Assembly: GCA_024642665.1 (NCBI GenBank)
Contig: JAHEAR010000019.1
Span: 1-64,000, forward strand
Length of the DNA: 64,000 bases
Direction: 5' to 3'
DNA from: Bacteroidota bacterium
GTDB lineage: Bacteria > Bacteroidota > Bacteroidia > Chitinophagales > Saprospiraceae
Part shown: positions 1-64,000 of the stretch, piece by piece
How positions within the stretch are numbered: position 1 is the stretch's first letter
Layout of the letters: every line of letters begins with the position of its first letter
The notes under the pieces: model-generated
What the model was told of the DNA's origin: nothing
Seen by the model: only the letters and a program-made list of their open reading frames with translations
The model's database searches: none
Position numbers and translations under genes: made by a program

Positions 1-1
1 T

Positions 2-3000
2 TTTCCGTGGGTGTTTACGTATACAGTAGATCCCCCAACATTTACATTACCTGCAGCCGGTAATGCAACCGTAGCTTGTATTAGTGATGCACAAATAACT
101 CCGACACCACCTCCAACAGATGATTCATGTGGTAATCCGATAGTGCCAACCGGTCCGGTTGTAAGTGCTGATCCGGTTTGTTCAGGAGATAAAACATACA
201 CATGGGATTATACAGATTGTACCGGCACTTCTGCACAATGGATGTTTACATATACGGTAACTCCTCCGACTTTTACTATGCCTGCAGCAGGAGGATCAAC
301 AGTATCTTGTGTAAGTGATGCGCAAGTAATTCCAACGCCTCCGGCAACTAATAATTCATGTGGTGATCCAATGACGATCACAGGTCCTGTTGTAGGATCT
401 GATCCTATCTGTTCAGGTGATAAAACCTATACATGGGATTATACAGATTGTACGGGTACCTCTGCCCAATGGGTGTATACCTATACAGTTGATCCTTCCT
501 TCTTTACATTGCCTTCAGATGGTAGTTCAACAGTAGCTTGTATTAGTGATGCACAGGTAGTACCGACACCCCCAAATGTGACGAATTCGTGTGGTGACCC
601 ATTAACAATTGCAGGTCCTGTAGTTGGGGCAGATCCGATGTGTTCCGGAACGAAAACGTATACATGGGATTACACGAATTGCGATGGATCTACAGGCCCA
701 TGGGTATATACCTATACAATAGATCCACCAACATTTACATTACCGGCAAACGGTAGTTCAGCAGTGGCGTGTATCAGTGATGCACAGGCAGTTCCGGTTC
801 CCCCTGCTGTAACTAATTCGTGTGGTGATGCGATCACACCTACAGGTCCTGTCGTAGGAGCTGATCCTGTATGTTCAGGAGATAAAACATATACATGGAC
901 CTATACAGATTGTACAGGCACATCAATGGACTGGGTATATACGTATACAATAGATCCGCCAACATTTTCATTACCTGCTGCAGGTAGTTCAACAGTAGCT
1001 TGTATAAGTGATGCACAGAATGTTCCAACACCACCGGCAATAACAAATTCATGTAATGATGTGATTACACCAACAGGTCCTGTCATAAGCGCAGATCCAA
1101 TTTGTTCCGGAGATAAAACCTATACCTGGACCTATACAGATTGTACAGGGACTGCGATGGATTGGGTGTATACCTATACAGTCCAGCCCACTACTTTTAC
1201 ACTACCTGCCGATGGAGGTTCAACAGTCGCGTGTATTAGTGATGCGCAAGCGATTCCTGTTCCACCGGCAGTGATCAATTCTTGCGGTGATCCGGTTGTG
1301 CCAACAGGCCCAGTAGCAGGGGCTGATCCGATTTGTTCAGGTGATAAAACATATACCTATACGTATACCGATTGTTCCGGTACTGATTTTCCGTGGGTGT
1401 ATACTTATACCATAAACCCGCCAACTTTTACGCTTCCAGCAGATGGAAGTTCTACTGTGGCCTGTATCACGGATGCACAAGTTGTACCAACTGCGCCAGC
1501 AGTAGATGATTCATGTGGTAATCCGATAGTGCCAACCGGTCCGGTTGTAAGCGCTGATCCTGTTTGTTCAGGAGATAAAACATATACATGGAACTATACA
1601 GATTGCACCGGTACTTCTTCAGACTGGGTGTATACGTATATAGTTGATCCACCTACTTTCTCCTTGCCCGCTGATGGTAGTTCTGTTGTAGCGTGTGTAA
1701 CAGATGCACAAGTAGTTCCTACACCACCTGTTGTAAATAATTCGTGTGGTGTTGCCTTAACGATGACTGGCCCTGTCGTAGGAGCTGATCCTGTTTGTTC
1801 CGGTGATAAAACGTACACATGGGATTTTACAGATTGTACCGGAACATCCGGTCAATGGGTGTATACCTATACCGTTGATCCATCGACTTTTTCATTACCT
1901 GCTGATGGAGCTTCTAATGTAGCCTGCATCAGTGATGCACAAGTAGTTCCGACTCCTCCGGTGGTCAATAATTCATGTGGTGATCCGTTGACGATTTCAG
2001 GTCCCGTGGTTGGCCCTGATCCGGTTTGTTCGGGAGATAAAACGTATACCTGGGACTATATGAATTGTGATGGGTCTACAAGTCCCTGGGTGTATACTTA
2101 TACGATAGATCCACCAACATTTTCATTACCGGCAAATGGTAGTTCAACAGTGGCATGTATCAGTGATGCGCAGACTGTTCCAACACCTCCTGTCGTAACA
2201 AACTCTTGTGGAGATGGCATTACACCAACAGGTCCTGTGGTAGGAACCGATCCGGTTTGTTCAGGAGATAAAACATTTACCTGGACGTATACCGATTGTA
2301 CAGGGTCATCAATGGATTGGGTGTATACCTACACTATTGACCCACCAACATTTTCTCTTCCTGCAGATGATGCGTCTATCGTTGATTGTGTCAGTGATGC
2401 ACAAGCAGTTCCGACACCACCAATCGTTAACAATTCGTGTGGCGATCCAATTATTCCTACAGGTCCGGTCGTAGGCCCTGATCCGGTTTGTTCAGGAGAC
2501 AAAACATATACCTGGACATATACTGAATGTACCGGTACTGCTTTAGATTGGGTATATACCTATACTGTACTCCCTACAGTGTTTACACTACCTTCGGATG
2601 ACGGAACAAATGTAGTTTGTGTGAGCGATGCACAAGTAGAGCCAACACCACCTGTAGTCATTAATTTATGCGGTGATGTGGTTGTGCCTACAGGACCGGT
2701 GATAGGAGCTGATCCGGTTTGTTCGGGAGATAAAACTTACACATGGACGTATACTGATTGTGTTGGTAATACATTACCATGGGTGTACACGTATACAATT
2801 GATCCACCTACTTCTGTACTTCCTCCAGATGATGGTTCCACGGTAACATGTATTACCGATGCTCAGATAGTACCAGCACCACCCGCGGTCGATGATTCAT
2901 GTGGAAATCCGATCGTGCCTACCGGCCCGGTTGTAGGTGCAGATCCCGTTTGTTCCGGTGATAAAACTTACACATGGACGTATACTGATTGCACAGGAAC

Positions 3001-6000
3001 CTCTGCAGACTGGGTGTATACCTATACAGTAGATCCACCCACATTTATATTACCGGCTGATGATGGTTCCACAGTAGCTTGTGTGAGTGATGCACAGGTA
3101 GTCCCTATTCCACCAATAGTAAATAATTCATGCGGAGATCCATTAACATTATCCGGCCCAACCGTAAGCGCGGATCCGGTTTGTTCAGGTACTAAAACAT
3201 ATACATGGGATTATACAGATTGTACAGGAACATCCGGTCAATGGGTGTATACCTATACCGTAGATCCTTCATCATTTTCATTGCCGGCAGATGGTAGTTC
3301 AACAGTAGCTTGTATTAGTGATGCACAGGTAGTGCCGATTCCACCGGTAGTGACCAACTCATGTGGCGATCCATTGACGATTACCGGCCCTGTCGTGGGT
3401 CCTGATCCGGTTTGTTCGGGAGATAAAACTTATACCTGGGACTATACAAATTGTGATGGCTCAACAAGCCAATGGGTGTATACCTATACAATAGACCCTT
3501 CGACATTTACTTTACCTGCTGATGATGGTTCTTCAGTGGCCTGTATCAATGATGCACAGGTAGTTCCGACCCCTCCGGTTGTAAATGATTTATGTGGTGA
3601 TCCAATTCTGCCCACCGGTCCTGTCGTGGGTCCTGATCCGGTTTGTTCGGGAGATAAAACATATACCTGGACCTATACGGATTGTTCTGGTGCTTCAATG
3701 GATTGGGTGTATACTTACACAGTGGATCCGCCGACATTTGCTTTGCCGGCAGATGATGGATCCACAGTTGCCTGTATTACAGATGCTCAAACAGTGCCTG
3801 TACCACCGGTGGTCATAAATTCATGTGGTGATGCGATAGTTCCAACAGGTCCTGTGATTGGAGCAGATCCTGTTTGTTCAGGAACAAAAACATATACCTG
3901 GACCTATACGGATTGTGATGGAACTAATCTGGATTGGACGTATACGTATATCATTACCGGTGATACAGGTCCCGTTTTCACTGCACCTCCCGCTGATATC
4001 TCAGTGAATTGTGTGGCAGATGTGCCGCCCATGATTGACTTAAGTTATACAAATGATTGTAGCCCAGCAGGAATGGTCACTGGCATGGATTCAGGAATTA
4101 GTGGATCTTGTCCTGCGACTATTATCCGCACCTGGACTTTTACGGATGCTTGCGGGAATGTGGGAACTGTAACACAAAATATTACGATTGATGATACAAC
4201 CCCACCAACGGCTTCAGATCCCTCTACTTTTATAGTGGGCTTATGTAATGATCCTGTGCCTTCCCCTGATATCTCGGTGGTCACAGATGCTGCTGACAAT
4301 TGCAGTGCACCTGTCGTTGCATTTGATGCAGATGTGACAGATTTAGTAGGATGTACTGAAACAACGACCAGAACATTTACAGTAACGGATGCTTGCAATA
4401 ACAGTATAACGGTAACTCAGATTATTATCAGAACAGTCGACACCGACCCACCTGTATTTATTAATCCACCGGGTGACCTGATATTAGATTGTATTTCGCA
4501 GGTGCCTCCAATGGATCCATTGGATTATACCGATAACTGCAGCGGCCCGGGAACTATCGTTGGTACTGAAACGGGTCCAAGTGGCAATCCTTTAACGATT
4601 GTCAGAGAGTGGACGGTGACGGATGATTGTGGAAATACTGCAATCCATACGCAAACAATAACGATTACCGAAATACCCAATGAAACAAATTTAACACCTG
4701 TTTTGTGTGATCAAGATGTGTATACATTACCAGATGGTAATACGACAACCATTGGAGGAATGTATGGTCCGTATGTTTTTGTTGCAAACAATGGTTGTGA
4801 TTCGACTGTCAATGTGGATTTGACATTTATCCCGGAATCTACCGGAGAAGAATTATATACAGGATGTGAAGGCGATGGGTATTCGGTTATGGTCGGTGGA
4901 ACTATTTATGATGAATTTAATCCAATTGGAACGGAAACGATTTCCGGTAGCAATGGCTGTGATTCTGTTGTAACCATTAACCTGATTTTCAATATAAATT
5001 CTACCGGTCAGGAATTATACACCGGTTGCGAAGGAGATGGTTATAGTGTTATTGTGAATGGAACCATTTATGATGAGTTCAATAAGACAGGAACTGAAAC
5101 CTTAATCTCTTCAAATGGATGTGATTCTATTGTTACAATTGATTTAACATTTAATCCGCTGACGACTGGCACTGAATTGTATACAGGTTGTGAGGGCGAT
5201 GGCTATTCTGTAGTGGTCAATGGAACCACCTACGATCAATCAAACACGGATGGCGTAGAAGTTCTACCAGGTTCAAATGGCTGTGATTCAACGGTCACTG
5301 TGGCACTGGTATTTCAACCTGCTGGCACAGGCGAAGAATTATACAATGGTTGTGCTGGTGATGGATATAGTATTACAGTAAATGGTACAGTTTATAATGA
5401 AGGTAATCCTGATGGTGTCGAAACATTTCCAGGCTCCGGAGGGTGTGATTCCACGGTAACGATAGATTTAAATTTTAGTATCAATACAACGGGCGAAGAA
5501 TTATATACCGGTTGTGAAGGCGACGGCTATAGTGTCGTGGTCAATGGCACAACGTATGATGAGTTTAATAAAACAGGAACTGAAACTTTGATTTCTGCAA
5601 ATGGTTGTGACTCTACCGTCACTATTGATTTGACATTTAACCCACTGACCGCTGGAGTTGAACAGTATACGGGTTGTGAAGGCGATGGCTATTCAGTGGT
5701 AGTCAATGGAACTACCTATAATGAATCAAATACGGATGGAGTAGAAGTGCTAACGGGCATTAATGGTTGTGATTCAACAGTAACGATCACACTGGTATTC
5801 CAGCCTGCCGGTTCAGGGGAGGAATTGTATAGCGGATGTGAAGGGGATGGATATTTCATAGTGGTGAACGGTACCACGTATGATCAATTTAATCCAAATG
5901 GAACAGAAACGTTTCCTGGGCCAAACGGATGTGACTCTACAGTTACCATTGATCTGGATTTCGCTCCGGAGACTGCAGGGGAAGAATTATATACCGGATG

Positions 6001-9000
6001 TGAAGGGGATGGGTACTCAGTGGTGGTGAATGGAACCACTTATGATGAAAGCATGCCTTCCGGTACAGAAATTTTAATGGGTGCAAATGGTTGTGATTCG
6101 ACGGTAGCTATTATGCTTACTTTTATGTCAAATCTAACTGGTGAAGAGTTGTATACCGGATGTGAAGGCGATGGCTATTCAGTGGTTGTCAATGGAACCA
6201 TATATGATGAAAATAATCCTTCAGGAATGGAAACCATCACCGGACAAGGGTGTGATTCTGTGGTTACCATTGATCTGACTTTTGCGCCGGTTACGCCTGC
6301 TGCAATTACGCCTGCAGGACCTTTCTGCACATCAGCAGGAGTGATGACACTGACAGCAGTACCCGCAGGTGGCACCTGGTCAGGATCAGTATCCAGCAAT
6401 CAATTTGATCCCGCTGCATTAGGTACCGGATCTCATCAGGTAATCTATACTACATCATCCGGACCTTGTCAATCTGCTGATACAATATATATCGATGTGT
6501 ATGAGCTTGTCATAGATTGTGAAGTACTTGCAGATGAGTCTGCCCCCGGTGCATCTGATGGACGCGGACAAGTAACTATTACAGGAGGACAACCACCATA
6601 TACAATTAACTGGTCAGGGCCAATGAGTGGTTCAGGTGTGCTGGCTGCTGATGGTCCTTTTATGATCACCGGATTGTCTGGTGGCGTGTATACGATTGAA
6701 GTAGAAGATGCTACCGGTTGTATTGCAACATGCCAGTTTACTATTATGACGCCAGTTCCTTGCGATTTAACAATAGATGCACCTGTCATTATTGATGCAA
6801 CTTGTTCCGGCGTTAACAATGGTTCGATAACTATCAATGCAAGTGGTTCAATGCCACCATTTGAATATTCATTGGATGGCATTACATATGTTTCCAGTAA
6901 TGTTTTTGATATGTTGATGCCGGGCAACTATACAATTTATGTCCAGGATGCTGTCGGTTGTGAAGAAACTATGAATGTTGTTGTAGGCGTTGGCGCAGGA
7001 CCGGAGCTTGAACTGATTGAAGTCATTGACGCATCTTGCGGATTGGATAATGGATCAATAGAAGTAACAGCAAGTGGAGGTTCCGTACCGTATACATACT
7101 CTATCGATGGAAATATTTATGGATTGTCAGGACTATTCCCCGGACTTGGCGATGGAGAATACTTCATCTACCTTATTGACGATGTGGGTTGCACAGATAC
7201 CCTGGAGGTTCCTGTTTTTTCTGCAGGTTCACCGGTCATAGATGATATCATTATCACGGGCTCCTCATGTGGTCAATCCGACGGTAGCATTACAATTATT
7301 GCTTCCGGCGGAGTAGGGGTATTAATGTACTCTATCAATGGTGGTGGCAGCTTCCAGACGTCAAATGTATTTAACGGATTACCGGCCGGTGTTTACCCAA
7401 TTGTTGTTAAGGATGAAAGTGGCTGTCAAGTGACGGGGAGTGCTACGATCATGGATGTCGGTGGACCTGTAATTGATAATATAATTATTACGGCTACTTC
7501 ATGCAACACCTTTGATGGAACAGTGACGATCATGGCGACAGGCATTCCTCCATTGATGTATTCCCTAAATGGAACCGGTTACCAGACTTCAAATTTGTTT
7601 CAAAATTTACTTTCCGGCAATTATACAGTTTTCGTAAAAGATGGTAATGGTTGTATCGTTTCACAACCTATCACTGTCAATACGACCGATGGTCCGGTGA
7701 TCAATAGCATTACACCGACACACACTACTTGTGGAGAAGACAATGGAGAAATTTTTATTAATGTAAGTGGTGGAGCGCCGGACTATGAGTACTTCCTGAA
7801 TGGAACTAGTTATGGAAATACAAATTTAATTTCTGATTTACCATCCGGTGTGTATGTGATAGAAGTAGTTGATGAAAATGGATGTTCTGCGTCAGGTACC
7901 ACCACCATTAATACTTCAGTTTCTCCTGATTTTGATGTTTATATCACACCAGCTCATTGTGACATGGCCAACGGTCAGATAGAACTTGATGGGTTTGGTG
8001 GTCAGGCGCCCTATACCTATGCAATAATTCCGCCGGGGACGTTTACACCAATTTTTGTGTTCGTCAATTTGAAGTCTGACTTTTATACTGTTGCCATAAA
8101 AGATGCCAACGGCTGCATCCACGAAGAAGACGTCTTCCTTTGGGAAGCTCCTGGTCCGGCGATCACAAACATAGTTGTGACTAATCCTCCTTGCGGTGCG
8201 ACCACCGGGATGATTCAGGTGTTTTCGACCCCATCAACGAATATGACATATTCGAAAATGTTGCCTGCTTTCCAGGACTCCAATAAGTTTGTCAATGTGC
8301 TTCCGGGAACCTACACGATTACAGTCAAAGATGAGTTTGGTTGTACAGATACCGGAACGGCGACAGTAGTAGCTACACCAACACCGGATGTGACAGCAGT
8401 GGTGGTCAATACAGAATGTGGGTTGAGTACCGGTAGTATCACTGCCAGCGCTACCATGGGCGTGACCCCGTATACCTATGCCTTAGGTAATGGACCTTTC
8501 GGCGCAGGAAATGTATTTTCAAACTTACCAGCAGGCATCTACATAGTCAAAGCAATGGGAGCTAATGGATGTATTGATTCGCTGGAAGTTGAAGTTATTT
8601 CAGAGGGAACACAATATGGTGCTCTTGCAGATGCTATTTGCGAAGGAGATAGTTATATGATTGAGGGTGAAACTTTCACTGATGCCGGAGTCTATGATGT
8701 TCAGATTGCGGGAGGAGCGAGTGATGGATGTGATAGTATTTTAGTACTTACGCTTACGGTTGATCCATATGTACCGAAAGAAATATTTGATACGATTTGT
8801 CAGGGTGATATTTATCCTTACAATGGAACTGATTATACACAGGCAGGCGTCTATCTGCTGGATACCATTACTGCTGTTGTAGGATGTGATACACTATTGA
8901 CACTTAACCTGACGGTCAACCCACTTGAAGTAACATACCTCGATGAAACTATTTGTTTCAATGGCGTCTACACCATCAACGGAATGGACTATACTGTGGC

Positions 9001-11230
9001 AGGAGAATATCCTATCGATACGATACCTGCTGCCATTGGATGCGATTCAGTGCGCATTCTAAGATTAATGGTCGATCCTCTGGATGTATCTATCATACAA
9101 GCCTCTATCTGTGAAGGAGAGACCTATACGATTGGTGGTATGGATTACACCACAACAGGGTTCTATGTTATCGATACAGTGCCCGGTCCGGGTGGATGTG
9201 ATACGATCATCAATCTTGATCTGGTCGTCAATCCTTTACCTTCCGCAGATGCAGGAGCAGATATGACACTGGATTGTGCAATGCAGACGGTTACGCTGGA
9301 TGGAACAGCTACCGGAGGTCCGCCATTGTGGACAGGTCCGGGTATAGATGGTACCAATGAAAACTTACTCAACCCAGATGTAACCCAACCCGGATGGTAT
9401 ATTCTCTCGGTGACCAGCGGTGCTAATTGTAGTGATACAGATTCTGTATTTGTGGATCAGGATCCAGATGTAGTGATTGCCAATGCCGGTGTAGATGATT
9501 CGTTGAGTTGCGATGTGACGGAGATCACCTTACAAGCCAGCCCTGTAGGACCGGAGTATACCTATCAATGGACCGGACCTGGAATTGATGGTTCTAATGA
9601 AACGTTATCTAACCCGGTAGTGACCGTTGCAGGTACGTACACCCTGGTAGTAACAAATACAACATCAGGTTGTGTATCAGCTCCTGATGAGGTTGTCATT
9701 TCTGATATATCAGTAGTGTTGATAGCTATAATTCAGGACCCCAATAATTTTAATTGTTATATAGATACGGTTGATCTGAGTGCTGTGGGTTCATCCACCG
9801 GACCTAATATTGTATATGCATGGTTTAATAGTGATGGTGATTTAATATCATCATCACCAGGTTTTGAAATTACCTCGGGAGGTTTATTTGTACTGGTCGT
9901 TGAAGATACAATCAGTGGATGTTTTGGAAACGACTCTGTTTTTGTAAAAGATCTCAAGCAGTATCCAGCTGTCGAGGCTGGTCCTCCTCAGGTCATTGAC
10001 TGTAATAATCCAACCGCTATCTTAAACGAAGGAGCAACCAATGATAATGATAATGTAGTTTTCGAATGGGTAGGACCGGCAGGAGGAATTATAGGTCCTG
10101 ATACCTTAATATCGGCGACGGTTGGTTTGCCTGGTGAGTATATTCTCATCGCTATGGATTCAACTAATGGTTGTACAAATCGGGATACGGTGCAGGTCAC
10201 AGATCTTACAATACCGCCGGATGCTAATATAGATTTACTGGAAGAGATCACGTGTATTGATGAAACTGCATTGTTAGATATTGGTACGTCAAGTACGGGT
10301 CCCGATATTATTTATAGTTGGTCAGGTCCTGATCTGAATAATTTTATTTCGGAAACTTTAGAGACTTCCGTGCCCGGTGAATATTATCTGGATGTAGTGA
10401 ATCAAACTACCGGATGTTCTGCTCGCGATACTATAATACTTGATTTGCCTGATGTACCAGTGGGTATGATGGTGGATATTGTTATTCCAAATTGTGCAGG
10501 CGATGCTTCCGGCTCCATAACGGTTACGGATGTGACCGGTGGAACGCCTCCATTTATGTACTCGCTGGATGGAGGTCCGTTACAGACTTCACCTGTTTTT
10601 GAAGATCTTTTTGCAGGCAATTATTCTGTGGCGGTTGTAGATGCAAATGGCTGTACCTATGCGAATTCCTATACAATGGCGGATGGACAGATATTGTCGA
10701 TTGATATAGGTCCTGATATTGAACTGGAACTGGGTGATAGCATTATTCTATCGGCGGACATAAGTCTGCCGTGGAGTGAGATTGATTCGCTGGTTTGGAC
10801 ACCAATTGATTACCTGTCTTGTACACATTGTACAAACCCGGTATTATATGGTCTGAATAGTGCCACCATCACAGCAACCGTATATTCCGGGGGCTGTATT
10901 GACCAGGATATGTTGCAGGTCAGGGTGGATGTTGATGCTGATATTTATATACCGAATGTCTTCTCTCCAAATGATGACAATATAAATGACTGGGTAACGG
11001 TATACACAGATGATCGGGTCAAAAGAGTAGTCTATTTCGAGATTTTTGATCGATGGGGTAACCAGGTTTTTGTGGGCAAAAATTTTGCTCCAAATGATCC
11101 CCAATTGGGTTGGAATGGTTCCTTTAAAGGAAAAAGAATGAACCCTGCTGTTTTTGCTTATACCGCTCGTGTTGAGCTGCTGAATGGTTCAACTATCGAT
11201 CGAAAAGGTGATATCACCTTGCTTCGATAA
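2..11230 (+). CDS. Giant repeat-built surface protein, 5' end outside window, T9SS type B tail
   Basis: The frame is open at the left edge (it enters as F-P-W-V), so no start codon or signal peptide is visible; about 3740 residues lie inside. Modules in order: 17 tandem 77-residue Ig/HYR-like units with four Cys each (32-3958); three HYR-like domains with DACGN or DDCGN signatures (about 3959-4670); one divergent and nine regular 54-residue units (to 6292); about ten SprB-type units (about 6500-8600, plus one near 10450-10680); four short CEGD/CQGD-type units (about 8610-9240); five PKD/Ig-like units (about 9240-10440); and a gliding-motility C-terminal domain starting near 10950 with YIPNVFSPNDDN and ending GDITLLR. 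That last domain is the type B sorting signal of the type IX secretion system, so the protein should be exported to the cell surface or medium. The role is inferred as adhesin or matrix protein, SprB-like in style. No enzyme domain was seen. Confidence 0.92.
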   Translation, partial: FPWVFTYTVDPPTFTLPAAGNATVACISDAQITPTPPPTDDSCGNPIVPTGPVVSADPVCSGDKTYTWDYTDCTGTSAQWMFTYTVTPPTFTMPAAGGSTVSCVSDAQVIPTPPATNNSCGDPMTITGPVVGSDPICSGDKTYTWDYTDCTGTSAQWVYTYTVDPSFFTLPSDGSSTVACISDAQVVPTPPNVTNSCGDPLTIAGPVVGADPMCSGTKTYTWDYTNCDGSTGPWVYTYTIDPPTFTLPANGSSAVACISDAQAVPVPPAVTNSCGDAITPTGPVVGADPVCSGDKTYTWTYTDCTGTSMDWVYTYTIDPPTFSLPAAGSSTVACISDAQNVPTPPAITNSCNDVITPTGPVISADPICSGDKTYTWTYTDCTGTAMDWVYTYTVQPTTFTLPADGGSTVACISDAQAIPVPPAVINSCGDPVVPTGPVAGADPICSGDKTYTYTYTDCSGTDFPWVYTYTINPPTFTLPADGSSTVACITDAQVVPTAPAVDDSCGNPIVPTGPVVSADPVCSGDKTYTWNYTDCTGTSSDWVYTYIVDPPTFSLPADGSSVVACVTDAQVVPTPPVVNNSCGVALTMTGPVVGADPVCSGDKTYTWDFTDCTGTSGQWVYTYTVDPSTFSLPADGASNVACISDAQVVPTPPVVNNSCGDPLTISGPVVGPDPVCSGDKTYTWDYMNCDGSTSPWVYTYTIDPPTFSLPANGSSTVACISDAQTVPTPPVVTNSCGDGITPTGPVVGTDPVCSGDKTFTWTYTDCTGSSMDWVYTYTIDPPTFSLPADDASIVDCVSDAQAVPTPPIVNNSCGDPIIPTGPVVGPDPVCSGDKTYTWTYTECTGTALDWVYTYTVLPTVFTLPSDDGTNVVCVSDAQVEPTPPVVINLCGDVVVPTGPVIGADPVCSGDKTYTWTYTDCVGNTLPWVYTYTIDPPTSVLPPDDGSTVTCITDAQIVPAPPAVDDSCGNPIVPTGPVVGADPVCSGDKTYTWTYTDCTGTSADWVYTYTVDPPTFILPADDGSTVACVSDAQVVPIPPIVNNSCGDPLTLSGPTVSADPVCSGTKTYTWDYTDCTGTSGQWVYTYTVDPSSFSLPADGSSTVACISDAQVVPIPPVVTNSCGDPLTITGPVVGPDPVCSGDKTYTWDYTNCDGSTSQWVYTYTIDPSTFTLPADDGSSVACINDAQVVPTPPVVNDLCGDPILPTGPVVGPDPVCSGDKTYTWTYTDCSGASMDWVYTYTVDPPTFALPADDGSTVACITDAQTVPVPPVVINSCGDAIVPTGPVIGADPVCSGTKTYTWTYTDCDGTNLDWTYTYIITGDTGPVFTAPPADISVNCVADVPPMIDLSYTNDCSPAGMVTGMDSGISGSCPATIIRTWTFTDACGNVGTVTQNITIDDTTPPTASDPSTFIVGLCNDPVPSPDISVVTDAADNCSAPVVAFDADVTDLVGCTETTTRTFTVTDACNNSITVTQIIIRTVDTDPPVFINPPGDLILDCISQVPPMDPLDYTDNCSGPGTIVGTETGPSGNPLTIVREWTVTDDCGNTAIHTQTITITEIPNETNLTPVLCDQDVYTLPDGNTTTIGGMYGPYVFVANNGCDSTVNVDLTFIPESTGEELYTGCEGDGYSVMVGGTIYDEFNPIGTETISGSNGCDSVVTINLIFNINSTGQELYTGCEGDGYSVIVNGTIYDEFNKTGTETLISSNGCDSIVTIDLTFNPLTTGTELYTGCEGDGYSVVVNGTTYDQSNTDGVEVLPGSNGCDSTVTVALVFQPAGTGEELYNGCAGDGYSITVNGTVYNEGNPDGVETFPGSGGCDSTVTIDLNFSINTTGEELYTGCEGDGYSVVVNGTTYDEFNKTGTETLISANGCDSTVTIDLTFNPLTAGVEQYTGCEGDGYSVVVNGTTYNESNTDGVEVLTGINGCDSTVTITLVFQPAGSGEELYSGCEGDGYFIVVNGTTYDQFNPNGTETFPGPNGCDSTVTIDLDFAPETAGEELYTGCEGDGYSVVVNGTTYDESMPSGTEILMGANGCDSTVAIMLTFMSNLTGEELYTGCEGDGYSVVVNGTIYDENNPSGMETITGQGCDSVVTIDLTFAPVTPAAITPAGPFCTSAGVMTLTAVPAGGTWSGSVSSNQFDPAALGTGSHQVIYTTSSGPCQSADTIYIDVYELVIDCEVLADESAPGASDGRGQVTITGGQPPYTINWSGPMSGSGVLAADGPFMITGLSGGVYTIEVEDATGCIATCQFTIMTPVPCDLTIDAPVIIDATCSGVNNGSITINASGSMPPFEYSLDGITYVSSNVFDMLMPGNYTIYVQDAVGCEETMNVVVGVGAGPELELIEVIDASCGLDNGSIEVTASGGSVPYTYSIDGNIYGLSGLFPGLGDGEYFIYLIDDVGCTDTLEVPVFSAGSPVIDDIIITGSSCGQSDGSITIIASGGVGVLMYSINGGGSFQTSNVFNGLPAGVYPIVVKDESGCQVTGSATIMDVGGPVIDNIIITATSCNTFDGTVTIMATGIPPLMYSLNGTGYQTSNLFQNLLSGNYTVFVKDGNGCIVSQPITVNTTDGPVINSITPTHTTCGEDNGEIFINVSGGAPDYEYFLNGTSYGNTNLISDLPSGVYVIEVVDENGCSASGTTTINTSVSPDFDVYITPAHCDMANGQIELDGFGGQAPYTYAIIPPGTFTPIFVFVNLKSDFYTVAIKDANGCIHEEDVFLWEAPGPAITNIVVTNPPCGATTGMIQVFSTPSTNMTYSKMLPAFQDSNKFVNVLPGTYTITVKDEFGCTDTGTATVVATPTPDVTAVVVNTECGLSTGSITASATMGVTPYTYALGNGPFGAGNVFSNLPAGIYIVKAMGANGCIDSLEVEVISEGTQYGALADAICEGDSYMIEGETFTDAGVYDVQIAGGASDGCDSILVLTLTVDPYVPKEIFDTICQGDIYPYNGTDYTQAGVYLLDTITAVVGCDTLLTLNLTVNPLEVTYLDETICFNGVYTINGMDYTVAGEYPIDTIPAAIGCDSVRILRLMVDPLDVSIIQASICEGETYTIGGMDYTTTGFYVIDTVPGPGGCDTIINLDLVVNPLPSADAGADMTLDCAMQTVTLDGTATGGPPLWTGPGIDGTNENLLNPDVTQPGWYILSVTSGANCSDTDSVFVDQDPDVVIANAGVDDSLSCDVTEITLQASPVGPEYTYQWTGPGIDGSNETLSNPVVTVAGTYTLVVTNTTSGCVSAPDEVVISDISVVLIAIIQDPNNFNCYIDTVDLSAVGSSTGPNIVYAWFNSDGDLISSSPGFEITSGGLFVLVVEDTISGCFGNDSVFVKDLKQYPAVEAGPPQVIDCNNPTAILNEGATNDNDNVVFEWVGPAGGIIGPDTLISATVGLPGEYILIAMDSTNGCTNRDTVQVTDLTIPPDANIDLLEEITCIDETALLDIGTSSTGPDIIYSWSGPDLNNFISETLETSVPGEYYLDVVNQTTGCSARDTIILDLPDVPVGMMVDIVIPNCAGDASGSITVTDVTGGTPPFMYSLDGGPLQTSPVFEDLFAGNYSVAVVDANGCTYANSYTMADGQILSIDIGPDIELELGDSIILSADISLPWSEIDSLVWTPIDYLSCTHCTNPVLYGLNSATITATVYSGGCIDQDMLQVRVDVDADIYIPNVFSPNDDNINDWVTVYTDDRVKRVVYFEIFDRWGNQVFVGKNFAPNDPQLGWNGSFKGKRMNPAVFAYTARVELLNGSTIDRKGDITLLR
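32..3958 (+). repeat. 17 tandem 231-bp (77-residue) repeats with a 1386-bp super-period
   Basis: Units start at the PPTF-like motif and run 17 x 231 bp with no insertion or deletion. Each unit carries four Cys, in the contexts VACISDA, NSCGD, PVCSGDKTYTW and TDCTGT. Units 1, 7 and 13 share DDSCGNPIVPTGPVV. Units 3, 9 and 15 share NCDGST. Units 2, 8 and 14 end in a DPS variant. Units 4, 10 and 16 share SMDW. The true period is therefore six units. The GATGATTCATG anchor lies at 119, 1505 and 2891, exactly 1386 bases apart. Confidence 0.95.
4838..6292 (+). repeat. Nine tandem 162-bp (54-residue) repeats with a three-unit super-period
   Basis: Eight units are exactly 162 bp and the ninth is 159 bp. 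The core motifs are ELYTGCEGDGYSVVVNGT and NGCDSTVTIDLTF. Unit endings cycle FNIN, FNPL, FQPA, FSIN, FNPL, FQPA, and the EFNKTGTETLIS variant recurs 486 bases later (5072 and 5558), so blocks of three units were duplicated. A divergent unit precedes the array (about 4676-4837). Two Cys per unit could form a disulfide. Confidence 0.92.
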
Positions 11231-11497
11231 GTTTTCATTTTAACATTTGTCGATTTAATACATACCCCTTTAGTTCTGAACTAATTATGGAGTCGCACTT
11301 CCATGACTTCAGTAACCCTTCCTCTATCCCTTCATTCTGGTATAGTATTTGCTCCTTCTTTGATTGGTAATAAAGCATCTTCCTTTTCGAAAAATGCTTT
11401 ACCACCTGACTAACCCCACCCGAGAATGATGAAACATTATTTAATGTATTGGTAATCAATACAATAAACACACATTTTTCTAAAGTTTTTACCAATT

Positions 11498-14400
11498 ATG
11501 AACTTAAAGAACCGACTGAACATCATCTCCGGTCTTCTGCTATTACTAGTCTTTTCATCAGGACGAGTAGTTGCTGAAGGTATCAAGGAGTTGGCCCCCG
11601 CATCCAGTGATTCAGTAATGCTTCACACCAATGCGTCCGGCTTTGGAAATTTTGCTTCCTACCTGAGTTTTGGTACAGCCTCAAGCTTGAATTTAACCAT
11701 TACAGATGCTGTAAATGACTCTGTATATATTGGTTTATCCGGAGAAGCAGATGATTTTGGAAATATTTCCGGCCCAGCCACCTACTCATTCAGGATTCTT
11801 GATCCAAATGGGGTCGTCGTATTTGGGCCATATGTCATTGGTTCCGCTAATGATAATGCCACCTCATGGGCTTTGGCTGCCAATGGTCCGGATGTAAACG
11901 GCATGGGTGGTTATAGTACCAATACAGGTTCATTTCCATATTCCCGATTCAAACCGACTATGACGGGTGATTATGTCATCCAGTTTGATGATGGAGGACC
12001 AAACCTGATAGCCAATATTCTTTTTTATGACTTTACCGTAAGAAACGGAGGTGCCGTGCAGACCGGACGCCTTTGGTCCAGGAACTGGGCATTGCGGACT
12101 CCTCCAAGAAGCCCAAATACACCGCCTGAATGTCAGTATGATCGGGATTTCAATGGTGTATTCTATTCCTACACCATGGATGGTTTCGTCTCTCGAATAG
12201 ATTTTGCAAATTCAGGATTTCAGGGACTTTCATTTACTGTTTCTTTTGGTGACAGAGGACCCGGCGATACAGGAGATGTTATCGAAGACAGACGCTCCGT
12301 CAATAATATGAATGCCACGCAAAATAATGCTGATCATATGGTATTCCTTAATGACCCGGATAATACGCAGTTTCCATCCTCTTCCATGCAGTGTGGCGAT
12401 GTCGCCTTATTAAATGTTAGCTGTGAAGCTCCGGATAGTTTTTGTATTAATATAGGGGTCACGCAACCGGGTCAGGTCGAAGTTGTACTTGATTTTGTGA
12501 ATAATGGAATCTATGATTTAGATACCACCGATGTTCTTTTAGCTATGTTTTTTACATCAGCCGATACTTTGTGTATGCCCTGGAATGGATTAAAAGGCGA
12601 TGGAACACCAATCGAATTTGGTGAGCCGGTTCCAGTATTTGTGCGATATTCTCAAGGGGTACAGCATTATGCCGGATTTGATGTTGAGTTTCTTAAAAAC
12701 GGATTTTGCGTTCAGACGATCAGACCAATTTGTCCCGGGATGGCGACAAATTTACTCTATTGGGATGATAGCGATATTACGGATGATGTCAATACCGTGA
12801 CGATAGATGAGGGCGATCCGGGAACCGGCCAGCCAAAAATTGAGATAAATGGTTGTACTTGTGGTATGGGAGGTTGTCGTACATGGGATAATTTCCAGGT
12901 AGGTGATCCACCGACCGGTACTTGTGTAGGTACGCCATTTGGATACGGAGAGAATGCCACCCTGAACACCTGGTGGTTTGCAAGTACCATTATGGTGAGT
13001 GGTTCTAATTTGCCATTGGCTCAGGTTTTAATTACCGGAGACAGTGTCATTTGTAATGGCGACAGCACCATATTTACGGCTCAATTTGCTCCGGATACAA
13101 TTGATTATATTTTTGAATGGACGGGACCAGGTGGATTTATGGCTGATACAGAAACCACCGGTTATATCAGTACCCCGGGTACATATTATGTGACTATTAC
13201 CGATACCTTGACCAATTGCTCTGCTGTGGATTCAGCGATTTTGATTGTTAATGACAATCCAACCACCTCAGTCAGTTTTATGTGCCTGGGCGGCAATCAG
13301 CAAAATGCAGATGTAGATTTGACAGTCAGTGGCGGTCAACCCCCTTATACTTATTTATGGTCCAATGGAGCGATGACAGAAGATCTTTCTGATGTTGGTC
13401 CGGGAGAATATACAGTGATCGTAACAGATGATAATGGCTGTATGGCCTTTGATACCGTTTTGGTTCAGGCTTGTTGTTCATTAGTGGTCGTATGTCCGGT
13501 CATGGATGGCGGTACCTTTGCGTGTATTACAGATGTTCCTGCCATTGATACAAATATTGTTCAGGTAAATGAATACTGTGATAATTTTACAGTCTCCGTG
13601 ATGGAAACGGATAATGGAGGTAGCGGTTGCCCTGGGGATGAATTAGTTATCACCAGAACATTTACCGTTATGGATGATGCAGGCAACTCACAGAGTTGTG
13701 TGCAAGCCTTAACTGTTTCTGATAACGTGGCTCCAACATTGAATTGTCCTGTTAATGTAACGATTGAGTGTTTGGATAGCTCAGCTCCCGGAAATACAGG
13801 CACGGCTACAGCTTCAGATAATTGTGATGCTTCGCCTATTGTTTCCTTTAGTGATGCTACCATATCCGGCGCTTGTCCTCAGGAATTTACAATCAATCGA
13901 ACATGGACGGCTACGGACAATTGTGGCAATACAAGTACGTGTCTGCAAACTATATCAGTGGATGACAGCATGGCTCCGGGCATCAACTGTCCTGCAAATA
14001 TTACGATTACTTGTACCGAAAGTACATTGCCCGCAAATACAGGTACACCATCCGGCACTGATGTATGTGATGGGGCTCCGATATTTTCATTTAGTGATGG
14101 TATCGTCGGTGGCGCTTGTCCTCAGGAATCAGTCATAACACGAACATGGACGGTTATGGATGCCTGTGGAAATTCAAATACATGTATTCAGACTATTACG
14201 GTAGAAGATAATCAAGCACCGACAATTAATTGTCCGGCTAATTTGACCATCGAATGTTCAGAGAGTACGTTGCCCGCTAACACAGGAACTGCTTCCGCCA
14301 TGGATAATTGTGATGGTGCACCGGTGACATCTGTTTTGAGTAATAATGTTATTCCGGGTGCTTGTCCACAAGAAAGTATAATTCAAAGAACATGGGTAGC

Positions 14401-17400
14401 AACTGATGCTTGCGGAAATTCAAGCACATGTTTACAGATAATCACAGTGCAGGATAATACACCTCCTGTGATTACATGTCCTGCCAATACAACAATAGAA
14501 TGTTCTGATAGTACTATACCTGCCAATACAGGTACAGCTACTGCCTCAGATAATTGTGATGGCGCTCCGGTGATTGCCTTCAGTGATATCACGCTTGGTG
14601 GCGGATGCCCTCAGGAATTAACTATCACCAGAACATGGACCGCCACTGATGCTTGTGGAAACTCAACCGGCTGTGTTCAGACAATCTCTATTGTAGATAC
14701 CGAATCACCTGTCATTACATGTCCTGCAAATATTACTGTACAATGTACAGACAGTACAGCTCCGGCTGATTTAGGTTCGGCTACAGCAGTTGACTGTGAT
14801 CCGAATCCGATCATTGGTTTTAGTGACAACGTTACAGGTGGAGCATGTCCACAGGAAAGCACAATCACCAGAACATGGACCGCCACTGATGCTTGCGGAA
14901 ATTCAAGCACATGCATTCAAACGATTAATGTAGAAGATAGCGTAGCTCCCACCATCACCTGCCCACCGAATGTGACCATGGAATGTAGTGCAGGTACGGA
15001 TCCGGGTGATACAGGAACTGCTTCAGCAACGGATAATTGCGATTCAGCACCAAATATTAGTTTTGAAGATTTAACCATTGCCGGTGCATGTCCTCAGGGT
15101 ATAAATATTACCCGGACGTGGATTGCAACCGATGCCTGTGGTAATTCAAGTACCTGTACGCAAATCATTCTGCTGGATGATATTCAGGGACCCACTATTA
15201 CCTGTCCTGCTGATGTAACCATTGAATGTACAGATAGTACTGCACCTGCAAATACTGGTTTAGCAACGGCCACTGATAATTGTGATGGATCGCCAATGAT
15301 TGAGTTTAGTGATGTTACACTGTCAGGAAGTTGTCCGCAGGCGAGTTCTATCAGCAGAACCTGGGTAGCAACAGATGCTTGTGGCAATTCAAGCACTTGT
15401 ATCCAAATTATATCTATAGAAGATAGCACCGCTCCGGTCATTACTTGTCCGGCAAACCTTACGATTGGTTGTACCGATAGTACGTTACCAGCCGATACCG
15501 GCTCGCCGACAGCGGTTGATAATTGTGATGCAGCACCTTCATTTGATTTCAGTGATGTAACCATAGGAGGTAACTGTCCTCAGGATATGATCATAACCAG
15601 AACATGGATCGCTACAGATGCCTGTGGGAATTCATCATCCTGCGATCAAATTATTTCTATTGAAGATAATGATGCACCAATAATATCATGTCCTGGTGAT
15701 GTGACCATAGAATGTACTGAAAGTTTTGATCCGGAGTCAACTGGATTTGCTTCAGCGACTGATTGTGATCCTGATCCTATTATTACCTGGAATGATGTCA
15801 CCTTAAGTGGTGCTTGTGCACAGGAAAGAACAATTGTGAGAACATGGACGGCTACAGATGCTTGTGGAAATGCAAGTACCTGTGCTCAAAATATTTTCGT
15901 GGATGATAGTCAGGGACCAACAGTCTCTTGTCCACCGGACATCACTATCAATTGTCCGGAAAGTACAGCGCCCGCAAATACCGGTACAGCATCTGCAACG
16001 GACAATTGTGATGGTATGCCATCCATTGACTTTAGTGATGCTATAGTCCCTGGTGCTTGTACGGAATCATTTACGATACTGCGTACCTGGATGGCCACTG
16101 ATGGATGTGGTAATACCGGAATCTGTATACAGACTATATCAGTAAATGATATTTCCGCACCTTCAATTACCTGCCCTGCAGGTGTCACGGTATCTTGTAC
16201 AGATGACATCCCCCCGGTCAATACAGCAGGAATAGGCACGAGTGATGATTGTGGTGGTCAGGTGACCGTTACGCATATTGGAGATGTTATTTCTAATCAA
16301 ACATGTGCCAATAGATATACGGTTACACGCACCTATCAGGCTACGGATGATTGCGGTAATTCTGCAACTTGTCAGCAAATCATCATCGTTGATGATCAAA
16401 CTGCACCTGTTGCCATTTGTCAGGATATACTGATTGATTTTGCTTCAGGAACTGAAGTAACGATTACGCCGGAGCAGATCAATAATGGAAGTTTTGATAA
16501 CTGCGGCGGTGTTACCTTGAGTTTGTCTCAAACTATTTTTAATTGTGATGAATTTATTCAGACAGGGTCTGTGCCGGTAGTTTTGACCGTCACGGATGAT
16601 TGTGGAAATTCCTCCACCTGTCAGGCTCAGGTAATGGGTACCGGTGGTTTACTTGAAATTACCTGCCCAAGTGATATTATTGTTTATCTCGGTCCCGGTG
16701 AGTGTACTGCTTTTGTAAGTTATACCGTCACAGCGGATGCCATTTGCGGAGGTACTCCGGTTCTGATGCAAATCGATACTACAGGTTTGACATCAGGTGA
16801 TGCATTCTCAATTGGTACAACCATTCAGACCTGGATTGCTACGAATAATTCTGATACAGCTGAGTGTTCTTTCAATATCACTGTTGTGGAATATGATGGA
16901 CCAATCTTTCTGGCGTGTAATGATACAGTCAATGTAAGTGTGGATAATTTTTGTGAAGGACACATTTTCACGGATATGATATTGGAAGGTGATCAGTATG
17001 GCTGTTATGACGATTATATTATTACGATTGATAGCATAGGCACTGACACAGGTTGGATTGTATTCTCTGCGTTTGATTTAGTCAATGGATTTTATCACGT
17101 AACGATCACTGATCCTGATACGGATAATTCATGCTGGGGTGTCATTCGCCTCGAAGATAAAATTCCACCGCAGATTATATGTGCTTGTCCGGAAGGGGTC
17201 GATGGCGCTGATACATGTCAGATTTCATGTCTCGAAGTTGATTTATTATTGGACGGTCAAATACCAGCCAACTTATATCCTGAGATTATTGACAATTGCG
17301 GATACACATTGGAAGTATCCAATATCGAGGATAATGGTGAAGGCTGTGGTGATGGAGTCGTGATCGTAAGTTGGTTAGTGACTGACAATTCCGGTTTTAC

Positions 17401-20400
17401 TGCCTCGTGTGATCAGATGTTTAATGTTATTCCTCTATCAACGGATAGTATTGTATATCCACCAAATTATGTTGGACCATGTGGCAGTAGTAGTTTGCCG
17501 GATGTAACTGGTTGGCCCACAATAGGCGGTTATGATATCACAGATCAGGCTGGAACTTGTAATCTTTTCCTTGGCTACTGGGATAAGCCACTTGATGATT
17601 GTGGAGGAGGAAGTAAGATACTCCGTACCTGGACAGTTTTAGATTGGTGTACGCAGGAGTTAGTAGAAGGAAATCAGGTTATTAAATTAAGTGATACAGA
17701 GGGACCTGTACTAACTTGTCCGGCTGATTTGAGTGTTGGAACAGATTTTTGGTTTTGCCATGCCAATGTAAGTGTGCCTAAGCCACAAGCCGAGGATAAT
17801 TGTAGCGATATAGTCAACTATACGCTCTATTCAGCCGATGGAATAATTGTACAGTTTGGAAATAATTTTGTGATCAATGAGCTTGGATTGGGTGCTCACC
17901 TTGTAACCTGGGTAGTAGATGATCTTTGTGGAAATAGTTCATCATGTTCTTTTACGATTACGGTGGTGGATAATGTTGTTCCCGTGGTCAATTGTGACTC
18001 ACATACAATTGTTGGCTTAACCAATGATGGACCCGGTGGTATTACCCTTGTACCTGCCTCTGTGTTTGATGATGGAAGTTATGATAATTGTGGTCCTGTG
18101 ACGTTCCGAGCAAGAAGAATGGATAGTTGTATCGACTTTGATTGGACTACCGAAGGTGCTTGTATCGATGATATACCTGGCGGAATACCTCCTGTCAATA
18201 GTCGTGACCGCGGAACAGTTTTCCGCCCTTGCGTACCATTCGCATGTTGCGATGTACCGAGAGTTGGATCCAGAGGAGAGAAGACGGTTATGGTTGAACT
18301 GGAAGTGACGGATGCTGCAGGAAATGTAAATTATTGTATGGTTGAAGTGGATGTTCAGGATAAAATTTCACCGATAGTGGAATGTTTGCCGGATATCATT
18401 GTCAGCTGTTCATTCTGGTATCCAATAGAAGAAGGCACCTTTAGAGATGCTGCTGGAAACTTGAATGGAAATCTGGATGAAGATCCTTTGAGTGCATACT
18501 TTGGTAATATGTACGATGATTTGTTAAATGACGGAGATCAATCCGTTCGTCAGCCTATCGTTGTGTATGATCCTGAAAATCCAAATTACAGTCAACCACA
18601 CGTTTGGGGAATTGATGGATGGGCCAAAGACAATTGCTTCTCTGACTTGGAAGTCCGTGTCACCCAATATGATGTATGTGCGGGTGATAATCTGCCAAGC
18701 AATGCCCCTCCGGGAGCCGTTAAACTAATTGAAAGAAGATTTACCGCAAGAGATAATCAACAAGGGTTTACACCCGGGGTTTGTACCCAGAGAATTTGGG
18801 TCGTGGATTTCAATCCGTTTTATATTTCGGACAAAAATTGTAATAACCAGGACACGAAAGATGGTGTCAAATGGCCATGTGATGTCTTGATTGATAATTG
18901 CCCTGATGATTTGGGTAACACTGGTGAGCCACAGATATTCTCTGATGCATGTAATTTGATTGGCGTCACCTATGTAGACTCACGTTTTGAATTTTCCGAA
19001 GGTGGAGCTTGTTATAAGATTCTTAGAGAGTGGAAGGTCATTGACTGGTGTCAGTATAATAGTTCTACCGGTCAGGGGCTGTGGTCCTATACGCAGGTGA
19101 TTAAGGTGCACGATGATGAAGGTCCGGAATTCCTGGCTTGTCCGCAACAACCGATAGTGCTGTGTGTGGAGGACGATGGTATAAGACTACCGGCTTCGAA
19201 TCAGGCATTCCTGGGAGAAAGTGATCCACTATCCAGTAGTTGCAGTGTCCACGTAACACTTACACAACCAATCCGCGAATCCTGTGATGGAGATGTGTCG
19301 TTTGATGTTAAATTATATCCATTTAACGGACCTGATTATGTTTTAGTCAAACCAAAAACATTTGTTCAGCTGGATGACAATCACGAAGCGAACCTTGTCT
19401 TTAACAGTGAGGAAAGTCCAATTCAGGAAATGAGAAGAAATGGTATTCCATACAATGATATCTATTGTGGTGATTACCACAGAATATTGTGGAGTGTGGA
19501 GGATGGTTGCGGTAATTGGTCACATTGCGAGTACCTATTCCGATTGGAGGATTGTAAGCAACCAAGTCCGGTATGCATTCAGGGATTGAGCACCGTCGTC
19601 ATGCCGATAGGTTGTGAGGTCACCCTTTGGGCGAAGGACTTCAATGCTTCCAGTACGGATGATTGTACCCCATCGGCAGAATTGTTATATAGTTTCAGTG
19701 GAGATGCCTATGAGCCAAGCAGAACCTTTAATTCAACCAATATTCCAGCCTTTGGCGTCGAAGTTCCAATTGATATTTGGGTTGCTGATGGCGGTACGGA
19801 TGACAACTGTAATGGCGTAGTCAGCTGGAATGAAAGAAACAAGGATTTCTGCACCACCACCATTGTATTTACAGACAACAGTGGAAACTGTGATCATGGT
19901 GGAAGTATTCTGTACGAAGGTGAAATTCTAACTTACGATCACAAATCAGTAGAGGCTGTAAATGTTTCTCTGGTCAATAACAATGAGGTGATTTATTCGA
20001 TGAATACCGCTGATAATGGAAAGTATTTATTAGTTGTTCCTCAGGTGGATGGGCAGCGCTACGAGATTACGCCGAAGCGTTCTGATCAGCATAGGAATGG
20101 TGTGAGTACGTTAGACCTTGTACGCATTCAGAAGCATTTGTTAGGAAAAGAACTTTTTGATTCGCCCTATCAATACATTGCCGCAGATGCTAATAATAAT
20201 GAGCAAATCAGTGCCATCGACCTGATTGAAATCAGAAAACTGATACTTGGTCTTTACACTGAGTTCCCGGATAATGACAGCTGGAGATTTGTTGATGCTG
20301 GATTCCAAATGCCAAATCAGCAACATCCATGGCCTTTCGAGGAGGTGATCAATATGCAGTATGATGGAACATCCTATAGTGGTCTTGATTTTGTTGCGGT

Positions 20401-21130
20401 CAAGGTAGGAGACGTCAATAACACCGCAGTGGCAAATGCTACGCAGGTGTTGCCTAGAGGGGAAAGAAGGGTGCTTAATATTCAAGTTGAGTCAGCTCAG
20501 GACGTGAAGGCCGGAGAAATTGTTGATGTTAAGATGACCTTCCCACAAGGTGTGGCAGGTTTCCAGTGGACATTACAGACAAACGGACTTGAATATCTGG
20601 CGATAGGAAGTGATGATATCCGTATCAATAACCAACATGTAGGCGAACTGCATGATGGCGTGATTACCATGAGTTGGAATGCCGATGATCTGTCCAAAGA
20701 TTTGAGTGCTGAGCCAATGGCTGTCACCTTACAATTTGTTGCAACCGCTGATGGAAATGTGCAGGATATGATTGAGCTTTCAGATCGAGTAGCCCATCCG
20801 GAAGCGTATACTTACAGTGATGAGATTTTGGATCTGCGCTTTATTTCTAATAGAAATTCTTCAGATGTAGCGTTTGCCTTGTACCAGAACGAACCTAATC
20901 CATGGACAGGGTCTACGAACATCAGTTTTGAATTACCGGAGGCAGGTAAAGCTGTTCTGACACTTTATGATATGACCGGTCAGCTGGTTAAAGTTATTGA
21001 GGGCGAATACAACAAAGGTCTTCAATCTATTCAATTACAGAAGAAAGATATACCGGCGGTTGGTTTACTATACTACAGACTGGATAGTGGAAACTATAGT
21101 GCAACGAAAAAGATGATCCGCTTGGATTGA
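11498..21130 (+). CDS. Giant secreted HYR-repeat protein with dockerin-like, cohesin-like and T9SS type A domains
   Basis: 3210 residues. A signal peptide is clear (about residues 1-27, hydrophobic LLLLLVFSSG, cut near VVAEG). Residues about 30-510 form an unassigned N-terminal region. Ig/SprB-like units follow to about residue 655, then some 12 HYR domains of about 80 residues (about 661-1720) with INCPANITI, DNCDGAP, RTWTATDACGNS and a PPV/APT linker. More divergent HYR-like domains reach about 2790. A carboxypeptidase-regulatory-like fold (about 2800-2860) leads into a dockerin-like pair (DQHRNGVSTLDL and ADANNNEQISAIDL, about 2858-2925), then a cohesin-like beta-sandwich (about 2990-3115, GVAGFQWTL), then a type A sorting domain (about 3123-3210, NEPNPWTGSTNISF to KKMIRLD). 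The sorting domain predicts export through T9SS. The role is inferred as surface scaffold or adhesin. ATG 11498 is chosen because the signal peptide starts there. Confidence 0.93.
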   Translation: MNLKNRLNIISGLLLLLVFSSGRVVAEGIKELAPASSDSVMLHTNASGFGNFASYLSFGTASSLNLTITDAVNDSVYIGLSGEADDFGNISGPATYSFRILDPNGVVVFGPYVIGSANDNATSWALAANGPDVNGMGGYSTNTGSFPYSRFKPTMTGDYVIQFDDGGPNLIANILFYDFTVRNGGAVQTGRLWSRNWALRTPPRSPNTPPECQYDRDFNGVFYSYTMDGFVSRIDFANSGFQGLSFTVSFGDRGPGDTGDVIEDRRSVNNMNATQNNADHMVFLNDPDNTQFPSSSMQCGDVALLNVSCEAPDSFCINIGVTQPGQVEVVLDFVNNGIYDLDTTDVLLAMFFTSADTLCMPWNGLKGDGTPIEFGEPVPVFVRYSQGVQHYAGFDVEFLKNGFCVQTIRPICPGMATNLLYWDDSDITDDVNTVTIDEGDPGTGQPKIEINGCTCGMGGCRTWDNFQVGDPPTGTCVGTPFGYGENATLNTWWFASTIMVSGSNLPLAQVLITGDSVICNGDSTIFTAQFAPDTIDYIFEWTGPGGFMADTETTGYISTPGTYYVTITDTLTNCSAVDSAILIVNDNPTTSVSFMCLGGNQQNADVDLTVSGGQPPYTYLWSNGAMTEDLSDVGPGEYTVIVTDDNGCMAFDTVLVQACCSLVVVCPVMDGGTFACITDVPAIDTNIVQVNEYCDNFTVSVMETDNGGSGCPGDELVITRTFTVMDDAGNSQSCVQALTVSDNVAPTLNCPVNVTIECLDSSAPGNTGTATASDNCDASPIVSFSDATISGACPQEFTINRTWTATDNCGNTSTCLQTISVDDSMAPGINCPANITITCTESTLPANTGTPSGTDVCDGAPIFSFSDGIVGGACPQESVITRTWTVMDACGNSNTCIQTITVEDNQAPTINCPANLTIECSESTLPANTGTASAMDNCDGAPVTSVLSNNVIPGACPQESIIQRTWVATDACGNSSTCLQIITVQDNTPPVITCPANTTIECSDSTIPANTGTATASDNCDGAPVIAFSDITLGGGCPQELTITRTWTATDACGNSTGCVQTISIVDTESPVITCPANITVQCTDSTAPADLGSATAVDCDPNPIIGFSDNVTGGACPQESTITRTWTATDACGNSSTCIQTINVEDSVAPTITCPPNVTMECSAGTDPGDTGTASATDNCDSAPNISFEDLTIAGACPQGINITRTWIATDACGNSSTCTQIILLDDIQGPTITCPADVTIECTDSTAPANTGLATATDNCDGSPMIEFSDVTLSGSCPQASSISRTWVATDACGNSSTCIQIISIEDSTAPVITCPANLTIGCTDSTLPADTGSPTAVDNCDAAPSFDFSDVTIGGNCPQDMIITRTWIATDACGNSSSCDQIISIEDNDAPIISCPGDVTIECTESFDPESTGFASATDCDPDPIITWNDVTLSGACAQERTIVRTWTATDACGNASTCAQNIFVDDSQGPTVSCPPDITINCPESTAPANTGTASATDNCDGMPSIDFSDAIVPGACTESFTILRTWMATDGCGNTGICIQTISVNDISAPSITCPAGVTVSCTDDIPPVNTAGIGTSDDCGGQVTVTHIGDVISNQTCANRYTVTRTYQATDDCGNSATCQQIIIVDDQTAPVAICQDILIDFASGTEVTITPEQINNGSFDNCGGVTLSLSQTIFNCDEFIQTGSVPVVLTVTDDCGNSSTCQAQVMGTGGLLEITCPSDIIVYLGPGECTAFVSYTVTADAICGGTPVLMQIDTTGLTSGDAFSIGTTIQTWIATNNSDTAECSFNITVVEYDGPIFLACNDTVNVSVDNFCEGHIFTDMILEGDQYGCYDDYIITIDSIGTDTGWIVFSAFDLVNGFYHVTITDPDTDNSCWGVIRLEDKIPPQIICACPEGVDGADTCQISCLEVDLLLDGQIPANLYPEIIDNCGYTLEVSNIEDNGEGCGDGVVIVSWLVTDNSGFTASCDQMFNVIPLSTDSIVYPPNYVGPCGSSSLPDVTGWPTIGGYDITDQAGTCNLFLGYWDKPLDDCGGGSKILRTWTVLDWCTQELVEGNQVIKLSDTEGPVLTCPADLSVGTDFWFCHANVSVPKPQAEDNCSDIVNYTLYSADGIIVQFGNNFVINELGLGAHLVTWVVDDLCGNSSSCSFTITVVDNVVPVVNCDSHTIVGLTNDGPGGITLVPASVFDDGSYDNCGPVTFRARRMDSCIDFDWTTEGACIDDIPGGIPPVNSRDRGTVFRPCVPFACCDVPRVGSRGEKTVMVELEVTDAAGNVNYCMVEVDVQDKISPIVECLPDIIVSCSFWYPIEEGTFRDAAGNLNGNLDEDPLSAYFGNMYDDLLNDGDQSVRQPIVVYDPENPNYSQPHVWGIDGWAKDNCFSDLEVRVTQYDVCAGDNLPSNAPPGAVKLIERRFTARDNQQGFTPGVCTQRIWVVDFNPFYISDKNCNNQDTKDGVKWPCDVLIDNCPDDLGNTGEPQIFSDACNLIGVTYVDSRFEFSEGGACYKILREWKVIDWCQYNSSTGQGLWSYTQVIKVHDDEGPEFLACPQQPIVLCVEDDGIRLPASNQAFLGESDPLSSSCSVHVTLTQPIRESCDGDVSFDVKLYPFNGPDYVLVKPKTFVQLDDNHEANLVFNSEESPIQEMRRNGIPYNDIYCGDYHRILWSVEDGCGNWSHCEYLFRLEDCKQPSPVCIQGLSTVVMPIGCEVTLWAKDFNASSTDDCTPSAELLYSFSGDAYEPSRTFNSTNIPAFGVEVPIDIWVADGGTDDNCNGVVSWNERNKDFCTTTIVFTDNSGNCDHGGSILYEGEILTYDHKSVEAVNVSLVNNNEVIYSMNTADNGKYLLVVPQVDGQRYEITPKRSDQHRNGVSTLDLVRIQKHLLGKELFDSPYQYIAADANNNEQISAIDLIEIRKLILGLYTEFPDNDSWRFVDAGFQMPNQQHPWPFEEVINMQYDGTSYSGLDFVAVKVGDVNNTAVANATQVLPRGERRVLNIQVESAQDVKAGEIVDVKMTFPQGVAGFQWTLQTNGLEYLAIGSDDIRINNQHVGELHDGVITMSWNADDLSKDLSAEPMAVTLQFVATADGNVQDMIELSDRVAHPEAYTYSDEILDLRFISNRNSSDVAFALYQNEPNPWTGSTNISFELPEAGKAVLTLYDMTGQLVKVIEGEYNKGLQSIQLQKKDIPAVGLLYYRLDSGNYSATKKMIRLD
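13742..16160 (+). repeat. Ten consecutive HYR-domain repeats of about 80 residues
   Basis: Ten units of 80-82 residues run head to tail, each with a CPAN(I/L)TI(E/T)C strand, a DNCDG(A/S)P segment, a GGACPQE segment and TWTATDACGNSSTC. Related but more divergent units flank the block on both sides. Unit length varies by one to three residues, unlike the exact 77-residue array of the upstream protein. Confidence 0.88.
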
Positions 21131-21156
21131 TAAAGTTTTGGTAAAACTTGATGAAG

Positions 21157-21189
21157 AAAGGAGTCTCGGAGAAATTCGAGGCTCCTTTT
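21157..21189 (+). terminator. Rho-independent terminator of the HYR protein gene
   Basis: A 12-bp stem (AAAGGAGTCTCG pairing with CGAGGCTCCTTT, one G-U pair) with an 8-base loop is followed by TTATTT. It lies 27 bp after the stop codon of the giant gene. Confidence 0.85.
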
Positions 21190-21249
21190 ATTTGAGGGGA
21201 CCCTATTGTTTAGTTCAGACAAAATCAACCAAAATTTGTCAAGGCCTGC

Positions 21250-21277
21250 TTGCTAAGGTATAATAAGGTTAAATTTG
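21250..21277 (+). promoter_or_regulatory. Bacteroidota-type promoter, TTG-N17-TAAATTTG
   Basis: TTG at 21250-21252 is followed after 17 bases by TAAATTTG at 21270-21277, a full match to the known Bacteroidota -33/-7 consensus (TTG, TAnnTTTG). The next ATG is only 8 bases downstream, so the transcript may be leaderless. Confidence 0.6.
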
Positions 21278-21284
21278 CCAAAGT

Positions 21285-22343
21285 ATGTATGATATAATAC
21301 TAGCCTTTATTACTGCCTTGCTGTTAGTGTATCTTGCGATACCCAGTATTATCAATATTGCCAGAGTCAAGCATTTATATGATGAGCCTGATCACCGAAA
21401 GTCCCATGACGAGGCAGTACCAACGCTGGGTGGGGTAGCCATTTTTGCCGGGGTTATATTTAGTATCATACTTTGGACACCATTCGATGTCTTTGGCGAT
21501 CTGCAATATATCCTGTGTTCTTTCATTATCATTTTCCTGATCGGGGCTAAAGATGATATTCTACCGATGTCTCCTGTTCGAAAGTTGATGGGGCAGATCT
21601 TTGCTTGTTTTATTCTGGTATTTAAGGCTCAGGTAGTGCTCACCAGTATGTATGGCATCTTTGGTATTTATGATATTCCGGAGATTCCTTCCATCCTGCT
21701 TTCGATGTTTACGATACTGGTCATCATCAACGCCTTTAATCTGTTGGATGGCATCAACGGGCTTACAGGGAGTATTGCAACGCTGATATCAATCACGCTG
21801 GGCACCTGGTTTTTTCTGGTGGATCGAACGGATCTTGCCATTATTGCCTTTTCGCTTGCCGGCGCCACTATCGCTTTTTTAAGATATAATATCACCCCTG
21901 CACGAATCTTTATGGGGGATACCGGCTCCATGCTGATCGGACTTGTCTCCGCTATTCTGGTCATTGAGTTTATTGAAATTCATGCGGAGATACCGGGATC
22001 TCCTTATGCTTTTACAGCAGTGCCTGCCGTAGCCGTTGGGATTTTGATATTACCACTCTTTGATACCCTCAGAGTTTTTATATTTCGTTTAATACGGGGC
22101 AAATCACCGATGAGTGCGGATCGCAATCACATCCATCATCTATTGCTTGATGCTGGGCTTTCACACATGCAGGCTACCAGCGTGTTGTTATTGGTCAATC
22201 TGGCTTTCATTTTTTTTGTCGTCTTTTTTCAAAGTTTGGGAAATCTGAATTTGCTATTGATCATACTGCTCATTGCAACTTTGCTCACGGCTATTCCCTA
22301 TCTTATTACTAAATGGAAGAAGCCACCTTCGCTGGAGCTGTAA
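21285..22343 (+). CDS. WecA/MraY-family undecaprenyl-phosphate sugar-1-phosphate transferase
   Basis: 352 residues, about ten or eleven membrane segments. Members of this family transfer a HexNAc-1-phosphate from a UDP-sugar to undecaprenyl phosphate, the first membrane step of O-antigen, capsule or teichoic-type polymer synthesis. Visible signatures: HRKSHDEAVPTLGG near residues 37-50, the Asp-Asp pair in GAKDDILP (90-91), the NAFNLLDGINGL segment (149-160), FMGDTGS, and the HIHHLLLDAGL loop, which points to the WecA/TagO branch rather than MraY. The exact sugar cannot be told. It stands alone between a terminator upstream and a repeat-filled gap. The start has a promoter -7 box immediately in front. 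Confidence 0.9.
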   Translation: MYDIILAFITALLLVYLAIPSIINIARVKHLYDEPDHRKSHDEAVPTLGGVAIFAGVIFSIILWTPFDVFGDLQYILCSFIIIFLIGAKDDILPMSPVRKLMGQIFACFILVFKAQVVLTSMYGIFGIYDIPEIPSILLSMFTILVIINAFNLLDGINGLTGSIATLISITLGTWFFLVDRTDLAIIAFSLAGATIAFLRYNITPARIFMGDTGSMLIGLVSAILVIEFIEIHAEIPGSPYAFTAVPAVAVGILILPLFDTLRVFIFRLIRGKSPMSADRNHIHHLLLDAGLSHMQATSVLLLVNLAFIFFVVFFQSLGNLNLLLIILLIATLLTAIPYLITKWKKPPSLEL

Positions 22344-22727
22344 GGCATAGAGCGTAGGGCATGGCGCATGGGGGTAGGGCATGTAGTATGTCGGAGCGCA
22401 GCGTTTATCCCGTACATCCGACTGAGACTGAAGGTTGTGCTGGGGCAGATCATGTCCGCCAGGCGTAAGTGTGAGGTGAGATGTGACTTAGTGATTTGGT
22501 GATGTGCGATAGGTGATGGACAAGGAATGAGAGGTTGAGTCAGTCGCGTGTCGTGTATCGCGTGTCGAAAAGTCTCAGGTCTTTTTTAGTGGTGAGTTGT
22601 GAATAGTAAGTAGAATCAGATATATCGCGCGTCGAAAAGTTGCCAATCCTCGATAAACTAATCTAAGGTCTATGGTCCAAAAGTCCAAGGTCCAAGGTCC
22701 AAGGTCCAAAAGTCTCGGGTCTTTTTT
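22344..22727. repeat. Intergenic word-repeat tract after the WecA-like gene
   Basis: No gene. The tract begins at the first base after the stop codon with heptads such as GCATAGA, GCGTAGG and GCATGGG (about 22346-22384). Degenerate octads of the GTGATTTG type follow (about 22471-22520), then CGCGTGTCG words (about 22538-22570 and 22625-22640), and four to five copies of GGTCCAA (about 22674-22713) ending next to the convergent desaturase stop. No clear hairpin terminator was seen between the two convergent genes. Confidence 0.75.
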
Positions 22728-23474
22728 CTAAAACGCTTTCTCCGGAGACGCCTTTCGCAGTTTAATCACATTCGTCCAATCCAATACCTTGATGATTGGA
22801 TAGACAGGATCAAATTCAAAAAACTTTACTGCAAAATTAGCACGACCACCAAACTTATGGTGATTGTTGTGCAGACCTTCTCCAAGCATGAGGATATCTA
22901 CCGGAAAAAGATTTTTAGACGTGTCTTTCAGCTTAAAATTAATATAACCTAAAGTATGCGCAAACCAATTGATAATCACACCATGAAAAGGTCCCATGAT
23001 TGCATGGATCAGGATCAAAGGATAGAGCCACCATGGAGCACCCAACGCAAAATAAATAGCGATATAAATAGCCACCCAGGTGAGTCGCACATAGCCATTG
23101 CAAGCAAATCGATCAAACGCCGGCCAGTCAGGAATTTCTTTAGTAAACTTCGGATCTATATCAATATTTCCTTCATAGATATTCATATATGTAACGCGTG
23201 TACGCCACATCATCGCAAATAAATTTGCATCATACTTTGGTGAATGAGGATCCAACTCTGTATCGGCATAGGCGTGATGCATCCGGTGCATAATCCCATA
23301 AGCTCTCGGGCTTAAATAGGACGATCCCTGAAAGATGAAAGACAAAATATAAAATACTTTTTCAGTAGCCTTGTTCATGGTAAACATGCGATGAGCAGCA
23401 TATCGATGGTTGAAAAACGACTGCGTAAATAAGGACAGATACCAATGTGCTGCTAAAACTGCTAAAACCCACAT
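22728..23474 (-). CDS. Acyl-CoA/acyl-lipid fatty acid desaturase (delta-9 type)
   Basis: 248 residues from ATG 23474; a TTG two codons earlier is possible. This di-iron membrane enzyme family inserts a cis double bond in acyl chains, which tunes membrane fluidity. All three histidine boxes are present: HRYAAH (His23, His28), HRMHH (His63, 66, 67) and HNNHH (His202, 205, 206). Hydrophobic segments lie between the boxes (about 2-20, 38-52, 130-160). The length is at the short end for bacterial stearoyl-CoA-desaturase-like proteins. A consensus promoter lies about 37-65 bp upstream. The gene stands alone, convergent with the WecA-like gene. Confidence 0.9.
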   Translation of the reverse strand: MWVLAVLAAHWYLSLFTQSFFNHRYAAHRMFTMNKATEKVFYILSFIFQGSSYLSPRAYGIMHRMHHAYADTELDPHSPKYDANLFAMMWRTRVTYMNIYEGNIDIDPKFTKEIPDWPAFDRFACNGYVRLTWVAIYIAIYFALGAPWWLYPLILIHAIMGPFHGVIINWFAHTLGYINFKLKDTSKNLFPVDILMLGEGLHNNHHKFGGRANFAVKFFEFDPVYPIIKVLDWTNVIKLRKASPEKAF

Positions 23475-23510
23475 AATCAATCTTTTTTAAATAAATTCTG
23501 ATATAGGGTA

Positions 23511-23539
23511 CAAAGATATTTCAATCCAAGCGATTTCAA
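23511..23539 (-). promoter_or_regulatory. Promoter of the desaturase gene, TTG-N18-TATCTTTG
   Basis: Read on the minus strand, TTG (23539-23537) is followed after 18 bases by TATCTTTG (23518-23511), matching the Bacteroidota -33/-7 consensus. This leaves a leader of about 30 bases before the ATG at 23474. Confidence 0.65.
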
Positions 23540-23572
23540 TGTATTAACTATGCAAATAAAAGACGAAGTAGT

Positions 23573-23992
23573 ATGAAAATATACCTCAAAAGCACCCATC
23601 AACCCGCCCGATTTGAAGCCACAAATGAGCGTGGACATACTGTGGTTATTGAGGGTGGGACTGAATTTGGCGGGCAGGATACAGCTCCATCGCCAACAGA
23701 GCTTCTGATCATGAGTCAGGCCGGGTGTACAGCCATCGATATCGTCACTATGTTGAAGAAAATGCGTCAGGCAGTAGTCAATCTGGAAATTGAATCTGAA
23801 GGATTTCGAACGCCAACCCAGATTCCCAATATACTGGATCGTTTACATTTGCATTTCAAAATTTATGGCGAAGTTGATCCATTGAAAGCCGAGAAAGCCA
23901 TTACCATGTCCATTGAAAAATATTGCCCTATTTCAAAAATGATCGATCAGGTAACAAACATTACTCATAGCTTCGAAATCATTAACAATTGA
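23573..23992 (+). CDS. OsmC/Ohr-family protein
   Basis: 139 residues, the usual length for the family. OsmC proteins are small cytoplasmic, thiol-dependent peroxidases or related redox proteins acting on organic hydroperoxides. The fold hallmarks are here: an N-terminal beta region (FEATNERGHTVVIEGG), a SPTELL segment, and the two conserved cysteines, Cys52 (SQAGCTAIDIV) and Cys118 (EKYCPISK). This matches the YhfA-like branch better than Ohr. The gene lies 48 bp before the ROK kinase on the same strand, so co-transcription is possible, though no functional link is evident. Confidence 0.87.
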   Translation: MKIYLKSTHQPARFEATNERGHTVVIEGGTEFGGQDTAPSPTELLIMSQAGCTAIDIVTMLKKMRQAVVNLEIESEGFRTPTQIPNILDRLHLHFKIYGEVDPLKAEKAITMSIEKYCPISKMIDQVTNITHSFEIINN

Positions 23993-24040
23993 TAATTCAA
24001 AGAATGATCGTCATATTTGTTTCATCTAAAAACAATATTC

Positions 24041-24934
24041 ATGTACTGGGGTATTGATCTCGGTGGAACAAAAATTGAAGGCGTCGTCATGACTGATCAG
24101 CATGCCGATAGTGTCATCGTGCGACATCGCATCGATACAGAAGGGAATGGTGGATACGATCATATGCTAAGCCGAATTAAAAAACTTGTTGACCACCTGG
24201 AAGAAGCATCGGGCTATCGACCTGAGCAGATTGGTATTGGAACCCCCGGAACCACAGATCCGAAAACAGGCTTGCTTAAAAATAGCAACACCACCTGTAT
24301 GAATGGTCGCCCACTTCATCATGATCTCGAGCAGATTTTGGGTGTGGATGTTCGCCTGGCAAATGATGCTAATTGCTTTGCACTGGCAGAATATCACCTT
24401 GGGGTGATTCCACAAAAATTTCCGAATGCAAAAGTAGTTTTTGGTGTCATTATGGGCACCGGAGTAGGGGGTGGGATAGTTATAAATGGAGAGATTATAG
24501 GCGGTCTTCAAGGCATCGGCGGAGAGTGGGGACATATGTTTTTAGATGATTCCGGAGGAGATTGTTATTGTGGAAGCAAAGGGTGTGTAGAAACTATTAT
24601 TTCCGGAACCGCCTTGCAGCGATTTTATTTTGAAAGGACCGGCGTGCAAAAGTCATTAGTAGATATCCTTTCAGATAAAAATTCACCTGCTTTCAAAGAG
24701 GTCGCAGAAAGACTTATTTATTTCTTTGGTAAAGGGCTGGCGCAGGTCATCAATATACTGGATCCGGATGTGATCGTACTTGGTGGCGGACTGGGAAATA
24801 TTGATTTTCTCTATACCGAAGGACGTAAAAGTGTGGAGCGAAATATTTTTAATGATCAGTTACATACACCGATCGTGAGACCTGAGTTAGGAGATAGCGC
24901 CGGTGTTTTTGGCGCAGCCATGTTGTTTCGATAA
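24041..24934 (+). CDS. ROK-family sugar kinase (glucokinase-like)
   Basis: 297 residues from ATG 24041. A TTG at 24017 would add eight residues in front of the first beta strand and is not favoured. The family phosphorylates glucose or related hexoses with ATP. Visible: the phosphate loop DLGGTKIEG at residues 5-13, the sugar-binding GTPGTTDPKTG and NDANCFALAEY, the GTGVGGGIV adenosine segment, EWGHM, and a zinc-binding cluster CYCGSKGCVE of the ROK type. GGGLGN in the C-terminal half is also typical. The substrate cannot be assigned from sequence. Confidence 0.9.
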   Translation: MYWGIDLGGTKIEGVVMTDQHADSVIVRHRIDTEGNGGYDHMLSRIKKLVDHLEEASGYRPEQIGIGTPGTTDPKTGLLKNSNTTCMNGRPLHHDLEQILGVDVRLANDANCFALAEYHLGVIPQKFPNAKVVFGVIMGTGVGGGIVINGEIIGGLQGIGGEWGHMFLDDSGGDCYCGSKGCVETIISGTALQRFYFERTGVQKSLVDILSDKNSPAFKEVAERLIYFFGKGLAQVINILDPDVIVLGGGLGNIDFLYTEGRKSVERNIFNDQLHTPIVRPELGDSAGVFGAAMLFR

Positions 24935-25004
24935 CGCTATCGGGCCAACATATTCATTTAGCATTCGTTAAGTTGAAGCAGTTATCTTAATTTGCCACCT
25001 GATT

Positions 25005-25634
25005 ATGATTCAAACAAAAAATCTGGCCTACACCTACCCCGGCGAACTACCCATTCGGTTTCCCGATATTTCCTGTCAAGTAAATGAACACGCGCTGATC
25101 CTTGGTCCTTCCGGAACCGGGAAGACGACTTTACTTCATTTGCTCGGTGGACTATTGACTCCCTCGGAAGGAAGCATCACGATTGGCCAAACAAATGTTG
25201 ATCAGTTAAAAGGCTTTGCACTTGATAAATTTCGCGGAGAAAATATTGGTATCGTTTTTCAAAAACCTCATTTTATCAGATCGCTGACAGCGGTTGAAAA
25301 TTTGTTGTTGACACAAACACTCGCCGGACATAAAAATGACAAAGCACATGCACTTTCCTTAATGGACCGATTATCGATTGCCGGCAAAGCAAATAGTTTG
25401 ACCTATACGATGAGCATCGGTGAGCAGCAAAGACTCGCCATTGCGCGAGCGCTGATCAACAAACCTGCTATCATCCTTGCTGATGAACCCTCTTCGGCCC
25501 TCGATGATCAAAACTGCACATTTATGATTTCACTTTTGCAACAAGTAGCGACGGAAGAAAATGCAAATCTCATCGTTGTGACCCACGATAGCAGAATAAA
25601 AAATATGATTGATAAGAAAATAAATTTATCCTGA
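25005..25634 (+). CDS. ABC transporter ATP-binding protein (LolD/MacB type)
   Basis: 209 residues, a single nucleotide-binding domain. Walker A is GPSGTGKTT (34-42), the Q-loop is FQKPHF, the signature is SIGEQQRLAIARAL (a variant of LSGGQ), and Walker B is IILADEPSSALD. It starts 33 bp before a FtsX/MacB-type permease, so the two form one unit. Relatives drive lipoprotein release, antibiotic or peptide efflux, or envelope remodelling by mechanotransmission rather than uptake. The substrate is unknown. The ATG at 25005 gives the normal N-terminus. Confidence 0.92.
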   Translation: MIQTKNLAYTYPGELPIRFPDISCQVNEHALILGPSGTGKTTLLHLLGGLLTPSEGSITIGQTNVDQLKGFALDKFRGENIGIVFQKPHFIRSLTAVENLLLTQTLAGHKNDKAHALSLMDRLSIAGKANSLTYTMSIGEQQRLAIARALINKPAIILADEPSSALDDQNCTFMISLLQQVATEENANLIVVTHDSRIKNMIDKKINLS

Positions 25635-25667
25635 TCAATCTACTACTGACCAACTCCTGACTATCCT

Positions 25668-27014
25668 ATGAACATCTTTACTTTAAGCTGGAAAAATATC
25701 ACTGCAAAACCACTCAACACGATGATGAGTGTATTGCTCTTTGCTTTAAGTATTGGGTTGATTACTTTTTTGACCTTATTAAATGATCAGCTTAAAAAGG
25801 GTCTCGACAATAATCTCGCGGGCATAGATTTAGTTTTGGGCGCAAAGGGAAGTCCACTGCAATTGATTCTCAATAGCATGTACCATATCGATGCACCGAC
25901 CGGAAATATTTCACTGGAAGAGGCCCGGCCGTTTTTAAATCCAAAACATCCTTTGTTGTCCGGAGCCGTCCCATTGTCCCTTGGCGATAGCTATGGCGCT
26001 TATCGCATTGTGGGTGCGGCACAGACCATATTGACCTTTTATAATGCTTCAGATATTGAAGGAAGGCCATATAAAGAAGATTTTGAAGTTGTTGTGGGGT
26101 CTATAGTGGCAAAAAAGCTGCATCTCCATATAGACGACACGTTTTACTCAACGCATGGCCTGGAAGATAATCCGGATTTGGCGCATGATCACGGAACGCC
26201 ATTCAGAGTGGTGGGCATACTAAGCGCCACAGGAACCGTTTTAGATCAACTTCTTCTTTGTACTCCTCAGACGGTATGGAAAGTGCATGATCATCCTGCA
26301 GATTCGACCGCAGTAGAGGAGGGTCATAAAAAGGAAGACCACGAAAGTCATGCTCATGCAACAGGAAATCATGTGCATACATCCATGCCTATGGTGGCGA
26401 TTGACTCTGTAGAAATACAAATACTGGCTGACTCAGTGATGGCCGCATTGAGTGCCCAACCGGAAAAAGAGATCACCAGCATCCTCCTGAAATTTAAAAG
26501 CCGAACAAATTTTCAAGCGCTCAATTTGCTTCGCAACATCAATCTGAATACCGGCTTGATGGCGGCATCGCCTGCCATAGAAATCAATAGGCTGTATGCA
26601 ATGATGGGCAGTGGTACCGAAGCACTTCGTTACGTTGCAATGTTGATTGCCATGGTTGCCGCGATCAGTATTTTCATTTCACTCTATACCTCTCTGAAAG
26701 AGCGTCGATACGAAATGGCGTTGATGCGAGTAAATGGTGCCAGTCCGGGGATGTTGTTTCGCATGATCATAGGCGAAGGACTTTGGATTACAATGTTAGG
26801 ATTGGTCCTCGGCATGATTTCGGGTCATATCGGTATGCAGTTAGCCGGCTCGATTTTAGAGCGTGGATATAAATATCAGTTTACCGGATTCACCTGGGTT
26901 GGTGAGGAATGGTATATCCTCGTGGGAGCGGTGGCGGTTGGCTTGTTGGCGGCTATACTCCCAGCGATTCAGGGTGCACGAACGGACATTCACAAGACGT
27001 TGGCGGAAGGGTGA
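25668..27014 (+). CDS. FtsX/MacB-type ABC permease with a His-rich extracytoplasmic loop
   Basis: 448 residues. One N-terminal membrane segment (about 15-40) is followed by a large extracytoplasmic domain and three C-terminal membrane segments (about 318-345, 365-390, 415-440), the LolC/MacB layout, with the FtsX-type ERRYEMALMRVNGAS motif near residue 345. Unusually, the extracytoplasmic domain holds a His/Asp/Glu cluster at about 203-240 (HDHPAD, GHKKEDHESHAHATGNHVH, nine His in about 30 residues). Such clusters often bind Zn, Cu or Ni, so a metal-linked role is possible but unproven. It pairs with the ATPase just upstream. A heptad repeat tract starts about ten bases after its stop. Confidence 0.88.
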   Translation: MNIFTLSWKNITAKPLNTMMSVLLFALSIGLITFLTLLNDQLKKGLDNNLAGIDLVLGAKGSPLQLILNSMYHIDAPTGNISLEEARPFLNPKHPLLSGAVPLSLGDSYGAYRIVGAAQTILTFYNASDIEGRPYKEDFEVVVGSIVAKKLHLHIDDTFYSTHGLEDNPDLAHDHGTPFRVVGILSATGTVLDQLLLCTPQTVWKVHDHPADSTAVEEGHKKEDHESHAHATGNHVHTSMPMVAIDSVEIQILADSVMAALSAQPEKEITSILLKFKSRTNFQALNLLRNINLNTGLMAASPAIEINRLYAMMGSGTEALRYVAMLIAMVAAISIFISLYTSLKERRYEMALMRVNGASPGMLFRMIIGEGLWITMLGLVLGMISGHIGMQLAGSILERGYKYQFTGFTWVGEEWYILVGAVAVGLLAAILPAIQGARTDIHKTLAEG

Positions 27015-27417
27015 AAAGTATAGTGCATAGGGCATAGAGCGTAGGGCATTCTTCTTCGCCAAGGCTTTGGCGAACAAAGGTGGGCGAATGGGTGATGAGT
27101 GATGGAGTGATGGAGTGATTTGGTCAGGAGTGAGAGGTGATGCTCTGAACGAAAATTGAGGAATTAAACTTTGCGTTCCCGCTCATCGGGATTGCCTTTG
27201 CGTGAAAATTAATTCTGGTTCTTTAGTATATTAATCTTACACAGTTCATGACCTCCATAACCCATATAAAGTAATAAACAGAAAACCTCCTCACCTTCTC
27301 ACCACTTTTCGCTAGCTACTTTACATTATCCATTTTAGCTAAAACTTATCACTATAAATTAGTTAATTTTAGTTATTCAATAATTAGGTATATGCATATT
27401 CCAAATCATTACACCAT
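27015..27417. repeat. Gap with heptad then octad word repeats
   Basis: The first part (about 27021-27052) carries heptads GCATAGG, GCATAGA, GCGTAGG and GCATTCT. About 27086-27123 carries octads GTGATGGA, GTGATGGA and GTGATTTG with a GTGATGA word before them. The rest (27130-27417) is AT-rich sequence in front of the dioxygenase gene. No gene or clear promoter match was seen in it. Confidence 0.7.
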
Positions 27418-28416
27418 ATGAAACGCAAAGATTTTTTAAGAGGATTTAGTTGGTTAGGCCTTGGGGCTTTAGCGCCTATGAAAACTTCCGCATCAACAGC
27501 AAAGATGATGGCAGGTCCTCAACCGCCAAACTGTACACTCATTCCCTCCGAAACGGCAGGGCCATTTCCGCTTGACCTGACCGAAAATCAAACCTTCTTC
27601 AGACAAGATGTTCGCGAAGGAAGAGCAGGTGTTTTATTAAATCAAAAAATAAAAATAATCGGCGCTGAGAATTGCCTGCCCATGCCGAATGTGCGTGTCA
27701 ATATCTGGCACTGTGAAAAAGATGGGTTGTATTCCGGATATGGTACAGAAACCGGAGAAACATATATGCGCGGCTACCAGTTTACGGACGCCAATGGAGA
27801 AGTCAATTTTACAACCATACTACCGGGATGGTATAATGGTCGGATTTGTCACATACATTTTCAAGCGTATGTGAGTAGTATTTATGCCGCCATTTCACAA
27901 CTCACATATCCTATCGCCGAAAAGAACGCTATTTATTTAGCCAACCCTGATATTTACACAAAAGGTGCAGATCCATTGGGGTATAATAATGATGGGGTTT
28001 TCGCAGATGGATATGCTTTTCAATTAGCCACACTCACACCCAATACAGATACCGGCGGATATGATTCCTTTTTGGAAGTAACGATTCAAGGTTCCGGACT
28101 CACAGGCCTGGCAAAAGCAGAACCCGAGACCGGTGGTCTTTTTAAGTTGAGTCAAAATCAACCCAATCCATACATCGATCAAACAATTATCCCTTTTGAG
28201 CTAATGACATCAGCCGATGCATATTTAGAAATTTGGGATTTTACCGGACAGAAGATCACTGAACTCTCACAGCGCGGTCTCACCACCGGCAAACATACAT
28301 TCATTGTCAACACACAACAACTCGGTATACCAAATGCAAACTATGTTTATCAATTGCGCATTGAACACAACAGTGGAATCTATCGACAAGCGAAAGTAAT
28401 GACAGCTTTTAAATGA
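27418..28416 (+). CDS. Exported intradiol ring-cleavage dioxygenase-like protein with T9SS type A tail
   Basis: 332 residues. Intradiol dioxygenases open catechol-type rings with non-heme Fe(III). The expected ligands are in place: Tyr105 (DGLYSGYG), Tyr139 (GWYNGR), and His145 and His147 (RICHIHFQ), with the usual VNIWHCEKDG strand in front. The N-terminus (MKRKDFLRGFSWLGLGAL) is a Tat-like or Sec signal but has only one Arg in the twin position, so Sec is as likely. Residues about 243-332 (LSQNQPNPYIDQTIIPF to the RQAKVMTAFK end) form a T9SS type A sorting domain, so the enzyme should leave the cell. Classical members are cytoplasmic; extracellular relatives exist. The substrate is unknown. 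Confidence 0.9.
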   Translation: MKRKDFLRGFSWLGLGALAPMKTSASTAKMMAGPQPPNCTLIPSETAGPFPLDLTENQTFFRQDVREGRAGVLLNQKIKIIGAENCLPMPNVRVNIWHCEKDGLYSGYGTETGETYMRGYQFTDANGEVNFTTILPGWYNGRICHIHFQAYVSSIYAAISQLTYPIAEKNAIYLANPDIYTKGADPLGYNNDGVFADGYAFQLATLTPNTDTGGYDSFLEVTIQGSGLTGLAKAEPETGGLFKLSQNQPNPYIDQTIIPFELMTSADAYLEIWDFTGQKITELSQRGLTTGKHTFIVNTQQLGIPNANYVYQLRIEHNSGIYRQAKVMTAFK

Positions 28417-28546
28417 AAAGTTTACCCGGTATACGGACGCAGGTAGTTATAAAGGGGTGATTTGGTGAGTAGTAAGTGGGGAGTGGTAAATAGTGAATGG
28501 TTTTAATTTTTCTGCGCGCTTCTGCACTTTTTTTCTGCGCGATCTG
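28417..28546. repeat. Short-word repeats downstream of the dioxygenase gene
   Basis: Degenerate GTGATTTG/GTGAGTAG words at about 28456-28500 are followed by CTGCGCG and TTCTGC words at about 28511-28546, which on the other strand read CGCAGA. No gene supported. The 71-residue minus-strand frame here is repeat-derived. Confidence 0.5.
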
Positions 28547-28745
28547 CGGGAAATATTTTTTTCTCATACGTATCCAAGTTTTTGTCGCAAACTTCAATCC
28601 GACTCTAATCGAGAAGCATAGCATACATAACCATCAAAGAACTAAACCGGAAGGGCGAAGCAACATTTAACTCATCATGCTAAACCAAAGAGAATGACAG
28701 GTGCCTTGACTCAACTCATGTTCCAGCCGAAAGTCAAAAAAACCC
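28547..28745. repeat. Dispersed intergenic repeat, copy A
   Basis: A segment of about 200 bp shares long blocks with 39224-39420 and 39622-39779. Shared blocks include GCGGGAAATATTTTT, TCGAGA(A/G), CATCAAA(G/A)AACTAAACC, GGCGAAGCAACATT, CTAAACCAAAGAGA and CTTGACTCAACTCATG, in the same order and orientation. No open frame is conserved between copies. It lies in the gap before the VanX-like gene. Confidence 0.8.
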
Positions 28746-28798
28746 CGTTTACCCTTCACCTTTAATCGTTTACCCGTGACTACCTTATCTTTATCATC

Positions 28799-29506
28799 AT
28801 GATCAAGCTTCTCCAACATTCCCCATCCACAATATTTTTCTGCAGCCTATTATTTATTTTTGCCTGCAAAGAAGATCCACAAAAATCCGCTGAAGAAATT
28901 GTTGACAAACCTGAAACAGAAATTTTCGTTGAAAAGAAATCAGATTCGGGCCTTGATTACGATCCCACCCAATGGACAGAAATACGCGCTGAAGATGGAT
29001 ATACCATTGACATCAAATACGCCACCACAGACAATTTTGTCCATGAAATAATATATCCATGCGGTAGATTTTTTTTGAGACCGGAAGTGGCCCAAGCCTT
29101 GGAAATGGCCCATGCCGAAGTCAGCAAAGAAGGATATAAATTTATTTTGTTTGATGGCTATCGCCCTCGTCCCGCACAACAAAAACTATGGGATAAAGTG
29201 CCCAATCCAAATTATGTGGCGCCGCCGGCCGAAGGATCGATGCACAACCGAGGGGTGGCTATTGATCTTTCACTGACCGACTTAAATGGAAAGGAAGTGG
29301 ATATGGGCACACCCTATGATTTTTTCGGCCCTGAAGCGCATCATGATTACACAAAATTGTCCCGGGACATCCTCGATCGTCGCTTACTACTTAAATCTGT
29401 CATGGAATCACAAGGATTTCAATCTATTCGAACAGAATGGTGGCATTATTCGTTTATCAATGCTTCTTACCCATTGGATGATTGGCAATGGCCTTGTTTG
29501 CAATAG
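28799..29506 (+). CDS. VanX/DdpX-like D-Ala-D-Ala dipeptidase, predicted lipoprotein
   Basis: 235 residues. M15D zinc peptidases hydrolyse D-Ala-D-Ala, either to recycle peptidoglycan or, in VanX, to support glycopeptide resistance. The zinc and catalytic motifs are intact: SMHNRGVAID (His149, Asp156) and EWWHY (Glu213, His216), plus FDGYRPRPAQ near 118-127. A lipobox (FIFACK) puts Cys23 as the lipidation site, so the enzyme is probably periplasmic and membrane-anchored, unlike cytoplasmic VanX. No vanH or vanA neighbour is present, which favours cell-wall turnover over resistance. Confidence 0.9.
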   Translation: MIKLLQHSPSTIFFCSLLFIFACKEDPQKSAEEIVDKPETEIFVEKKSDSGLDYDPTQWTEIRAEDGYTIDIKYATTDNFVHEIIYPCGRFFLRPEVAQALEMAHAEVSKEGYKFILFDGYRPRPAQQKLWDKVPNPNYVAPPAEGSMHNRGVAIDLSLTDLNGKEVDMGTPYDFFGPEAHHDYTKLSRDILDRRLLLKSVMESQGFQSIRTEWWHYSFINASYPLDDWQWPCLQ

Positions 29507-29514
29507 ACTTGCCG

Positions 29515-29541
29515 TTGACTAACATATTTACCCTATTTTTG
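29515..29541 (+). promoter_or_regulatory. Promoter of the MoxR gene, TTG-N16-TATTTTTG
   Basis: TTG at 29515-29517 and TATTTTTG at 29534-29541, 16 bases apart, match the Bacteroidota -33/-7 pattern. The ATG follows about 50 bases later. Confidence 0.5.
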
Positions 29542-29591
29542 GCGTTCTTATCCCTGAAATGGGTTTATAAGCACTTGAAACTAGAAAATAC

Positions 29592-30560
29592 ATGAGTTTA
29601 GAACATACATCAGACGTCCAGGCGATAGATACATTGGCAGCCAAATACCAGCTTTTGCGAAAAGAAATCGCGAAAGTCATTGTTGGGCAGGATGAAGTTG
29701 TCAAAGCCGTATTAATTTCTCTTTTTTCCAATGGGCACAGTTTGTTGGTCGGCGTACCGGGATTGGCGAAAACTCTTTTAGTGAGTACGATTTCAGAAGT
29801 GTTGGATTTGGATTTCAAACGAATTCAATTCACGCCGGACCTTATGCCATCGGATATTACGGGTACGGAAATACTGGATGAGGATCGTCATTTTAAATTT
29901 AACCGAGGACCGATTTTTGCTAATATCATTCTTGCGGATGAAATTAACCGAACACCACCCAAGACGCAGGCAGCCCTGTTAGAAGCGATGCAGGAACGTT
30001 CCGTGACAGTCAGTGGCGAAAGACATTTGTTACCAAAACCTTTTTTCGTTCTGGCTACTCAAAACCCCATTGAGCAGGAGGGAACGTATCCATTACCCGA
30101 GGCGCAGCTGGATAGATTCATGTTCAATATTCCCCTCGATTATCCATCCTACGAAGAAGAGATTCAGGTGGTCAAGACGACAACAACCAATCAGGATATC
30201 AAGCTTTCCCATATTTTAACCGCTTCAGAGATCCTTGCTTTTCAACAATTGGTGCGTAAAATCCCGGTGGCTGACAATGTCCTTGAATATGCTGTATCGC
30301 TCGTTGCGAAAACACGTCCCGGAACAGCAAAGGCTACGGAGGAAGTCAATCAGTATATCTCCTGGGGGGCAGGACCACGTGCATCACAATATCTGGTGTT
30401 AGGCGCCAAATGTAATGCCGCCATTAGTGGTAAATACTCACCGGATATAGCCGATGTCAAGGCCGTAGCAAATTATGTGCTTCGTCACAGAATCGTCCGC
30501 AACTACAAAGCTGAAGCAGAAGGCATGACAGAGGAGAAAGTGATTGAAACTCTCCTTTAG
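29592..30560 (+). CDS. MoxR-family AAA+ ATPase
   Basis: 322 residues, typical length. MoxR ATPases act as chaperone-like factors, often with von Willebrand A or DUF58 partners, in maturation of enzymes or envelope complexes. Walker A is GVPGLAKT (54-61), Walker B is IILADEINR (112-120), the sensor region contains ATQNPIEQEGTYPLPEAQLD, and the C-terminal lid is complete. The usual partners (DUF58, VWA) are not next to it: downstream are an SRPBCC protein and a DUF1761 protein. It is therefore an orphan here, and its client is unknown. Confidence 0.93.
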   Translation: MSLEHTSDVQAIDTLAAKYQLLRKEIAKVIVGQDEVVKAVLISLFSNGHSLLVGVPGLAKTLLVSTISEVLDLDFKRIQFTPDLMPSDITGTEILDEDRHFKFNRGPIFANIILADEINRTPPKTQAALLEAMQERSVTVSGERHLLPKPFFVLATQNPIEQEGTYPLPEAQLDRFMFNIPLDYPSYEEEIQVVKTTTTNQDIKLSHILTASEILAFQQLVRKIPVADNVLEYAVSLVAKTRPGTAKATEEVNQYISWGAGPRASQYLVLGAKCNAAISGKYSPDIADVKAVANYVLRHRIVRNYKAEAEGMTEEKVIETLL

Positions 30561-30665
30561 GCCTTGCTGATATTTTCTAAATAATTTTTTGAAGGCATCT
30601 GTATTTTGCCAAGCGAACGTAATGTTTATGGTTTTTTAACGATATTTACATTCAAATAAATAACC

Positions 30666-31202
30666 ATGAATAAGTTGCTAAAAAAGATCGGTTTATGGAC
30701 AGGGCTTTTTGTTCTCGGACTGATTCTTATATCCTTCCTCTTACCATCCGAAATCCATGTCAAACGCAGTATTGAAATCAAAGCGTCGATGGAGCATGTT
30801 TTTGATCAGGTTGTAGACCTCCGCAATTGGGAAAAATGGGATCCCTGGAAACGAATGGATCCAACCATGGTCATCACCTTCAGCAATCCACCGCTGGGCG
30901 AAGGTTCCTTTTATAAGTGGGAATCACAAAATAAGCGGCTGGGTAGCGGAACACTGACTCTAAAGCGCGTCGTTCAGTTTGAAGAAGTACAAACCGCCAT
31001 TGAGTTTAATGATCGGGGTACCGGAAGTACGCTTTTTCAGTTTCATCACAAAGGTGATAATGTCGTTGTGGACTGGAGTATGGATGTCGAAGTAGGTATG
31101 ATGCCCTGGAGCAAATACATAGGCCTGATGATGCGTAGCGAACTTAAAAAGCAGTTTGATAAAGGACTTGAAGGACTGAAGTTTTACGCAGAAAAAAATT
31201 GA
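30666..31202 (+). CDS. Membrane-anchored SRPBCC (START-like) protein
   Basis: 178 residues. One N-terminal membrane segment (about 9-26) is followed by a polyketide-cyclase/START-like domain (KRSIEIKASMEHVFDQVVDLRNWEKWDPW) that forms a hydrophobic ligand pocket in this superfamily. The end of the domain (MRSELKKQFDKGLEGLK) is the usual long C-terminal helix. Similar proteins are common in Bacteroidota and lack a known substrate. It is separated from MoxR by 105 bp and could be co-transcribed. Confidence 0.8.
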   Translation: MNKLLKKIGLWTGLFVLGLILISFLLPSEIHVKRSIEIKASMEHVFDQVVDLRNWEKWDPWKRMDPTMVITFSNPPLGEGSFYKWESQNKRLGSGTLTLKRVVQFEEVQTAIEFNDRGTGSTLFQFHHKGDNVVVDWSMDVEVGMMPWSKYIGLMMRSELKKQFDKGLEGLKFYAEKN

Positions 31203-31313
31203 CTTTTAAGGGTAAATAGTTAAATTGCGATATATAACTCACAGGGTATTAGGGCAATGACGTCCCTTTTTTTCTTGTTGATTTTATCGTTCACCACTTT
31301 AAATTTTTCTATT

Positions 31314-31754
31314 ATGCCTCAAGTGAATTGGCTTTCCTTACTGATTGCAACACTAACTCCTATGTTGCTAGGATTTGTTTACTACCATAAAGCTGTGTTT
31401 GGAAAAGCCTGGATGGCTTCCCTGGGTATCACAGAAGAAGATATCCAAAAAGGAAACATGGGAATGATCTTCGGTGTCTCTTTTGTGTGTGCTTTTTTAA
31501 TTGCTTTTTTTCTTATTGCAAATGTAAATGGACCGGGACAGGAAGGTGATTTTGATTCGTTTAAGCACGGCGCATTTCATGGTGCCTTGATTGGTATTAT
31601 TTTAGTTACACCGGTCATGATCACCAATGGTCTTTTTGAAAGAAAGAAATGGGCAAATATGTTGATCAATGCAGGCTATTGGATCATTTGTCTGATGCTC
31701 ATGGCAGGTGTATTAGATGTCATGAATCACTGGCCAAATGATGCGGTGATGTAA
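31314..31754 (+). CDS. DUF1761-family membrane protein
   Basis: 146 residues from ATG 31314 (MPQVNWLSLL). The ATG at 31257 would add a 19-residue hydrophobic extension not typical of the family. Four membrane segments are predicted (about 5-22, 52-72, 88-108, 120-138), with the family-like YYHKAVFGKAWMASLG motif after the first. The function of DUF1761 proteins is unknown. The start choice is inferred from family habit. Confidence 0.8.
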   Translation: MPQVNWLSLLIATLTPMLLGFVYYHKAVFGKAWMASLGITEEDIQKGNMGMIFGVSFVCAFLIAFFLIANVNGPGQEGDFDSFKHGAFHGALIGIILVTPVMITNGLFERKKWANMLINAGYWIICLMLMAGVLDVMNHWPNDAVM

Positions 31755-31783
31755 TGTTTGGATAAAGTAAAAAGTATTGAATG

Positions 31784-31813
31784 AACCAGGATCGCGCAGG
31801 TGGTACTGGTTTT
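31784..31813 (+). terminator. Weak stem-loop terminator between convergent genes
   Basis: AACCAG (31784-31789) pairs with CTGGTT (31806-31811) around a 16-base loop, followed by TTTTTA. It lies between the convergent DUF1761 and trhO genes. The stem is short. Confidence 0.35.
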
Positions 31814-31873
31814 TTATTGGTGAGTGAGACAACCTGCTTAAAAGTATATGCAGTAAGCAATAAGAAGTGCTAA

Positions 31874-32902
31874 CTATAGCAATCCAGGTTTGCTTTTGGA
31901 AAAACGCGTGCCATTAAAGACTCTGTCCTTGCGCTGAATTTTCTGCTCCTCTAATGGGAGTGCTGAAAATTCCTTGCATTCCGCAGAACAGCATCCATTA
32001 TACGTTTCTCTACACGCAGGACACTGTATAAAAAGGATGTGACACGCCTCGTTAGCACAGTTTGTATGTTCATCTGAAGGATGACCACATTGATGGCAGG
32101 TGGCAATGACATCTTCGGAAATCCGTTCCCCAAGTCGTTCGTCAAAAACAAAGTTTTTGCCGACAAACTTGTTTGACAACCCTAGCTTTTCAACTTCTCT
32201 GGCATACTCAATAATGCCACCGTCTAACTGGTACACATTTTTATAGCCTTTGTACTTCATATAGGCGGAGGCCTTTTCACAACGGATACCTCCGGTACAA
32301 TACATGACAATGTGCTTGTCTTTATCTTGCTCGAGCATACCAGCCACGAGGGGTAAACCGTCACGAAAGGTCTCCATTGGTGGTAAAATGGCTTTTTCAA
32401 AATGGCCCACTTCACTTTCATAATGGTTTCTCATATCCACGACAATAGTATCAGGATCATCCGTCAGCTGGTTGAATGCACTCGCGGATAGGTGGGTGCC
32501 TCGGTCAGTCACATCAAACTCAGCATCGTTCAGACCATCAGCTACTATTTTTTCTTTGACTTTGACATTCAACATGAAAAATGATTTTCCATCATCCTCG
32601 ACGGCGATATTGAGTCTGATACCGTTCAGGAAGGAGAAACTATTAAGGTAAGTCCTTAAAGCATCCAGATTTTCCGAAGGAACCGATAACTGAGCGTTTA
32701 TGCCTTCGCTGGCAATGTAAATACGTCCCAAAACATGAAGTTGCTCAAGATTCAGGTAGAATTGATCTCTAAAAGATTGAGGATCACGTAGTAAAGTGTA
32801 TGCATAAAAAGAAAGAGTAGTACGCGCTACGTTCTCATGCCGGATGATTGACCTCAATTCATCATGATTAACCCGATTGTGTAACTGCTTTCCCATGACC
32901 AT
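31874..32902 (-). CDS. trhO: tRNA uridine(34) hydroxylase TrhO (rhodanese domain)
   Basis: 342 residues. TrhO (YceA) hydroxylates U34 of certain tRNAs using oxygen, the first step to cmo5U or mo5U. Layout: an N-terminal acylphosphatase-like domain (about 1-135, GRIYIASEGINAQLS), a rhodanese domain with active-site Cys202 in YCTGGIRCEKA, and a Cys-rich C-terminal tail (about 269-309, CHQCG, CPACRETYNGCC, AECK) that probably binds zinc. This is the complete family architecture. A second in-frame ATG two codons in (32896) is an alternative start. Confidence 0.93.
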   Translation of the reverse strand: MVMGKQLHNRVNHDELRSIIRHENVARTTLSFYAYTLLRDPQSFRDQFYLNLEQLHVLGRIYIASEGINAQLSVPSENLDALRTYLNSFSFLNGIRLNIAVEDDGKSFFMLNVKVKEKIVADGLNDAEFDVTDRGTHLSASAFNQLTDDPDTIVVDMRNHYESEVGHFEKAILPPMETFRDGLPLVAGMLEQDKDKHIVMYCTGGIRCEKASAYMKYKGYKNVYQLDGGIIEYAREVEKLGLSNKFVGKNFVFDERLGERISEDVIATCHQCGHPSDEHTNCANEACHILFIQCPACRETYNGCCSAECKEFSALPLEEQKIQRKDRVFNGTRFSKSKPGLL

Positions 32903-32916
32903 AGACTAATAAGGCG

Positions 32917-32924
32917 CAAAGATA
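32917..32924 (-). promoter_or_regulatory. -7 box (TATCTTTG) of trhO
   Basis: On the minus strand TATCTTTG matches TAnnTTTG, 15 bases before the ATG at 32902. No TTG was found at the expected -33 distance, so this is a partial match. Confidence 0.4.
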
Positions 32925-33090
32925 AGGCAAATGACTATCCTGTTCTGTTCAGAAAAGTAGAACCTGATGGCATATGCCCTATCGATATCCCATGATACCT
33001 TCAGAGTTTAGGAGTGAATGGTGTAAGAAATATTACATTGAAATTAAATTATATATGTAAAATTTTTATTAACAGTAGTTTGTAAATAAT

Positions 33091-33141
33091 CAATGGCTAT
33101 TTGTGGGATTGGTGGTCGAACCATTGCCGTTACATGGCAAT
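33091..33141 (+). other. Two mutually exclusive short hairpins
   Basis: CAATGG (33091-33096) can pair with CCATTG (33121-33126). Alternatively ATTGCC (33123-33128) pairs with GGCAAT (33136-33141) over a 7-base loop. The pairings share bases 33123-33126 and exclude each other. The strand of transcription is not known. Confidence 0.3.
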
Positions 33142-33362
33142 ATTTTGAAAAAATATCGACCATCTACTTGATAATAAAAATAGTATAAATACTGTTTATT
33201 CATCATATGTTTGACCTATAGAATCAATAATTTAATTTGGGCAGATCGTAATTTTGAAAAATTAAAATTGGCTATTACAACTAATTGTCCCCTGTTTTCC
33301 TTTGAAATAGAAAAATAATCAGGTTAATATTTAGGACATAGTAAGATTTAGAGTCATTCGTG

Positions 33363-33370
33363 TAAATTTG
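33363..33370 (+). promoter_or_regulatory. -7 box (TAAATTTG) of the H1-like/DksA-like gene
   Basis: TAAATTTG is a full TAnnTTTG match 87 bases before the ATG. No TTG lies at the expected -33 spacing. Confidence 0.45.
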
Positions 33371-33447
33371 CGGCGTTTTTAGATGTTCTGCCACTGCCCT
33401 TCAGAGTCGGGATGAGGCCGGGAAATTCAATTTTAAATAAACTAAAT

Positions 33448-33455
33448 AGGAGAGG
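33448..33455 (+). promoter_or_regulatory. Strong Shine-Dalgarno sequence
   Basis: AGGAGAGG ends two bases before ATG 33458, with the AGGAG core five bases upstream. Most genes in this window lack such a site, as is usual in Bacteroidota, so strong translation is suggested. Confidence 0.55.
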
Positions 33456-33457
33456 TT

Positions 33458-34564
33458 ATGGCCACTCAGAAAAAAAAGAACCCAGTAAAAGCTTCTGCAA
33501 AGTCAGCAGTTAAGAAGGTAGTTGCAAAAAAAGCAACTCCAAAGAAAAAGGTGGTAGCCAAGAAAGCTGCTCCTAAAAAAGCTGCGGTTAAGAAAAAAGT
33601 AGTGGCAAAGAAACCGGTTGCTAAGAAAGCAGCTCCAAAGAAAAAAGTGGTAGCCAGGAAAGCTGCTCCTAAAAAAGCTGCAGTTGCCAAAAAAGTAGTG
33701 GCTAAAAAAGCAGCTCCAAAGAAAAAGGTGGTAGCAAAAAAAGTAGTAGCTAAGAAAGTAGCTCCCAAAAAGAAAGTGGTAGCGAAAAAAGCAGTGGTGA
33801 AGAAAGCAGCTCCAAAGAAAAAGGTGGTAGCGAAAAAAGTAGTAGCAAAGAAGGCTCCGACCAAAAAGCTAGTTGTTAAAAAAGCTGCTGTTAAAAAAGC
33901 GGCCCCAAAAAAATCCGTTGTTGTTAAAAAGGTAGCAGTGAAAAAAGTAGCAGCTAAGAAAGCTCCTGCTAAAGCAGCTCCTAAGACGCCAAAACCATCA
34001 AAAAAAGCCTCTCCTACAGCAATACCTAAAAAGGAGAAAGTTCAGGTCATCACAAAGTCATCTGAATTGTCGGTGGCCAAAAGGAAACAAATTGAAAAGA
34101 AACTTGGGCAGCCGCTGGTTGCACCAATAGCAAAGAAAATAGATAAAATGTCAATAAAAAAAGAAGCAGGATCAATTGGTGCTAAGTTACCTAAAAACGC
34201 AGTCCAAAAGTCCAGATATAGTGATGCAGAATTAGCAGAGTTTGATCAATTAATCGATGAAAAGCTTATCGTTGCCAGAGAGCAACTGGAGTTTTACCTG
34301 AAGCAGTTGGAGGATATGGCTGAGAATCCTGACAATAAAATTAAAAGCCTGGATGATGGGATGAGTAGTCTGGAAAGTGAACGTATCAGTTCCATGGCCG
34401 CACGTCAGCAAAAGTTATTGCAACATCTGGAGAATGCCAAAATCAGGATTAAAAACAAAGTGTACGGCATTTGTAGGGAAACCGGCAGGCTGATTTCAAA
34501 GGAAAGATTGCGTGCCGTTCCGCATGCTACTTTGTCAATAGAGGCCAAGCAGGCTCAAAAATAA
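33458..34564 (+). CDS. Histone-H1-like Lys/Ala tail fused to a TraR/DksA-like domain
   Basis: 368 residues in two parts. Residues 1 to about 190 are almost only Lys, Ala, Val and Pro in KKVVAKKAAPKK-type repeats, like bacterial H1 homologues (HctB, AlgP type) that bind DNA through charge. After a linker, residues about 248-368 resemble the DksA/TraR fold: a coiled coil (AELAEFDQLIDEKL, REQLEFYLKQLEDM) and a C-terminal YGICRETGRLISKERL segment with RAVPHATLSIEAK. Only one Cys remains of the four that bind zinc in DksA, so the finger is degenerate. Short DksA-like proteins of this form are common in Bacteroidota; the long H1-like tail is the odd part. A nucleoid or RNA-polymerase-associated regulator is inferred. 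The strong Shine-Dalgarno sequence suggests abundance. Confidence 0.85.
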   Translation: MATQKKKNPVKASAKSAVKKVVAKKATPKKKVVAKKAAPKKAAVKKKVVAKKPVAKKAAPKKKVVARKAAPKKAAVAKKVVAKKAAPKKKVVAKKVVAKKVAPKKKVVAKKAVVKKAAPKKKVVAKKVVAKKAPTKKLVVKKAAVKKAAPKKSVVVKKVAVKKVAAKKAPAKAAPKTPKPSKKASPTAIPKKEKVQVITKSSELSVAKRKQIEKKLGQPLVAPIAKKIDKMSIKKEAGSIGAKLPKNAVQKSRYSDAELAEFDQLIDEKLIVAREQLEFYLKQLEDMAENPDNKIKSLDDGMSSLESERISSMAARQQKLLQHLENAKIRIKNKVYGICRETGRLISKERLRAVPHATLSIEAKQAQK

Positions 34565-34591
34565 ATCATCTGGAGATGTTTGATGTTTGAT

Positions 34592-34632
34592 AAATCCTAA
34601 TGGCAACGTCATTAGGGGCGGTCAGAGGATTT
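34592..34632 (+). other. Hairpin in the lspA leader
   Basis: CCTAATG (34596-34602) pairs perfectly with CATTAGG (34610-34616) over a 7-base loop. An outer pairing AAATCC (34592-34597) with GGATTT (34627-34632) competes for two bases. No U-run follows, so it is not a clear terminator. Confidence 0.35.
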
Positions 34633-34664
34633 GCAAGCATTGATATCACTGATAATAAACTTTT

Positions 34665-35366
34665 ATGTCCAATCGTACAAGTACGGTTTTAGTTGTTGTA
34701 TTCCTGGTGCTCCTGTTGGATCAGATACTCAAAATTTGGGTCAAAACGCATTTGTCTTATGGTGAGGAGTTTGGTATTCTCGGCTTAAGTTGGGCTCGCA
34801 TCCACTTTGTGGAAAATAAGGGTATGGCATTTGGTCTTGCGCTGGGAGGAAATTGGGGAAAGCTGGGCTTAAGTGTGTTTCGTCTTGTAGCAGTTGGCTT
34901 TTTGATTTATATCATCCGATCACTGATCAAAAGCAAAGAGACGGTTGGTGTGATATTTTCTTTTTCGCTTATCCTCGCAGGGGCCCTTGGAAATATTATT
35001 GACAGTGCATTTTATGGCCTGATCTTTTCCGAGTCTCCATATCATGGTGGTTTGGCGACTATGTTTCCTGAGGGTGGTGGTTATGCACCGATGCTTTTTG
35101 GTAAGGTGGTGGATATGTTATATTTCCCTCTACTCGATACCGAGCTTCCCAAATGGCTTCCTTTCTGGGGCGGTCAGCGATTCCAGTTTTTCAGACCGGT
35201 TTTTAATATTTCTGATGCGGCGATTTCCACTGGTGTACTCAGCCTGATTGTCTTTCACCATCGCATTTTTAAATCCAAAGAACCTGAATTGGATGATCAA
35301 CAAGTATCATCCGGATCCATGCATCCTGAAGATCAATCTGATGCCGAAGAACATACATCGCAATAA
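34665..35366 (+). CDS. lspA: Lipoprotein signal peptidase II (LspA)
   Basis: 233 residues. LspA is an inner-membrane aspartyl protease that removes the signal peptide of prolipoproteins at the lipidated Cys. The catalytic aspartates are Asp150 (GKVVDMLYFP) and Asp184 (FNISDAAIS), with VENKGMAFGL near residues 49-58 and four membrane segments. An insertion of about 35 residues between GNIIDS and GKVVD, and a charged C-terminal tail (about 203-233), make it longer than the 160-residue E. coli enzyme; both are usual in Bacteroidota. The window encodes several substrates (VanX-like, prolyl oligopeptidase, OppA, PorW, a small lipoprotein). Confidence 0.95.
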   Translation: MSNRTSTVLVVVFLVLLLDQILKIWVKTHLSYGEEFGILGLSWARIHFVENKGMAFGLALGGNWGKLGLSVFRLVAVGFLIYIIRSLIKSKETVGVIFSFSLILAGALGNIIDSAFYGLIFSESPYHGGLATMFPEGGGYAPMLFGKVVDMLYFPLLDTELPKWLPFWGGQRFQFFRPVFNISDAAISTGVLSLIVFHHRIFKSKEPELDDQQVSSGSMHPEDQSDAEEHTSQ

Positions 35367-35563
35367 CTAAAGCGGATTATTTATTCCATATTGGCGATTG
35401 AGGCAAGACTAATCTAAGGCAAGTACGTGCCTGCTTAGGAAAAGCATCATCATAAATTGGAAAATGGAAATCTTAGGCGCGATGATTTGCCCTGGGAGAC
35501 CCTGAAGAGAAAAAATTTGGGATGGGATTTTCTTTCGTAGTTGTGCTACCGATACTATCCGTT

Positions 35564-35869
35564 TTATTTGGATAAAAATCGATTAATCGCTTTGACAGCA
35601 TTACTCACTCTCTGGTAGTCAATGGCATAGTGCATATACTTCCCGTCCTTATCGGCAACCAAAACTCCGGCATTCTTCAGTATTCGAAGGTGCTGAGAAG
35701 CAATGGACTGCTCAATCTTGAGCGTGTTGTAAATCTGGTTGACCTGTATATTTTTGTTTTGATCCAAAAATTCCAGAATCTTCAGACGAAGTGGATGCGC
35801 TAGAGCTCGCATAAGCTCGGTCGACACCGTGAGCTTCTCTTGCTGAAAGGTGACCTTAGTCCTTTTCAT
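35564..35869 (-). CDS. ArsR-type winged-helix regulator, copy 1
   Basis: 101 residues, a single winged-helix domain: MRALAHPLRLKILEFL, the recognition region QSIASQHLRILKNAGVL and the wing DGKYMHYAI. It lacks the ELCVCDL-type metal site and has no cysteine at all, so it probably senses something other than a thiophilic metal, or uses redox-independent signals. It is paralogous to the gene at 36089-36427 and points the same way. A dyad in its promoter region suggests autoregulation. No obvious target gene is adjacent. Confidence 0.88.
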   Translation of the reverse strand: MKRTKVTFQQEKLTVSTELMRALAHPLRLKILEFLDQNKNIQVNQIYNTLKIEQSIASQHLRILKNAGVLVADKDGKYMHYAIDYQRVSNAVKAINRFLSK

Positions 35870-35905
35870 ACATTTCCTTATTTTGAGTTAAACCTTAGCA
35901 ACAAA

Positions 35906-35933
35906 TTTGCAATTAAGATTTGAATCTTGCAAA
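35906..35933. promoter_or_regulatory. Inverted repeat upstream of ArsR copy 1, candidate operator
   Basis: TTTGCAA and TTGCAAA form the outer arms of a 28-base imperfect dyad, with an inner AAGATT-TG-AATCTT palindrome. It lies 37 bases before the start codon, and its minus-strand reading contains TTTG elements at promoter-like spacing. The regulator role is inferred. Confidence 0.45.
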
Positions 35934-36088
35934 TGATATTACAAAAAAAATGCATCTGTAATACCGTGGCTTTCACCCAGTACGACCTAAATCGTTGATT
36001 GTTAACGAAATGTAAAAAAAATGGGGGGAAAATTATTTTTTAATCTTCACAGTATCAGTCCCTTAAATGGACTACCTAAAGCAAAGAT

Positions 36089-36427
36089 TTAGCCTGCTAA
36101 CTCTTCTACAAGCTTTGAAATCTGATTTAGTCTGTCCTTGTCCAGCGAGTAGTAAATGAATTTACCTTGTCTTTCCGTCAGGACTACACCTGCACGGCGA
36201 AGAATAGCCAGGTGTTGCGAGGCAACAGACTGTTCAAGACGTAGCTTAATGTAAATGTCGGTTACAGTCATCGTAGCATGCTCCTCGAGCAAATCAATAA
36301 CACGTTGTCTAAGCTTGTGATTCACAGCACGAAGTACGAGTACTGCTTTTCGGAGATCAGCGTAGTTTAATTCTATTTCGCTGGTCCCTTTTCTCAAACT
36401 TACAATTTCAGTCTTCTTTTTCATCAT
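36089..36427 (-). CDS. ArsR-type winged-helix regulator, copy 2
   Basis: 112 residues (111 if the second ATG is used). A winged helix is clear: VNHKLRQRVIDLL, LRLEQSVASQHLAILRRAGVV and ERQGKFIYYSL. Like copy 1 it has no cysteine, so the classical metal site is absent. It is about 219 bp upstream of copy 1 on the same strand, with both sharing EQS(I/V)ASQHL. Tandem duplication with divergence is likely. It may regulate itself or copy 1. The target is unknown. Confidence 0.88.
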   Translation of the reverse strand: MMKKKTEIVSLRKGTSEIELNYADLRKAVLVLRAVNHKLRQRVIDLLEEHATMTVTDIYIKLRLEQSVASQHLAILRRAGVVLTERQGKFIYYSLDKDRLNQISKLVEELAG

Positions 36428-36596
36428 GAGCGAGATTATATCGGATTCATGTATGAATTATCATAAACCATACCATATTAATTTTAACAATGGTTAAGTC
36501 TAACAATATCAGTGACTTATGTTTTGCATTAGTTTTATATACAATTGCTTTCAAATATTTAAACAAGCCTGAATATGAGTCAATTCCCCATAAATA

Positions 36597-37289
36597 TTAG
36601 AGATTGACTGCTTTTTTAGATTTTGTTATGTTGGGAGGTTTCAGATAGAAAGGAACATAATGAAGGGTATCTTCAAACTTACCAATTTCATAATTTGCCT
36701 TGGCCAATGGCTTGAGATGACGGGCACTGCACTGAATCGTTATATCCACCAACAGATTTTCTGCGTGATTTGCTAAAGCATTGATTTTTAAAGCTCCATC
36801 TCCACAACAGATAATACTACCTTGTTTGGGGAGGTTGTTTGAAAAAAACTCTTCGTCGAGTATGACGGAGGAAACCGGCCATACCTCTTTTAATGTACGA
36901 TCAAACATAGCGGCATAAACCTCATTCCTCCGTGCATCGATCATTGGCAGAGCGAAATCAGCCTCAGGGTGCAGATCAAAAGTCGCACTAGCCAAAGCTT
37001 GTAAGGTCGGTATAGCTATTAAAGGTTTGTTCAAGGCATAAGCCATGGCTTTGCTTGTAGCGCTGCCTACTCTCAAACCTGTGTAAGAGCCCGGACCTGA
37101 ACTCACAGCGATAGCAGCCAGATCCTTCGGAAGGACCGATGCACTCGCCAGTAGCTCTTCAATAGCCGGGGCAAGGAGGGCTGAATGGTTCATGCCTTCA
37201 GTCATGTCTTTAAAGGCGATCAGCTCATCATCTTTGCTCAGAGCAACCGAGCAAACACTAGTGGATGTCTCAATGTGAAGTATATACAT
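36597..37289 (-). CDS. tsaB: tRNA threonylcarbamoyladenosine protein TsaB
   Basis: 230 residues. TsaB is the scaffold partner of TsaD and TsaE in making t6A37 in ANN-decoding tRNAs. Family signatures: the ILHIETSTSVCSVALS start, MNHSALLAPAIEELL, and AVSSGPGSYTGLRVG near residues 61-75, then IDARRNEVYAAMFD. It has the ASKHA fold but lacks the metal-binding His of TsaD. It stands between an ArsR gene and an S41 protease, all on the minus strand. Confidence 0.94.
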   Translation of the reverse strand: MYILHIETSTSVCSVALSKDDELIAFKDMTEGMNHSALLAPAIEELLASASVLPKDLAAIAVSSGPGSYTGLRVGSATSKAMAYALNKPLIAIPTLQALASATFDLHPEADFALPMIDARRNEVYAAMFDRTLKEVWPVSSVILDEEFFSNNLPKQGSIICCGDGALKINALANHAENLLVDITIQCSARHLKPLAKANYEIGKFEDTLHYVPFYLKPPNITKSKKAVNL

Positions 37290-37298
37290 ATTAGAACA

Positions 37299-37315
37299 AG
37301 CTACAATTTGTAGCT
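37299..37315. promoter_or_regulatory. 17-base dyad in front of tsaB
   Basis: AGCTACAA and TTGTAGCT are perfect inverted arms around a single T, ten bases before the tsaB start codon. It could be an operator or a small hairpin in the leader. No known binder is recognised. Confidence 0.35.
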
Positions 37316-37439
37316 ACCGATAGAATAACGGAATTTTTTATCAAAAGGTTTGTTGGATATGGAAAATTGGCTTTCCAACGGATACTTTATAGCGGTCTTA
37401 GCCTATAGATTACTCGCATTCCCATTGTAAAGCGGAAAA

Positions 37440-39095
37440 TTAGTTAACACTCAGAATGGTCTTATATTCCTTATCGTTATTTAGGATTTTAATGGCTGCC
37501 GCCAGCTCCGGGTCATTCTTAAGTTGGTGCTTGACCAGACCTGTTTCATAATAATATCGACTTATTATCTCCCGTTCGATGGCCAGGAGGATTTCCTTTC
37601 TGTACGTATTAATTTGGCTGGCTTTTTCCTTTTCGACCTGAACTTTCAATTGATCTACTTGCTTTGCAACCTCACCGGAATAGGCTTCTTTTTCAGCTAC
37701 GCTCTGAAGATTAGTCAGTGCTTCATCTGTTTCCGTTTCATAGGTAAATCCACTTTCCTTCAGGTATTTTGTAAAAGCATCAAAATCAGTAAAGTGAAAA
37801 TCTTCCAGCGGGCCGATACTATCAAGTCCAATGCAATACCTGGTGACGAAATTGAACAGGATATTCTGCTTGCTTAGTTTTTTGACGATCAGGGGATCCT
37901 TTTCTGCTTCCAGTGCTACATCCGGTTTGACACCACCACCGTCTAAAACTGTCCTTCCGGCTCTGGTCTGAAACTTAGCTCTTTGATCATCCGGGATATG
38001 CACTCGCTCTCCGTTCTTGTATTCCACTGATTGAATACATCGACCACTAGGAATATAGTACTTGGAGGTCGTGAGTTTTACTTTCGCATTGTACCCGATA
38101 TCGAATGTGTTTTGGACAAGTCCTTTTCCATACGACAGTTGTCCGGCAACAACACCACGATCCAAATCCTGCATCACCCCGGACACAATTTCAGAGGCAG
38201 AGGCAGAGTTTTCATCAATGAGGACAACTAATTTGATGTTTTGATCCACCGGTTCATTTCGTGTTTTATAAGAATTGTCAGCCTCCACGACTTTGCTTCG
38301 GGTGGTCACGACTGTTTCTTCGGCTGGGATGAATACATTACATACATTGATGGCCTCTCGCAAAAGACCCCCACCATTTCCACGAAGATCAAGAATCACA
38401 CCGTTGAGGTCGGAAGATTCTGTTTTTAAATCTCTGAGGGCATTTGCAACATTTCTACCGGCTTCTCTGGTAAAAGTTGTTAGTGAAATATAACCAATTC
38501 CGCCAGCCACTATGCCTGAGTAAGGCACGTTTTTACCATCCATACCTCCACGGATAATCGTTTTATTGATTAACTCATTTTCTCCCGGACGCATTATATC
38601 AAGGTTCATTTCACTTCCCGGGATACCACTGATGATATCCATAACATCTTCCGGGGACCGCTCGATGGTAGAGGCGCCATTGACGGATTTTATCAAATCG
38701 CCCACACGAAGCCCTGATTCAAAAGCTGGAGAGTCTTCAATGATTTTGGTAATGACAAGATCTTCACCAATCTTCTTGATTCTCAATCCGGAAGAAGCTT
38801 CACCCTCTTCGTTTTTAAAACGCCATCCTTCGATCTGAGATTCGGAAAAGTAGTTTGTAAACGGATCTAAGGTCGCCAGCATGGCATCTATACCGACCTT
38901 CATAATCTTGTTTGGATCGATCTCATCCACATAATTGGCATTGACCTCCTTGTACAGATTGCTGAAAATCTCCAGATTCTTGATAATATCAAAATAGCGG
39001 CTGTTTTGTATTGTAGTCGCTGCGATACCGATGACCATGACCAGGCTCACGGTCGTCAGGATGATATATTTCCGCTTCATAGGCTTCATTTCCAT
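37440..39095 (-). CDS. S41-family C-terminal processing peptidase (CtpA/Prc type)
   Basis: 551 residues. Periplasmic serine-lysine proteases of this family trim or degrade exported proteins. An N-terminal signal anchor (about 8-28) is followed by a short helical region, a PDZ domain (about 100-180, SGLRVGDLIKSVNG) and the tail-specific protease domain. The catalytic Ser lies in the SASASE stretch (297-302), and Lys324 in SYGKG completes the dyad. A C-terminal extension of about 130 residues is charged and helical, as usual in Bacteroidota. The start at 39095 has alternatives at MKP and MKRKY, three and six codons in; the last fits a signal anchor best. Confidence 0.93.
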   Translation of the reverse strand: MEMKPMKRKYIILTTVSLVMVIGIAATTIQNSRYFDIIKNLEIFSNLYKEVNANYVDEIDPNKIMKVGIDAMLATLDPFTNYFSESQIEGWRFKNEEGEASSGLRIKKIGEDLVITKIIEDSPAFESGLRVGDLIKSVNGASTIERSPEDVMDIISGIPGSEMNLDIMRPGENELINKTIIRGGMDGKNVPYSGIVAGGIGYISLTTFTREAGRNVANALRDLKTESSDLNGVILDLRGNGGGLLREAINVCNVFIPAEETVVTTRSKVVEADNSYKTRNEPVDQNIKLVVLIDENSASASEIVSGVMQDLDRGVVAGQLSYGKGLVQNTFDIGYNAKVKLTTSKYYIPSGRCIQSVEYKNGERVHIPDDQRAKFQTRAGRTVLDGGGVKPDVALEAEKDPLIVKKLSKQNILFNFVTRYCIGLDSIGPLEDFHFTDFDAFTKYLKESGFTYETETDEALTNLQSVAEKEAYSGEVAKQVDQLKVQVEKEKASQINTYRKEILLAIEREIISRYYYETGLVKHQLKNDPELAAAIKILNNDKEYKTILSVN

Positions 39096-39200
39096 GGGGT
39101 TAAAGATAACGCCAAGTTTAAAGACTATATAACGTCTTTTCTCGGGGGATAGTTTGTTTGTATTTACCCCTGAGTGAGGATAATGCCGGCGGAAGGGTTT

Positions 39201-39220
39201 CGAGCCGATCGATCGGCTCG
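39201..39220. repeat. Perfect 20-bp palindrome
   Basis: CGAGCCGATC followed directly by GATCGGCTCG. It lies four bases before dispersed repeat copy B. Confidence 0.85.
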
Positions 39221-39223
39221 AGA

Positions 39224-39420
39224 GCGGGAAATATTTTTTACCTCATACTTATCCATATCGGTGCCGTAAACTCCATCCCGACTCTCATCGAGAGACATGT
39301 CCTGCCTACCCATCAAAAAACTAAACCAGAATGGCGAAGCCACATTCAACTCATCCTTCTAAACCAAAGAGACCGACAGGTATCTTGACTCAACTCATGC
39401 TCTATCTGAAAGTCAAAATA
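39224..39420. repeat. Dispersed intergenic repeat, copy B
   Basis: It matches copy A over its whole length and copy C over the last 150 bases. It contains CTCTC-ATC-GAGAG (39281-39293), a small perfect hairpin that is weaker in copy A, and ends in GAAAGTCAAAA like copy A. Confidence 0.85.
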
Positions 39421-39621
39421 GACCTGAGACTCGCAGTGAAGGCGCAGTCCTTCATCTGTAGACCTAAGACCTTAGACTAATTTGTCAGGCATTGACAGAT
39501 TTTCGAGGTGCAATTCACGACCCGCGATTTTTCGACCCGCGACGCGCGATTTAACCTTCTAACCTCTTAACCTTACTCATTAAACCTTTAATAGAAGTTA
39601 GACCTTATACGCGAGTCCTTA
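39421..39621. repeat. Word-repeat tract between repeat copies B and C
   Basis: It contains GACCTAAGACC-type words (the reverse complement of words near 22660), GACCCGCGA repeated with TTTTTC spacers (about 39520-39553), and AACCTTCT, AACCTCTT, AACCTTAC octads (about 39554-39577). No gene. Confidence 0.6.
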
Positions 39622-39779
39622 GCGCAAACTCCATCCCGACTCTCATCGAGAGACATGCCATACATAGCCATCAAAAAACTAAACCTGAATGGCGCAGCAA
39701 CATTCAACTCAACCTTCTAAACCAAAGAGACCGACAGGGATCTTGACTCAACACAAGCTCCGTCTGAAAGTCTAAAAAA
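39622..39779. repeat. Dispersed intergenic repeat, copy C
   Basis: It repeats copy B from the AAACTCCATCCCGACTCTC block onward, 358 bases downstream in direct orientation, and lacks the first 40 or so bases of A and B. The same CTCTC-ATC-GAGAG hairpin is kept. Confidence 0.85.
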
Positions 39780-39848
39780 CCGTTGACCCCTGAACTACCT
39801 CCTACATCGGAGTTCAGGGCAAGCCTTTTGGTCGTGCTCAGTCGCTGA

Positions 39849-39864
39849 TTCCGATCGATCGGAA
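39849..39864. repeat. Perfect 16-bp palindrome
   Basis: TTCCGATC followed directly by GATCGGAA. It shares the CCGATCGATCGG core with 39201-39220 and, less one base, with 46405-46420. Confidence 0.8.
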
Positions 39865-39977
39865 ATGTCGCAAGAGACTATGGCCATGGCGAAAGCGAAT
39901 CACCCATTTCTTTTAACGTCCAATTCCACTTTTCTCTGTAATAACTCCTAATTTCACTTCCACAAAAAACAAAAGGC

Positions 39978-40529
39978 ATGAAACTCAAATTCAACTCCCC
40001 GGTCATCCTCACATTCTCTTTGATATGTGTAGCAGTATTTTTTCTGGATAAGGTCATGGTGGGGACACTCATGCCATACTTTACCCTCGGACATGTCAGT
40101 ACTTCCAATCCGATTTCGCTGCTGACCCTCTTTACCCATGTGCTTGGGCATGGCAGTATCGAACACCTCATAGGCAATCTCACGTTTATTCTTTTATTGG
40201 GTCCCATCGTCGAAGAGAAGTATGGTGACAGACGCACCTTGTTGATGATGATCATCACCGCCTTTGTCACCGGTATTTTAAATCTGCTATTTTTTCACAC
40301 CGGCCTGATGGGTGCCAGCGGGATCGTCTTTATGTTGATTTTACTTGTGAGTTTTACCAATACAAAGAGTGGAGAAATCCCGGTGACATTTATCCTGGTC
40401 GCCTTGCTTTTTATCGGAAAAGAAGTCATTCAAAGTCTGGCTACTGACCAAATCTCCCAATTTGCGCATATCATGGGCGGCGTTTGCGGAAGTATTTTTG
40501 GATTCATAAGCAGACCGGGCAAGTCCTGA
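39978..40529 (+). CDS. Rhomboid-family intramembrane serine protease
   Basis: 183 residues, six membrane segments, the minimal rhomboid core. Rhomboids cleave substrates inside the membrane with a Ser-His dyad. Ser114 lies in GASG (112-115) and His164 in AHIMGG (163-168). HVLGHGSIEHLIGN (54-67) supplies the conserved His-Asn region of helix 2. There are no extra cytoplasmic domains. It is divergent from the S41 protease. The substrate is unknown. Confidence 0.92.
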   Translation: MKLKFNSPVILTFSLICVAVFFLDKVMVGTLMPYFTLGHVSTSNPISLLTLFTHVLGHGSIEHLIGNLTFILLLGPIVEEKYGDRRTLLMMIITAFVTGILNLLFFHTGLMGASGIVFMLILLVSFTNTKSGEIPVTFILVALLFIGKEVIQSLATDQISQFAHIMGGVCGSIFGFISRPGKS

Positions 40530-40724
40530 TAGCTTTACAATGTATAGATTTCTACTGTTTTAAAAAGATTTCAGACCGTCTTACCAATACACAATTTGCC
40601 ATTTAGTCGATACCACAGCAGGTATTGTAGAGAACTTACCCCAAAATGGACCCTTCAGTTCCTCTCAGTTTGTATTTTGCAACTCAATTTTGGAATATCC
40701 ACTCATCACTTCCCATACTTACTT

Positions 40725-42875
40725 ATGAAATCATTTATTTTTCTTTCGCTTCTGGCATTAACTATGACCATCGGCTGTACATCTGCTGATACAAAATCAC
40801 AAAAATTGGAATACCCTGTTACCAACAAGATTGATCACGTCGATACCTACTTTGGTGTTGAAGTCGCAGACCCGTATCGATGGCTTGAAGATGATACTTC
40901 AAAAGCGACTACAGACTGGGTGGTTGCAGAAAACAAAGTCACTTTTGGATATCTCGATCAGATCGATTGGAGAGCTAATCTGAAAAAACGAATTGAATCA
41001 CTGGTGGACTATGAGCGCGTTTCTGCACCGTTTAAACGAGGTGATTTCGAATACTATTATCGCAATACCGGTCTTCAAAACCATAGCGTACTTTTCCGCA
41101 AGCCTGTTGATGAGAAGGACGCAGAACCGGAAGTGTACCTTGATCCAAATGGATTTTCCACAGATGGCACGACGGGACTGTCCGGTATTTCATTTACAGA
41201 TGATGGTGCATTGTCAGCACACCAGATCACGGAAGGTGGTTCAGACTGGCGCAAGGTCATCGTCATGGATGCCATTAAAAAAGTAGTCCTCGAAGACACC
41301 CTGATCAATGTCAAATTCAGCGGCACATCCTGGTATAAGAATGAGGGATTCTATTACAGCAGTTACGACAATCCAAAAGACGGCAGTCAGCTGTCCGGTA
41401 AAACGCAACTTCATAAATTGTATTATCACAAACTTGGTACACCGCAGTCCACGGATGTTTTGGTCTTTGGTGGTGAGAAACAACCAAATCGATACATTGG
41501 CGGATACGTCACAGAGGATAATAATTACCTCATCATATCTGCAGCAGAAAATACCAGTGGAAATCAGTTATATGTCAAGTCTCTTTCAAGTCCAAACAAT
41601 CCATTGATTCAAATCGATGATGATTACTTTACAGAAATCAACTACGTGGAAAATGACGGCACGAGATTTTTACTTTCTACGAATATTGATGCCCCTAATT
41701 ACAGAGTCATTGCTGTCGATATAATGAATCCGGGAAAAGATAAGTGGATAGATGTCATACCGGAAACCAAAAATGTGCTTAGCGCTGGTTCAGGAGGAGG
41801 TTATTTGTTTGCCTCTTATCTGATCGATGCCAAAACAGCTGTCAAACAATACAAAACGGATGGAACTCTGGTAAGGGATATTGAATTGCCGGGGATTGGC
41901 ACCGCTTCCGGATTTGGAGCAAAGAAAACAGAGAAAGATTTCTATTACTCTTTCACTTCTTTTACAAACCCTTCGTCCATTTATCATTATGATATGGAAA
42001 GTGGAGAGTCCGCCTTGTACTTACAGCCAAAAGTTGATTTCGTACCAGATGACTATGAAACAAAGCAGATTTTTTATACCAGTAAGGATGGCACAAAGGT
42101 GCCGATGTTTATCGTCTATAAAAAAGGTATAGTCCTGGATGGCACTAATCCAACGATGCTATACGCTTATGGTGGTTTCAATATAAGCCTGACACCAAAC
42201 TTTAGCGCGATGCGTGTAGCCTGGTTGGAGCAGGGTGGTATCTGGGCGCAGCCAAATCTTAGAGGGGGTGGCGAATATGGTGAGGAGTGGCATGCGGCCG
42301 GTACCAAAATGAAAAAGCAAAATGTCTTTGATGACTTTATTGCTGCCGCAGAATATCTGATCAAAGAGAAATATACCTCATCTGAAAGACTGGCCATATA
42401 TGGTGGATCCAATGGAGGTCTTCTTGTTGGTGCCACAATGGCACAGCGACCTGATTTGATGAAAGTGGCTATTCCGGCAGTGGGTGTGATGGATATGCTG
42501 AGATATCACACCTTTACAGCGGGTGCAGGGTGGTCAGCAGACTATGGTACGGCTGAGGACTCCAGGGAAATGTTTGAATACCTTAAAGCCTACAGCCCCG
42601 TGCATGCCTTAAAGCCTGGGACATCCTATCCGGCTACCATGATCACGACCGCTGATCATGATGACAGGGTAGTGCCGGCACATTCTTTTAAATTTGCAGC
42701 TGTCCTGCAGGAATGTCAGGCAGGCGATGCCCCAACCTTAATTCGGATTCAGACGAATGCCGGACATGGAACGGTGTCAACGACTCAACAAATTGAATTA
42801 CAAACAGATATGTTTGCCTTCGCCTGGGAAAATATGGGTTTCAAACCTGACTTTTCAGCGACAGTAAAAGATTAA
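40725..42875 (+). CDS. Prolyl oligopeptidase family (S9A) peptidase, predicted lipoprotein
   Basis: 716 residues from ATG 40725. An in-frame upstream extension is possible but would bury the signal peptide. S9A enzymes cut short peptides after Pro. The N-terminus has a lipobox (TIGCTS, Cys18), so export to the periplasm is predicted. A seven-bladed propeller region (about 75-430) precedes the alpha/beta hydrolase domain. The triad is Ser562 in GGSNGG, the Asp in HDDRVVPAHS, and the His in NAGHGT. The DPYRWLEDD motif near residue 45 is the family N-terminal signature. A strong terminator follows the stop codon. Confidence 0.94.
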   Translation: MKSFIFLSLLALTMTIGCTSADTKSQKLEYPVTNKIDHVDTYFGVEVADPYRWLEDDTSKATTDWVVAENKVTFGYLDQIDWRANLKKRIESLVDYERVSAPFKRGDFEYYYRNTGLQNHSVLFRKPVDEKDAEPEVYLDPNGFSTDGTTGLSGISFTDDGALSAHQITEGGSDWRKVIVMDAIKKVVLEDTLINVKFSGTSWYKNEGFYYSSYDNPKDGSQLSGKTQLHKLYYHKLGTPQSTDVLVFGGEKQPNRYIGGYVTEDNNYLIISAAENTSGNQLYVKSLSSPNNPLIQIDDDYFTEINYVENDGTRFLLSTNIDAPNYRVIAVDIMNPGKDKWIDVIPETKNVLSAGSGGGYLFASYLIDAKTAVKQYKTDGTLVRDIELPGIGTASGFGAKKTEKDFYYSFTSFTNPSSIYHYDMESGESALYLQPKVDFVPDDYETKQIFYTSKDGTKVPMFIVYKKGIVLDGTNPTMLYAYGGFNISLTPNFSAMRVAWLEQGGIWAQPNLRGGGEYGEEWHAAGTKMKKQNVFDDFIAAAEYLIKEKYTSSERLAIYGGSNGGLLVGATMAQRPDLMKVAIPAVGVMDMLRYHTFTAGAGWSADYGTAEDSREMFEYLKAYSPVHALKPGTSYPATMITTADHDDRVVPAHSFKFAAVLQECQAGDAPTLIRIQTNAGHGTVSTTQQIELQTDMFAFAWENMGFKPDFSATVKD

Positions 42876-42878
42876 ATC

Positions 42879-42905
42879 AAAAGCCCGGTTTGTCCGGGCT
42901 TTTTT
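42879..42905 (+). terminator. Rho-independent terminator after the prolyl oligopeptidase gene
   Basis: AAAAGCCCGG (42879-42888) pairs with CCGGGCTTTT over a 5-base loop, followed by a T-run. It is a perfect stem just after the stop codon. Confidence 0.92.
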
Positions 42906-42978
42906 ATTTTAAACATTAACCGGAGGTAGGTAAATATTGAATAATGGCTATCTTAGCCCCAATAATTCAATATACTTG

Positions 42979-43098
42979 ATGGAAACTCCCAACTATAGTC
43001 GTAAAGGAAGTTGCTTCCTGCAATTTGTTCTCTTTTTAGTCCTCTTCATCGTTATGTTGATCTGGATTTATTATAAGAACTTCGCGCTTAGTTTCTAA
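42979..43098 (+). CDS. Candidate 39-residue single-span membrane protein
   Basis: An ATG at 42979 opens a 39-codon frame ending TAA at 43096-43098. A polar, basic N-terminus (METPNYSRKGS) is followed by a continuous hydrophobic span (residues 13-32, FLQFVLFLVLFIVMLIWIYY) and a short KNFALSF tail. This is the layout of many small membrane proteins. It sits between a terminator and the convergent PfkB gene. No family is recognised and no clear ribosome site is seen, so the call rests only on composition and topology. Confidence 0.45.
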   Translation: METPNYSRKGSCFLQFVLFLVLFIVMLIWIYYKNFALSF

Positions 43099-43114
43099 GC
43101 CCACAATTACCATT

Positions 43115-44038
43115 TTAAAGTATTGGCGATTCGAAGTTTACCAGTTGGGTAAACTTATCCAGTCTGTGTTGTACTTCAATCGTGCCCAGACCTCTCAGGC
43201 CTTCTGTACCGAATTTTTCAACACAAAAGGAAGCCATCGCCGATCCACAGACGATGCCCTGCTTGAGCACTTCAAAGCTAATGTGATCGCGACTGGCTAA
43301 AAATCCCATCAGTCCTCCTGCAAAAGTGTCTCCGGCTCCGGTTGGATCCTGGACTTCAGTCAAAGGCAGGGCAGGGGCAAAAAACACCTGACCTTCGCCA
43401 AATAATAAGGCTCCGTGCTCCCCTTTTTTGATCACCAGATATTTTGGTCCCATCGCACTGATGACTTCACTGGCCGTCACCAGGGAGTACTCACCGGATA
43501 GCTGGCGTGCTTCTTCGTCATTGATGATCAGCAGATCGATATGGCCTAGAACATCCCTGAGGTCATCCATGGCAATATCCATCCAAAAGTTCATGGTATC
43601 CAAAGCGATCACTTTCGGACGCTTAGTCATCTGACCGATCACACTCTTTTGAATGGCTGGTGTGAGATTACCAAGCATAACATATTCACTATTACTTTCT
43701 GTTGGGCTGAGTACCGGATCGAAATCTGCCAGTACATTAAGTTCTGTGACCAGGGTGTCTCTGGCATTGAGGTTAAGGTGATACTTTCCGGCCCAGAAAA
43801 AGGATTTGCCTCCTTCAATGATCTTGATACCGGATACATCAGCCCCTCTTTCTTTTAACGCATCCAATTCCTTTTGTGGGAAATCTTCTCCAACGATGGA
43901 GACGATACTGATATCATCCACAAAGTAGGAAGCTGCCCAGGCTATATAGGTGCCGGCACCACCGACGATTCGCTCAGCTCGGCCAAACGGGGTTTCGATA
44001 TCATCAAAGGCCACAGACCCTACCACCAGTAAACTCAT
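43115..44038 (-). CDS. PfkB-family carbohydrate or nucleoside kinase
   Basis: 307 residues from ATG 44038 (MSLLVVGSVAFDDIETPFG). The frame stays open to 44185, but that stretch is repeat-derived and carries a -7 promoter box, so it is not coding. PfkB kinases phosphorylate sugars or nucleosides with ATP. Visible: the GGAGTYIAWAAS substrate region (27-37) and the ATP/catalytic motif DPTGAGDTFAGG (231-242) with the catalytic base Asp237. The substrate cannot be told. The gene is monocistronic by spacing. Confidence 0.9.
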   Translation of the reverse strand: MSLLVVGSVAFDDIETPFGRAERIVGGAGTYIAWAASYFVDDISIVSIVGEDFPQKELDALKERGADVSGIKIIEGGKSFFWAGKYHLNLNARDTLVTELNVLADFDPVLSPTESNSEYVMLGNLTPAIQKSVIGQMTKRPKVIALDTMNFWMDIAMDDLRDVLGHIDLLIINDEEARQLSGEYSLVTASEVISAMGPKYLVIKKGEHGALLFGEGQVFFAPALPLTEVQDPTGAGDTFAGGLMGFLASRDHISFEVLKQGIVCGSAMASFCVEKFGTEGLRGLGTIEVQHRLDKFTQLVNFESPIL

Positions 44039-44060
44039 TTCAGTATTTTTTATGAAGGGG

Positions 44061-44068
44061 CAAAGGTA
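44061..44068 (-). promoter_or_regulatory. -7 box (TACCTTTG) of the PfkB gene
   Basis: TACCTTFG-type motif, precisely TACCTTTG on the minus strand, 22 bases before the ATG at 44038. It matches TAnnTTTG. No clear -33 TTG. Confidence 0.45.
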
Positions 44069-44077
44069 AGCAAAGCG

Positions 44078-44106
44078 CATAGAGCATAGGGCATAGAGCA
44101 AAGAGT
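44078..44106 (+). repeat. Heptad array GCATAGR
   Basis: GCATAGA, GCATAGG, GCATAGA and GCAAAGA run head to tail. This is the one heptad array in the window not directly behind a stop codon. Confidence 0.7.
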
Positions 44107-44373
44107 TTATGGGGAAAAGTGTTGTCACCTTTGGCTTTGGTGTATATAAAGGCTGAAGAGGCGGAAAAGGCGGGTTGACTCGCATGGCTTATTTTCCCCC
44201 CTTAGCGGGATATACGAATTTAGCGATTGCACGGAGGGTTACCTCGTGTGGGGTAAATTGGGTTCCTGATCCCGATCAATCGGAATTGGAAGAAGAAATT
44301 AGGACATAGAATTATATGAATCATCTCGATTTGTTTAATCCTGTCACACGAAACTGTTTGACCAACCGAATGT

Positions 44374-44405
44374 CATCTTTTTGTGTTCGCCAGAGCAAAA
44401 AGATG
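44374..44405. other. Perfect 10-bp hairpin
   Basis: CATCTTTTTG (44374-44383) pairs perfectly with CAAAAAGATG (44396-44405) over a 12-base loop. No long U-run follows on either strand. Confidence 0.6.
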
Positions 44406-44494
44406 AAAGCCTGAAATAAAGAAGCAAAACAAACTACACATCCCGAGAAAAGAGAAAACGTAAAAGGGAGTTTTTCGTGTGACTAGACTTTTTG

Positions 44495-44523
44495 GTTACT
44501 TTTTTGGCAATGAAAAAAGTGAC
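44495..44523. other. 11-bp hairpin
   Basis: GTTACTTTTTT (44495-44505) pairs with AAAAAAGTGAC (44513-44523), one G-U pair, 7-base loop. It lies about 115 bases past the stop of the glycosyltransferase gene on that gene's 3' side. It may serve as its terminator. Confidence 0.5.
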
Positions 44524-44638
44524 AAACTGTTGAAATAGGGAATTCACCTTTATTAAGTAAAAATGTTTTAAAAAGGAATGAATAAAAATGGATTTTCAGT
44601 TCGTAGCAGTCCTGCAGATGAATTATAATAAAAGATTT

Positions 44639-45766
44639 TCACTCCCTCCAGTCTCCTTTCCTTCCCAAAAGCATCGCCAGCGAAAGCCGCAGGATATAAT
44701 AGAAATATAAAATCTGGAGTGTGATAATCAAACGGATGAGATCCGTGCGTTTGAAAAAAGTAGCAGCATTATTAATGATAAAATAGTCTGCAAGCCATTT
44801 GACGATCAATAGAATCAGAAAGGGCTTCCACGGTGTCAGGGCGAGTACCGCGGTAGAAAAAGTCACCACAAGTAATAAGTGATATAATCCAACAAAACTC
44901 CAAAGGTTTTTGATCACCTGACTTTTTAGCCCTTTATTTTTTCCTGCCCATCGAAGGCGTTGTGCAATCAAGCTATCCCAGGATTTTTTTCCTTGTGTGT
45001 AAACAGATGCTTTTGCAGATTTTAGAAAGGAAATCTGATCTGGATAGGCTGTCCTCATTTTTTCTATCAGAAACATATCATCACCCGAAGCATAATGATA
45101 ATTGCCTTCGTAACCTTTCACTTTTTTGAACACAGCTTTTGAGAAAATCATGTTTGCACCGCTGGCGATATCGTGCAACCCGGATCTTATCCCGGAGGCA
45201 GAAATCAACATCAGGGTGAGCTGCTCTGCTTCCTGCATTTTTTCCATCAGCGTATCACTTCCGGAAAGTATTACCGGGCCGGTTTGAAAAACACTATTGC
45301 TTTTAATAAATGCTTCCAGGGTAGTGTTCAGCCAGTTCTCGCCATGTATGCAATCTGCATCCGTAACAATGATGGTTTCGAATCTAGCCTTGTCAACGGC
45401 CAGGGTTATACCTGATTTTTTATAGGCAGGTTCGTAGATATATTCCGGGTAATCTTTCAGCCGATAGCATTGAATTTGTTGGCTGGTTATTTCACGGATT
45501 TTGTTCAGGGTGTCATCGGTGGAATGATCATCGATGATGATGATTTCAAAACGATCCTTTGAAATAGTTTGCTTCAGAATAGATTTAAGGCATGCCTGAA
45601 TGTTGTTAGATTCATTGCGGGCAACGATTACGATTGAGGTACCAATGTCTACGGGATTATCTGAAGTAGATTGGAAAACAGGTGTTTTGATCCAGTAATA
45701 AAGATAATAACCTTGCAGGCAGGTATAGAGAAGAGCAAAAACCCAGGCGATCCAGACGACTAACAT
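44639..45766 (-). CDS. Membrane-bound family 2 glycosyltransferase
   Basis: 375 residues from ATG 45766; a TTG one codon earlier is possible. GT-A fold enzymes of this kind add or polymerise sugars at the inner membrane. One N-terminal membrane segment (about 3-22) precedes the catalytic domain. Visible motifs: IIIDDHSTDDTL (nucleotide-sugar binding), VTDADC (metal-binding DxD), SGDD and QRLRWAGK (QxxRW acceptor motif), then two or three C-terminal membrane segments. The QxxRW motif is typical of processive or lipid-acceptor GT2 enzymes. It lies 22 bp behind a small membrane protein gene, probably in one operon. Confidence 0.92.
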   Translation of the reverse strand: MLVVWIAWVFALLYTCLQGYYLYYWIKTPVFQSTSDNPVDIGTSIVIVARNESNNIQACLKSILKQTISKDRFEIIIIDDHSTDDTLNKIREITSQQIQCYRLKDYPEYIYEPAYKKSGITLAVDKARFETIIVTDADCIHGENWLNTTLEAFIKSNSVFQTGPVILSGSDTLMEKMQEAEQLTLMLISASGIRSGLHDIASGANMIFSKAVFKKVKGYEGNYHYASGDDMFLIEKMRTAYPDQISFLKSAKASVYTQGKKSWDSLIAQRLRWAGKNKGLKSQVIKNLWSFVGLYHLLLVVTFSTAVLALTPWKPFLILLIVKWLADYFIINNAATFFKRTDLIRLIITLQILYFYYILRLSLAMLLGRKGDWRE

Positions 45767-45788
45767 CAAAAGGATGAATTAGTCTGCA

Positions 45789-46247
45789 TTAAAAGAGGTC
45801 TTTGTATTCGTTATCGTCTTTGGGTTGTGGGGCTTTTTGAATGGGCGGAAGATGCAGTTCAGTATCAAAATCATCCCGGATGACTTCTTCAAATTCGACA
45901 AACTCACCTTCTTTTCTGGTTTGATACTCCTGAGATATTTTTTTGACCTTTCTGTCCAAGATCGCTTTTCCAAATAAGAAACCGCTAAGAATCGGAAAGC
46001 CAATGACACTAAGCACTATGCCAAGAATGCCACCAAGCGGATTTCGCTTCAGCAGTGCCCACATGTATTTGATGAAGTTGAGGACAGTCCTGTAATTGAT
46101 GATCAGTGCACCGATGATCAGTACCGGTGCCACCCAGGATAAGACTGTAAATACGCCTTTCGCCAGAAAAAACAAACCCACAAAAATCATCACCATAAAG
46201 GCGAACCCTATAATGCCGTTAAATCTGATATTAAAACCTTGACTCAT
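45789..46247 (-). CDS. Conserved hypothetical membrane protein upstream of the glycosyltransferase
   Basis: 152 residues, no family recognised. Three hydrophobic segments (about 12-33, 35-52, 71-93) are followed by a charged cytoplasmic tail rich in Glu, Asp and Lys (KVKKISQEYQTRKEGEF, DNEYKDLF). It has no signal peptide or enzyme motif. It lies 22 bp before the glycosyltransferase start on the same strand, so the two are probably co-transcribed, and a helper role in that pathway is a guess from context. Confidence 0.7.
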   Translation of the reverse strand: MSQGFNIRFNGIIGFAFMVMIFVGLFFLAKGVFTVLSWVAPVLIIGALIINYRTVLNFIKYMWALLKRNPLGGILGIVLSVIGFPILSGFLFGKAILDRKVKKISQEYQTRKEGEFVEFEEVIRDDFDTELHLPPIQKAPQPKDDNEYKDLF

Positions 46248-46303
46248 TTATTTTAACTCGTTATTTGTTCAACTAATATAACTCCTTTCGGGAGGATTTG
46301 TTT

Positions 46304-46345
46304 ATTGAGTGATTGAGTGATTGAGTGATTGAGTGATTGGGTGAG
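46304..46345 (+). repeat. Octad array GATTGAGT, five copies
   Basis: An 8-bp unit (ATTGAGTG in another phase) is repeated five times, the last copy with one change (GATTGGGT). Confidence 0.9.
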
Positions 46346-46404
46346 TTAGGATCAATGCCTCTTGTCTTCCTATTTGTCGCTCACTCTGTCGAAATTTGAA
46401 ATTC

Positions 46405-46420
46405 TCCCGATCGATCGGGA
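46405..46420. repeat. Perfect 16-bp palindrome
   Basis: TCCCGATC followed directly by GATCGGGA. Same CCGATCGATCGG core as 39201-39220 and 39849-39864. Confidence 0.8.
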
Positions 46421-46436
46421 TCGTAATTTTTATTTT

Positions 46437-46576
46437 GCTCTTTGCTCTTCGCTCTTCGCTCTTCGCCCCATGCTCCCTGCTCTTCGCTCCCTGCTCTTCG
46501 CTCCCTGCTCCCTGCTCTTCGCTCTTCGCTCTTCGCCCCATGCCCCATGCCCCATGCTCCATGCTCCCTGCCCTAA
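46437..46576 (-). repeat. Array of 20 GC-phased heptads abutting a stop codon
   Basis: Twenty 7-bp units with no phase break, drawn from a few words: on the + strand GCTCTTC, GCTCCCT, GCCCCAT and GCTCCAT. The last unit (46570-46576) contains the TAG stop codon of the MsbA-like gene. On that gene's strand the words read GAAGAGC, AGGGAGC, ATGGGGC and ATGGAGC, which fit GCRNRGR when phased on GC. Confidence 0.93.
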
Positions 46577-48357
46577 GCCTCCAGCCCGGCAATTACCTGA
46601 AACTGCATATCATGAAGTCGCTTATACTTTCCGTGGTCGATGCTAAGTAGTTCGTCGTGGGAACCTGATTCTACGACCTTGCCTTTTTCGAGGACGATGA
46701 TGCGGTCTGCATGTCGGATAGTCGTGAGACGATGAGCAATAATGATAGAAGTACGTTTTTCAATAAGTTTTTCAATAGCATACTGAATGATACTTTCTGT
46801 TTCAGTATCGATCGACGATGTAGCTTCATCAAGGATGAGGATCTCAGGGTCATACACTAAAGCACGAACAAACGAAATTAATTGACGTTGCCCCATAGAA
46901 AGATTGCCTCCTCTTTCCGCAATCATGTAATCATAGCCACCGGGTAGTGCCTCAATAAAAGGATGTGCACCAATGATCTTCGAGGATTCAAGCATCTTCT
47001 CCCGTGTGATATCCGGATTGCGTAAAGAAATATTTTCCCAGACACTGCCTGAGAATAAAAAAACATCCTGCAAGACAATAGCAATTTTACTACGCAAATC
47101 TTCCAATTGGTAATCCCGTATCTCTTTGCCATCGATATGTATACTTCCTTTTTGAATATCGTAAAAACGATTGAGCAGGTTGATGATGGTCGATTTTCCT
47201 GAGCCGGTACTTCCCACGATCGCTAAGGTTTCACCGGCAGGAATTTTTAATGAAACATCTTTCAGTACATCATTCTTTCCATCATACGCAAAATATACCT
47301 GATCAAATTCTACTACCCCACGGAAAGGAGCATCAGAAATCGTCGCCGTTGGTGATTCTTTGGTGGTTTCATTACTATCCAGAATATTAAATATCCGATC
47401 TCCGGCTACCATGGCCATCTGAAGGGTATTAAACTTGTCGGCCAGAAAACGCATCGGGCGAAACAACATATTGACATACACCGGAAATGCGATGAGCGCA
47501 CCCATCGTCACCGAACCGCCAATCACATTTTGCGCTCCCCACCAAACCATTAGGCCCAGCGCAATAGCCGCAATAATTTCAACTACCGGAAAGAAGATCG
47601 CATAATAGAGTATCGCATTCAAATTGGCTTGAGTATACTCTCTGTTGATAATTTTAAATTTTTCCCGTTCCTGATCTTCTGCATTGAATATCTGCACGAC
47701 GGACATACCGGTGATGCGTTCCTGCAGAAATGCATTCAGTCGAGAAATTTGAACACGTACTTTCTGATAGGAGACTTTTACTTTCTGCTTAAAGATCCAG
47801 GTGGCCACCATAATCAGCGGAATGGTCATCAGGCAAATAAGTGTAAGCCGTGGACTGGTATAAAACATAACAGCAATGACGACAACAATACTTAGCAAGT
47901 CCGCAGCGATGGTAATCACTCCTTCAGAGAATACCGTCTTGATCGTTTCGATGTCATTGATGTTTCGAGTCGTGAGATTTCCTATCGGTGTCTTATCGAA
48001 ATAGGAAATGCGCAAGCTGGTGATTTTATTAAATACACTGACCCGCAGATCTTTGATCACTGAATGGCCCAGCAGATTGGTGAGAAATATAAAGGTGTAT
48101 TGCAGGATGCCGGTGAGCAAAAGCACCCCTGCAAACAGCAAACACATCTTAATCAGTCCATCTGGATTTGGCAGGATGATATATTTGTCAACGATGACAT
48201 TGATCAGGTAAGGCTGTAAGGTAGACAGCGGTGCCAGCACAACAGCAAGTATGATGCTAAAGGAAAGCAGTTTGCGGTAGGGCAAGGCTAGTTTGAATAA
48301 CCGGACCAATAATGTCCAGTCAAGGGATTGTTTGTCTTCGGATGGATCCTGACTCAA
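46573..48357 (-). CDS. MsbA-like ABC exporter (fused membrane and ATPase domains)
   Basis: 594 residues with TTG 48357 as start: it is the only start codon between an in-frame upstream TAA and the first membrane helix. Type IV ABC exporters move lipids, drugs or peptides outward. Six membrane helices (about 30-320) precede an ATPase domain with Walker A VGSTGSGKST, the Q-loop, the signature LSMGQRQ (a variant of LSGGQ), Walker B ILILDEATSSID and the switch AHRLTTI. The substrate cannot be told: lipid A flipping or multidrug export are both possible. Its last codon runs into the heptad array. Confidence 0.94.
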   Translation of the reverse strand: MSQDPSEDKQSLDWTLLVRLFKLALPYRKLLSFSIILAVVLAPLSTLQPYLINVIVDKYIILPNPDGLIKMCLLFAGVLLLTGILQYTFIFLTNLLGHSVIKDLRVSVFNKITSLRISYFDKTPIGNLTTRNINDIETIKTVFSEGVITIAADLLSIVVVIAVMFYTSPRLTLICLMTIPLIMVATWIFKQKVKVSYQKVRVQISRLNAFLQERITGMSVVQIFNAEDQEREKFKIINREYTQANLNAILYYAIFFPVVEIIAAIALGLMVWWGAQNVIGGSVTMGALIAFPVYVNMLFRPMRFLADKFNTLQMAMVAGDRIFNILDSNETTKESPTATISDAPFRGVVEFDQVYFAYDGKNDVLKDVSLKIPAGETLAIVGSTGSGKSTIINLLNRFYDIQKGSIHIDGKEIRDYQLEDLRSKIAIVLQDVFLFSGSVWENISLRNPDITREKMLESSKIIGAHPFIEALPGGYDYMIAERGGNLSMGQRQLISFVRALVYDPEILILDEATSSIDTETESIIQYAIEKLIEKRTSIIIAHRLTTIRHADRIIVLEKGKVVESGSHDELLSIDHGKYKRLHDMQFQVIAGLEA

Positions 48358-48422
48358 AGTGGTGTCAATCGTTTAGTCGATAAGTACAATAAATACCAAA
48401 ACGGGGGTATTTGTTGTCTGAA

Positions 48423-49127
48423 TTACATTTTTCCTTCATCTGCAAAGCTATAATAAGTCCCTTCACCGATGATAATGTGGTCCAGAATTTTAATATCGAT
48501 AAAATTTCCTGCCGAATTAATCTTTTCCGTCAAACGAATATCCTCTATAGACGGAGAGGGTGTCCCGGAGGGGTGGTTGTGCGACAGAATGATCGCAGAC
48601 GCCTTACGCTCCAGTGCTTTCTGGAAGATAATCTTTGGGTCTACGACCATAGCAGACATACCACCTACATGTATTTCTTCAAGCGAAATTACTTTTGATC
48701 GCCGATCCAGCAGGATAATCCAAAAAGCCTCCTGTGTCAGATCGCGCATTCTTGGATGTAGGAGATCATAAGCGTCCAGACTGGAGCCAATCTGACTCTT
48801 TTTAAGGGCACTTTCTGTCATTCTCCGACGTCCTAATTCCAGAGCTGCCGTGATCGTCACCGCTTTTGCCTCGCCAATCCCCTTTATCTGCATCAGCTCA
48901 TGTACCGATAGTTTAGAAATAGCTGCCAGACTATTATCATGCTTTGCAAGTAACTCCTTTGCCATATCCAGTGCCGATTTATTTCGTGTACCGATGCGCA
49001 TGAGGATGGCGATGAGTTCGGCCTCTGACAGCGACCGGGAACCGTGCTCCATCAGCTTTTCGCGGGGGCGATCGGCCAGCATCCAGGCGTTTATCGGATT
49101 GGAGGTATATGAATAGTCTTTAGACAA
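48423..49127 (-). CDS. radC: RadC-family JAB-domain protein
   Basis: 234 residues. Start TTG 49127, since no ATG lies between an in-frame stop and the conserved DRPREKLMEHGSRSLSEAEL region. RadC has a helix-hairpin-helix region (about 70-100, IKGIGEAKAVTI) and an MPN/JAB metal-binding domain with HNHPSG (His183, His185) and a downstream Asp196. Despite the name its role in repair is unproven; relatives occur on mobile elements and in natural transformation. Here it is chromosomal by context, 65 bp upstream of the MsbA-like gene. Confidence 0.93.
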   Translation of the reverse strand: MSKDYSYTSNPINAWMLADRPREKLMEHGSRSLSEAELIAILMRIGTRNKSALDMAKELLAKHDNSLAAISKLSVHELMQIKGIGEAKAVTITAALELGRRRMTESALKKSQIGSSLDAYDLLHPRMRDLTQEAFWIILLDRRSKVISLEEIHVGGMSAMVVDPKIIFQKALERKASAIILSHNHPSGTPSPSIEDIRLTEKINSAGNFIDIKILDHIIIGEGTYYSFADEGKM

Positions 49128-49189
49128 TGGCTCAAATAAGGTGAACGGTTAAGGATAAACGGAGTTAGGCAGAAGGGCGGAAAGTCAAT

Positions 49190-49561
49190 TTATGCACTTC
49201 TTTCTTTTCCTTTTCTTGATGCAATAAAGGATGAAATCATTCGATTAAGTTTAGCTGCACTTTCAATGAGCTTCGCTCCAATAACTTTGTCAATGTATCC
49301 TTGTTGAACGGCGATGAAAAGTTGTGTTCGTAATTCACCTCCTGAAGCCTTTGAAATGCACAAATGTCTAATGAAGGCTTTATTTGTATGCAATTCAAAC
49401 CCTTCTGCAATGTTAGATGGAATAGAAACTGCGCTACGCTGCATTTGATCTCTTAAACTATAATCTTTGCAAAATTTGAGATTGGTGTAAATCTCATTGC
49501 ACAAGTTCATTCCATCTCGCCAAATGCGCAAATCTTCAAATGAGTGTAGATTACTTCCCAT
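49190..49561 (-). CDS. Four-helix-bundle protein (23S rRNA intervening-sequence family)
   Basis: 123 residues. The family is named from proteins encoded in intervening sequences of 23S rRNA and occurs widely in Bacteroidota as a solitary gene; related Avd proteins serve diversity-generating retroelements. Signatures: FEDLRIWRDGMNLCNEIY, the SLRDQMQRSAVSIPSNIAEGFEL segment, KAFIRHLCISKASGGELRTQL and a Lys/Arg tail. No rRNA or reverse transcriptase is nearby. Short inverted GC-rich words flank the gene on both sides (49168-49184 and 49661-49672). Confidence 0.9.
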   Translation of the reverse strand: MGSNLHSFEDLRIWRDGMNLCNEIYTNLKFCKDYSLRDQMQRSAVSIPSNIAEGFELHTNKAFIRHLCISKASGGELRTQLFIAVQQGYIDKVIGAKLIESAAKLNRMISSFIASRKGKERSA

Positions 49562-49632
49562 GCTTAATAGTGTCTTTAAGCAATAGAACGTGACCCAAAA
49601 CCAGTAATTATTTTTATCAGCTTAAAAGTTTT

Positions 49633-49672
49633 CTGCCCTTGCGCCCTTCCGCCTTTCAGCCTTTCCGCCCTT
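49633..49672 (-). repeat. Octad array NNGCCYTT, five copies
   Basis: CTGCCCTT, GCGCCCTT, CCGCCTTT, CAGCCTTT and CCGCCCTT, phased at 8 bp, directly after the stop of the Cys/Met-metabolism gene (stop at 49680). The reverse-complement word GAAGGGCGGAAAG recurs at 49172-49184. Confidence 0.8.
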
Positions 49673-49679
49673 TTCTTAT

Positions 49680-50837
49680 CTATGAAAGTGCTTCTTCTAA
49701 GTCGGCAATCAGGTCTTCTGCGCTTTCTATGCCTACGCTCAGTCGAATAAGCGAATCTGTCAAACCCGATGCGAGCCTCTGCTCTCGTGGAATAGAAGCG
49801 TGTGTCATGGAAGCCGGATGTCCAATCAGTGATTCTACACCACCAAGTGATTCGGCGAGAGAGAAGAGTTTCGTTCCGCTCAATACTTTGTTGGCGGCTT
49901 CGATACTGTCGTCTTTAAGGTCGAAGGAGATCATGCCACCGAAGTTTTTCATTTGGGTTTTGGCAAGTTCGTGTTGTGGGTGAGAATTCAGTCCCGGGTA
50001 CATGACCTTACCAACTTTTGGGTGTTGTTCGAGGTATTCGGCGAGTTTCATAGCGTTTTCACAAGCGCGGTCCATGCGGACATGAAGGGTTTTTATTCCT
50101 CGAAGCACGAGAAAGCAATCCTGAGGGCCGGGAACAGCGCCGCTTGCATTTTGAATAAACTTCAATTTCTCTGCGTATTTTTTGTCGGAAGTGATGACAC
50201 CGCCCATGACGACATCGCTGTGTCCGGCGATATATTTTGTGATCGAGTGATGTACTAAAGTGGCACCCATCGACAATGGGTTTTGTAAGTAGGGTGATGC
50301 GAAGGTATTATCTACACAAACGGGGATGCCGAGTTCGCGAGCGATATCGCAAACAGCCTTGATGTCTGTGATTTGTAGTGTTGGATTGGTTGGAGTCTCG
50401 AGCCAGATCAATTTGGTCTCCGGGCGAATAGATTTTTTAACTAGTTCAATATCGGTCATATTGATATAGCGGCTTTTGATCCCTAATGGTCCATAGACGG
50501 CTACCAGTAGTCGGTAGGAGCCTCCGTAGAGGTCATTACCGCACAGCACTTCATCCCCTGATTTCAGGGTTTTGATGATGGCATCCATGGCGGCTAGTCC
50601 GCTGCTGAAGCAAGCGGCATCTGTTCCGCCTTCGAGGGCAGCGAGGCTGGCTTGCAGAGCATCACGCGTAGGATTTTGTGTTCTTGCATATTCGTAGCCT
50701 TTATGTACACCGGGAGCATCCTGCACGTAGGTGGAGGTTTGGAAGATCGGGGTCATGATGGCACCTGATGATGGATCGGGGGTTACGCCGGCGTGAACTG
50801 CTTTTGTGCCAAAGCCTTGTGTATTATTTGAGCTCAT
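49680..50837 (-). CDS. Cys/Met-metabolism PLP enzyme (cystathionine gamma-synthase or lyase type)
   Basis: 385 residues. Fold-type I PLP enzymes of this family run transsulfuration: cystathionine synthesis, cystathionine cleavage or homocysteine formation. PLP Lys201 lies in SITKYIAGHSD. EYARTQNPTRDALQ (49-62), FSSGLAAMDAI, LETPTNPTLQITDI and VCVDNTFASPYLQ (PLP Asp176) are all present. Members with synthase, lyase and sulfhydrylase activity cannot be separated by eye. No other transsulfuration gene is adjacent. Confidence 0.92.
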   Translation of the reverse strand: MSSNNTQGFGTKAVHAGVTPDPSSGAIMTPIFQTSTYVQDAPGVHKGYEYARTQNPTRDALQASLAALEGGTDAACFSSGLAAMDAIIKTLKSGDEVLCGNDLYGGSYRLLVAVYGPLGIKSRYINMTDIELVKKSIRPETKLIWLETPTNPTLQITDIKAVCDIARELGIPVCVDNTFASPYLQNPLSMGATLVHHSITKYIAGHSDVVMGGVITSDKKYAEKLKFIQNASGAVPGPQDCFLVLRGIKTLHVRMDRACENAMKLAEYLEQHPKVGKVMYPGLNSHPQHELAKTQMKNFGGMISFDLKDDSIEAANKVLSGTKLFSLAESLGGVESLIGHPASMTHASIPREQRLASGLTDSLIRLSVGIESAEDLIADLEEALS

Positions 50838-51152
50838 TGTTTTTGTATTTAGGAGGGCAAAGGTAATAAAACGAAAGAGGCTAAAATATTAAGTGAAATA
50901 TGAATAAGTAAACGTGAAAAGTAAACGCCTATTATCATCTTCTCGATCGCGCAATAGTGTTTTGACTTAAAAGATTTAATGCGGGAATTTAAGCCTTACT
51001 CCTTTTGCATTTTGAAAAATAGCTTCGTAACTGCTGTATTATGAAAACAAAGTTCCCGTGAGGTAATAGAAGTTGAATTTTAGGGTTTCGACTGCAGTGA
51101 ATTTGGGAGAAAAGCTTTTTTGTGATTCGTAATTTTTAATTTACGTTTCGCC
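50838..51152. other. 315-bp gap without recognised features beyond a -7 box
   Basis: The gap lies upstream of the Cys/Met gene and downstream of the transketolase C gene. A TAnnTTTG-type box (TACCTTTG, minus strand, 50858-50865) lies 20 bases before the Cys/Met start codon. The rest is AT-rich, with no gene or clear hairpin. Confidence 0.5.
50858..50865 (-). promoter_or_regulatory. -7 box (TACCTTTG) of the Cys/Met-metabolism gene
   Basis: A TAnnTTTG match on the minus strand, 20 bases before ATG 50837. The same word serves the PfkB gene. No -33 TTG at normal spacing. Confidence 0.4.
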
Positions 51153-52112
51153 CTATGCTTTTCTAGACAAAACATTTTTCGCAGCCTCCACAATATTTTC
51201 CGGGCCTAAACCATACTTGAGCAATAATTGGTCAGGCTTTCCGCTTTCTCCGAAGCTATCATTGACGGCAACGTATTCCTGTGGTGTTGGATTTTTGCGT
51301 GCGAGCAGTTGCGCGATACTATCACCAAGTCCACCATTGCGCTGATGTTCTTCTGCAGAGACGATACATTTTGTTTTGGCGATAGAGTCCAGAATAATCT
51401 CTTCGTCCAATGGTTTGATGGTGTGGATGTTTATAAGTTCAGCGGAGATGCCTTGTTCTTTTAATGTATTAACAGCTTCCATTGCATAGGCTACAAGATG
51501 TCCTGTAGCAACGATGGTTACATCCGTTCCTTCCTGCATCATAATTCCTTTCCCGATCACGAAGGGTTTATGATCAGACATAAAGATTGGCCAGGAGGGA
51601 CGACCAAAACGCAGATACACAGGTCCCTGATGTTCGGCGATGGCGATGGTAGCGGCTTTGGTTTGATTGTAGTCACAAGGATTGATGACGGTCATACCCG
51701 GTAGCATTTTCATCAGGCCTATATCTTCTAGGATTTGATGCGTAGCACCATCTTCTCCAAGTGTAAGTCCTGCATGTGATGCGCAGATTTTTACATTTTT
51801 ACCTGAGTAGGCGATCGATTGTCTGATTTGATCATAGACTCGTCCGGTAGAGAAATTGGCAAAGGTGCCTGTATAAGGAATCTTACCGGCGGTGGCCAGA
51901 CCGGCAGCCATACCCATCATATTAGCTTCTGCAATTCCTGTCTGAATAAAGCGATCAGGAAAGGCATCCATGAAGGCGTTCATTTTCAATGATCCGATAA
52001 GATCCGCACAGAGCGCAACGACATTGTTGTGTTGCTGGCCTACTGCCAGTAGTCCGTCCCCGAAACCATCTCTGGTGGCTTTTTTCCCTGTGATTTGAAA
52101 ATCTGTGAGCAT
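51153..52112 (-). CDS. Transketolase, C-terminal (pyrimidine-binding) subunit
   Basis: 319 residues. With the N-terminal half encoded just upstream (52270-53112) it makes one transketolase, which moves two-carbon units in the pentose phosphate pathway. The pyrimidine-binding domain is intact (GIAEANMMGMAAGLA, GEDGATHQILEDIGLM, VYLRFGRP) and the C-terminal domain follows (ISAELINIHTIKPLDEE). Split transketolases are common in several phyla. The two halves are separated by a 157-bp tract of short repeats, which is unusual for subunits needed in equal amount. Confidence 0.93.
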   Translation of the reverse strand: MLTDFQITGKKATRDGFGDGLLAVGQQHNNVVALCADLIGSLKMNAFMDAFPDRFIQTGIAEANMMGMAAGLATAGKIPYTGTFANFSTGRVYDQIRQSIAYSGKNVKICASHAGLTLGEDGATHQILEDIGLMKMLPGMTVINPCDYNQTKAATIAIAEHQGPVYLRFGRPSWPIFMSDHKPFVIGKGIMMQEGTDVTIVATGHLVAYAMEAVNTLKEQGISAELINIHTIKPLDEEIILDSIAKTKCIVSAEEHQRNGGLGDSIAQLLARKNPTPQEYVAVNDSFGESGKPDQLLLKYGLGPENIVEAAKNVLSRKA

Positions 52113-52269
52113 GATTTATTTAGTGATTTAGTGATTTAGTGATTTAGTGATTTAGTGATGGGTGATGAGTGATTTGCTCTTCGCTTCCTGCCTCCCGCCT
52201 TGTAGTCTCGCGTCCAATATTTCATAATTCGTAATTTCCCTTCGCTCTACGCTCTACGCTCTACGCCTT
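52113..52269. repeat. Octad and heptad arrays between the transketolase halves
   Basis: Octads GTGATTTA run from about 52120 to 52157 on the + strand, with GTGATGGG and GTGATGAG-like words to 52172, right up against the start codon of the C-terminal subunit. Heptads GCTCTTC, GCTTCCT and GCCTCCC lie at about 52177-52200. Three more, GCTCTAC, lie at 52246-52266, four bases from the stop codon of the N-terminal subunit. On the coding strand the heptads read GTAGAGC. Confidence 0.9.
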
Positions 52270-53112
52270 TCAATAATCTCCCAGCGTCTCCTCCAGCTGC
52301 CCCAGTGCATCCGCGAGTTGTTCGTCATTAGGTGCGATGCCGTGCCACTTATGACTACCCATCATGAAATCAACGCCGTAGCCCATATCTGTTTTCATGA
52401 GGATAACGACAGGTTGTCCTTTACCACTAAACCCTTTTGCCTGCGTGAGCGTATCAAGGACATCGTCCATTTTATTGCCATTCATCTGGAGAACAATCCA
52501 GCCGAATGCTTTCCATTTAGCCTCAAGATCACCGAGTGACATAACCTCTTTAGTAGGTCCATCTATCTGTTGACCATTTCTGTCTACCGTGACAATGATA
52601 TTGTCCACTTTAAGGTGCGTAGCAGACATCATGGCTTCCCATACTTGTCCTTCCTGTAATTCGCCATCGCCGGTGAGTACATAAACTGTATTTGGATCCT
52701 TGTCCATTTTTTTTGCAAGCGCCGCTCCGATGGCAACAGAAAGACCCTGTCCCAGCGAACCGGAGGCTACACGCACACCTGGCAATCCTTCGTGTGTCGT
52801 TGGATGTCCTTGCAGTCTTGAATTTAGTTTTCTGAAGGTGGATAGTTCGTCTACCGGAAAGTATCCGGATCGCGCGAGCACACTATACCATACAGGAGAG
52901 ATGTGACCATTGGAGAGGAAAAACATATCCTCGCCTTTTCCTTCCATCGAAAATGGAAGTTTGTGGTGCAAGACTTTGAAATAAAGTGCTACTAAAAAAT
53001 CTGTGCAGCCTAATGATCCACCCGGGTGGCCACTTTGACATTGGTGTACCATACGGACGATATCGCGCCTTACCTGGCTGGCGATCTTTTTGAGTTCCTG
53101 TTGATCAGGCAT
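52270..53112 (-). CDS. Transketolase, N-terminal (TPP-binding) subunit
   Basis: 280 residues, the partner of the gene at 51153-52112. The thiamine-diphosphate motif is TGDGELQEGQVWEAMM with VDRNGQQIDG behind it. The HQCQSGHPGGSLGCTDFLVALY start and MEGKGEDMFFLSNGHISPVWY are typical of the N-terminal half. HPTTHEGLPGVRVASGSLGQGL is also typical. Together with the downstream gene it covers the full length of a normal transketolase of about 600 residues. Confidence 0.94.
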   Translation of the reverse strand: MPDQQELKKIASQVRRDIVRMVHQCQSGHPGGSLGCTDFLVALYFKVLHHKLPFSMEGKGEDMFFLSNGHISPVWYSVLARSGYFPVDELSTFRKLNSRLQGHPTTHEGLPGVRVASGSLGQGLSVAIGAALAKKMDKDPNTVYVLTGDGELQEGQVWEAMMSATHLKVDNIIVTVDRNGQQIDGPTKEVMSLGDLEAKWKAFGWIVLQMNGNKMDDVLDTLTQAKGFSGKGQPVVILMKTDMGYGVDFMMGSHKWHGIAPNDEQLADALGQLEETLGDY

Positions 53113-53146
53113 GGGAGGGTTGGTTGGCTTCGTAGAAAATTAAAAA

Positions 53147-53177
53147 GAAGAAGGCAATCTACAACAGAATGCCTTCT
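53147..53177 (-). terminator. Rho-independent terminator of the HU gene
   Basis: On the minus strand AGAAGGCA pairs with TGCCTTCT over a 13-base loop, followed by TCTTTTTAA. It lies between the HU stop codon and the transketolase start. Confidence 0.8.
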
Positions 53178-53229
53178 CCAGTTTTGATTAAGCTTTTGCT
53201 AAATCAAACATCAAAGTTTAAAAACAGGA

Positions 53230-53502
53230 TTACTTAACGGCATCAACCAATTTAGTACCTGCTTTGAATTTTGGTGTTTTCTTCGCTTTAATTTTGATTG
53301 TCTCACCTGTTGCCGGGTTGCGACCCATACGAGCAGCACGTTTCGTAACAGAGAAAGTACCAAAACCAGGAAGAGTCACTTTGTCGCCTTTCTTTAGCGT
53401 CTTAGAAATTGCCTCAAGAGTAGCATCCAGAGCTCTGCCAGCATCTGCCTTTGTAAGATCAGATCCTTTAGCAATTGCATCAATTAAATCGCCTTTGTTC
53501 AT
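53230..53502 (-). CDS. HU-family DNA-binding protein
   Basis: 90 residues, normal length. HU is an abundant nucleoid protein that binds and bends DNA as a dimer. Signatures: [20 protein letters not shown] at the start, GFGTFSV, then the arm sequence [14 protein letters not shown] with the intercalating Pro, and KPxFKAG-type end ([15 protein letters not shown]). A terminator follows it, so it is transcribed alone. Confidence 0.96.
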
Positions 53503-53646
53503 TTTCAGCTTATTAATGTTAAATAAAATATGAATTCGGAGGTAAATGTATGTCGCGGATATATTAAAAACAAGCTTTATATAATAAAAAACGCTTGAAA
53601 TGCCTTATTTTATTGACTTTTAGTGATTTTGATGCCCTAAAACACC

Positions 53647-53654
53647 TATTTTTG
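53647..53654 (+). promoter_or_regulatory. -7 box (TATTTTTG) directly before the small lipoprotein start
   Basis: TATTTTTG ends four bases before ATG 53659. A TTG lies at 53629-53631, 15 bases upstream. Transcription from this box would give a leaderless or nearly leaderless message. Confidence 0.4.
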
Positions 53655-53658
53655 GCCG

Positions 53659-53883
53659 ATGAAGAACATATTGGGCCTATTTTTTATTGCATTTTTAGTC
53701 ATTTCCACACCGGCCTGCAGCCGCAAATCCGGCTGTCCCGCAGACTCTGCACAGACCAAAACCAATAAACAGGGGGAATATAAAGCTACAAAAGCCAATT
53801 CCGGATTACTGCCCTCCAAAAAACATTACAAGAAGAAAAAAGGACCCTATACAAAGAAGAGTAAGGTCAAACATAAAAATTAA
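53659..53883 (+). CDS. Small Lys-rich predicted lipoprotein
   Basis: 74 residues. A short signal peptide (LGLFFIAFLVISTPAC) with Cys20 as likely lipidation site is followed by a basic tail (KKHYKKKKGPYTKKSKVKHKN) with no other domain. No function is known; a basic surface tail could contact peptidoglycan, lipid A or DNA. Its TAA stop overlaps the TAA of the convergent OppC-like gene by four bases (TTAA). Confidence 0.7.
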   Translation: MKNILGLFFIAFLVISTPACSRKSGCPADSAQTKTNKQGEYKATKANSGLLPSKKHYKKKKGPYTKKSKVKHKN

Positions 53884-55100
53884 GCATCCACTTTCGCTCG
53901 AATATGTAACTGCTCTTTTTGCCATGCATTACCAATCGTATATAACGATAGTAGCGTAAAGAAAATAGCGCAACCGGGAAACACCACCAACCACCAGGCA
54001 TCAAAATTATTTCTCGATTGGGCCAACAACCTTCCCCAGTTTATTTCTTCCGTCGGCAAGCCAATCCCCAAAAAAGAAAGCGATGACTCTGTCAGTATTG
54101 CTGAGGATACCCCAAATATAAATGTGATCATCACCGGCCTGAAAGCATATGGGATAATATGCTTTCTTAAGATACGACGAGCAGAAATATTTGATACCTG
54201 CGCAGCCTTGATGTAATTAGTCTCACGCATTTTATAAACTTCTGCACGCATATATCTTGCCATCGATGGCCACCGCAATAGTGCAATAGTCAACATCACC
54301 ACCATCCATCCTTTTGATGGAATGATGGCCACTAAAATCAGAATTAGAAATATCCCGGGAAATCCATCAATGATACTAATGACCCCCAGCGTCAATTGGT
54401 CAAGCGGGATCGAGATGCGCAGTCGGCTATCGGGACTACGTTTTCTGATAAGAAAATATAAACCGGTGATAAGCATCACTGTTATCAGAATTTTGACGGA
54501 AGCTGAAAATGGTGTAAACCAGATTAGAAAAACCAATACAGACGTAGCACCTACCAAAAGAAATTGTTTGGTAGTGATCCGCCAACTTTTATCACCCCAA
54601 TAAGCCGCCGCTGATCCCACAGGAATACCAATCAATAAAGCAATCAGCATAGAGCCCAGACCTATTAATAGACTAACTCTGCACCCCCGAATCATTCCAG
54701 CCAATACATCTCTTCCCAATACATCGGTGCCCAACCAATGGCGAAATCTTTTTTCTCCTGAATGACCATGCAAAGGACTCAAATACGGTTCTGCTTTTAG
54801 ATCTATGGTTTGATGACTAAAAGGGACCGGCGCGCGCCATATCGATTCAAATGAGGTATTTCGCCAGGTCACCGGAGAGTGGTTAGGATGTGCCGCAGAT
54901 AATCCGGATTCAGATACCCTAGTAAATAATGGAAAATAATGTTTTCCATCAAGTTGACAGTAGTATGGTTTCTCATTTGAAATCAGTGGCCCGAATAACG
55001 CCAGGAAAGCAATAAGGAATAAAAATATCCATGCAATACGAACTGCCATCAAAGAGTTCCATCCGGGAAGAGAAGTAAACACATGTTTAATTCGCTTCAT
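53880..55100 (-). CDS. OppC/DppC-like ABC permease with extra periplasmic region
   Basis: 406 residues, about 100 longer than usual. The extra part (about 45-125) lies between the first membrane segment and LGTDVLGRDVL, so it should be periplasmic. The core has five further membrane segments and the EAA loop (YIKAAQVSNISARRIL). Such proteins form the channel of peptide- or nickel-type importers with an OppB-like partner. It overlaps the OppB-like gene by four bases (ATGA), so translation is coupled. Confidence 0.9.
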   Translation of the reverse strand: MKRIKHVFTSLPGWNSLMAVRIAWIFLFLIAFLALFGPLISNEKPYYCQLDGKHYFPLFTRVSESGLSAAHPNHSPVTWRNTSFESIWRAPVPFSHQTIDLKAEPYLSPLHGHSGEKRFRHWLGTDVLGRDVLAGMIRGCRVSLLIGLGSMLIALLIGIPVGSAAAYWGDKSWRITTKQFLLVGATSVLVFLIWFTPFSASVKILITVMLITGLYFLIRKRSPDSRLRISIPLDQLTLGVISIIDGFPGIFLILILVAIIPSKGWMVVMLTIALLRWPSMARYMRAEVYKMRETNYIKAAQVSNISARRILRKHIIPYAFRPVMITFIFGVSSAILTESSLSFLGIGLPTEEINWGRLLAQSRNNFDAWWLVVFPGCAIFFTLLSLYTIGNAWQKEQLHIRAKVDA

Positions 55101-56518
55101 GACCCAAGTGTTTTCACCCTCGGATCAGCCCACTTATAGACAATGTCCGTTAGGATATACGCAAAAACAGTAATCGTAGCCACCATCATGAGAATTGGAA
55201 AGACTACGGGCCAGTCACGTGCCATCAAACTACTAAAGAGTAACCGTCCCATCCCGGGAATGCTGAATATGACTTCAACAATCAATGATCCTGAAAGTAA
55301 TGCCGGCAAAGCCCCCCCGATTAATGTTATCATAGGGAATAAAGCATTTTTGAAAACATGCTTTCGCAAAATTGTTTTTTCAGAAACCCCTTGTGTTCGA
55401 AGTGAGAATACATAAGGCTGGATCAGTTGATGCATGACAGATTGTTTCATTTGTCTCGAAACATAGGCCAGCGATCCCAGTGCAAGACATAACACCGGTA
55501 ATGTCAAATGCGTCATTAGAATACGCCATCTGTCAAGAATATTTCCTGCTGAATGATAGGGCCCAAGTCCACCACTTGGGAAGGTCGAAAACCATTCGCC
55601 GGAGGAAAGAAAATAAATCAATAAGGTCGCCAGCCAAAAGGAGGGCAATGCAAAAAGAGCAAATAGAAAAACGTTGATCAGTTTTTCAAGTCTTTCGCCA
55701 TCATGCGTACCCGCCCACAATCCAATGGCCATGCCAAGTACAATGGCCAGCATGAAAGCCCATCCATTTAACAGCAAAGTCCATTTTAAAGCCTCAAAAA
55801 TTTTTGTCCATGCATTTCTGCCATCAATCAATGAAGTAAGCGGTTCAAAAGAAATCAATCCGGTAATCCACTGATGGTATTGATTGTCTGTGCCATACCA
55901 GTAAAAGGAAGGGAACCACATGGCAATGGACAGTCCATTGGACGGTTTTATCAATGCCTCAATATCTTCCTTATAGACAGCCATCAAGTTCACATATTGA
56001 TTGGTTAGCAGCGAATCATTTTCAATTTCGTTTTGAAGTTTGATGAATCTGTGATGGACAGAAAACAAATCCTTCTGTCCCATAATTTCACTTATCCCCT
56101 GACAACATTGATCAGCAATCCGGGAAGACGCTGTTTCAGGGCAAACGAATGCTAAGCCGTTCCTTAGATCGTGATAGAAAATCATGGCGGCCTCTTTCTG
56201 TTTACTCTGCTTAATCCATGACGACACCGATGCTCGATCACTTGCCGGAACAATAGAAAACAGGGAGTCAGGAAAATACCCGGGAGAAACTGTAAAATAA
56301 AATAATGGCTTATTCAGACCACGCTTAGCAGCAACTGCGGCATATGCTTCTCGTTGTTCGAGTGCATTGGCAGAAGCAGAATACCTAGGGTCATCAATGC
56401 TGAGATAGTCTAAAATCTCATCCCCCGGTACTAATTTACTCAAGCCAAACCCAATCACGGAGATAACCCCTAATAGAAAGAAGGCATGAACAAAGCGCTT
56501 AAGTAAGGATTTGATCAT
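55097..56518 (-). CDS. OppB/DppB-like ABC permease with large periplasmic insertion
   Basis: 473 residues against about 310-340 in classical OppB. The first membrane segment (about 8-28) is followed by about 200 residues of periplasmic sequence without a known domain. The usual five-helix core begins near residue 245, with the EAA-type loop LRTQGVSEKTILRKHVFKNAL. The C-terminus (WADPRVKT) is typical. It is the middle gene of an OppA-OppB-OppC operon. The two ATPase genes (OppD, OppF) are absent from this window. Confidence 0.9.
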   Translation of the reverse strand: MIKSLLKRFVHAFFLLGVISVIGFGLSKLVPGDEILDYLSIDDPRYSASANALEQREAYAAVAAKRGLNKPLFYFTVSPGYFPDSLFSIVPASDRASVSSWIKQSKQKEAAMIFYHDLRNGLAFVCPETASSRIADQCCQGISEIMGQKDLFSVHHRFIKLQNEIENDSLLTNQYVNLMAVYKEDIEALIKPSNGLSIAMWFPSFYWYGTDNQYHQWITGLISFEPLTSLIDGRNAWTKIFEALKWTLLLNGWAFMLAIVLGMAIGLWAGTHDGERLEKLINVFLFALFALPSFWLATLLIYFLSSGEWFSTFPSGGLGPYHSAGNILDRWRILMTHLTLPVLCLALGSLAYVSRQMKQSVMHQLIQPYVFSLRTQGVSEKTILRKHVFKNALFPMITLIGGALPALLSGSLIVEVIFSIPGMGRLLFSSLMARDWPVVFPILMMVATITVFAYILTDIVYKWADPRVKTLGS

Positions 56519-56530
56519 AGAATGGCATTG

Positions 56531-58282
56531 TTATCCGGCAGGCTTGATCAGATTTTCAAAATATCCGGGTCGACGAGCGGAGGGTTTAAATTGTATTCGC
56601 TTCGAGGACACAATTCGTTCAAGTGGTGTGTATAAAAAGATACCGGCCTGCTCTTGATAGATGATCTCCTGAAATTTTTTGAGTGCTGCATCCTGAATGG
56701 CCGGATCATCTGTGCTGCGTATTTTTTCAATCTGTTCATCCAATGCCGCAGAAACAAAACCACTCCGGTTTCCACCACCTTGTTTGTCATTGTCTGAATG
56801 CCATACCGAGTATGGATCATCCACATAGGGAAATGCGCGAATTCGAATGGTGAGTAAGTCAAAATTTCTTTGTCGTACATCCTGTTGTATCTGACTTGGA
56901 TCAACGATGACCAAAGCAATATCAAAACCGGCTTCCTTGGCATTTTCTTTAATGATATTCGAAATTGCCATGCCTTCTGCTTTATTGGTGACTTTAATTT
57001 CTAAATGAAGCTCCTCTGATTTTCCATTAATTATTTTATCAGGTGTACCATTATTATTTGTGTCTTCCCATCCTGCTTCTTTCAACAGGTCAAGTGATTT
57101 TTGGATATCGCGATTGATTGGTTCTAAGGCAGCATTGTAATAACTTTTGTCCGGATGTATCGGGCTGGTTGCACGCGTAGCCAAACCTTCCATGACATTT
57201 TTCAGGATTCCATCGTAATCTATGGCATAGGCCAAAGCCTTTCTGACACGTACATCAGCAAGAATAGGATTGCGATGATTTATTTCAATGTAATTCACCT
57301 GCATGAGTGCCGGGGTATCAAAGTTGAGTTTGTCTTTCCACTCGGGGTTATTGCGCAAACGATTAAAAGCGGAGGCATTGATATCGGCCATTAAATCAAT
57401 TTCACCATTTTTGATAGCCGCTTCTGCAGCAGCTTCATCAAGAATAATCCTGTACGTAATGGAAGAAGGATAAGCTTGCAATAGAAGGGGTGGGTCATTG
57501 ATCTTATCACCCCACCAGTTTTGTTTTCGCTTCAATCGAATAAATTCCCCCGTCATCCATTGATCCAGTGCATATGCTCCTGAACCGGAAACGTTTTCTC
57601 GAAAATATTCCGGTGATTCATACAACGTAGCAAATCGTTTTAATACACTGTCTTGCGCTGCCGTCCATGTAATCGTCGGATCCCTCAATTCCTCCAGCGT
57701 AAAAGATGACATCAGCTTTTCAGGATCATAGACATGGGCAGGATATAGATTCCAGTTGGTGATCGATTCCAATTCCAGACTGTAAGTGCTATCCAAGTAA
57801 ACGGATACTTTTTTAGGGTCAGCAATATCAATTTCAATCTCATTGATATAAGACATGAAATTTTTCCATGCTTCAGCATTGACATAGGGATTGAATACTG
57901 ATTTAAAAGTGAAAAGGTAATCTTCTCCTGTTACCGGAGTGCCGTCTGACCATTCAGCCTCAGGCCGAAATTCAAGATGAAACAACTTCCCTCCGGCATG
58001 TTTTCCTTCACTAATTTCCTCTCCGCTGGGGATCGAAGTAATTAATATTGGAGACAACTGCATCGAGAAAGGATCATACTCTGCAATAGGCAAAAGAATA
58101 AGACTTTCAATCTGGGTGGCATAGATGCTTTTTGAAAAAATCGGATGCAAACTTTCCGGTTCATTCGGCAGTCTGATGGTCACATCATTGGAGGAAACAT
58201 CAGTTGTGCTTTTACAGCTAAACAAGCCTAAGGTGAGTAAAAGGCAAAATGCAATTTGGGTAGAGGTAAGATTCTTGAACAT
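56531..58282 (-). CDS. OppA/DppA-like solute-binding lipoprotein (family 5)
   Basis: 583 residues. It has a signal peptide with lipobox (LFSCKS, Cys23). The family 5 fold is recognisable: LNEPESLHPIF-like start (LPNEPESLHPIFSK), AEWSDGTPVTGEDYLFTF, VRKALAYAIDYDGIL and a C-terminal YTPLERIVSSKRIQ segment. The family binds oligopeptides, dipeptides, or Ni and sugar derivatives; the ligand is not deducible. It is the first gene of the operon with the two permeases, 12 bp ahead of the OppB-like gene. A -7 box sits right before its start codon. Confidence 0.92.
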   Translation of the reverse strand: MFKNLTSTQIAFCLLLTLGLFSCKSTTDVSSNDVTIRLPNEPESLHPIFSKSIYATQIESLILLPIAEYDPFSMQLSPILITSIPSGEEISEGKHAGGKLFHLEFRPEAEWSDGTPVTGEDYLFTFKSVFNPYVNAEAWKNFMSYINEIEIDIADPKKVSVYLDSTYSLELESITNWNLYPAHVYDPEKLMSSFTLEELRDPTITWTAAQDSVLKRFATLYESPEYFRENVSGSGAYALDQWMTGEFIRLKRKQNWWGDKINDPPLLLQAYPSSITYRIILDEAAAEAAIKNGEIDLMADINASAFNRLRNNPEWKDKLNFDTPALMQVNYIEINHRNPILADVRVRKALAYAIDYDGILKNVMEGLATRATSPIHPDKSYYNAALEPINRDIQKSLDLLKEAGWEDTNNNGTPDKIINGKSEELHLEIKVTNKAEGMAISNIIKENAKEAGFDIALVIVDPSQIQQDVRQRNFDLLTIRIRAFPYVDDPYSVWHSDNDKQGGGNRSGFVSAALDEQIEKIRSTDDPAIQDAALKKFQEIIYQEQAGIFLYTPLERIVSSKRIQFKPSARRPGYFENLIKPAG

Positions 58283-58286
58283 GTAT

Positions 58287-58294
58287 CAAAGATA
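58287..58294 (-). promoter_or_regulatory. -7 box (TATCTTTG) directly before the OppA-like gene
   Basis: On the minus strand TATCTTTG ends four bases before ATG 58282. No -33 TTG at normal spacing. If used, the message would be leaderless. Confidence 0.35.
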
Positions 58295-58398
58295 ACCATG
58301 CATTCAATTAATTAATGGTCCTTATGCCTGTCTCGATATATAACCAATATATTTCTGCCCGGTTTGGTTAACTAAGCGCCCGTAATGATGTTGTATAA

Positions 58399-59304
58399 AT
58401 GATGCAAAAGAGACTATTAATAGCAGGTGGCACCGGTCTTATAGGAAGTGCTATAGCCATGGAGGCAAGAAATCAAGGATGGAATGTTCTTTTGATCAGT
58501 CGCTCAGCAGGAGACGGGCTCATCCAATGGGATCCTGACAATCTTCATATTTCTCTTGAGCAACCCCTCACTTGTGATGCCATCATCAATCTGGCAGGGG
58601 CATCCATCGCCGGAGGAAGGTGGACAAAAAGGCGAAAGAAGTTAATTATCGAAAGTCGAAGGCAAAGTGCTGCGACGATCGAAAAATATCTGGCGGACGG
58701 ACGCTTGAAAACAGAGGTTTATATCGGTGCTTCTGCCATAGGAATTTACGGAAACCGGGAAAATGAAACCGTGGATGAAAATACGATTATTGAACCTGAA
58801 GAGGATTGGTTAGCAAAAACTGCTCAGGCATGGGAAGAAGGCCATCGCCGCATCGAACAACTTGGCATCAGAACAATCATTGTGCGCATTGGTCTGGTAC
58901 TTAGTCGGCAGGGTGGAGCAATGAAAGAAATGATCCAAACTGCTCCGTTTGGCTTTTTAGGGTATTTCGGTAAAGGCCATCAAGTGTGGTCGTGGATTCA
59001 CCTTGAGGATGTCGCCAATATTTTTCTTCATGCGATAACGCATCAGGAAATGAAGGGTGTCTATCTGGCAACTGCTCCGTTTCCGGTGACAAACAAAAGG
59101 ATTACCTCCCTGATTAGCAAAGCGTATAAACCTAATAGATTGATTGTGCCTGTGCCTGGCATGGTGTTGTCCCTCATGCTTGGTGAAATGCATTACATGT
59201 TAATGGATAGTTGTCAGGGCTACCCGAAGCGACTGATCGAGTCAGGGTATCAATTCAGTTTTTTGAAAATTGAAACGGCTATAGAGGATCTAATGGGGAG
59301 GTAA
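58399..59304 (+). CDS. TIGR01777-family SDR epimerase (YfcH-like)
   Basis: 301 residues. Extended short-chain dehydrogenase fold with the NAD(P) motif GGTGLIGSAI (10-19), INLAGASIAGGRWTKRRK, the catalytic-type YGNRENE region and the C-terminal DUF1731-like part (LMLGEMHYMLMDSCQGYPKRL). The family is near-universal in bacteria and its substrate is unknown; nucleoside-diphosphate sugar epimerase is only an inherited name. ATG 58399 and ATG 58402 are both possible starts. Convergent with the HAD-like gene, 19 bp away. Confidence 0.93.
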   Translation: MMQKRLLIAGGTGLIGSAIAMEARNQGWNVLLISRSAGDGLIQWDPDNLHISLEQPLTCDAIINLAGASIAGGRWTKRRKKLIIESRRQSAATIEKYLADGRLKTEVYIGASAIGIYGNRENETVDENTIIEPEEDWLAKTAQAWEEGHRRIEQLGIRTIIVRIGLVLSRQGGAMKEMIQTAPFGFLGYFGKGHQVWSWIHLEDVANIFLHAITHQEMKGVYLATAPFPVTNKRITSLISKAYKPNRLIVPVPGMVLSLMLGEMHYMLMDSCQGYPKRLIESGYQFSFLKIETAIEDLMGR

Positions 59305-59323
59305 CCAAGCGAAGGATTTCTAT

Positions 59324-59752
59324 TTATCTTTCAAAAACCTCAATTTCTTTGTGCTGTTTGACGAAATTGGTAAACTTTCCTTTGAACCTGGTAGCTTTGA
59401 CGATATGGTTGTCGATCCAATGGTAATTTCCACCTCTTGGTTTTCCCACTAATAGCCCATGATATTTAAATCCATTTTTATTGAGCCACTCGGTCGTTAT
59501 GACAAAATGCTCCTGTGTACGGGAAGTAAAAAAAGTGATAATATGCCCTTCATCAAACCAGGTATTGATGACGGCAAGAGCATCAGGGTAAACCTTCGCA
59601 GTGACCATTCTCTCCGGTTCTTCATTAGGAATGTCGTCACAGATGGTGCCATCGATGTCGATCAGATAATTCTTGACTTCTTTGGGCAACAAGGGGCTGA
59701 GCGCCTCTCCATTTGCATCAAAGAGTGGTTTTAATATGCCATTTTCCTTCAT
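59324..59752 (-). CDS. Small HAD-like hydrolase
   Basis: 142 residues. The HAD motif I DIDGT lies at 32-36 with Asp32 and Asp34 as likely nucleophile and acid/base. Motif II Ser/Thr is in FFTSRTQ, and a Lys and Asp in GKPRGGNYHWIDN could serve as motifs III and IV. It has no cap domain of size. Similar Bacteroidota proteins are often labelled phosphoheptose-related from context, which cannot be confirmed here. The substrate is unknown. Confidence 0.8.
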   Translation of the reverse strand: MKENGILKPLFDANGEALSPLLPKEVKNYLIDIDGTICDDIPNEEPERMVTAKVYPDALAVINTWFDEGHIITFFTSRTQEHFVITTEWLNKNGFKYHGLLVGKPRGGNYHWIDNHIVKATRFKGKFTNFVKQHKEIEVFER

Positions 59753-59865
59753 GATTATGTATAAGCAAGCAAACAGTGCGCCAAAAATACCTTAGCAGGC
59801 TCCCTTAAAAGGATATTTAAATTAGCGACCAACTTTAAAATTAGGGATTTTAGAGATACAAAACA

Positions 59866-60735
59866 TTAAAAATCAATGTAATTGGTTGGATCAACCGGCT
59901 TTCCGGATAACCATAGTTCAAAATGGAGGTGGGGTCCGGAAGTCATCTTTCCGGTATTGCCGATGATAGCTATTGCTTCTCCAGCGCGAACAAATGCACC
60001 ACTCCTTTTTAGGAGGGACGCATTGTGCTTATAAAAGGAAACCATATCGTTACTGTGCTGAATACCAATGGTATAGCCAGTTTCCAGCGTCCAATCAGCG
60101 GTGATGACATGCCCATCCCAAATAGCTTTTACCGGAGTATCATGCGGAGCTAGTATATCTACCCCAAAATGACCGGATTCGGCATCAAAACGACTGCTGA
60201 CCACCCCGGATATGGGAGGCATCAGGTATCTGAAGTCAGCCAGTTTAAGCACAGAAGAAGAGGTAGAGCCAGAACTTACATTCATGGCTCTGGGGGAGCG
60301 TTTGGGTTCATTATTTTCAACGGGTTCATCTGGAAAGGCAGATAGGTCTGTCTTAGCTATTTCAGAAGTTGTTGTGTAGTTTGCATTAGGTACCTCTATG
60401 CTGTCTGGAAGTCTTGTAAGTTGGCTAAAATGCTGATAATAAAGCCTGTAACTTTCCATTTCGGTTTCCAGGGCAGCCATTTTTTTACTTAATCGGATAT
60501 AATCCGGATGTTGTGAAGGCTCCGCATAGCCTGGCACCAAACGTTTTAATGGCGTGAAAAAAATAACCACCACCATTAGAGCCATTACTACGATGACAAC
60601 GGAGGAAAGTAGTATGTATATGTTAAGCAGCGTAAGTTTGTAAGAGGCAACCTGCTCAAGGGTTTCATCCTTTCGAAGAACCAATCTGTAGTATGTATGC
60701 CAATTGCGCTTGCGGGATTTAACCTGCTCAATCAT
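59866..60735 (-). CDS. M23-family peptidoglycan endopeptidase, membrane-anchored
   Basis: 289 residues. A cytoplasmic N-terminus of about 35 residues, one membrane segment (36-60), a coiled-coil linker (about 75-105) and an M23 (LytM) domain from about 165. Zinc ligands are His189 and Asp193 (HFGVDI) and His271 (GPHLHFEL), with His269 catalytic, so it should be active, unlike degenerate LytM factors. It would cut peptide cross-bridges of the cell wall. It is divergent from the PorW/SprE gene. Confidence 0.92.
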   Translation of the reverse strand: MIEQVKSRKRNWHTYYRLVLRKDETLEQVASYKLTLLNIYILLSSVVIVVMALMVVVIFFTPLKRLVPGYAEPSQHPDYIRLSKKMAALETEMESYRLYYQHFSQLTRLPDSIEVPNANYTTTSEIAKTDLSAFPDEPVENNEPKRSPRAMNVSSGSTSSSVLKLADFRYLMPPISGVVSSRFDAESGHFGVDILAPHDTPVKAIWDGHVITADWTLETGYTIGIQHSNDMVSFYKHNASLLKRSGAFVRAGEAIAIIGNTGKMTSGPHLHFELWLSGKPVDPTNYIDF

Positions 60736-60765
60736 GATAAGGGGATGGATACTGAATTTTTAAAA

Positions 60766-60773
60766 TAAATTTG
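60766..60773 (+). promoter_or_regulatory. -7 box (TAAATTTG) of the porW/sprE gene
   Basis: TAAATTTG matches TAnnTTTG and lies 84 bases before the GTG start at 60858. It overlaps the TTG at 60771, which argues against that TTG being the start codon. Confidence 0.5.
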
Positions 60774-60857
60774 CACCAGAATCAGTTAAATATACTTCAA
60801 CCTTTAAGGAAATTCCATTTCATATTGAAATCAAACAGCCTTCTATATCGGATAAAC

Positions 60858-63785
60858 GTGAAAAACTTCTTTTTGATCATCCTGGCCCTGGGTTTTCTGA
60901 GTAGTTGTGTAACGAAGAAAAGCCGAAATGACCAGTCAAAAGTAGGACAATACTATCAGAACATGACTTCCCGGTTTAATGGCTGGTTTAATGCCAACGA
61001 ATTGGTCGATCAGAGTATTGCTACGCTCGAGGATCAATATCAGGACAATTACAACGAAATTCTCCCTATTTATGAGTATGCCGCAGTTGAAAATGCGGAT
61101 GCTGTAAAAGCTGATCTTGACGAAGCCATAAAGAAGGTCTCTGTCGTAGTGACGCTTCATGAGTACAGCGATTGGGTAGATGATTGTTATCTGCTGATCG
61201 GAAAGTCCTTATATCTCAAAAAGGACTATGAAGCGGCTGAAAATGCCTTCGAATTTTATATGGATGAATTCTTGCCAACCGGGAAGCGAACGTCCACGAA
61301 ATTTCAGCGCAAAAAGAAAAAATCTCAAAGTGGTAAATCCTCCTCGGAAGCTAAGGAAGCCAATAAACGACAAAAGGAACTTCAGAAAATTCGTAAAAAG
61401 GCTGAGAAAGAACGAAAGAAGTATAATAAGGAACTTCGTAAACGCAAAAAGAAGGGTCTGCCAACAGATGACCTTATTCGTCCGGGTACAGCTAAGGCAG
61501 CAGATGGAACGACTACGATCAAGACAAAAGATATCAAAAAGTATGAGGCTACTAAACGCGAATTAAAAGAGAAAGCAAAAGCAGAAGGAGAGCAAGCAAA
61601 TTTTTTCTTACGGGCTTCGGCGTATGATGAAGCGATTTTGTGGATGGCCAAAACTTATATTGAGCGAGAAAACTGGACCTCCGCGGATTACCAATTCAGA
61701 CGATTGGAGGAGGATGATATTTTGCCTCCTAGAGTTTATGAAGGATTGCCGGTGGCCCGCGCTTATTATCACATGAAGCGGGGCAATTACCCACAGGTCA
61801 TTCCATTTTTAGAGCAGGCTATAGAAAGAGCAGGAGATAAAAAACTTAAAGCCCGGTATAGTTATATCATCGCCCAATTATATTATCGCGACGGCAACAT
61901 AGAAGATGCCACTTTGTATTACGAGAAAGCACTCAGCTTTAGCAACAATTACGATATGATTCTCAATACGCAGTTGGCAATCATACGGTCATCAGTACTA
62001 AGCCATACGTTGACAAGCGAACAGGCAAACGCTGATCTTCAGAAAATGCTTAAAGACGATAAAAATGTGGATTACCTGGGTCGAATCTACTTTCTTATGG
62101 CTGAATTGGCGGTGACAGCAAATGATATACCACTGGCCATTTCGCATTTGGAGAAAAGCGTAGCTAATGTAGGCACTGATCAATACCAGGAAGTAGAGAG
62201 TCAGTATATGCTGGCTAAACTGTATATGAAGCAACTGCAATACGTAGAAGCAGAAGGTGCTTTCAAATCATGTCTGGCAGTCATGAAGACTAAAGATCCG
62301 CGCTATAAAGAAGTCAAAAAGTTTTCTGAGAATCTGGTGGATATTGCCTTCAATCTGAATATAATTGCTTTGCAGGACAGTCTGTTGCGCCTTTCCTTCC
62401 TTTCAGAGAAAGAACTTAAGCAAGTGGCAGTAGCGATGAAGATTCAGCGTCAGCGAGAAGCTGAAGAAGCAGCCGCCCAATTAGCCACTAAATCGTCCAG
62501 TAATAAATTTTCTCCGGGGGGGACATCAGTCATGCCGGGGCAAAGCCTGCCAACGGCAAAAGGAACAAGCAGTGGACCAAAAACAGTCTTTTGGGCATTT
62601 GATCAAAAGAATATTAAAAAAGTAAAAAGGGATTTTGACCGGGCATGGGGAGATATTCCGCTGACAGACTACTGGCGAGTTGCCTCGAAGGCAGCTGAAT
62701 ATGCCAATACTGCTGAGGAAGTGGCGATTACTCCCGAAAATCAAATCGGCTTGTATGGCAGTGAAATCGAAGACTATTTTAAGGATGTACCTAAGACAGA
62801 TTCAGCCAGAACTGTAGCGCATGAGAAAATCAGAAAAGCAATGCTGCTATTAGGTCAGTTATACCGTGATCGAATTGAAGACTATCAAAGCTCGATAGAT
62901 ATTCTGGAAGAGTTGTTACAGAAATATCCGGATGCGCCAGAGGAGTTGGAAACCTATTATCAATTATATCTGTCCTCACTTTCGGCAGGGGATCATTTGC
63001 GAGCAGAGAAGTATAAAGCGATGATCATAGCGGAGTATCCAAATTCAAGATTTGCCAAAGTACTTTCTGATCCTAATTTTGCGGCAAAGCAACTTTCTGA
63101 ATTGGACAAATTAAATCAATATTATGATGAGACGTTTGCCATTTTTGAAAAAGAAGATTATGAAGAGGTCCTGAACCGAATACGAATGCTCGATGATAAG
63201 TTCGGTGCCAATAATGTCCTCATGGCTAAGTTTGATTTATTAAAAGCCATGTGTCTTGGTGCACAAGTTGGGAAGGATGCTTATGTAGACGGATTGAAAT
63301 ATGTGATTTCGAGATATCCGAATAGTGACGAAGAGCGAAAAGCAAAAGATATGTTATTGCTTCTGGGCAGTACAGGTGCCAGCAGAGTCTATGGTGAATC
63401 CGGACTTGAATCAGCAGACTTCGTGATGGAGGAGAATGCTTTACATTTTGCCTTGGTCTATGTAAGTAATCAAGATGAAATTACATTGGCAGAAACAAAA
63501 ATTGCCCTCGCTGAATTTCATAAAAAATATTTTCAGTTGGATAATCTGAAAATGGCAAGCCTTGTGTTTGATCCAAGTAAAAACCACTCGCTGGTCCTCG
63601 TACGATCCTTTAACACGAAAGAGAAGGCAATGGAGTATTATGAAACAGCTCTGCGGAATCCAAATGATTTTCTTCCGAAGAATGCCATCTATGAAGTGTA
63701 TCCGATTACGCAGAAAAATTACCGGGAAGTAATCAAATCCAGGTCGTTGGCCAATTACAAAGAATTCTTTGAAGCAAACTATTAG
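60858..63785 (+). CDS. PorW/SprE-type TPR lipoprotein of the type IX secretion system
   Basis: 975 residues from GTG 60858 (a TTG at 60771 lies inside the promoter and is rejected). The GTG opens a signal peptide with lipobox LSSC (Cys17). PorW of Porphyromonas and SprE of Flavobacterium johnsoniae are outer-membrane TPR lipoproteins needed for T9SS secretion and gliding. The match rests on the start of the mature part (YYQNMTSRFNGWFNANELV, ILPIYEYAAVENA) followed by TPR units (YEAAENAFEFYM, YPQVIPFLEQAIERA, YQSSIDILEELLQKYPDAPE). A Lys/Arg/Glu-rich stretch (about 160-255, KRQKELQKIRKKAEKERKK) is inserted in the TPR region. Its product would serve the export of the two giant proteins and the dioxygenase of this window. 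Confidence 0.85.
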   Translation: MKNFFLIILALGFLSSCVTKKSRNDQSKVGQYYQNMTSRFNGWFNANELVDQSIATLEDQYQDNYNEILPIYEYAAVENADAVKADLDEAIKKVSVVVTLHEYSDWVDDCYLLIGKSLYLKKDYEAAENAFEFYMDEFLPTGKRTSTKFQRKKKKSQSGKSSSEAKEANKRQKELQKIRKKAEKERKKYNKELRKRKKKGLPTDDLIRPGTAKAADGTTTIKTKDIKKYEATKRELKEKAKAEGEQANFFLRASAYDEAILWMAKTYIERENWTSADYQFRRLEEDDILPPRVYEGLPVARAYYHMKRGNYPQVIPFLEQAIERAGDKKLKARYSYIIAQLYYRDGNIEDATLYYEKALSFSNNYDMILNTQLAIIRSSVLSHTLTSEQANADLQKMLKDDKNVDYLGRIYFLMAELAVTANDIPLAISHLEKSVANVGTDQYQEVESQYMLAKLYMKQLQYVEAEGAFKSCLAVMKTKDPRYKEVKKFSENLVDIAFNLNIIALQDSLLRLSFLSEKELKQVAVAMKIQRQREAEEAAAQLATKSSSNKFSPGGTSVMPGQSLPTAKGTSSGPKTVFWAFDQKNIKKVKRDFDRAWGDIPLTDYWRVASKAAEYANTAEEVAITPENQIGLYGSEIEDYFKDVPKTDSARTVAHEKIRKAMLLLGQLYRDRIEDYQSSIDILEELLQKYPDAPEELETYYQLYLSSLSAGDHLRAEKYKAMIIAEYPNSRFAKVLSDPNFAAKQLSELDKLNQYYDETFAIFEKEDYEEVLNRIRMLDDKFGANNVLMAKFDLLKAMCLGAQVGKDAYVDGLKYVISRYPNSDEERKAKDMLLLLGSTGASRVYGESGLESADFVMEENALHFALVYVSNQDEITLAETKIALAEFHKKYFQLDNLKMASLVFDPSKNHSLVLVRSFNTKEKAMEYYETALRNPNDFLPKNAIYEVYPITQKNYREVIKSRSLANYKEFFEANY

Positions 63786-63843
63786 GGATTTAAGAAGCGC
63801 ATTGATTTAAACGAACGCCGGTGTTTGATTATAAGGATTTCAC

Positions 63844-64000
63844 TTACACATCGTCGAATTCGATCAGCGCTGTTCCTTTATCAATCGCCTGACCCACGTC
63901 CACTTTTACTTCTTTAATGCGGGTATGGTGTGGTGCTGATATTACATTCTCCATTTTCATGGCTTCCAGGATGAGGAGGGGAGAGCCTTCTTCAACGTCC
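63844..64000 (-). CDS. Biotin/lipoyl carrier domain, 3' end of a carboxylase-type gene
   Basis: Only the last 51 codons are inside the window; the gene continues past the right edge. The biotinylation motif EAMKMEN is present, with the typical hammerhead sequence around it (VISAPHHTRIKEVKV, VGQAIDKGTALIEF), ending DDV and TAA at 63844-63846. The biotinyl Lys carries CO2 between active sites in acyl-CoA or pyruvate carboxylases. Which of these it belongs to cannot be told from the visible part. Confidence 0.9.
   Translation of the reverse strand, partial: DVEEGSPLLILEAMKMENVISAPHHTRIKEVKVDVGQAIDKGTALIEFDDV

Follow-up and report, generated by a model that had tools for sequence, protein, structure and literature searches.

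Why a tandem array of surface-protein domains should repeat in blocks of six, and whether such blocks are young copies, a structural necessity or old duplications kept in order, is the question raised by the first bases of the window (the whole 64,000-nucleotide stretch analysed here). All window features described below lie on the + strand. An open frame at 2-11230, encoding 3742 residues of a giant surface protein, has its 5′ end cut by the contig edge and begins with an array of 17 complete 77-residue HYR_4C units of 231 bp each (8-3934). The unit types T1 to T6 follow one another in order, through units 1-6 (8-1393, T1 to T6), units 7-12 (1394-2779, T1 to T6 again) and units 13-17 (2780-3934, T1 to T5). 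A constant 231-bp step from base 8 keeps all 17 units in phase, and TRF reports period 231 with 16.9 copies (8-3916). An earlier note on this DNA had counted 17 visible units of exactly 231 bp, as found here, and had placed the array at 32-3958; the array is real, but its phase is not the one proposed, as the last 24 bases of that interval belong to the next, different domain. That divergent domain is also included in profile-based counts, which give 18 units for the window and 49 for its congener. The units belong to HYR_4C (PF23237), with a Pfam score of 1372.9 bits against a curated cut-off of 27 over 20 stretches and with four cysteine columns invariant in 17 of 17 units. The best Pfam stretch begins at unit column 12, so that the domain proper spans the stretch from there through column 7 of the unit that follows, columns 8-11 forming the linker. 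Because the window starts at base 1 of the contig, the array is truncated at its 5′ side, and the total number of window units is at least 17. The residues preceding unit 1 are FP, which is also how unit 6 (DFP) and four of the seven type-6 units of the congener end; unit 12 ends in LP. In a search for the missing 5′ part, all 17 unit matches in the window's own genome were on the window's contig, and none of the 63 matches there to the N-terminal part of the congener protein (749 aa) covered query residues 1-314.

The six-unit period is strong at both the DNA and the protein level. Mean DNA identity between units was 76.3% at lag 6 and 75.5% at lag 12, while the remaining 14 lags gave 68.0-72.5%; the corresponding protein values were 79.7 and 77.4%, against 65.6-72.9%. 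With unit order shuffled 5000 times, the six-period contrast gave p = 0.0002 in DNA and p = 0.0002 in protein, and codon identity in the window also peaked at lags 6 and 12 (p = 0.0004). These results bear out the recurrence of residue variants every six units that the earlier note had described, and the comparison at 231-bp offsets that it had proposed does show a peak at six-unit spacing. In both the window and the congener, autocorrelation peaks at multiples of k units above the neighbouring lags, which defines a super-repeat array, are found for k = 6. The anchor GATGATTCATG lies at 119, 1505 and 2891, just where it had been reported. Units 1 and 7 had been called nearly identical over about 88 bases and unit 13 more different; over the 88 bases from 118, there were 3 mismatches with unit 7 and 11 with unit 13. 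This tract of unit 1 (118-205, matching 1504-1591 in unit 7 and exact over 48 bp) is a local conversion tract or a late copy. A nested trimer inside the hexamer was examined through type-to-type identity and found no support, the pairing (1,4)(2,5)(3,6) ranking sixth of 15 in the window, second in the congener and third across species.

The age of the block order was addressed by comparing two congeneric genomes, each from a different species; the array is present in both. In the congener (G001), an open stretch of 6917 residues on contig C65 carries 48 units (14544 to 25631), the first of them divergent; counted from its end, the array consists of eight blocks in the order T6-T1-T2-T3-T4-T5. 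Units in both species keep the 231-bp step, and a similar domain comes after the array in each. Identity in the congener peaks at lags 6, 12 and 18 (protein six-period p = 0.0002). Between the species, mean protein identity reached 79.8% in the correct phase, whereas the other five phases gave 72.0-74.5% (p = 0.0002). In a tree of 64 units, the nine T6 units of the two species formed one clade (100/94) and 10 of 11 T3 units came together (100/98). The tree rests on few columns and separates T1, T2, T4 and T5 poorly; although these types were mixed, they clustered more than they did with shuffled labels, only 0-6 of 500 shuffles being as low. The shared types and register indicate that the six-domain block order predates the species split.

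When nine blocks were placed in one tree, the terminal block of the window (unit 12 with units 13-17) grouped with congener units 43-48 (99/99), and the four other partners tested were rejected (p-AU 0.001-0.005). Growth by six-unit blocks, as the earlier note had proposed, is thus upheld by the six types and register held in common, by the single T6 clade and by an orthologous last block. The placement of window units 6-11 was looser. In the best tree they weakly joined the terminal pair (69/93); of the five congener partners tested, units 7-12 (p-AU 0.365) and 13-18 (0.241) were not rejected, whereas units 25-30 (0.015), 37-42 (0.029) and 43-48 (0.0006) were. Simple colinearity of the 17 window units with the last 17 of the congener was weakly rejected for window units 6-11 (p-AU 0.029). 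Together, the terminal pairing and the placement of window units 6-11 suggest that the stretch between the ends of the two arrays probably differs by whole six-unit blocks.

Silent sites give a second view of age. Residues common to two units also shared their codon at a rate of 43-48% in the congener (39-40% at random) and 52-59% in the window (45-47% at random). Congener units at least 90% alike in residues shared 46-48% of codons, against 75-98% in 14 other arrays. For 79 such congener pairs at ≥ 90% identical residues, pS was 0.68 and dN/dS about 0.03, while the 14 other arrays with pairs at ≥ 90% had pS 0.04-0.37 and dN/dS 0.06-0.43; close to saturation, JC-corrected dS is a rough guide only. 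At 80-90% identity the congener is not unique, as four pairs from another array (L080) had pS 0.67 against 0.69 in the congener. In the extreme congener pair, 77 of 77 residues were identical and 192 of 231 bases were shared. Between congener blocks pS was 0.62-0.73, compared with 0.66-0.74 between species. The likeness of congener units is thus old rather than the product of recent copying, given how few codons are shared by pairs with ≥ 90% of residues in common.

Codon usage differs little between the congener array and its surroundings (random codon identity 38.9% in the array, 38.6 and 37.3% in the flanks, equally even), while the window array is more biased (44.8% against 39.3% in the flank). 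Codon identity in the congener had no significant six-period (p = 0.09), though its protein did (p = 0.0002). Some exchange is nonetheless visible as an excess of exact runs of at least 30 bp over within-column codon shuffles, 7 against 1.5 in the window and 27 against 7.5 in the congener; an active avoidance of shared codons was rejected, long exact runs being in excess and not in deficit. In the window, units 6-11 and 12-17 differed by pS 0.59, below every between-species block pair, and late exchange there is therefore not negligible. The later homogenisation that the earlier note had envisaged consequently holds for short tracts only, silent sites being near saturation. Judging from these codon comparisons, the congener copies are old, with constraint on the protein keeping them alike, some later local exchange is retained in the window, and exchange between units looks local.

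Whether six is special can be judged from related tandem arrays, which were found with a profile of the window units and have a spacing of mostly about 75-82 residues. In a first period test of 27 arrays with at least 8 units, six passed at p < 0.03: the window and the congener with period six, and four loci of Flavobacteriaceae, Algibacter and Flavivirga included, with period four (L087, L104, L081 and L097). A second test, of 30 arrays with periods up to 12 and two multiples, was passed at p < 0.05 by the congener, the window and L087; the remaining three period-four arrays gave p = 0.05-0.22 (L097, p = 0.054), and their period rests on the first test and on the visible order of types. In an array from the window's own family (G078), a 43-unit stretch had protein peaks at lags 5, 10, 15 and 20 (88-90% against 82-84%, p = 0.0005), this stretch being picked after inspection and the whole 74-unit array giving p = 0.12. 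The 36 units of L077 had no period in either test; most other period-less arrays are short (8-14 units), and absence there is weak evidence. Within the window protein itself, a second array of nine 54-residue repeats (4844-6301, TRF period 486), also nine in the congener, has its identity peak at lag 3 in the two species (71% against 58-64% and 82% against 69-76%; p = 0.026 and 0.008). Block size thus differs between lineages and between arrays; this counts against a six-fold rule of general kind for HYR_4C arrays, though a local one is compatible with it. The six-fold or helical reason offered in the earlier note is, as a general explanation, disfavoured.

The structure prediction of six joined units, which had also been proposed, was run on units 7-12 (AlphaFold2, 23 aligned sequences) and gave mean pLDDT 88.3 and pTM 0.48; the domains are therefore confident and their relative orientation is not. 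By E-value, strings of cadherin type were the best Foldseek matches; an RTX adhesin extender was in the top ten, and other Ig-like strings were matched as well. Query TM was 0.13-0.30 across the 50 matches listed, and fold class alone was therefore taken from this search. No solved structure of a sequence relative was found at E ≤ 0.01. HYR_4C domains of Ig/cadherin-like type, strung one after another, make up the stalk. Type information is carried by 12 of 77 columns at p ≤ 0.02 in both species (7, 10, 38, 45, 47, 67, 70, 72 and 74-77). Against the model strands, columns 7 and 10 fall at the inter-domain linker, those from 67 to 77 within or next to the turn that precedes the last strand, and the rest in the 38-47 stretch, positions that are compatible with type-specific domain contacts.

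Between the species, the whole remainder of the protein beyond the array has 76.2% identity over 2431 aligned residues. More divergent cysteine-bearing domains (3935-4680) come first, similar to the sequence that follows the congener array. Beyond the second array lie eight matches to the SprB repeat (PF13573), the best at 7028-7111, and a C-terminal type IX secretion (type B) sorting domain at 10946-11221, recognised by CHU_C (40.5 bits, cut-off 27; Pfam) and TIGR04131 (35.7 bits, cut-off 35; NCBIfam). The protein thus bears the sorting domain of type B cargo of type IX secretion, from which its export would follow, and its domain content suggests a long stalk that extends reach; it is probably a giant adhesin-like cell-surface protein secreted by this route. 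No binding domain was found in the window protein, whose N-terminus lies beyond the contig edge. The next gene (11498-21130) encodes a second giant protein (3210 aa), which also carries HYR_4C domains and has a type A sorting tail for type IX secretion; a homologue adjoins the array gene in the congener too (85% over 2270 columns, the comparison being limited by where the retrieved stretch ends). Neighbouring sprF-type or gliding genes are a feature of SprB-type gliding adhesins. A Pfam scan of ten of the frames between 21285 and 32902 (E ≤ 0.001) gave no gliding or sprF-type family, the upstream side being off the contig.

Taken together, the data are best explained by an old duplication of blocks of several domains, whose register has been preserved by strong constraint on the protein, a reading to which we assign a probability of about 0.8. 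Whole six-domain blocks would have been duplicated, by recombination or slippage, before and around the species split, and the order of the array would have changed little since, with strong purifying selection on the protein while silent sites drifted to near saturation. After the expansion, conversion would have left short tracts only, and block number probably changed by whole blocks inside the array, the end block staying in place, as judged from one genome of each species and a truncated window array. A young, length-variable stalk of the Periscope type, its copies kept alike by ongoing homologous recombination, would account for the excess of long exact runs in both species, for the 88-base tract common to units 1 and 7 and for the codon identity peaks of the window. 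It is nevertheless quite improbable, as units share codons little more often than expected at random in either species and the congener pairs at ≥ 90% of residues have a pS well outside the range of the 14 other arrays. An artefact of assembly or chance similarity among units may be thought of because the contig ends inside the array and the congener is a metagenome assembly. Yet chance is refuted, since two assemblies made separately both give p = 0.0002 and agree in register, and the mean difference between units, 24-32% of bases depending on lag, is more than a simple misassembly could create; we give this explanation almost no weight.

A structural requirement for six, in which one helical turn or one functional module is made by every six domains and selection keeps the register, is a further rival reading. 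The register has not slipped over 17 + 47 units while silent sites neared saturation, and type-specific columns lie at the linker and around the turn before the last strand. However, other HYR_4C arrays have period four, five or none detected (L077, for example), lag 3 is the peak in this protein's second array, and the model, with pTM 0.48, does not fix how the domains are oriented to one another, so that we regard this requirement as unlikely. A broader proposal, possible but doubtful at present, is that the six-domain block is a functional module, the bacterial counterpart of titin and nebulin super-repeats, with its own conserved surface at each of six positions, stalk length quantised in whole blocks and the order kept by selection on register, rather than by recent copying, while silent sites neared saturation; more generally, HYR_4C stalks of Bacteroidota might evolve by lineage-specific super-repeats, with periods of four, five and six so far. 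In repeat proteins, constraint and fresh copying are usually hard to tell apart as explanations, and this array helps to do so, since congener copies that are alike in protein but near saturation at silent sites do not owe their likeness to fresh copying.

Titin, nebulin and other giant proteins of eukaryotes are the best-known cases of domain super-repeats. Among the matches listed from the open-licence literature, in one case the top 15 of 24,648 papers, there was no paper on higher-order super-repeats in bacterial adhesin stalks and none naming HYR_4C. A survey of 24 proteomes reports that domain repeats are far commoner in eukaryotes and often expand several domains at a time, seven in the case of nebulin (PMC1553488), and the titin A-band is described as having super-repeats with position-specific conservation (PMC10665226). 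Like the window array, these proteins have repeats of repeats expanded by block duplication, often mid-array, and position-specific conservation (PMC1553488, PMC10665226); unlike it, they are eukaryotic muscle proteins that match a filament and are built from other domain families, and no period-matching partner is known for the window array. Among bacterial proteins, the IRREKO leucine-rich repeats also have a nested period, theirs being two (PMC2946307), and HycP of Clostridium cellulolyticum, a 250-kDa protein with 23 hyaline repeat (HYR) modules, is akin to the window protein but has a carbohydrate-binding module (PMC3723904). Periscope proteins (SasG, Rib and others) are likewise long repetitive bacterial surface stalks, and the very high identity of the sequences that code for their repeats is considered to let recombination alter their length (PMC9704523); here mean DNA identity is about 68-78% by lag, codons are shared little above the random rate and silent sites have come close to saturation. 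SprB of Flavobacterium johnsoniae, from the same phylum, is a giant surface protein of 6497 aa (PMC9870892), and SprB repeats occur in eight stretches of the window protein too; nothing here points to gliding, the ten downstream frames scanned holding no gliding family. Other Bacteroidota HYR_4C stalks are also made of tandem domains, some with super-repeats, but unlike the window and congener arrays have period four or five or none detected, and silent sites show their copies at ≥ 90% to be younger. What sets block size can be studied by natural comparison with the lineages whose blocks number four or five domains.

Across the surveyed arrays of HYR_4C (PF23237), a domain with four cysteines, cysteine 1 was the sole cysteine missing in 28 of 658 units. 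A following unit lay within reach for 18 of these 28, and in 17 of the 18 that neighbor lacked cysteine 2 only. Such complementary loss between adjacent domains was found mainly at nine of the surveyed loci (L097, L104, L081, L089, L087, L113, L095, L093, and L085). The pattern suggests a disulfide between neighboring HYR_4C domains.

Array organization was also recorded at individual loci. At L077 (6998–14389), the HYR_4C units are exactly 77 residues long, and the unit variants look mosaic-like, without a block period. In G078, a genome of the window's family, an 8775-residue open frame (G078:C92; L143, L144) contains a 74-unit HYR_4C array; its central part shows a super-repeat of period five, and a different sub-array follows.

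Other repeats occur in the window itself. A 368-residue frame at 33458–34564, histone-H1-like by the look of its sequence, carries lysine/alanine-rich short tandem repeats with periods of 15, 48, 81, and 96, and short tandem repeats of 7 and 8 bp lie at 46304–46573 and 52118–52159. The giant surface protein has a second array at 4844–6301, comprising nine 54-residue repeats (beginning GEELYTGCEGDGY) with a lag-3 identity peak; among the matches listed, none of the best Pfam stretches falls on these repeats. The homologous protein of the congener, another species of the genus, likewise has nine copies.
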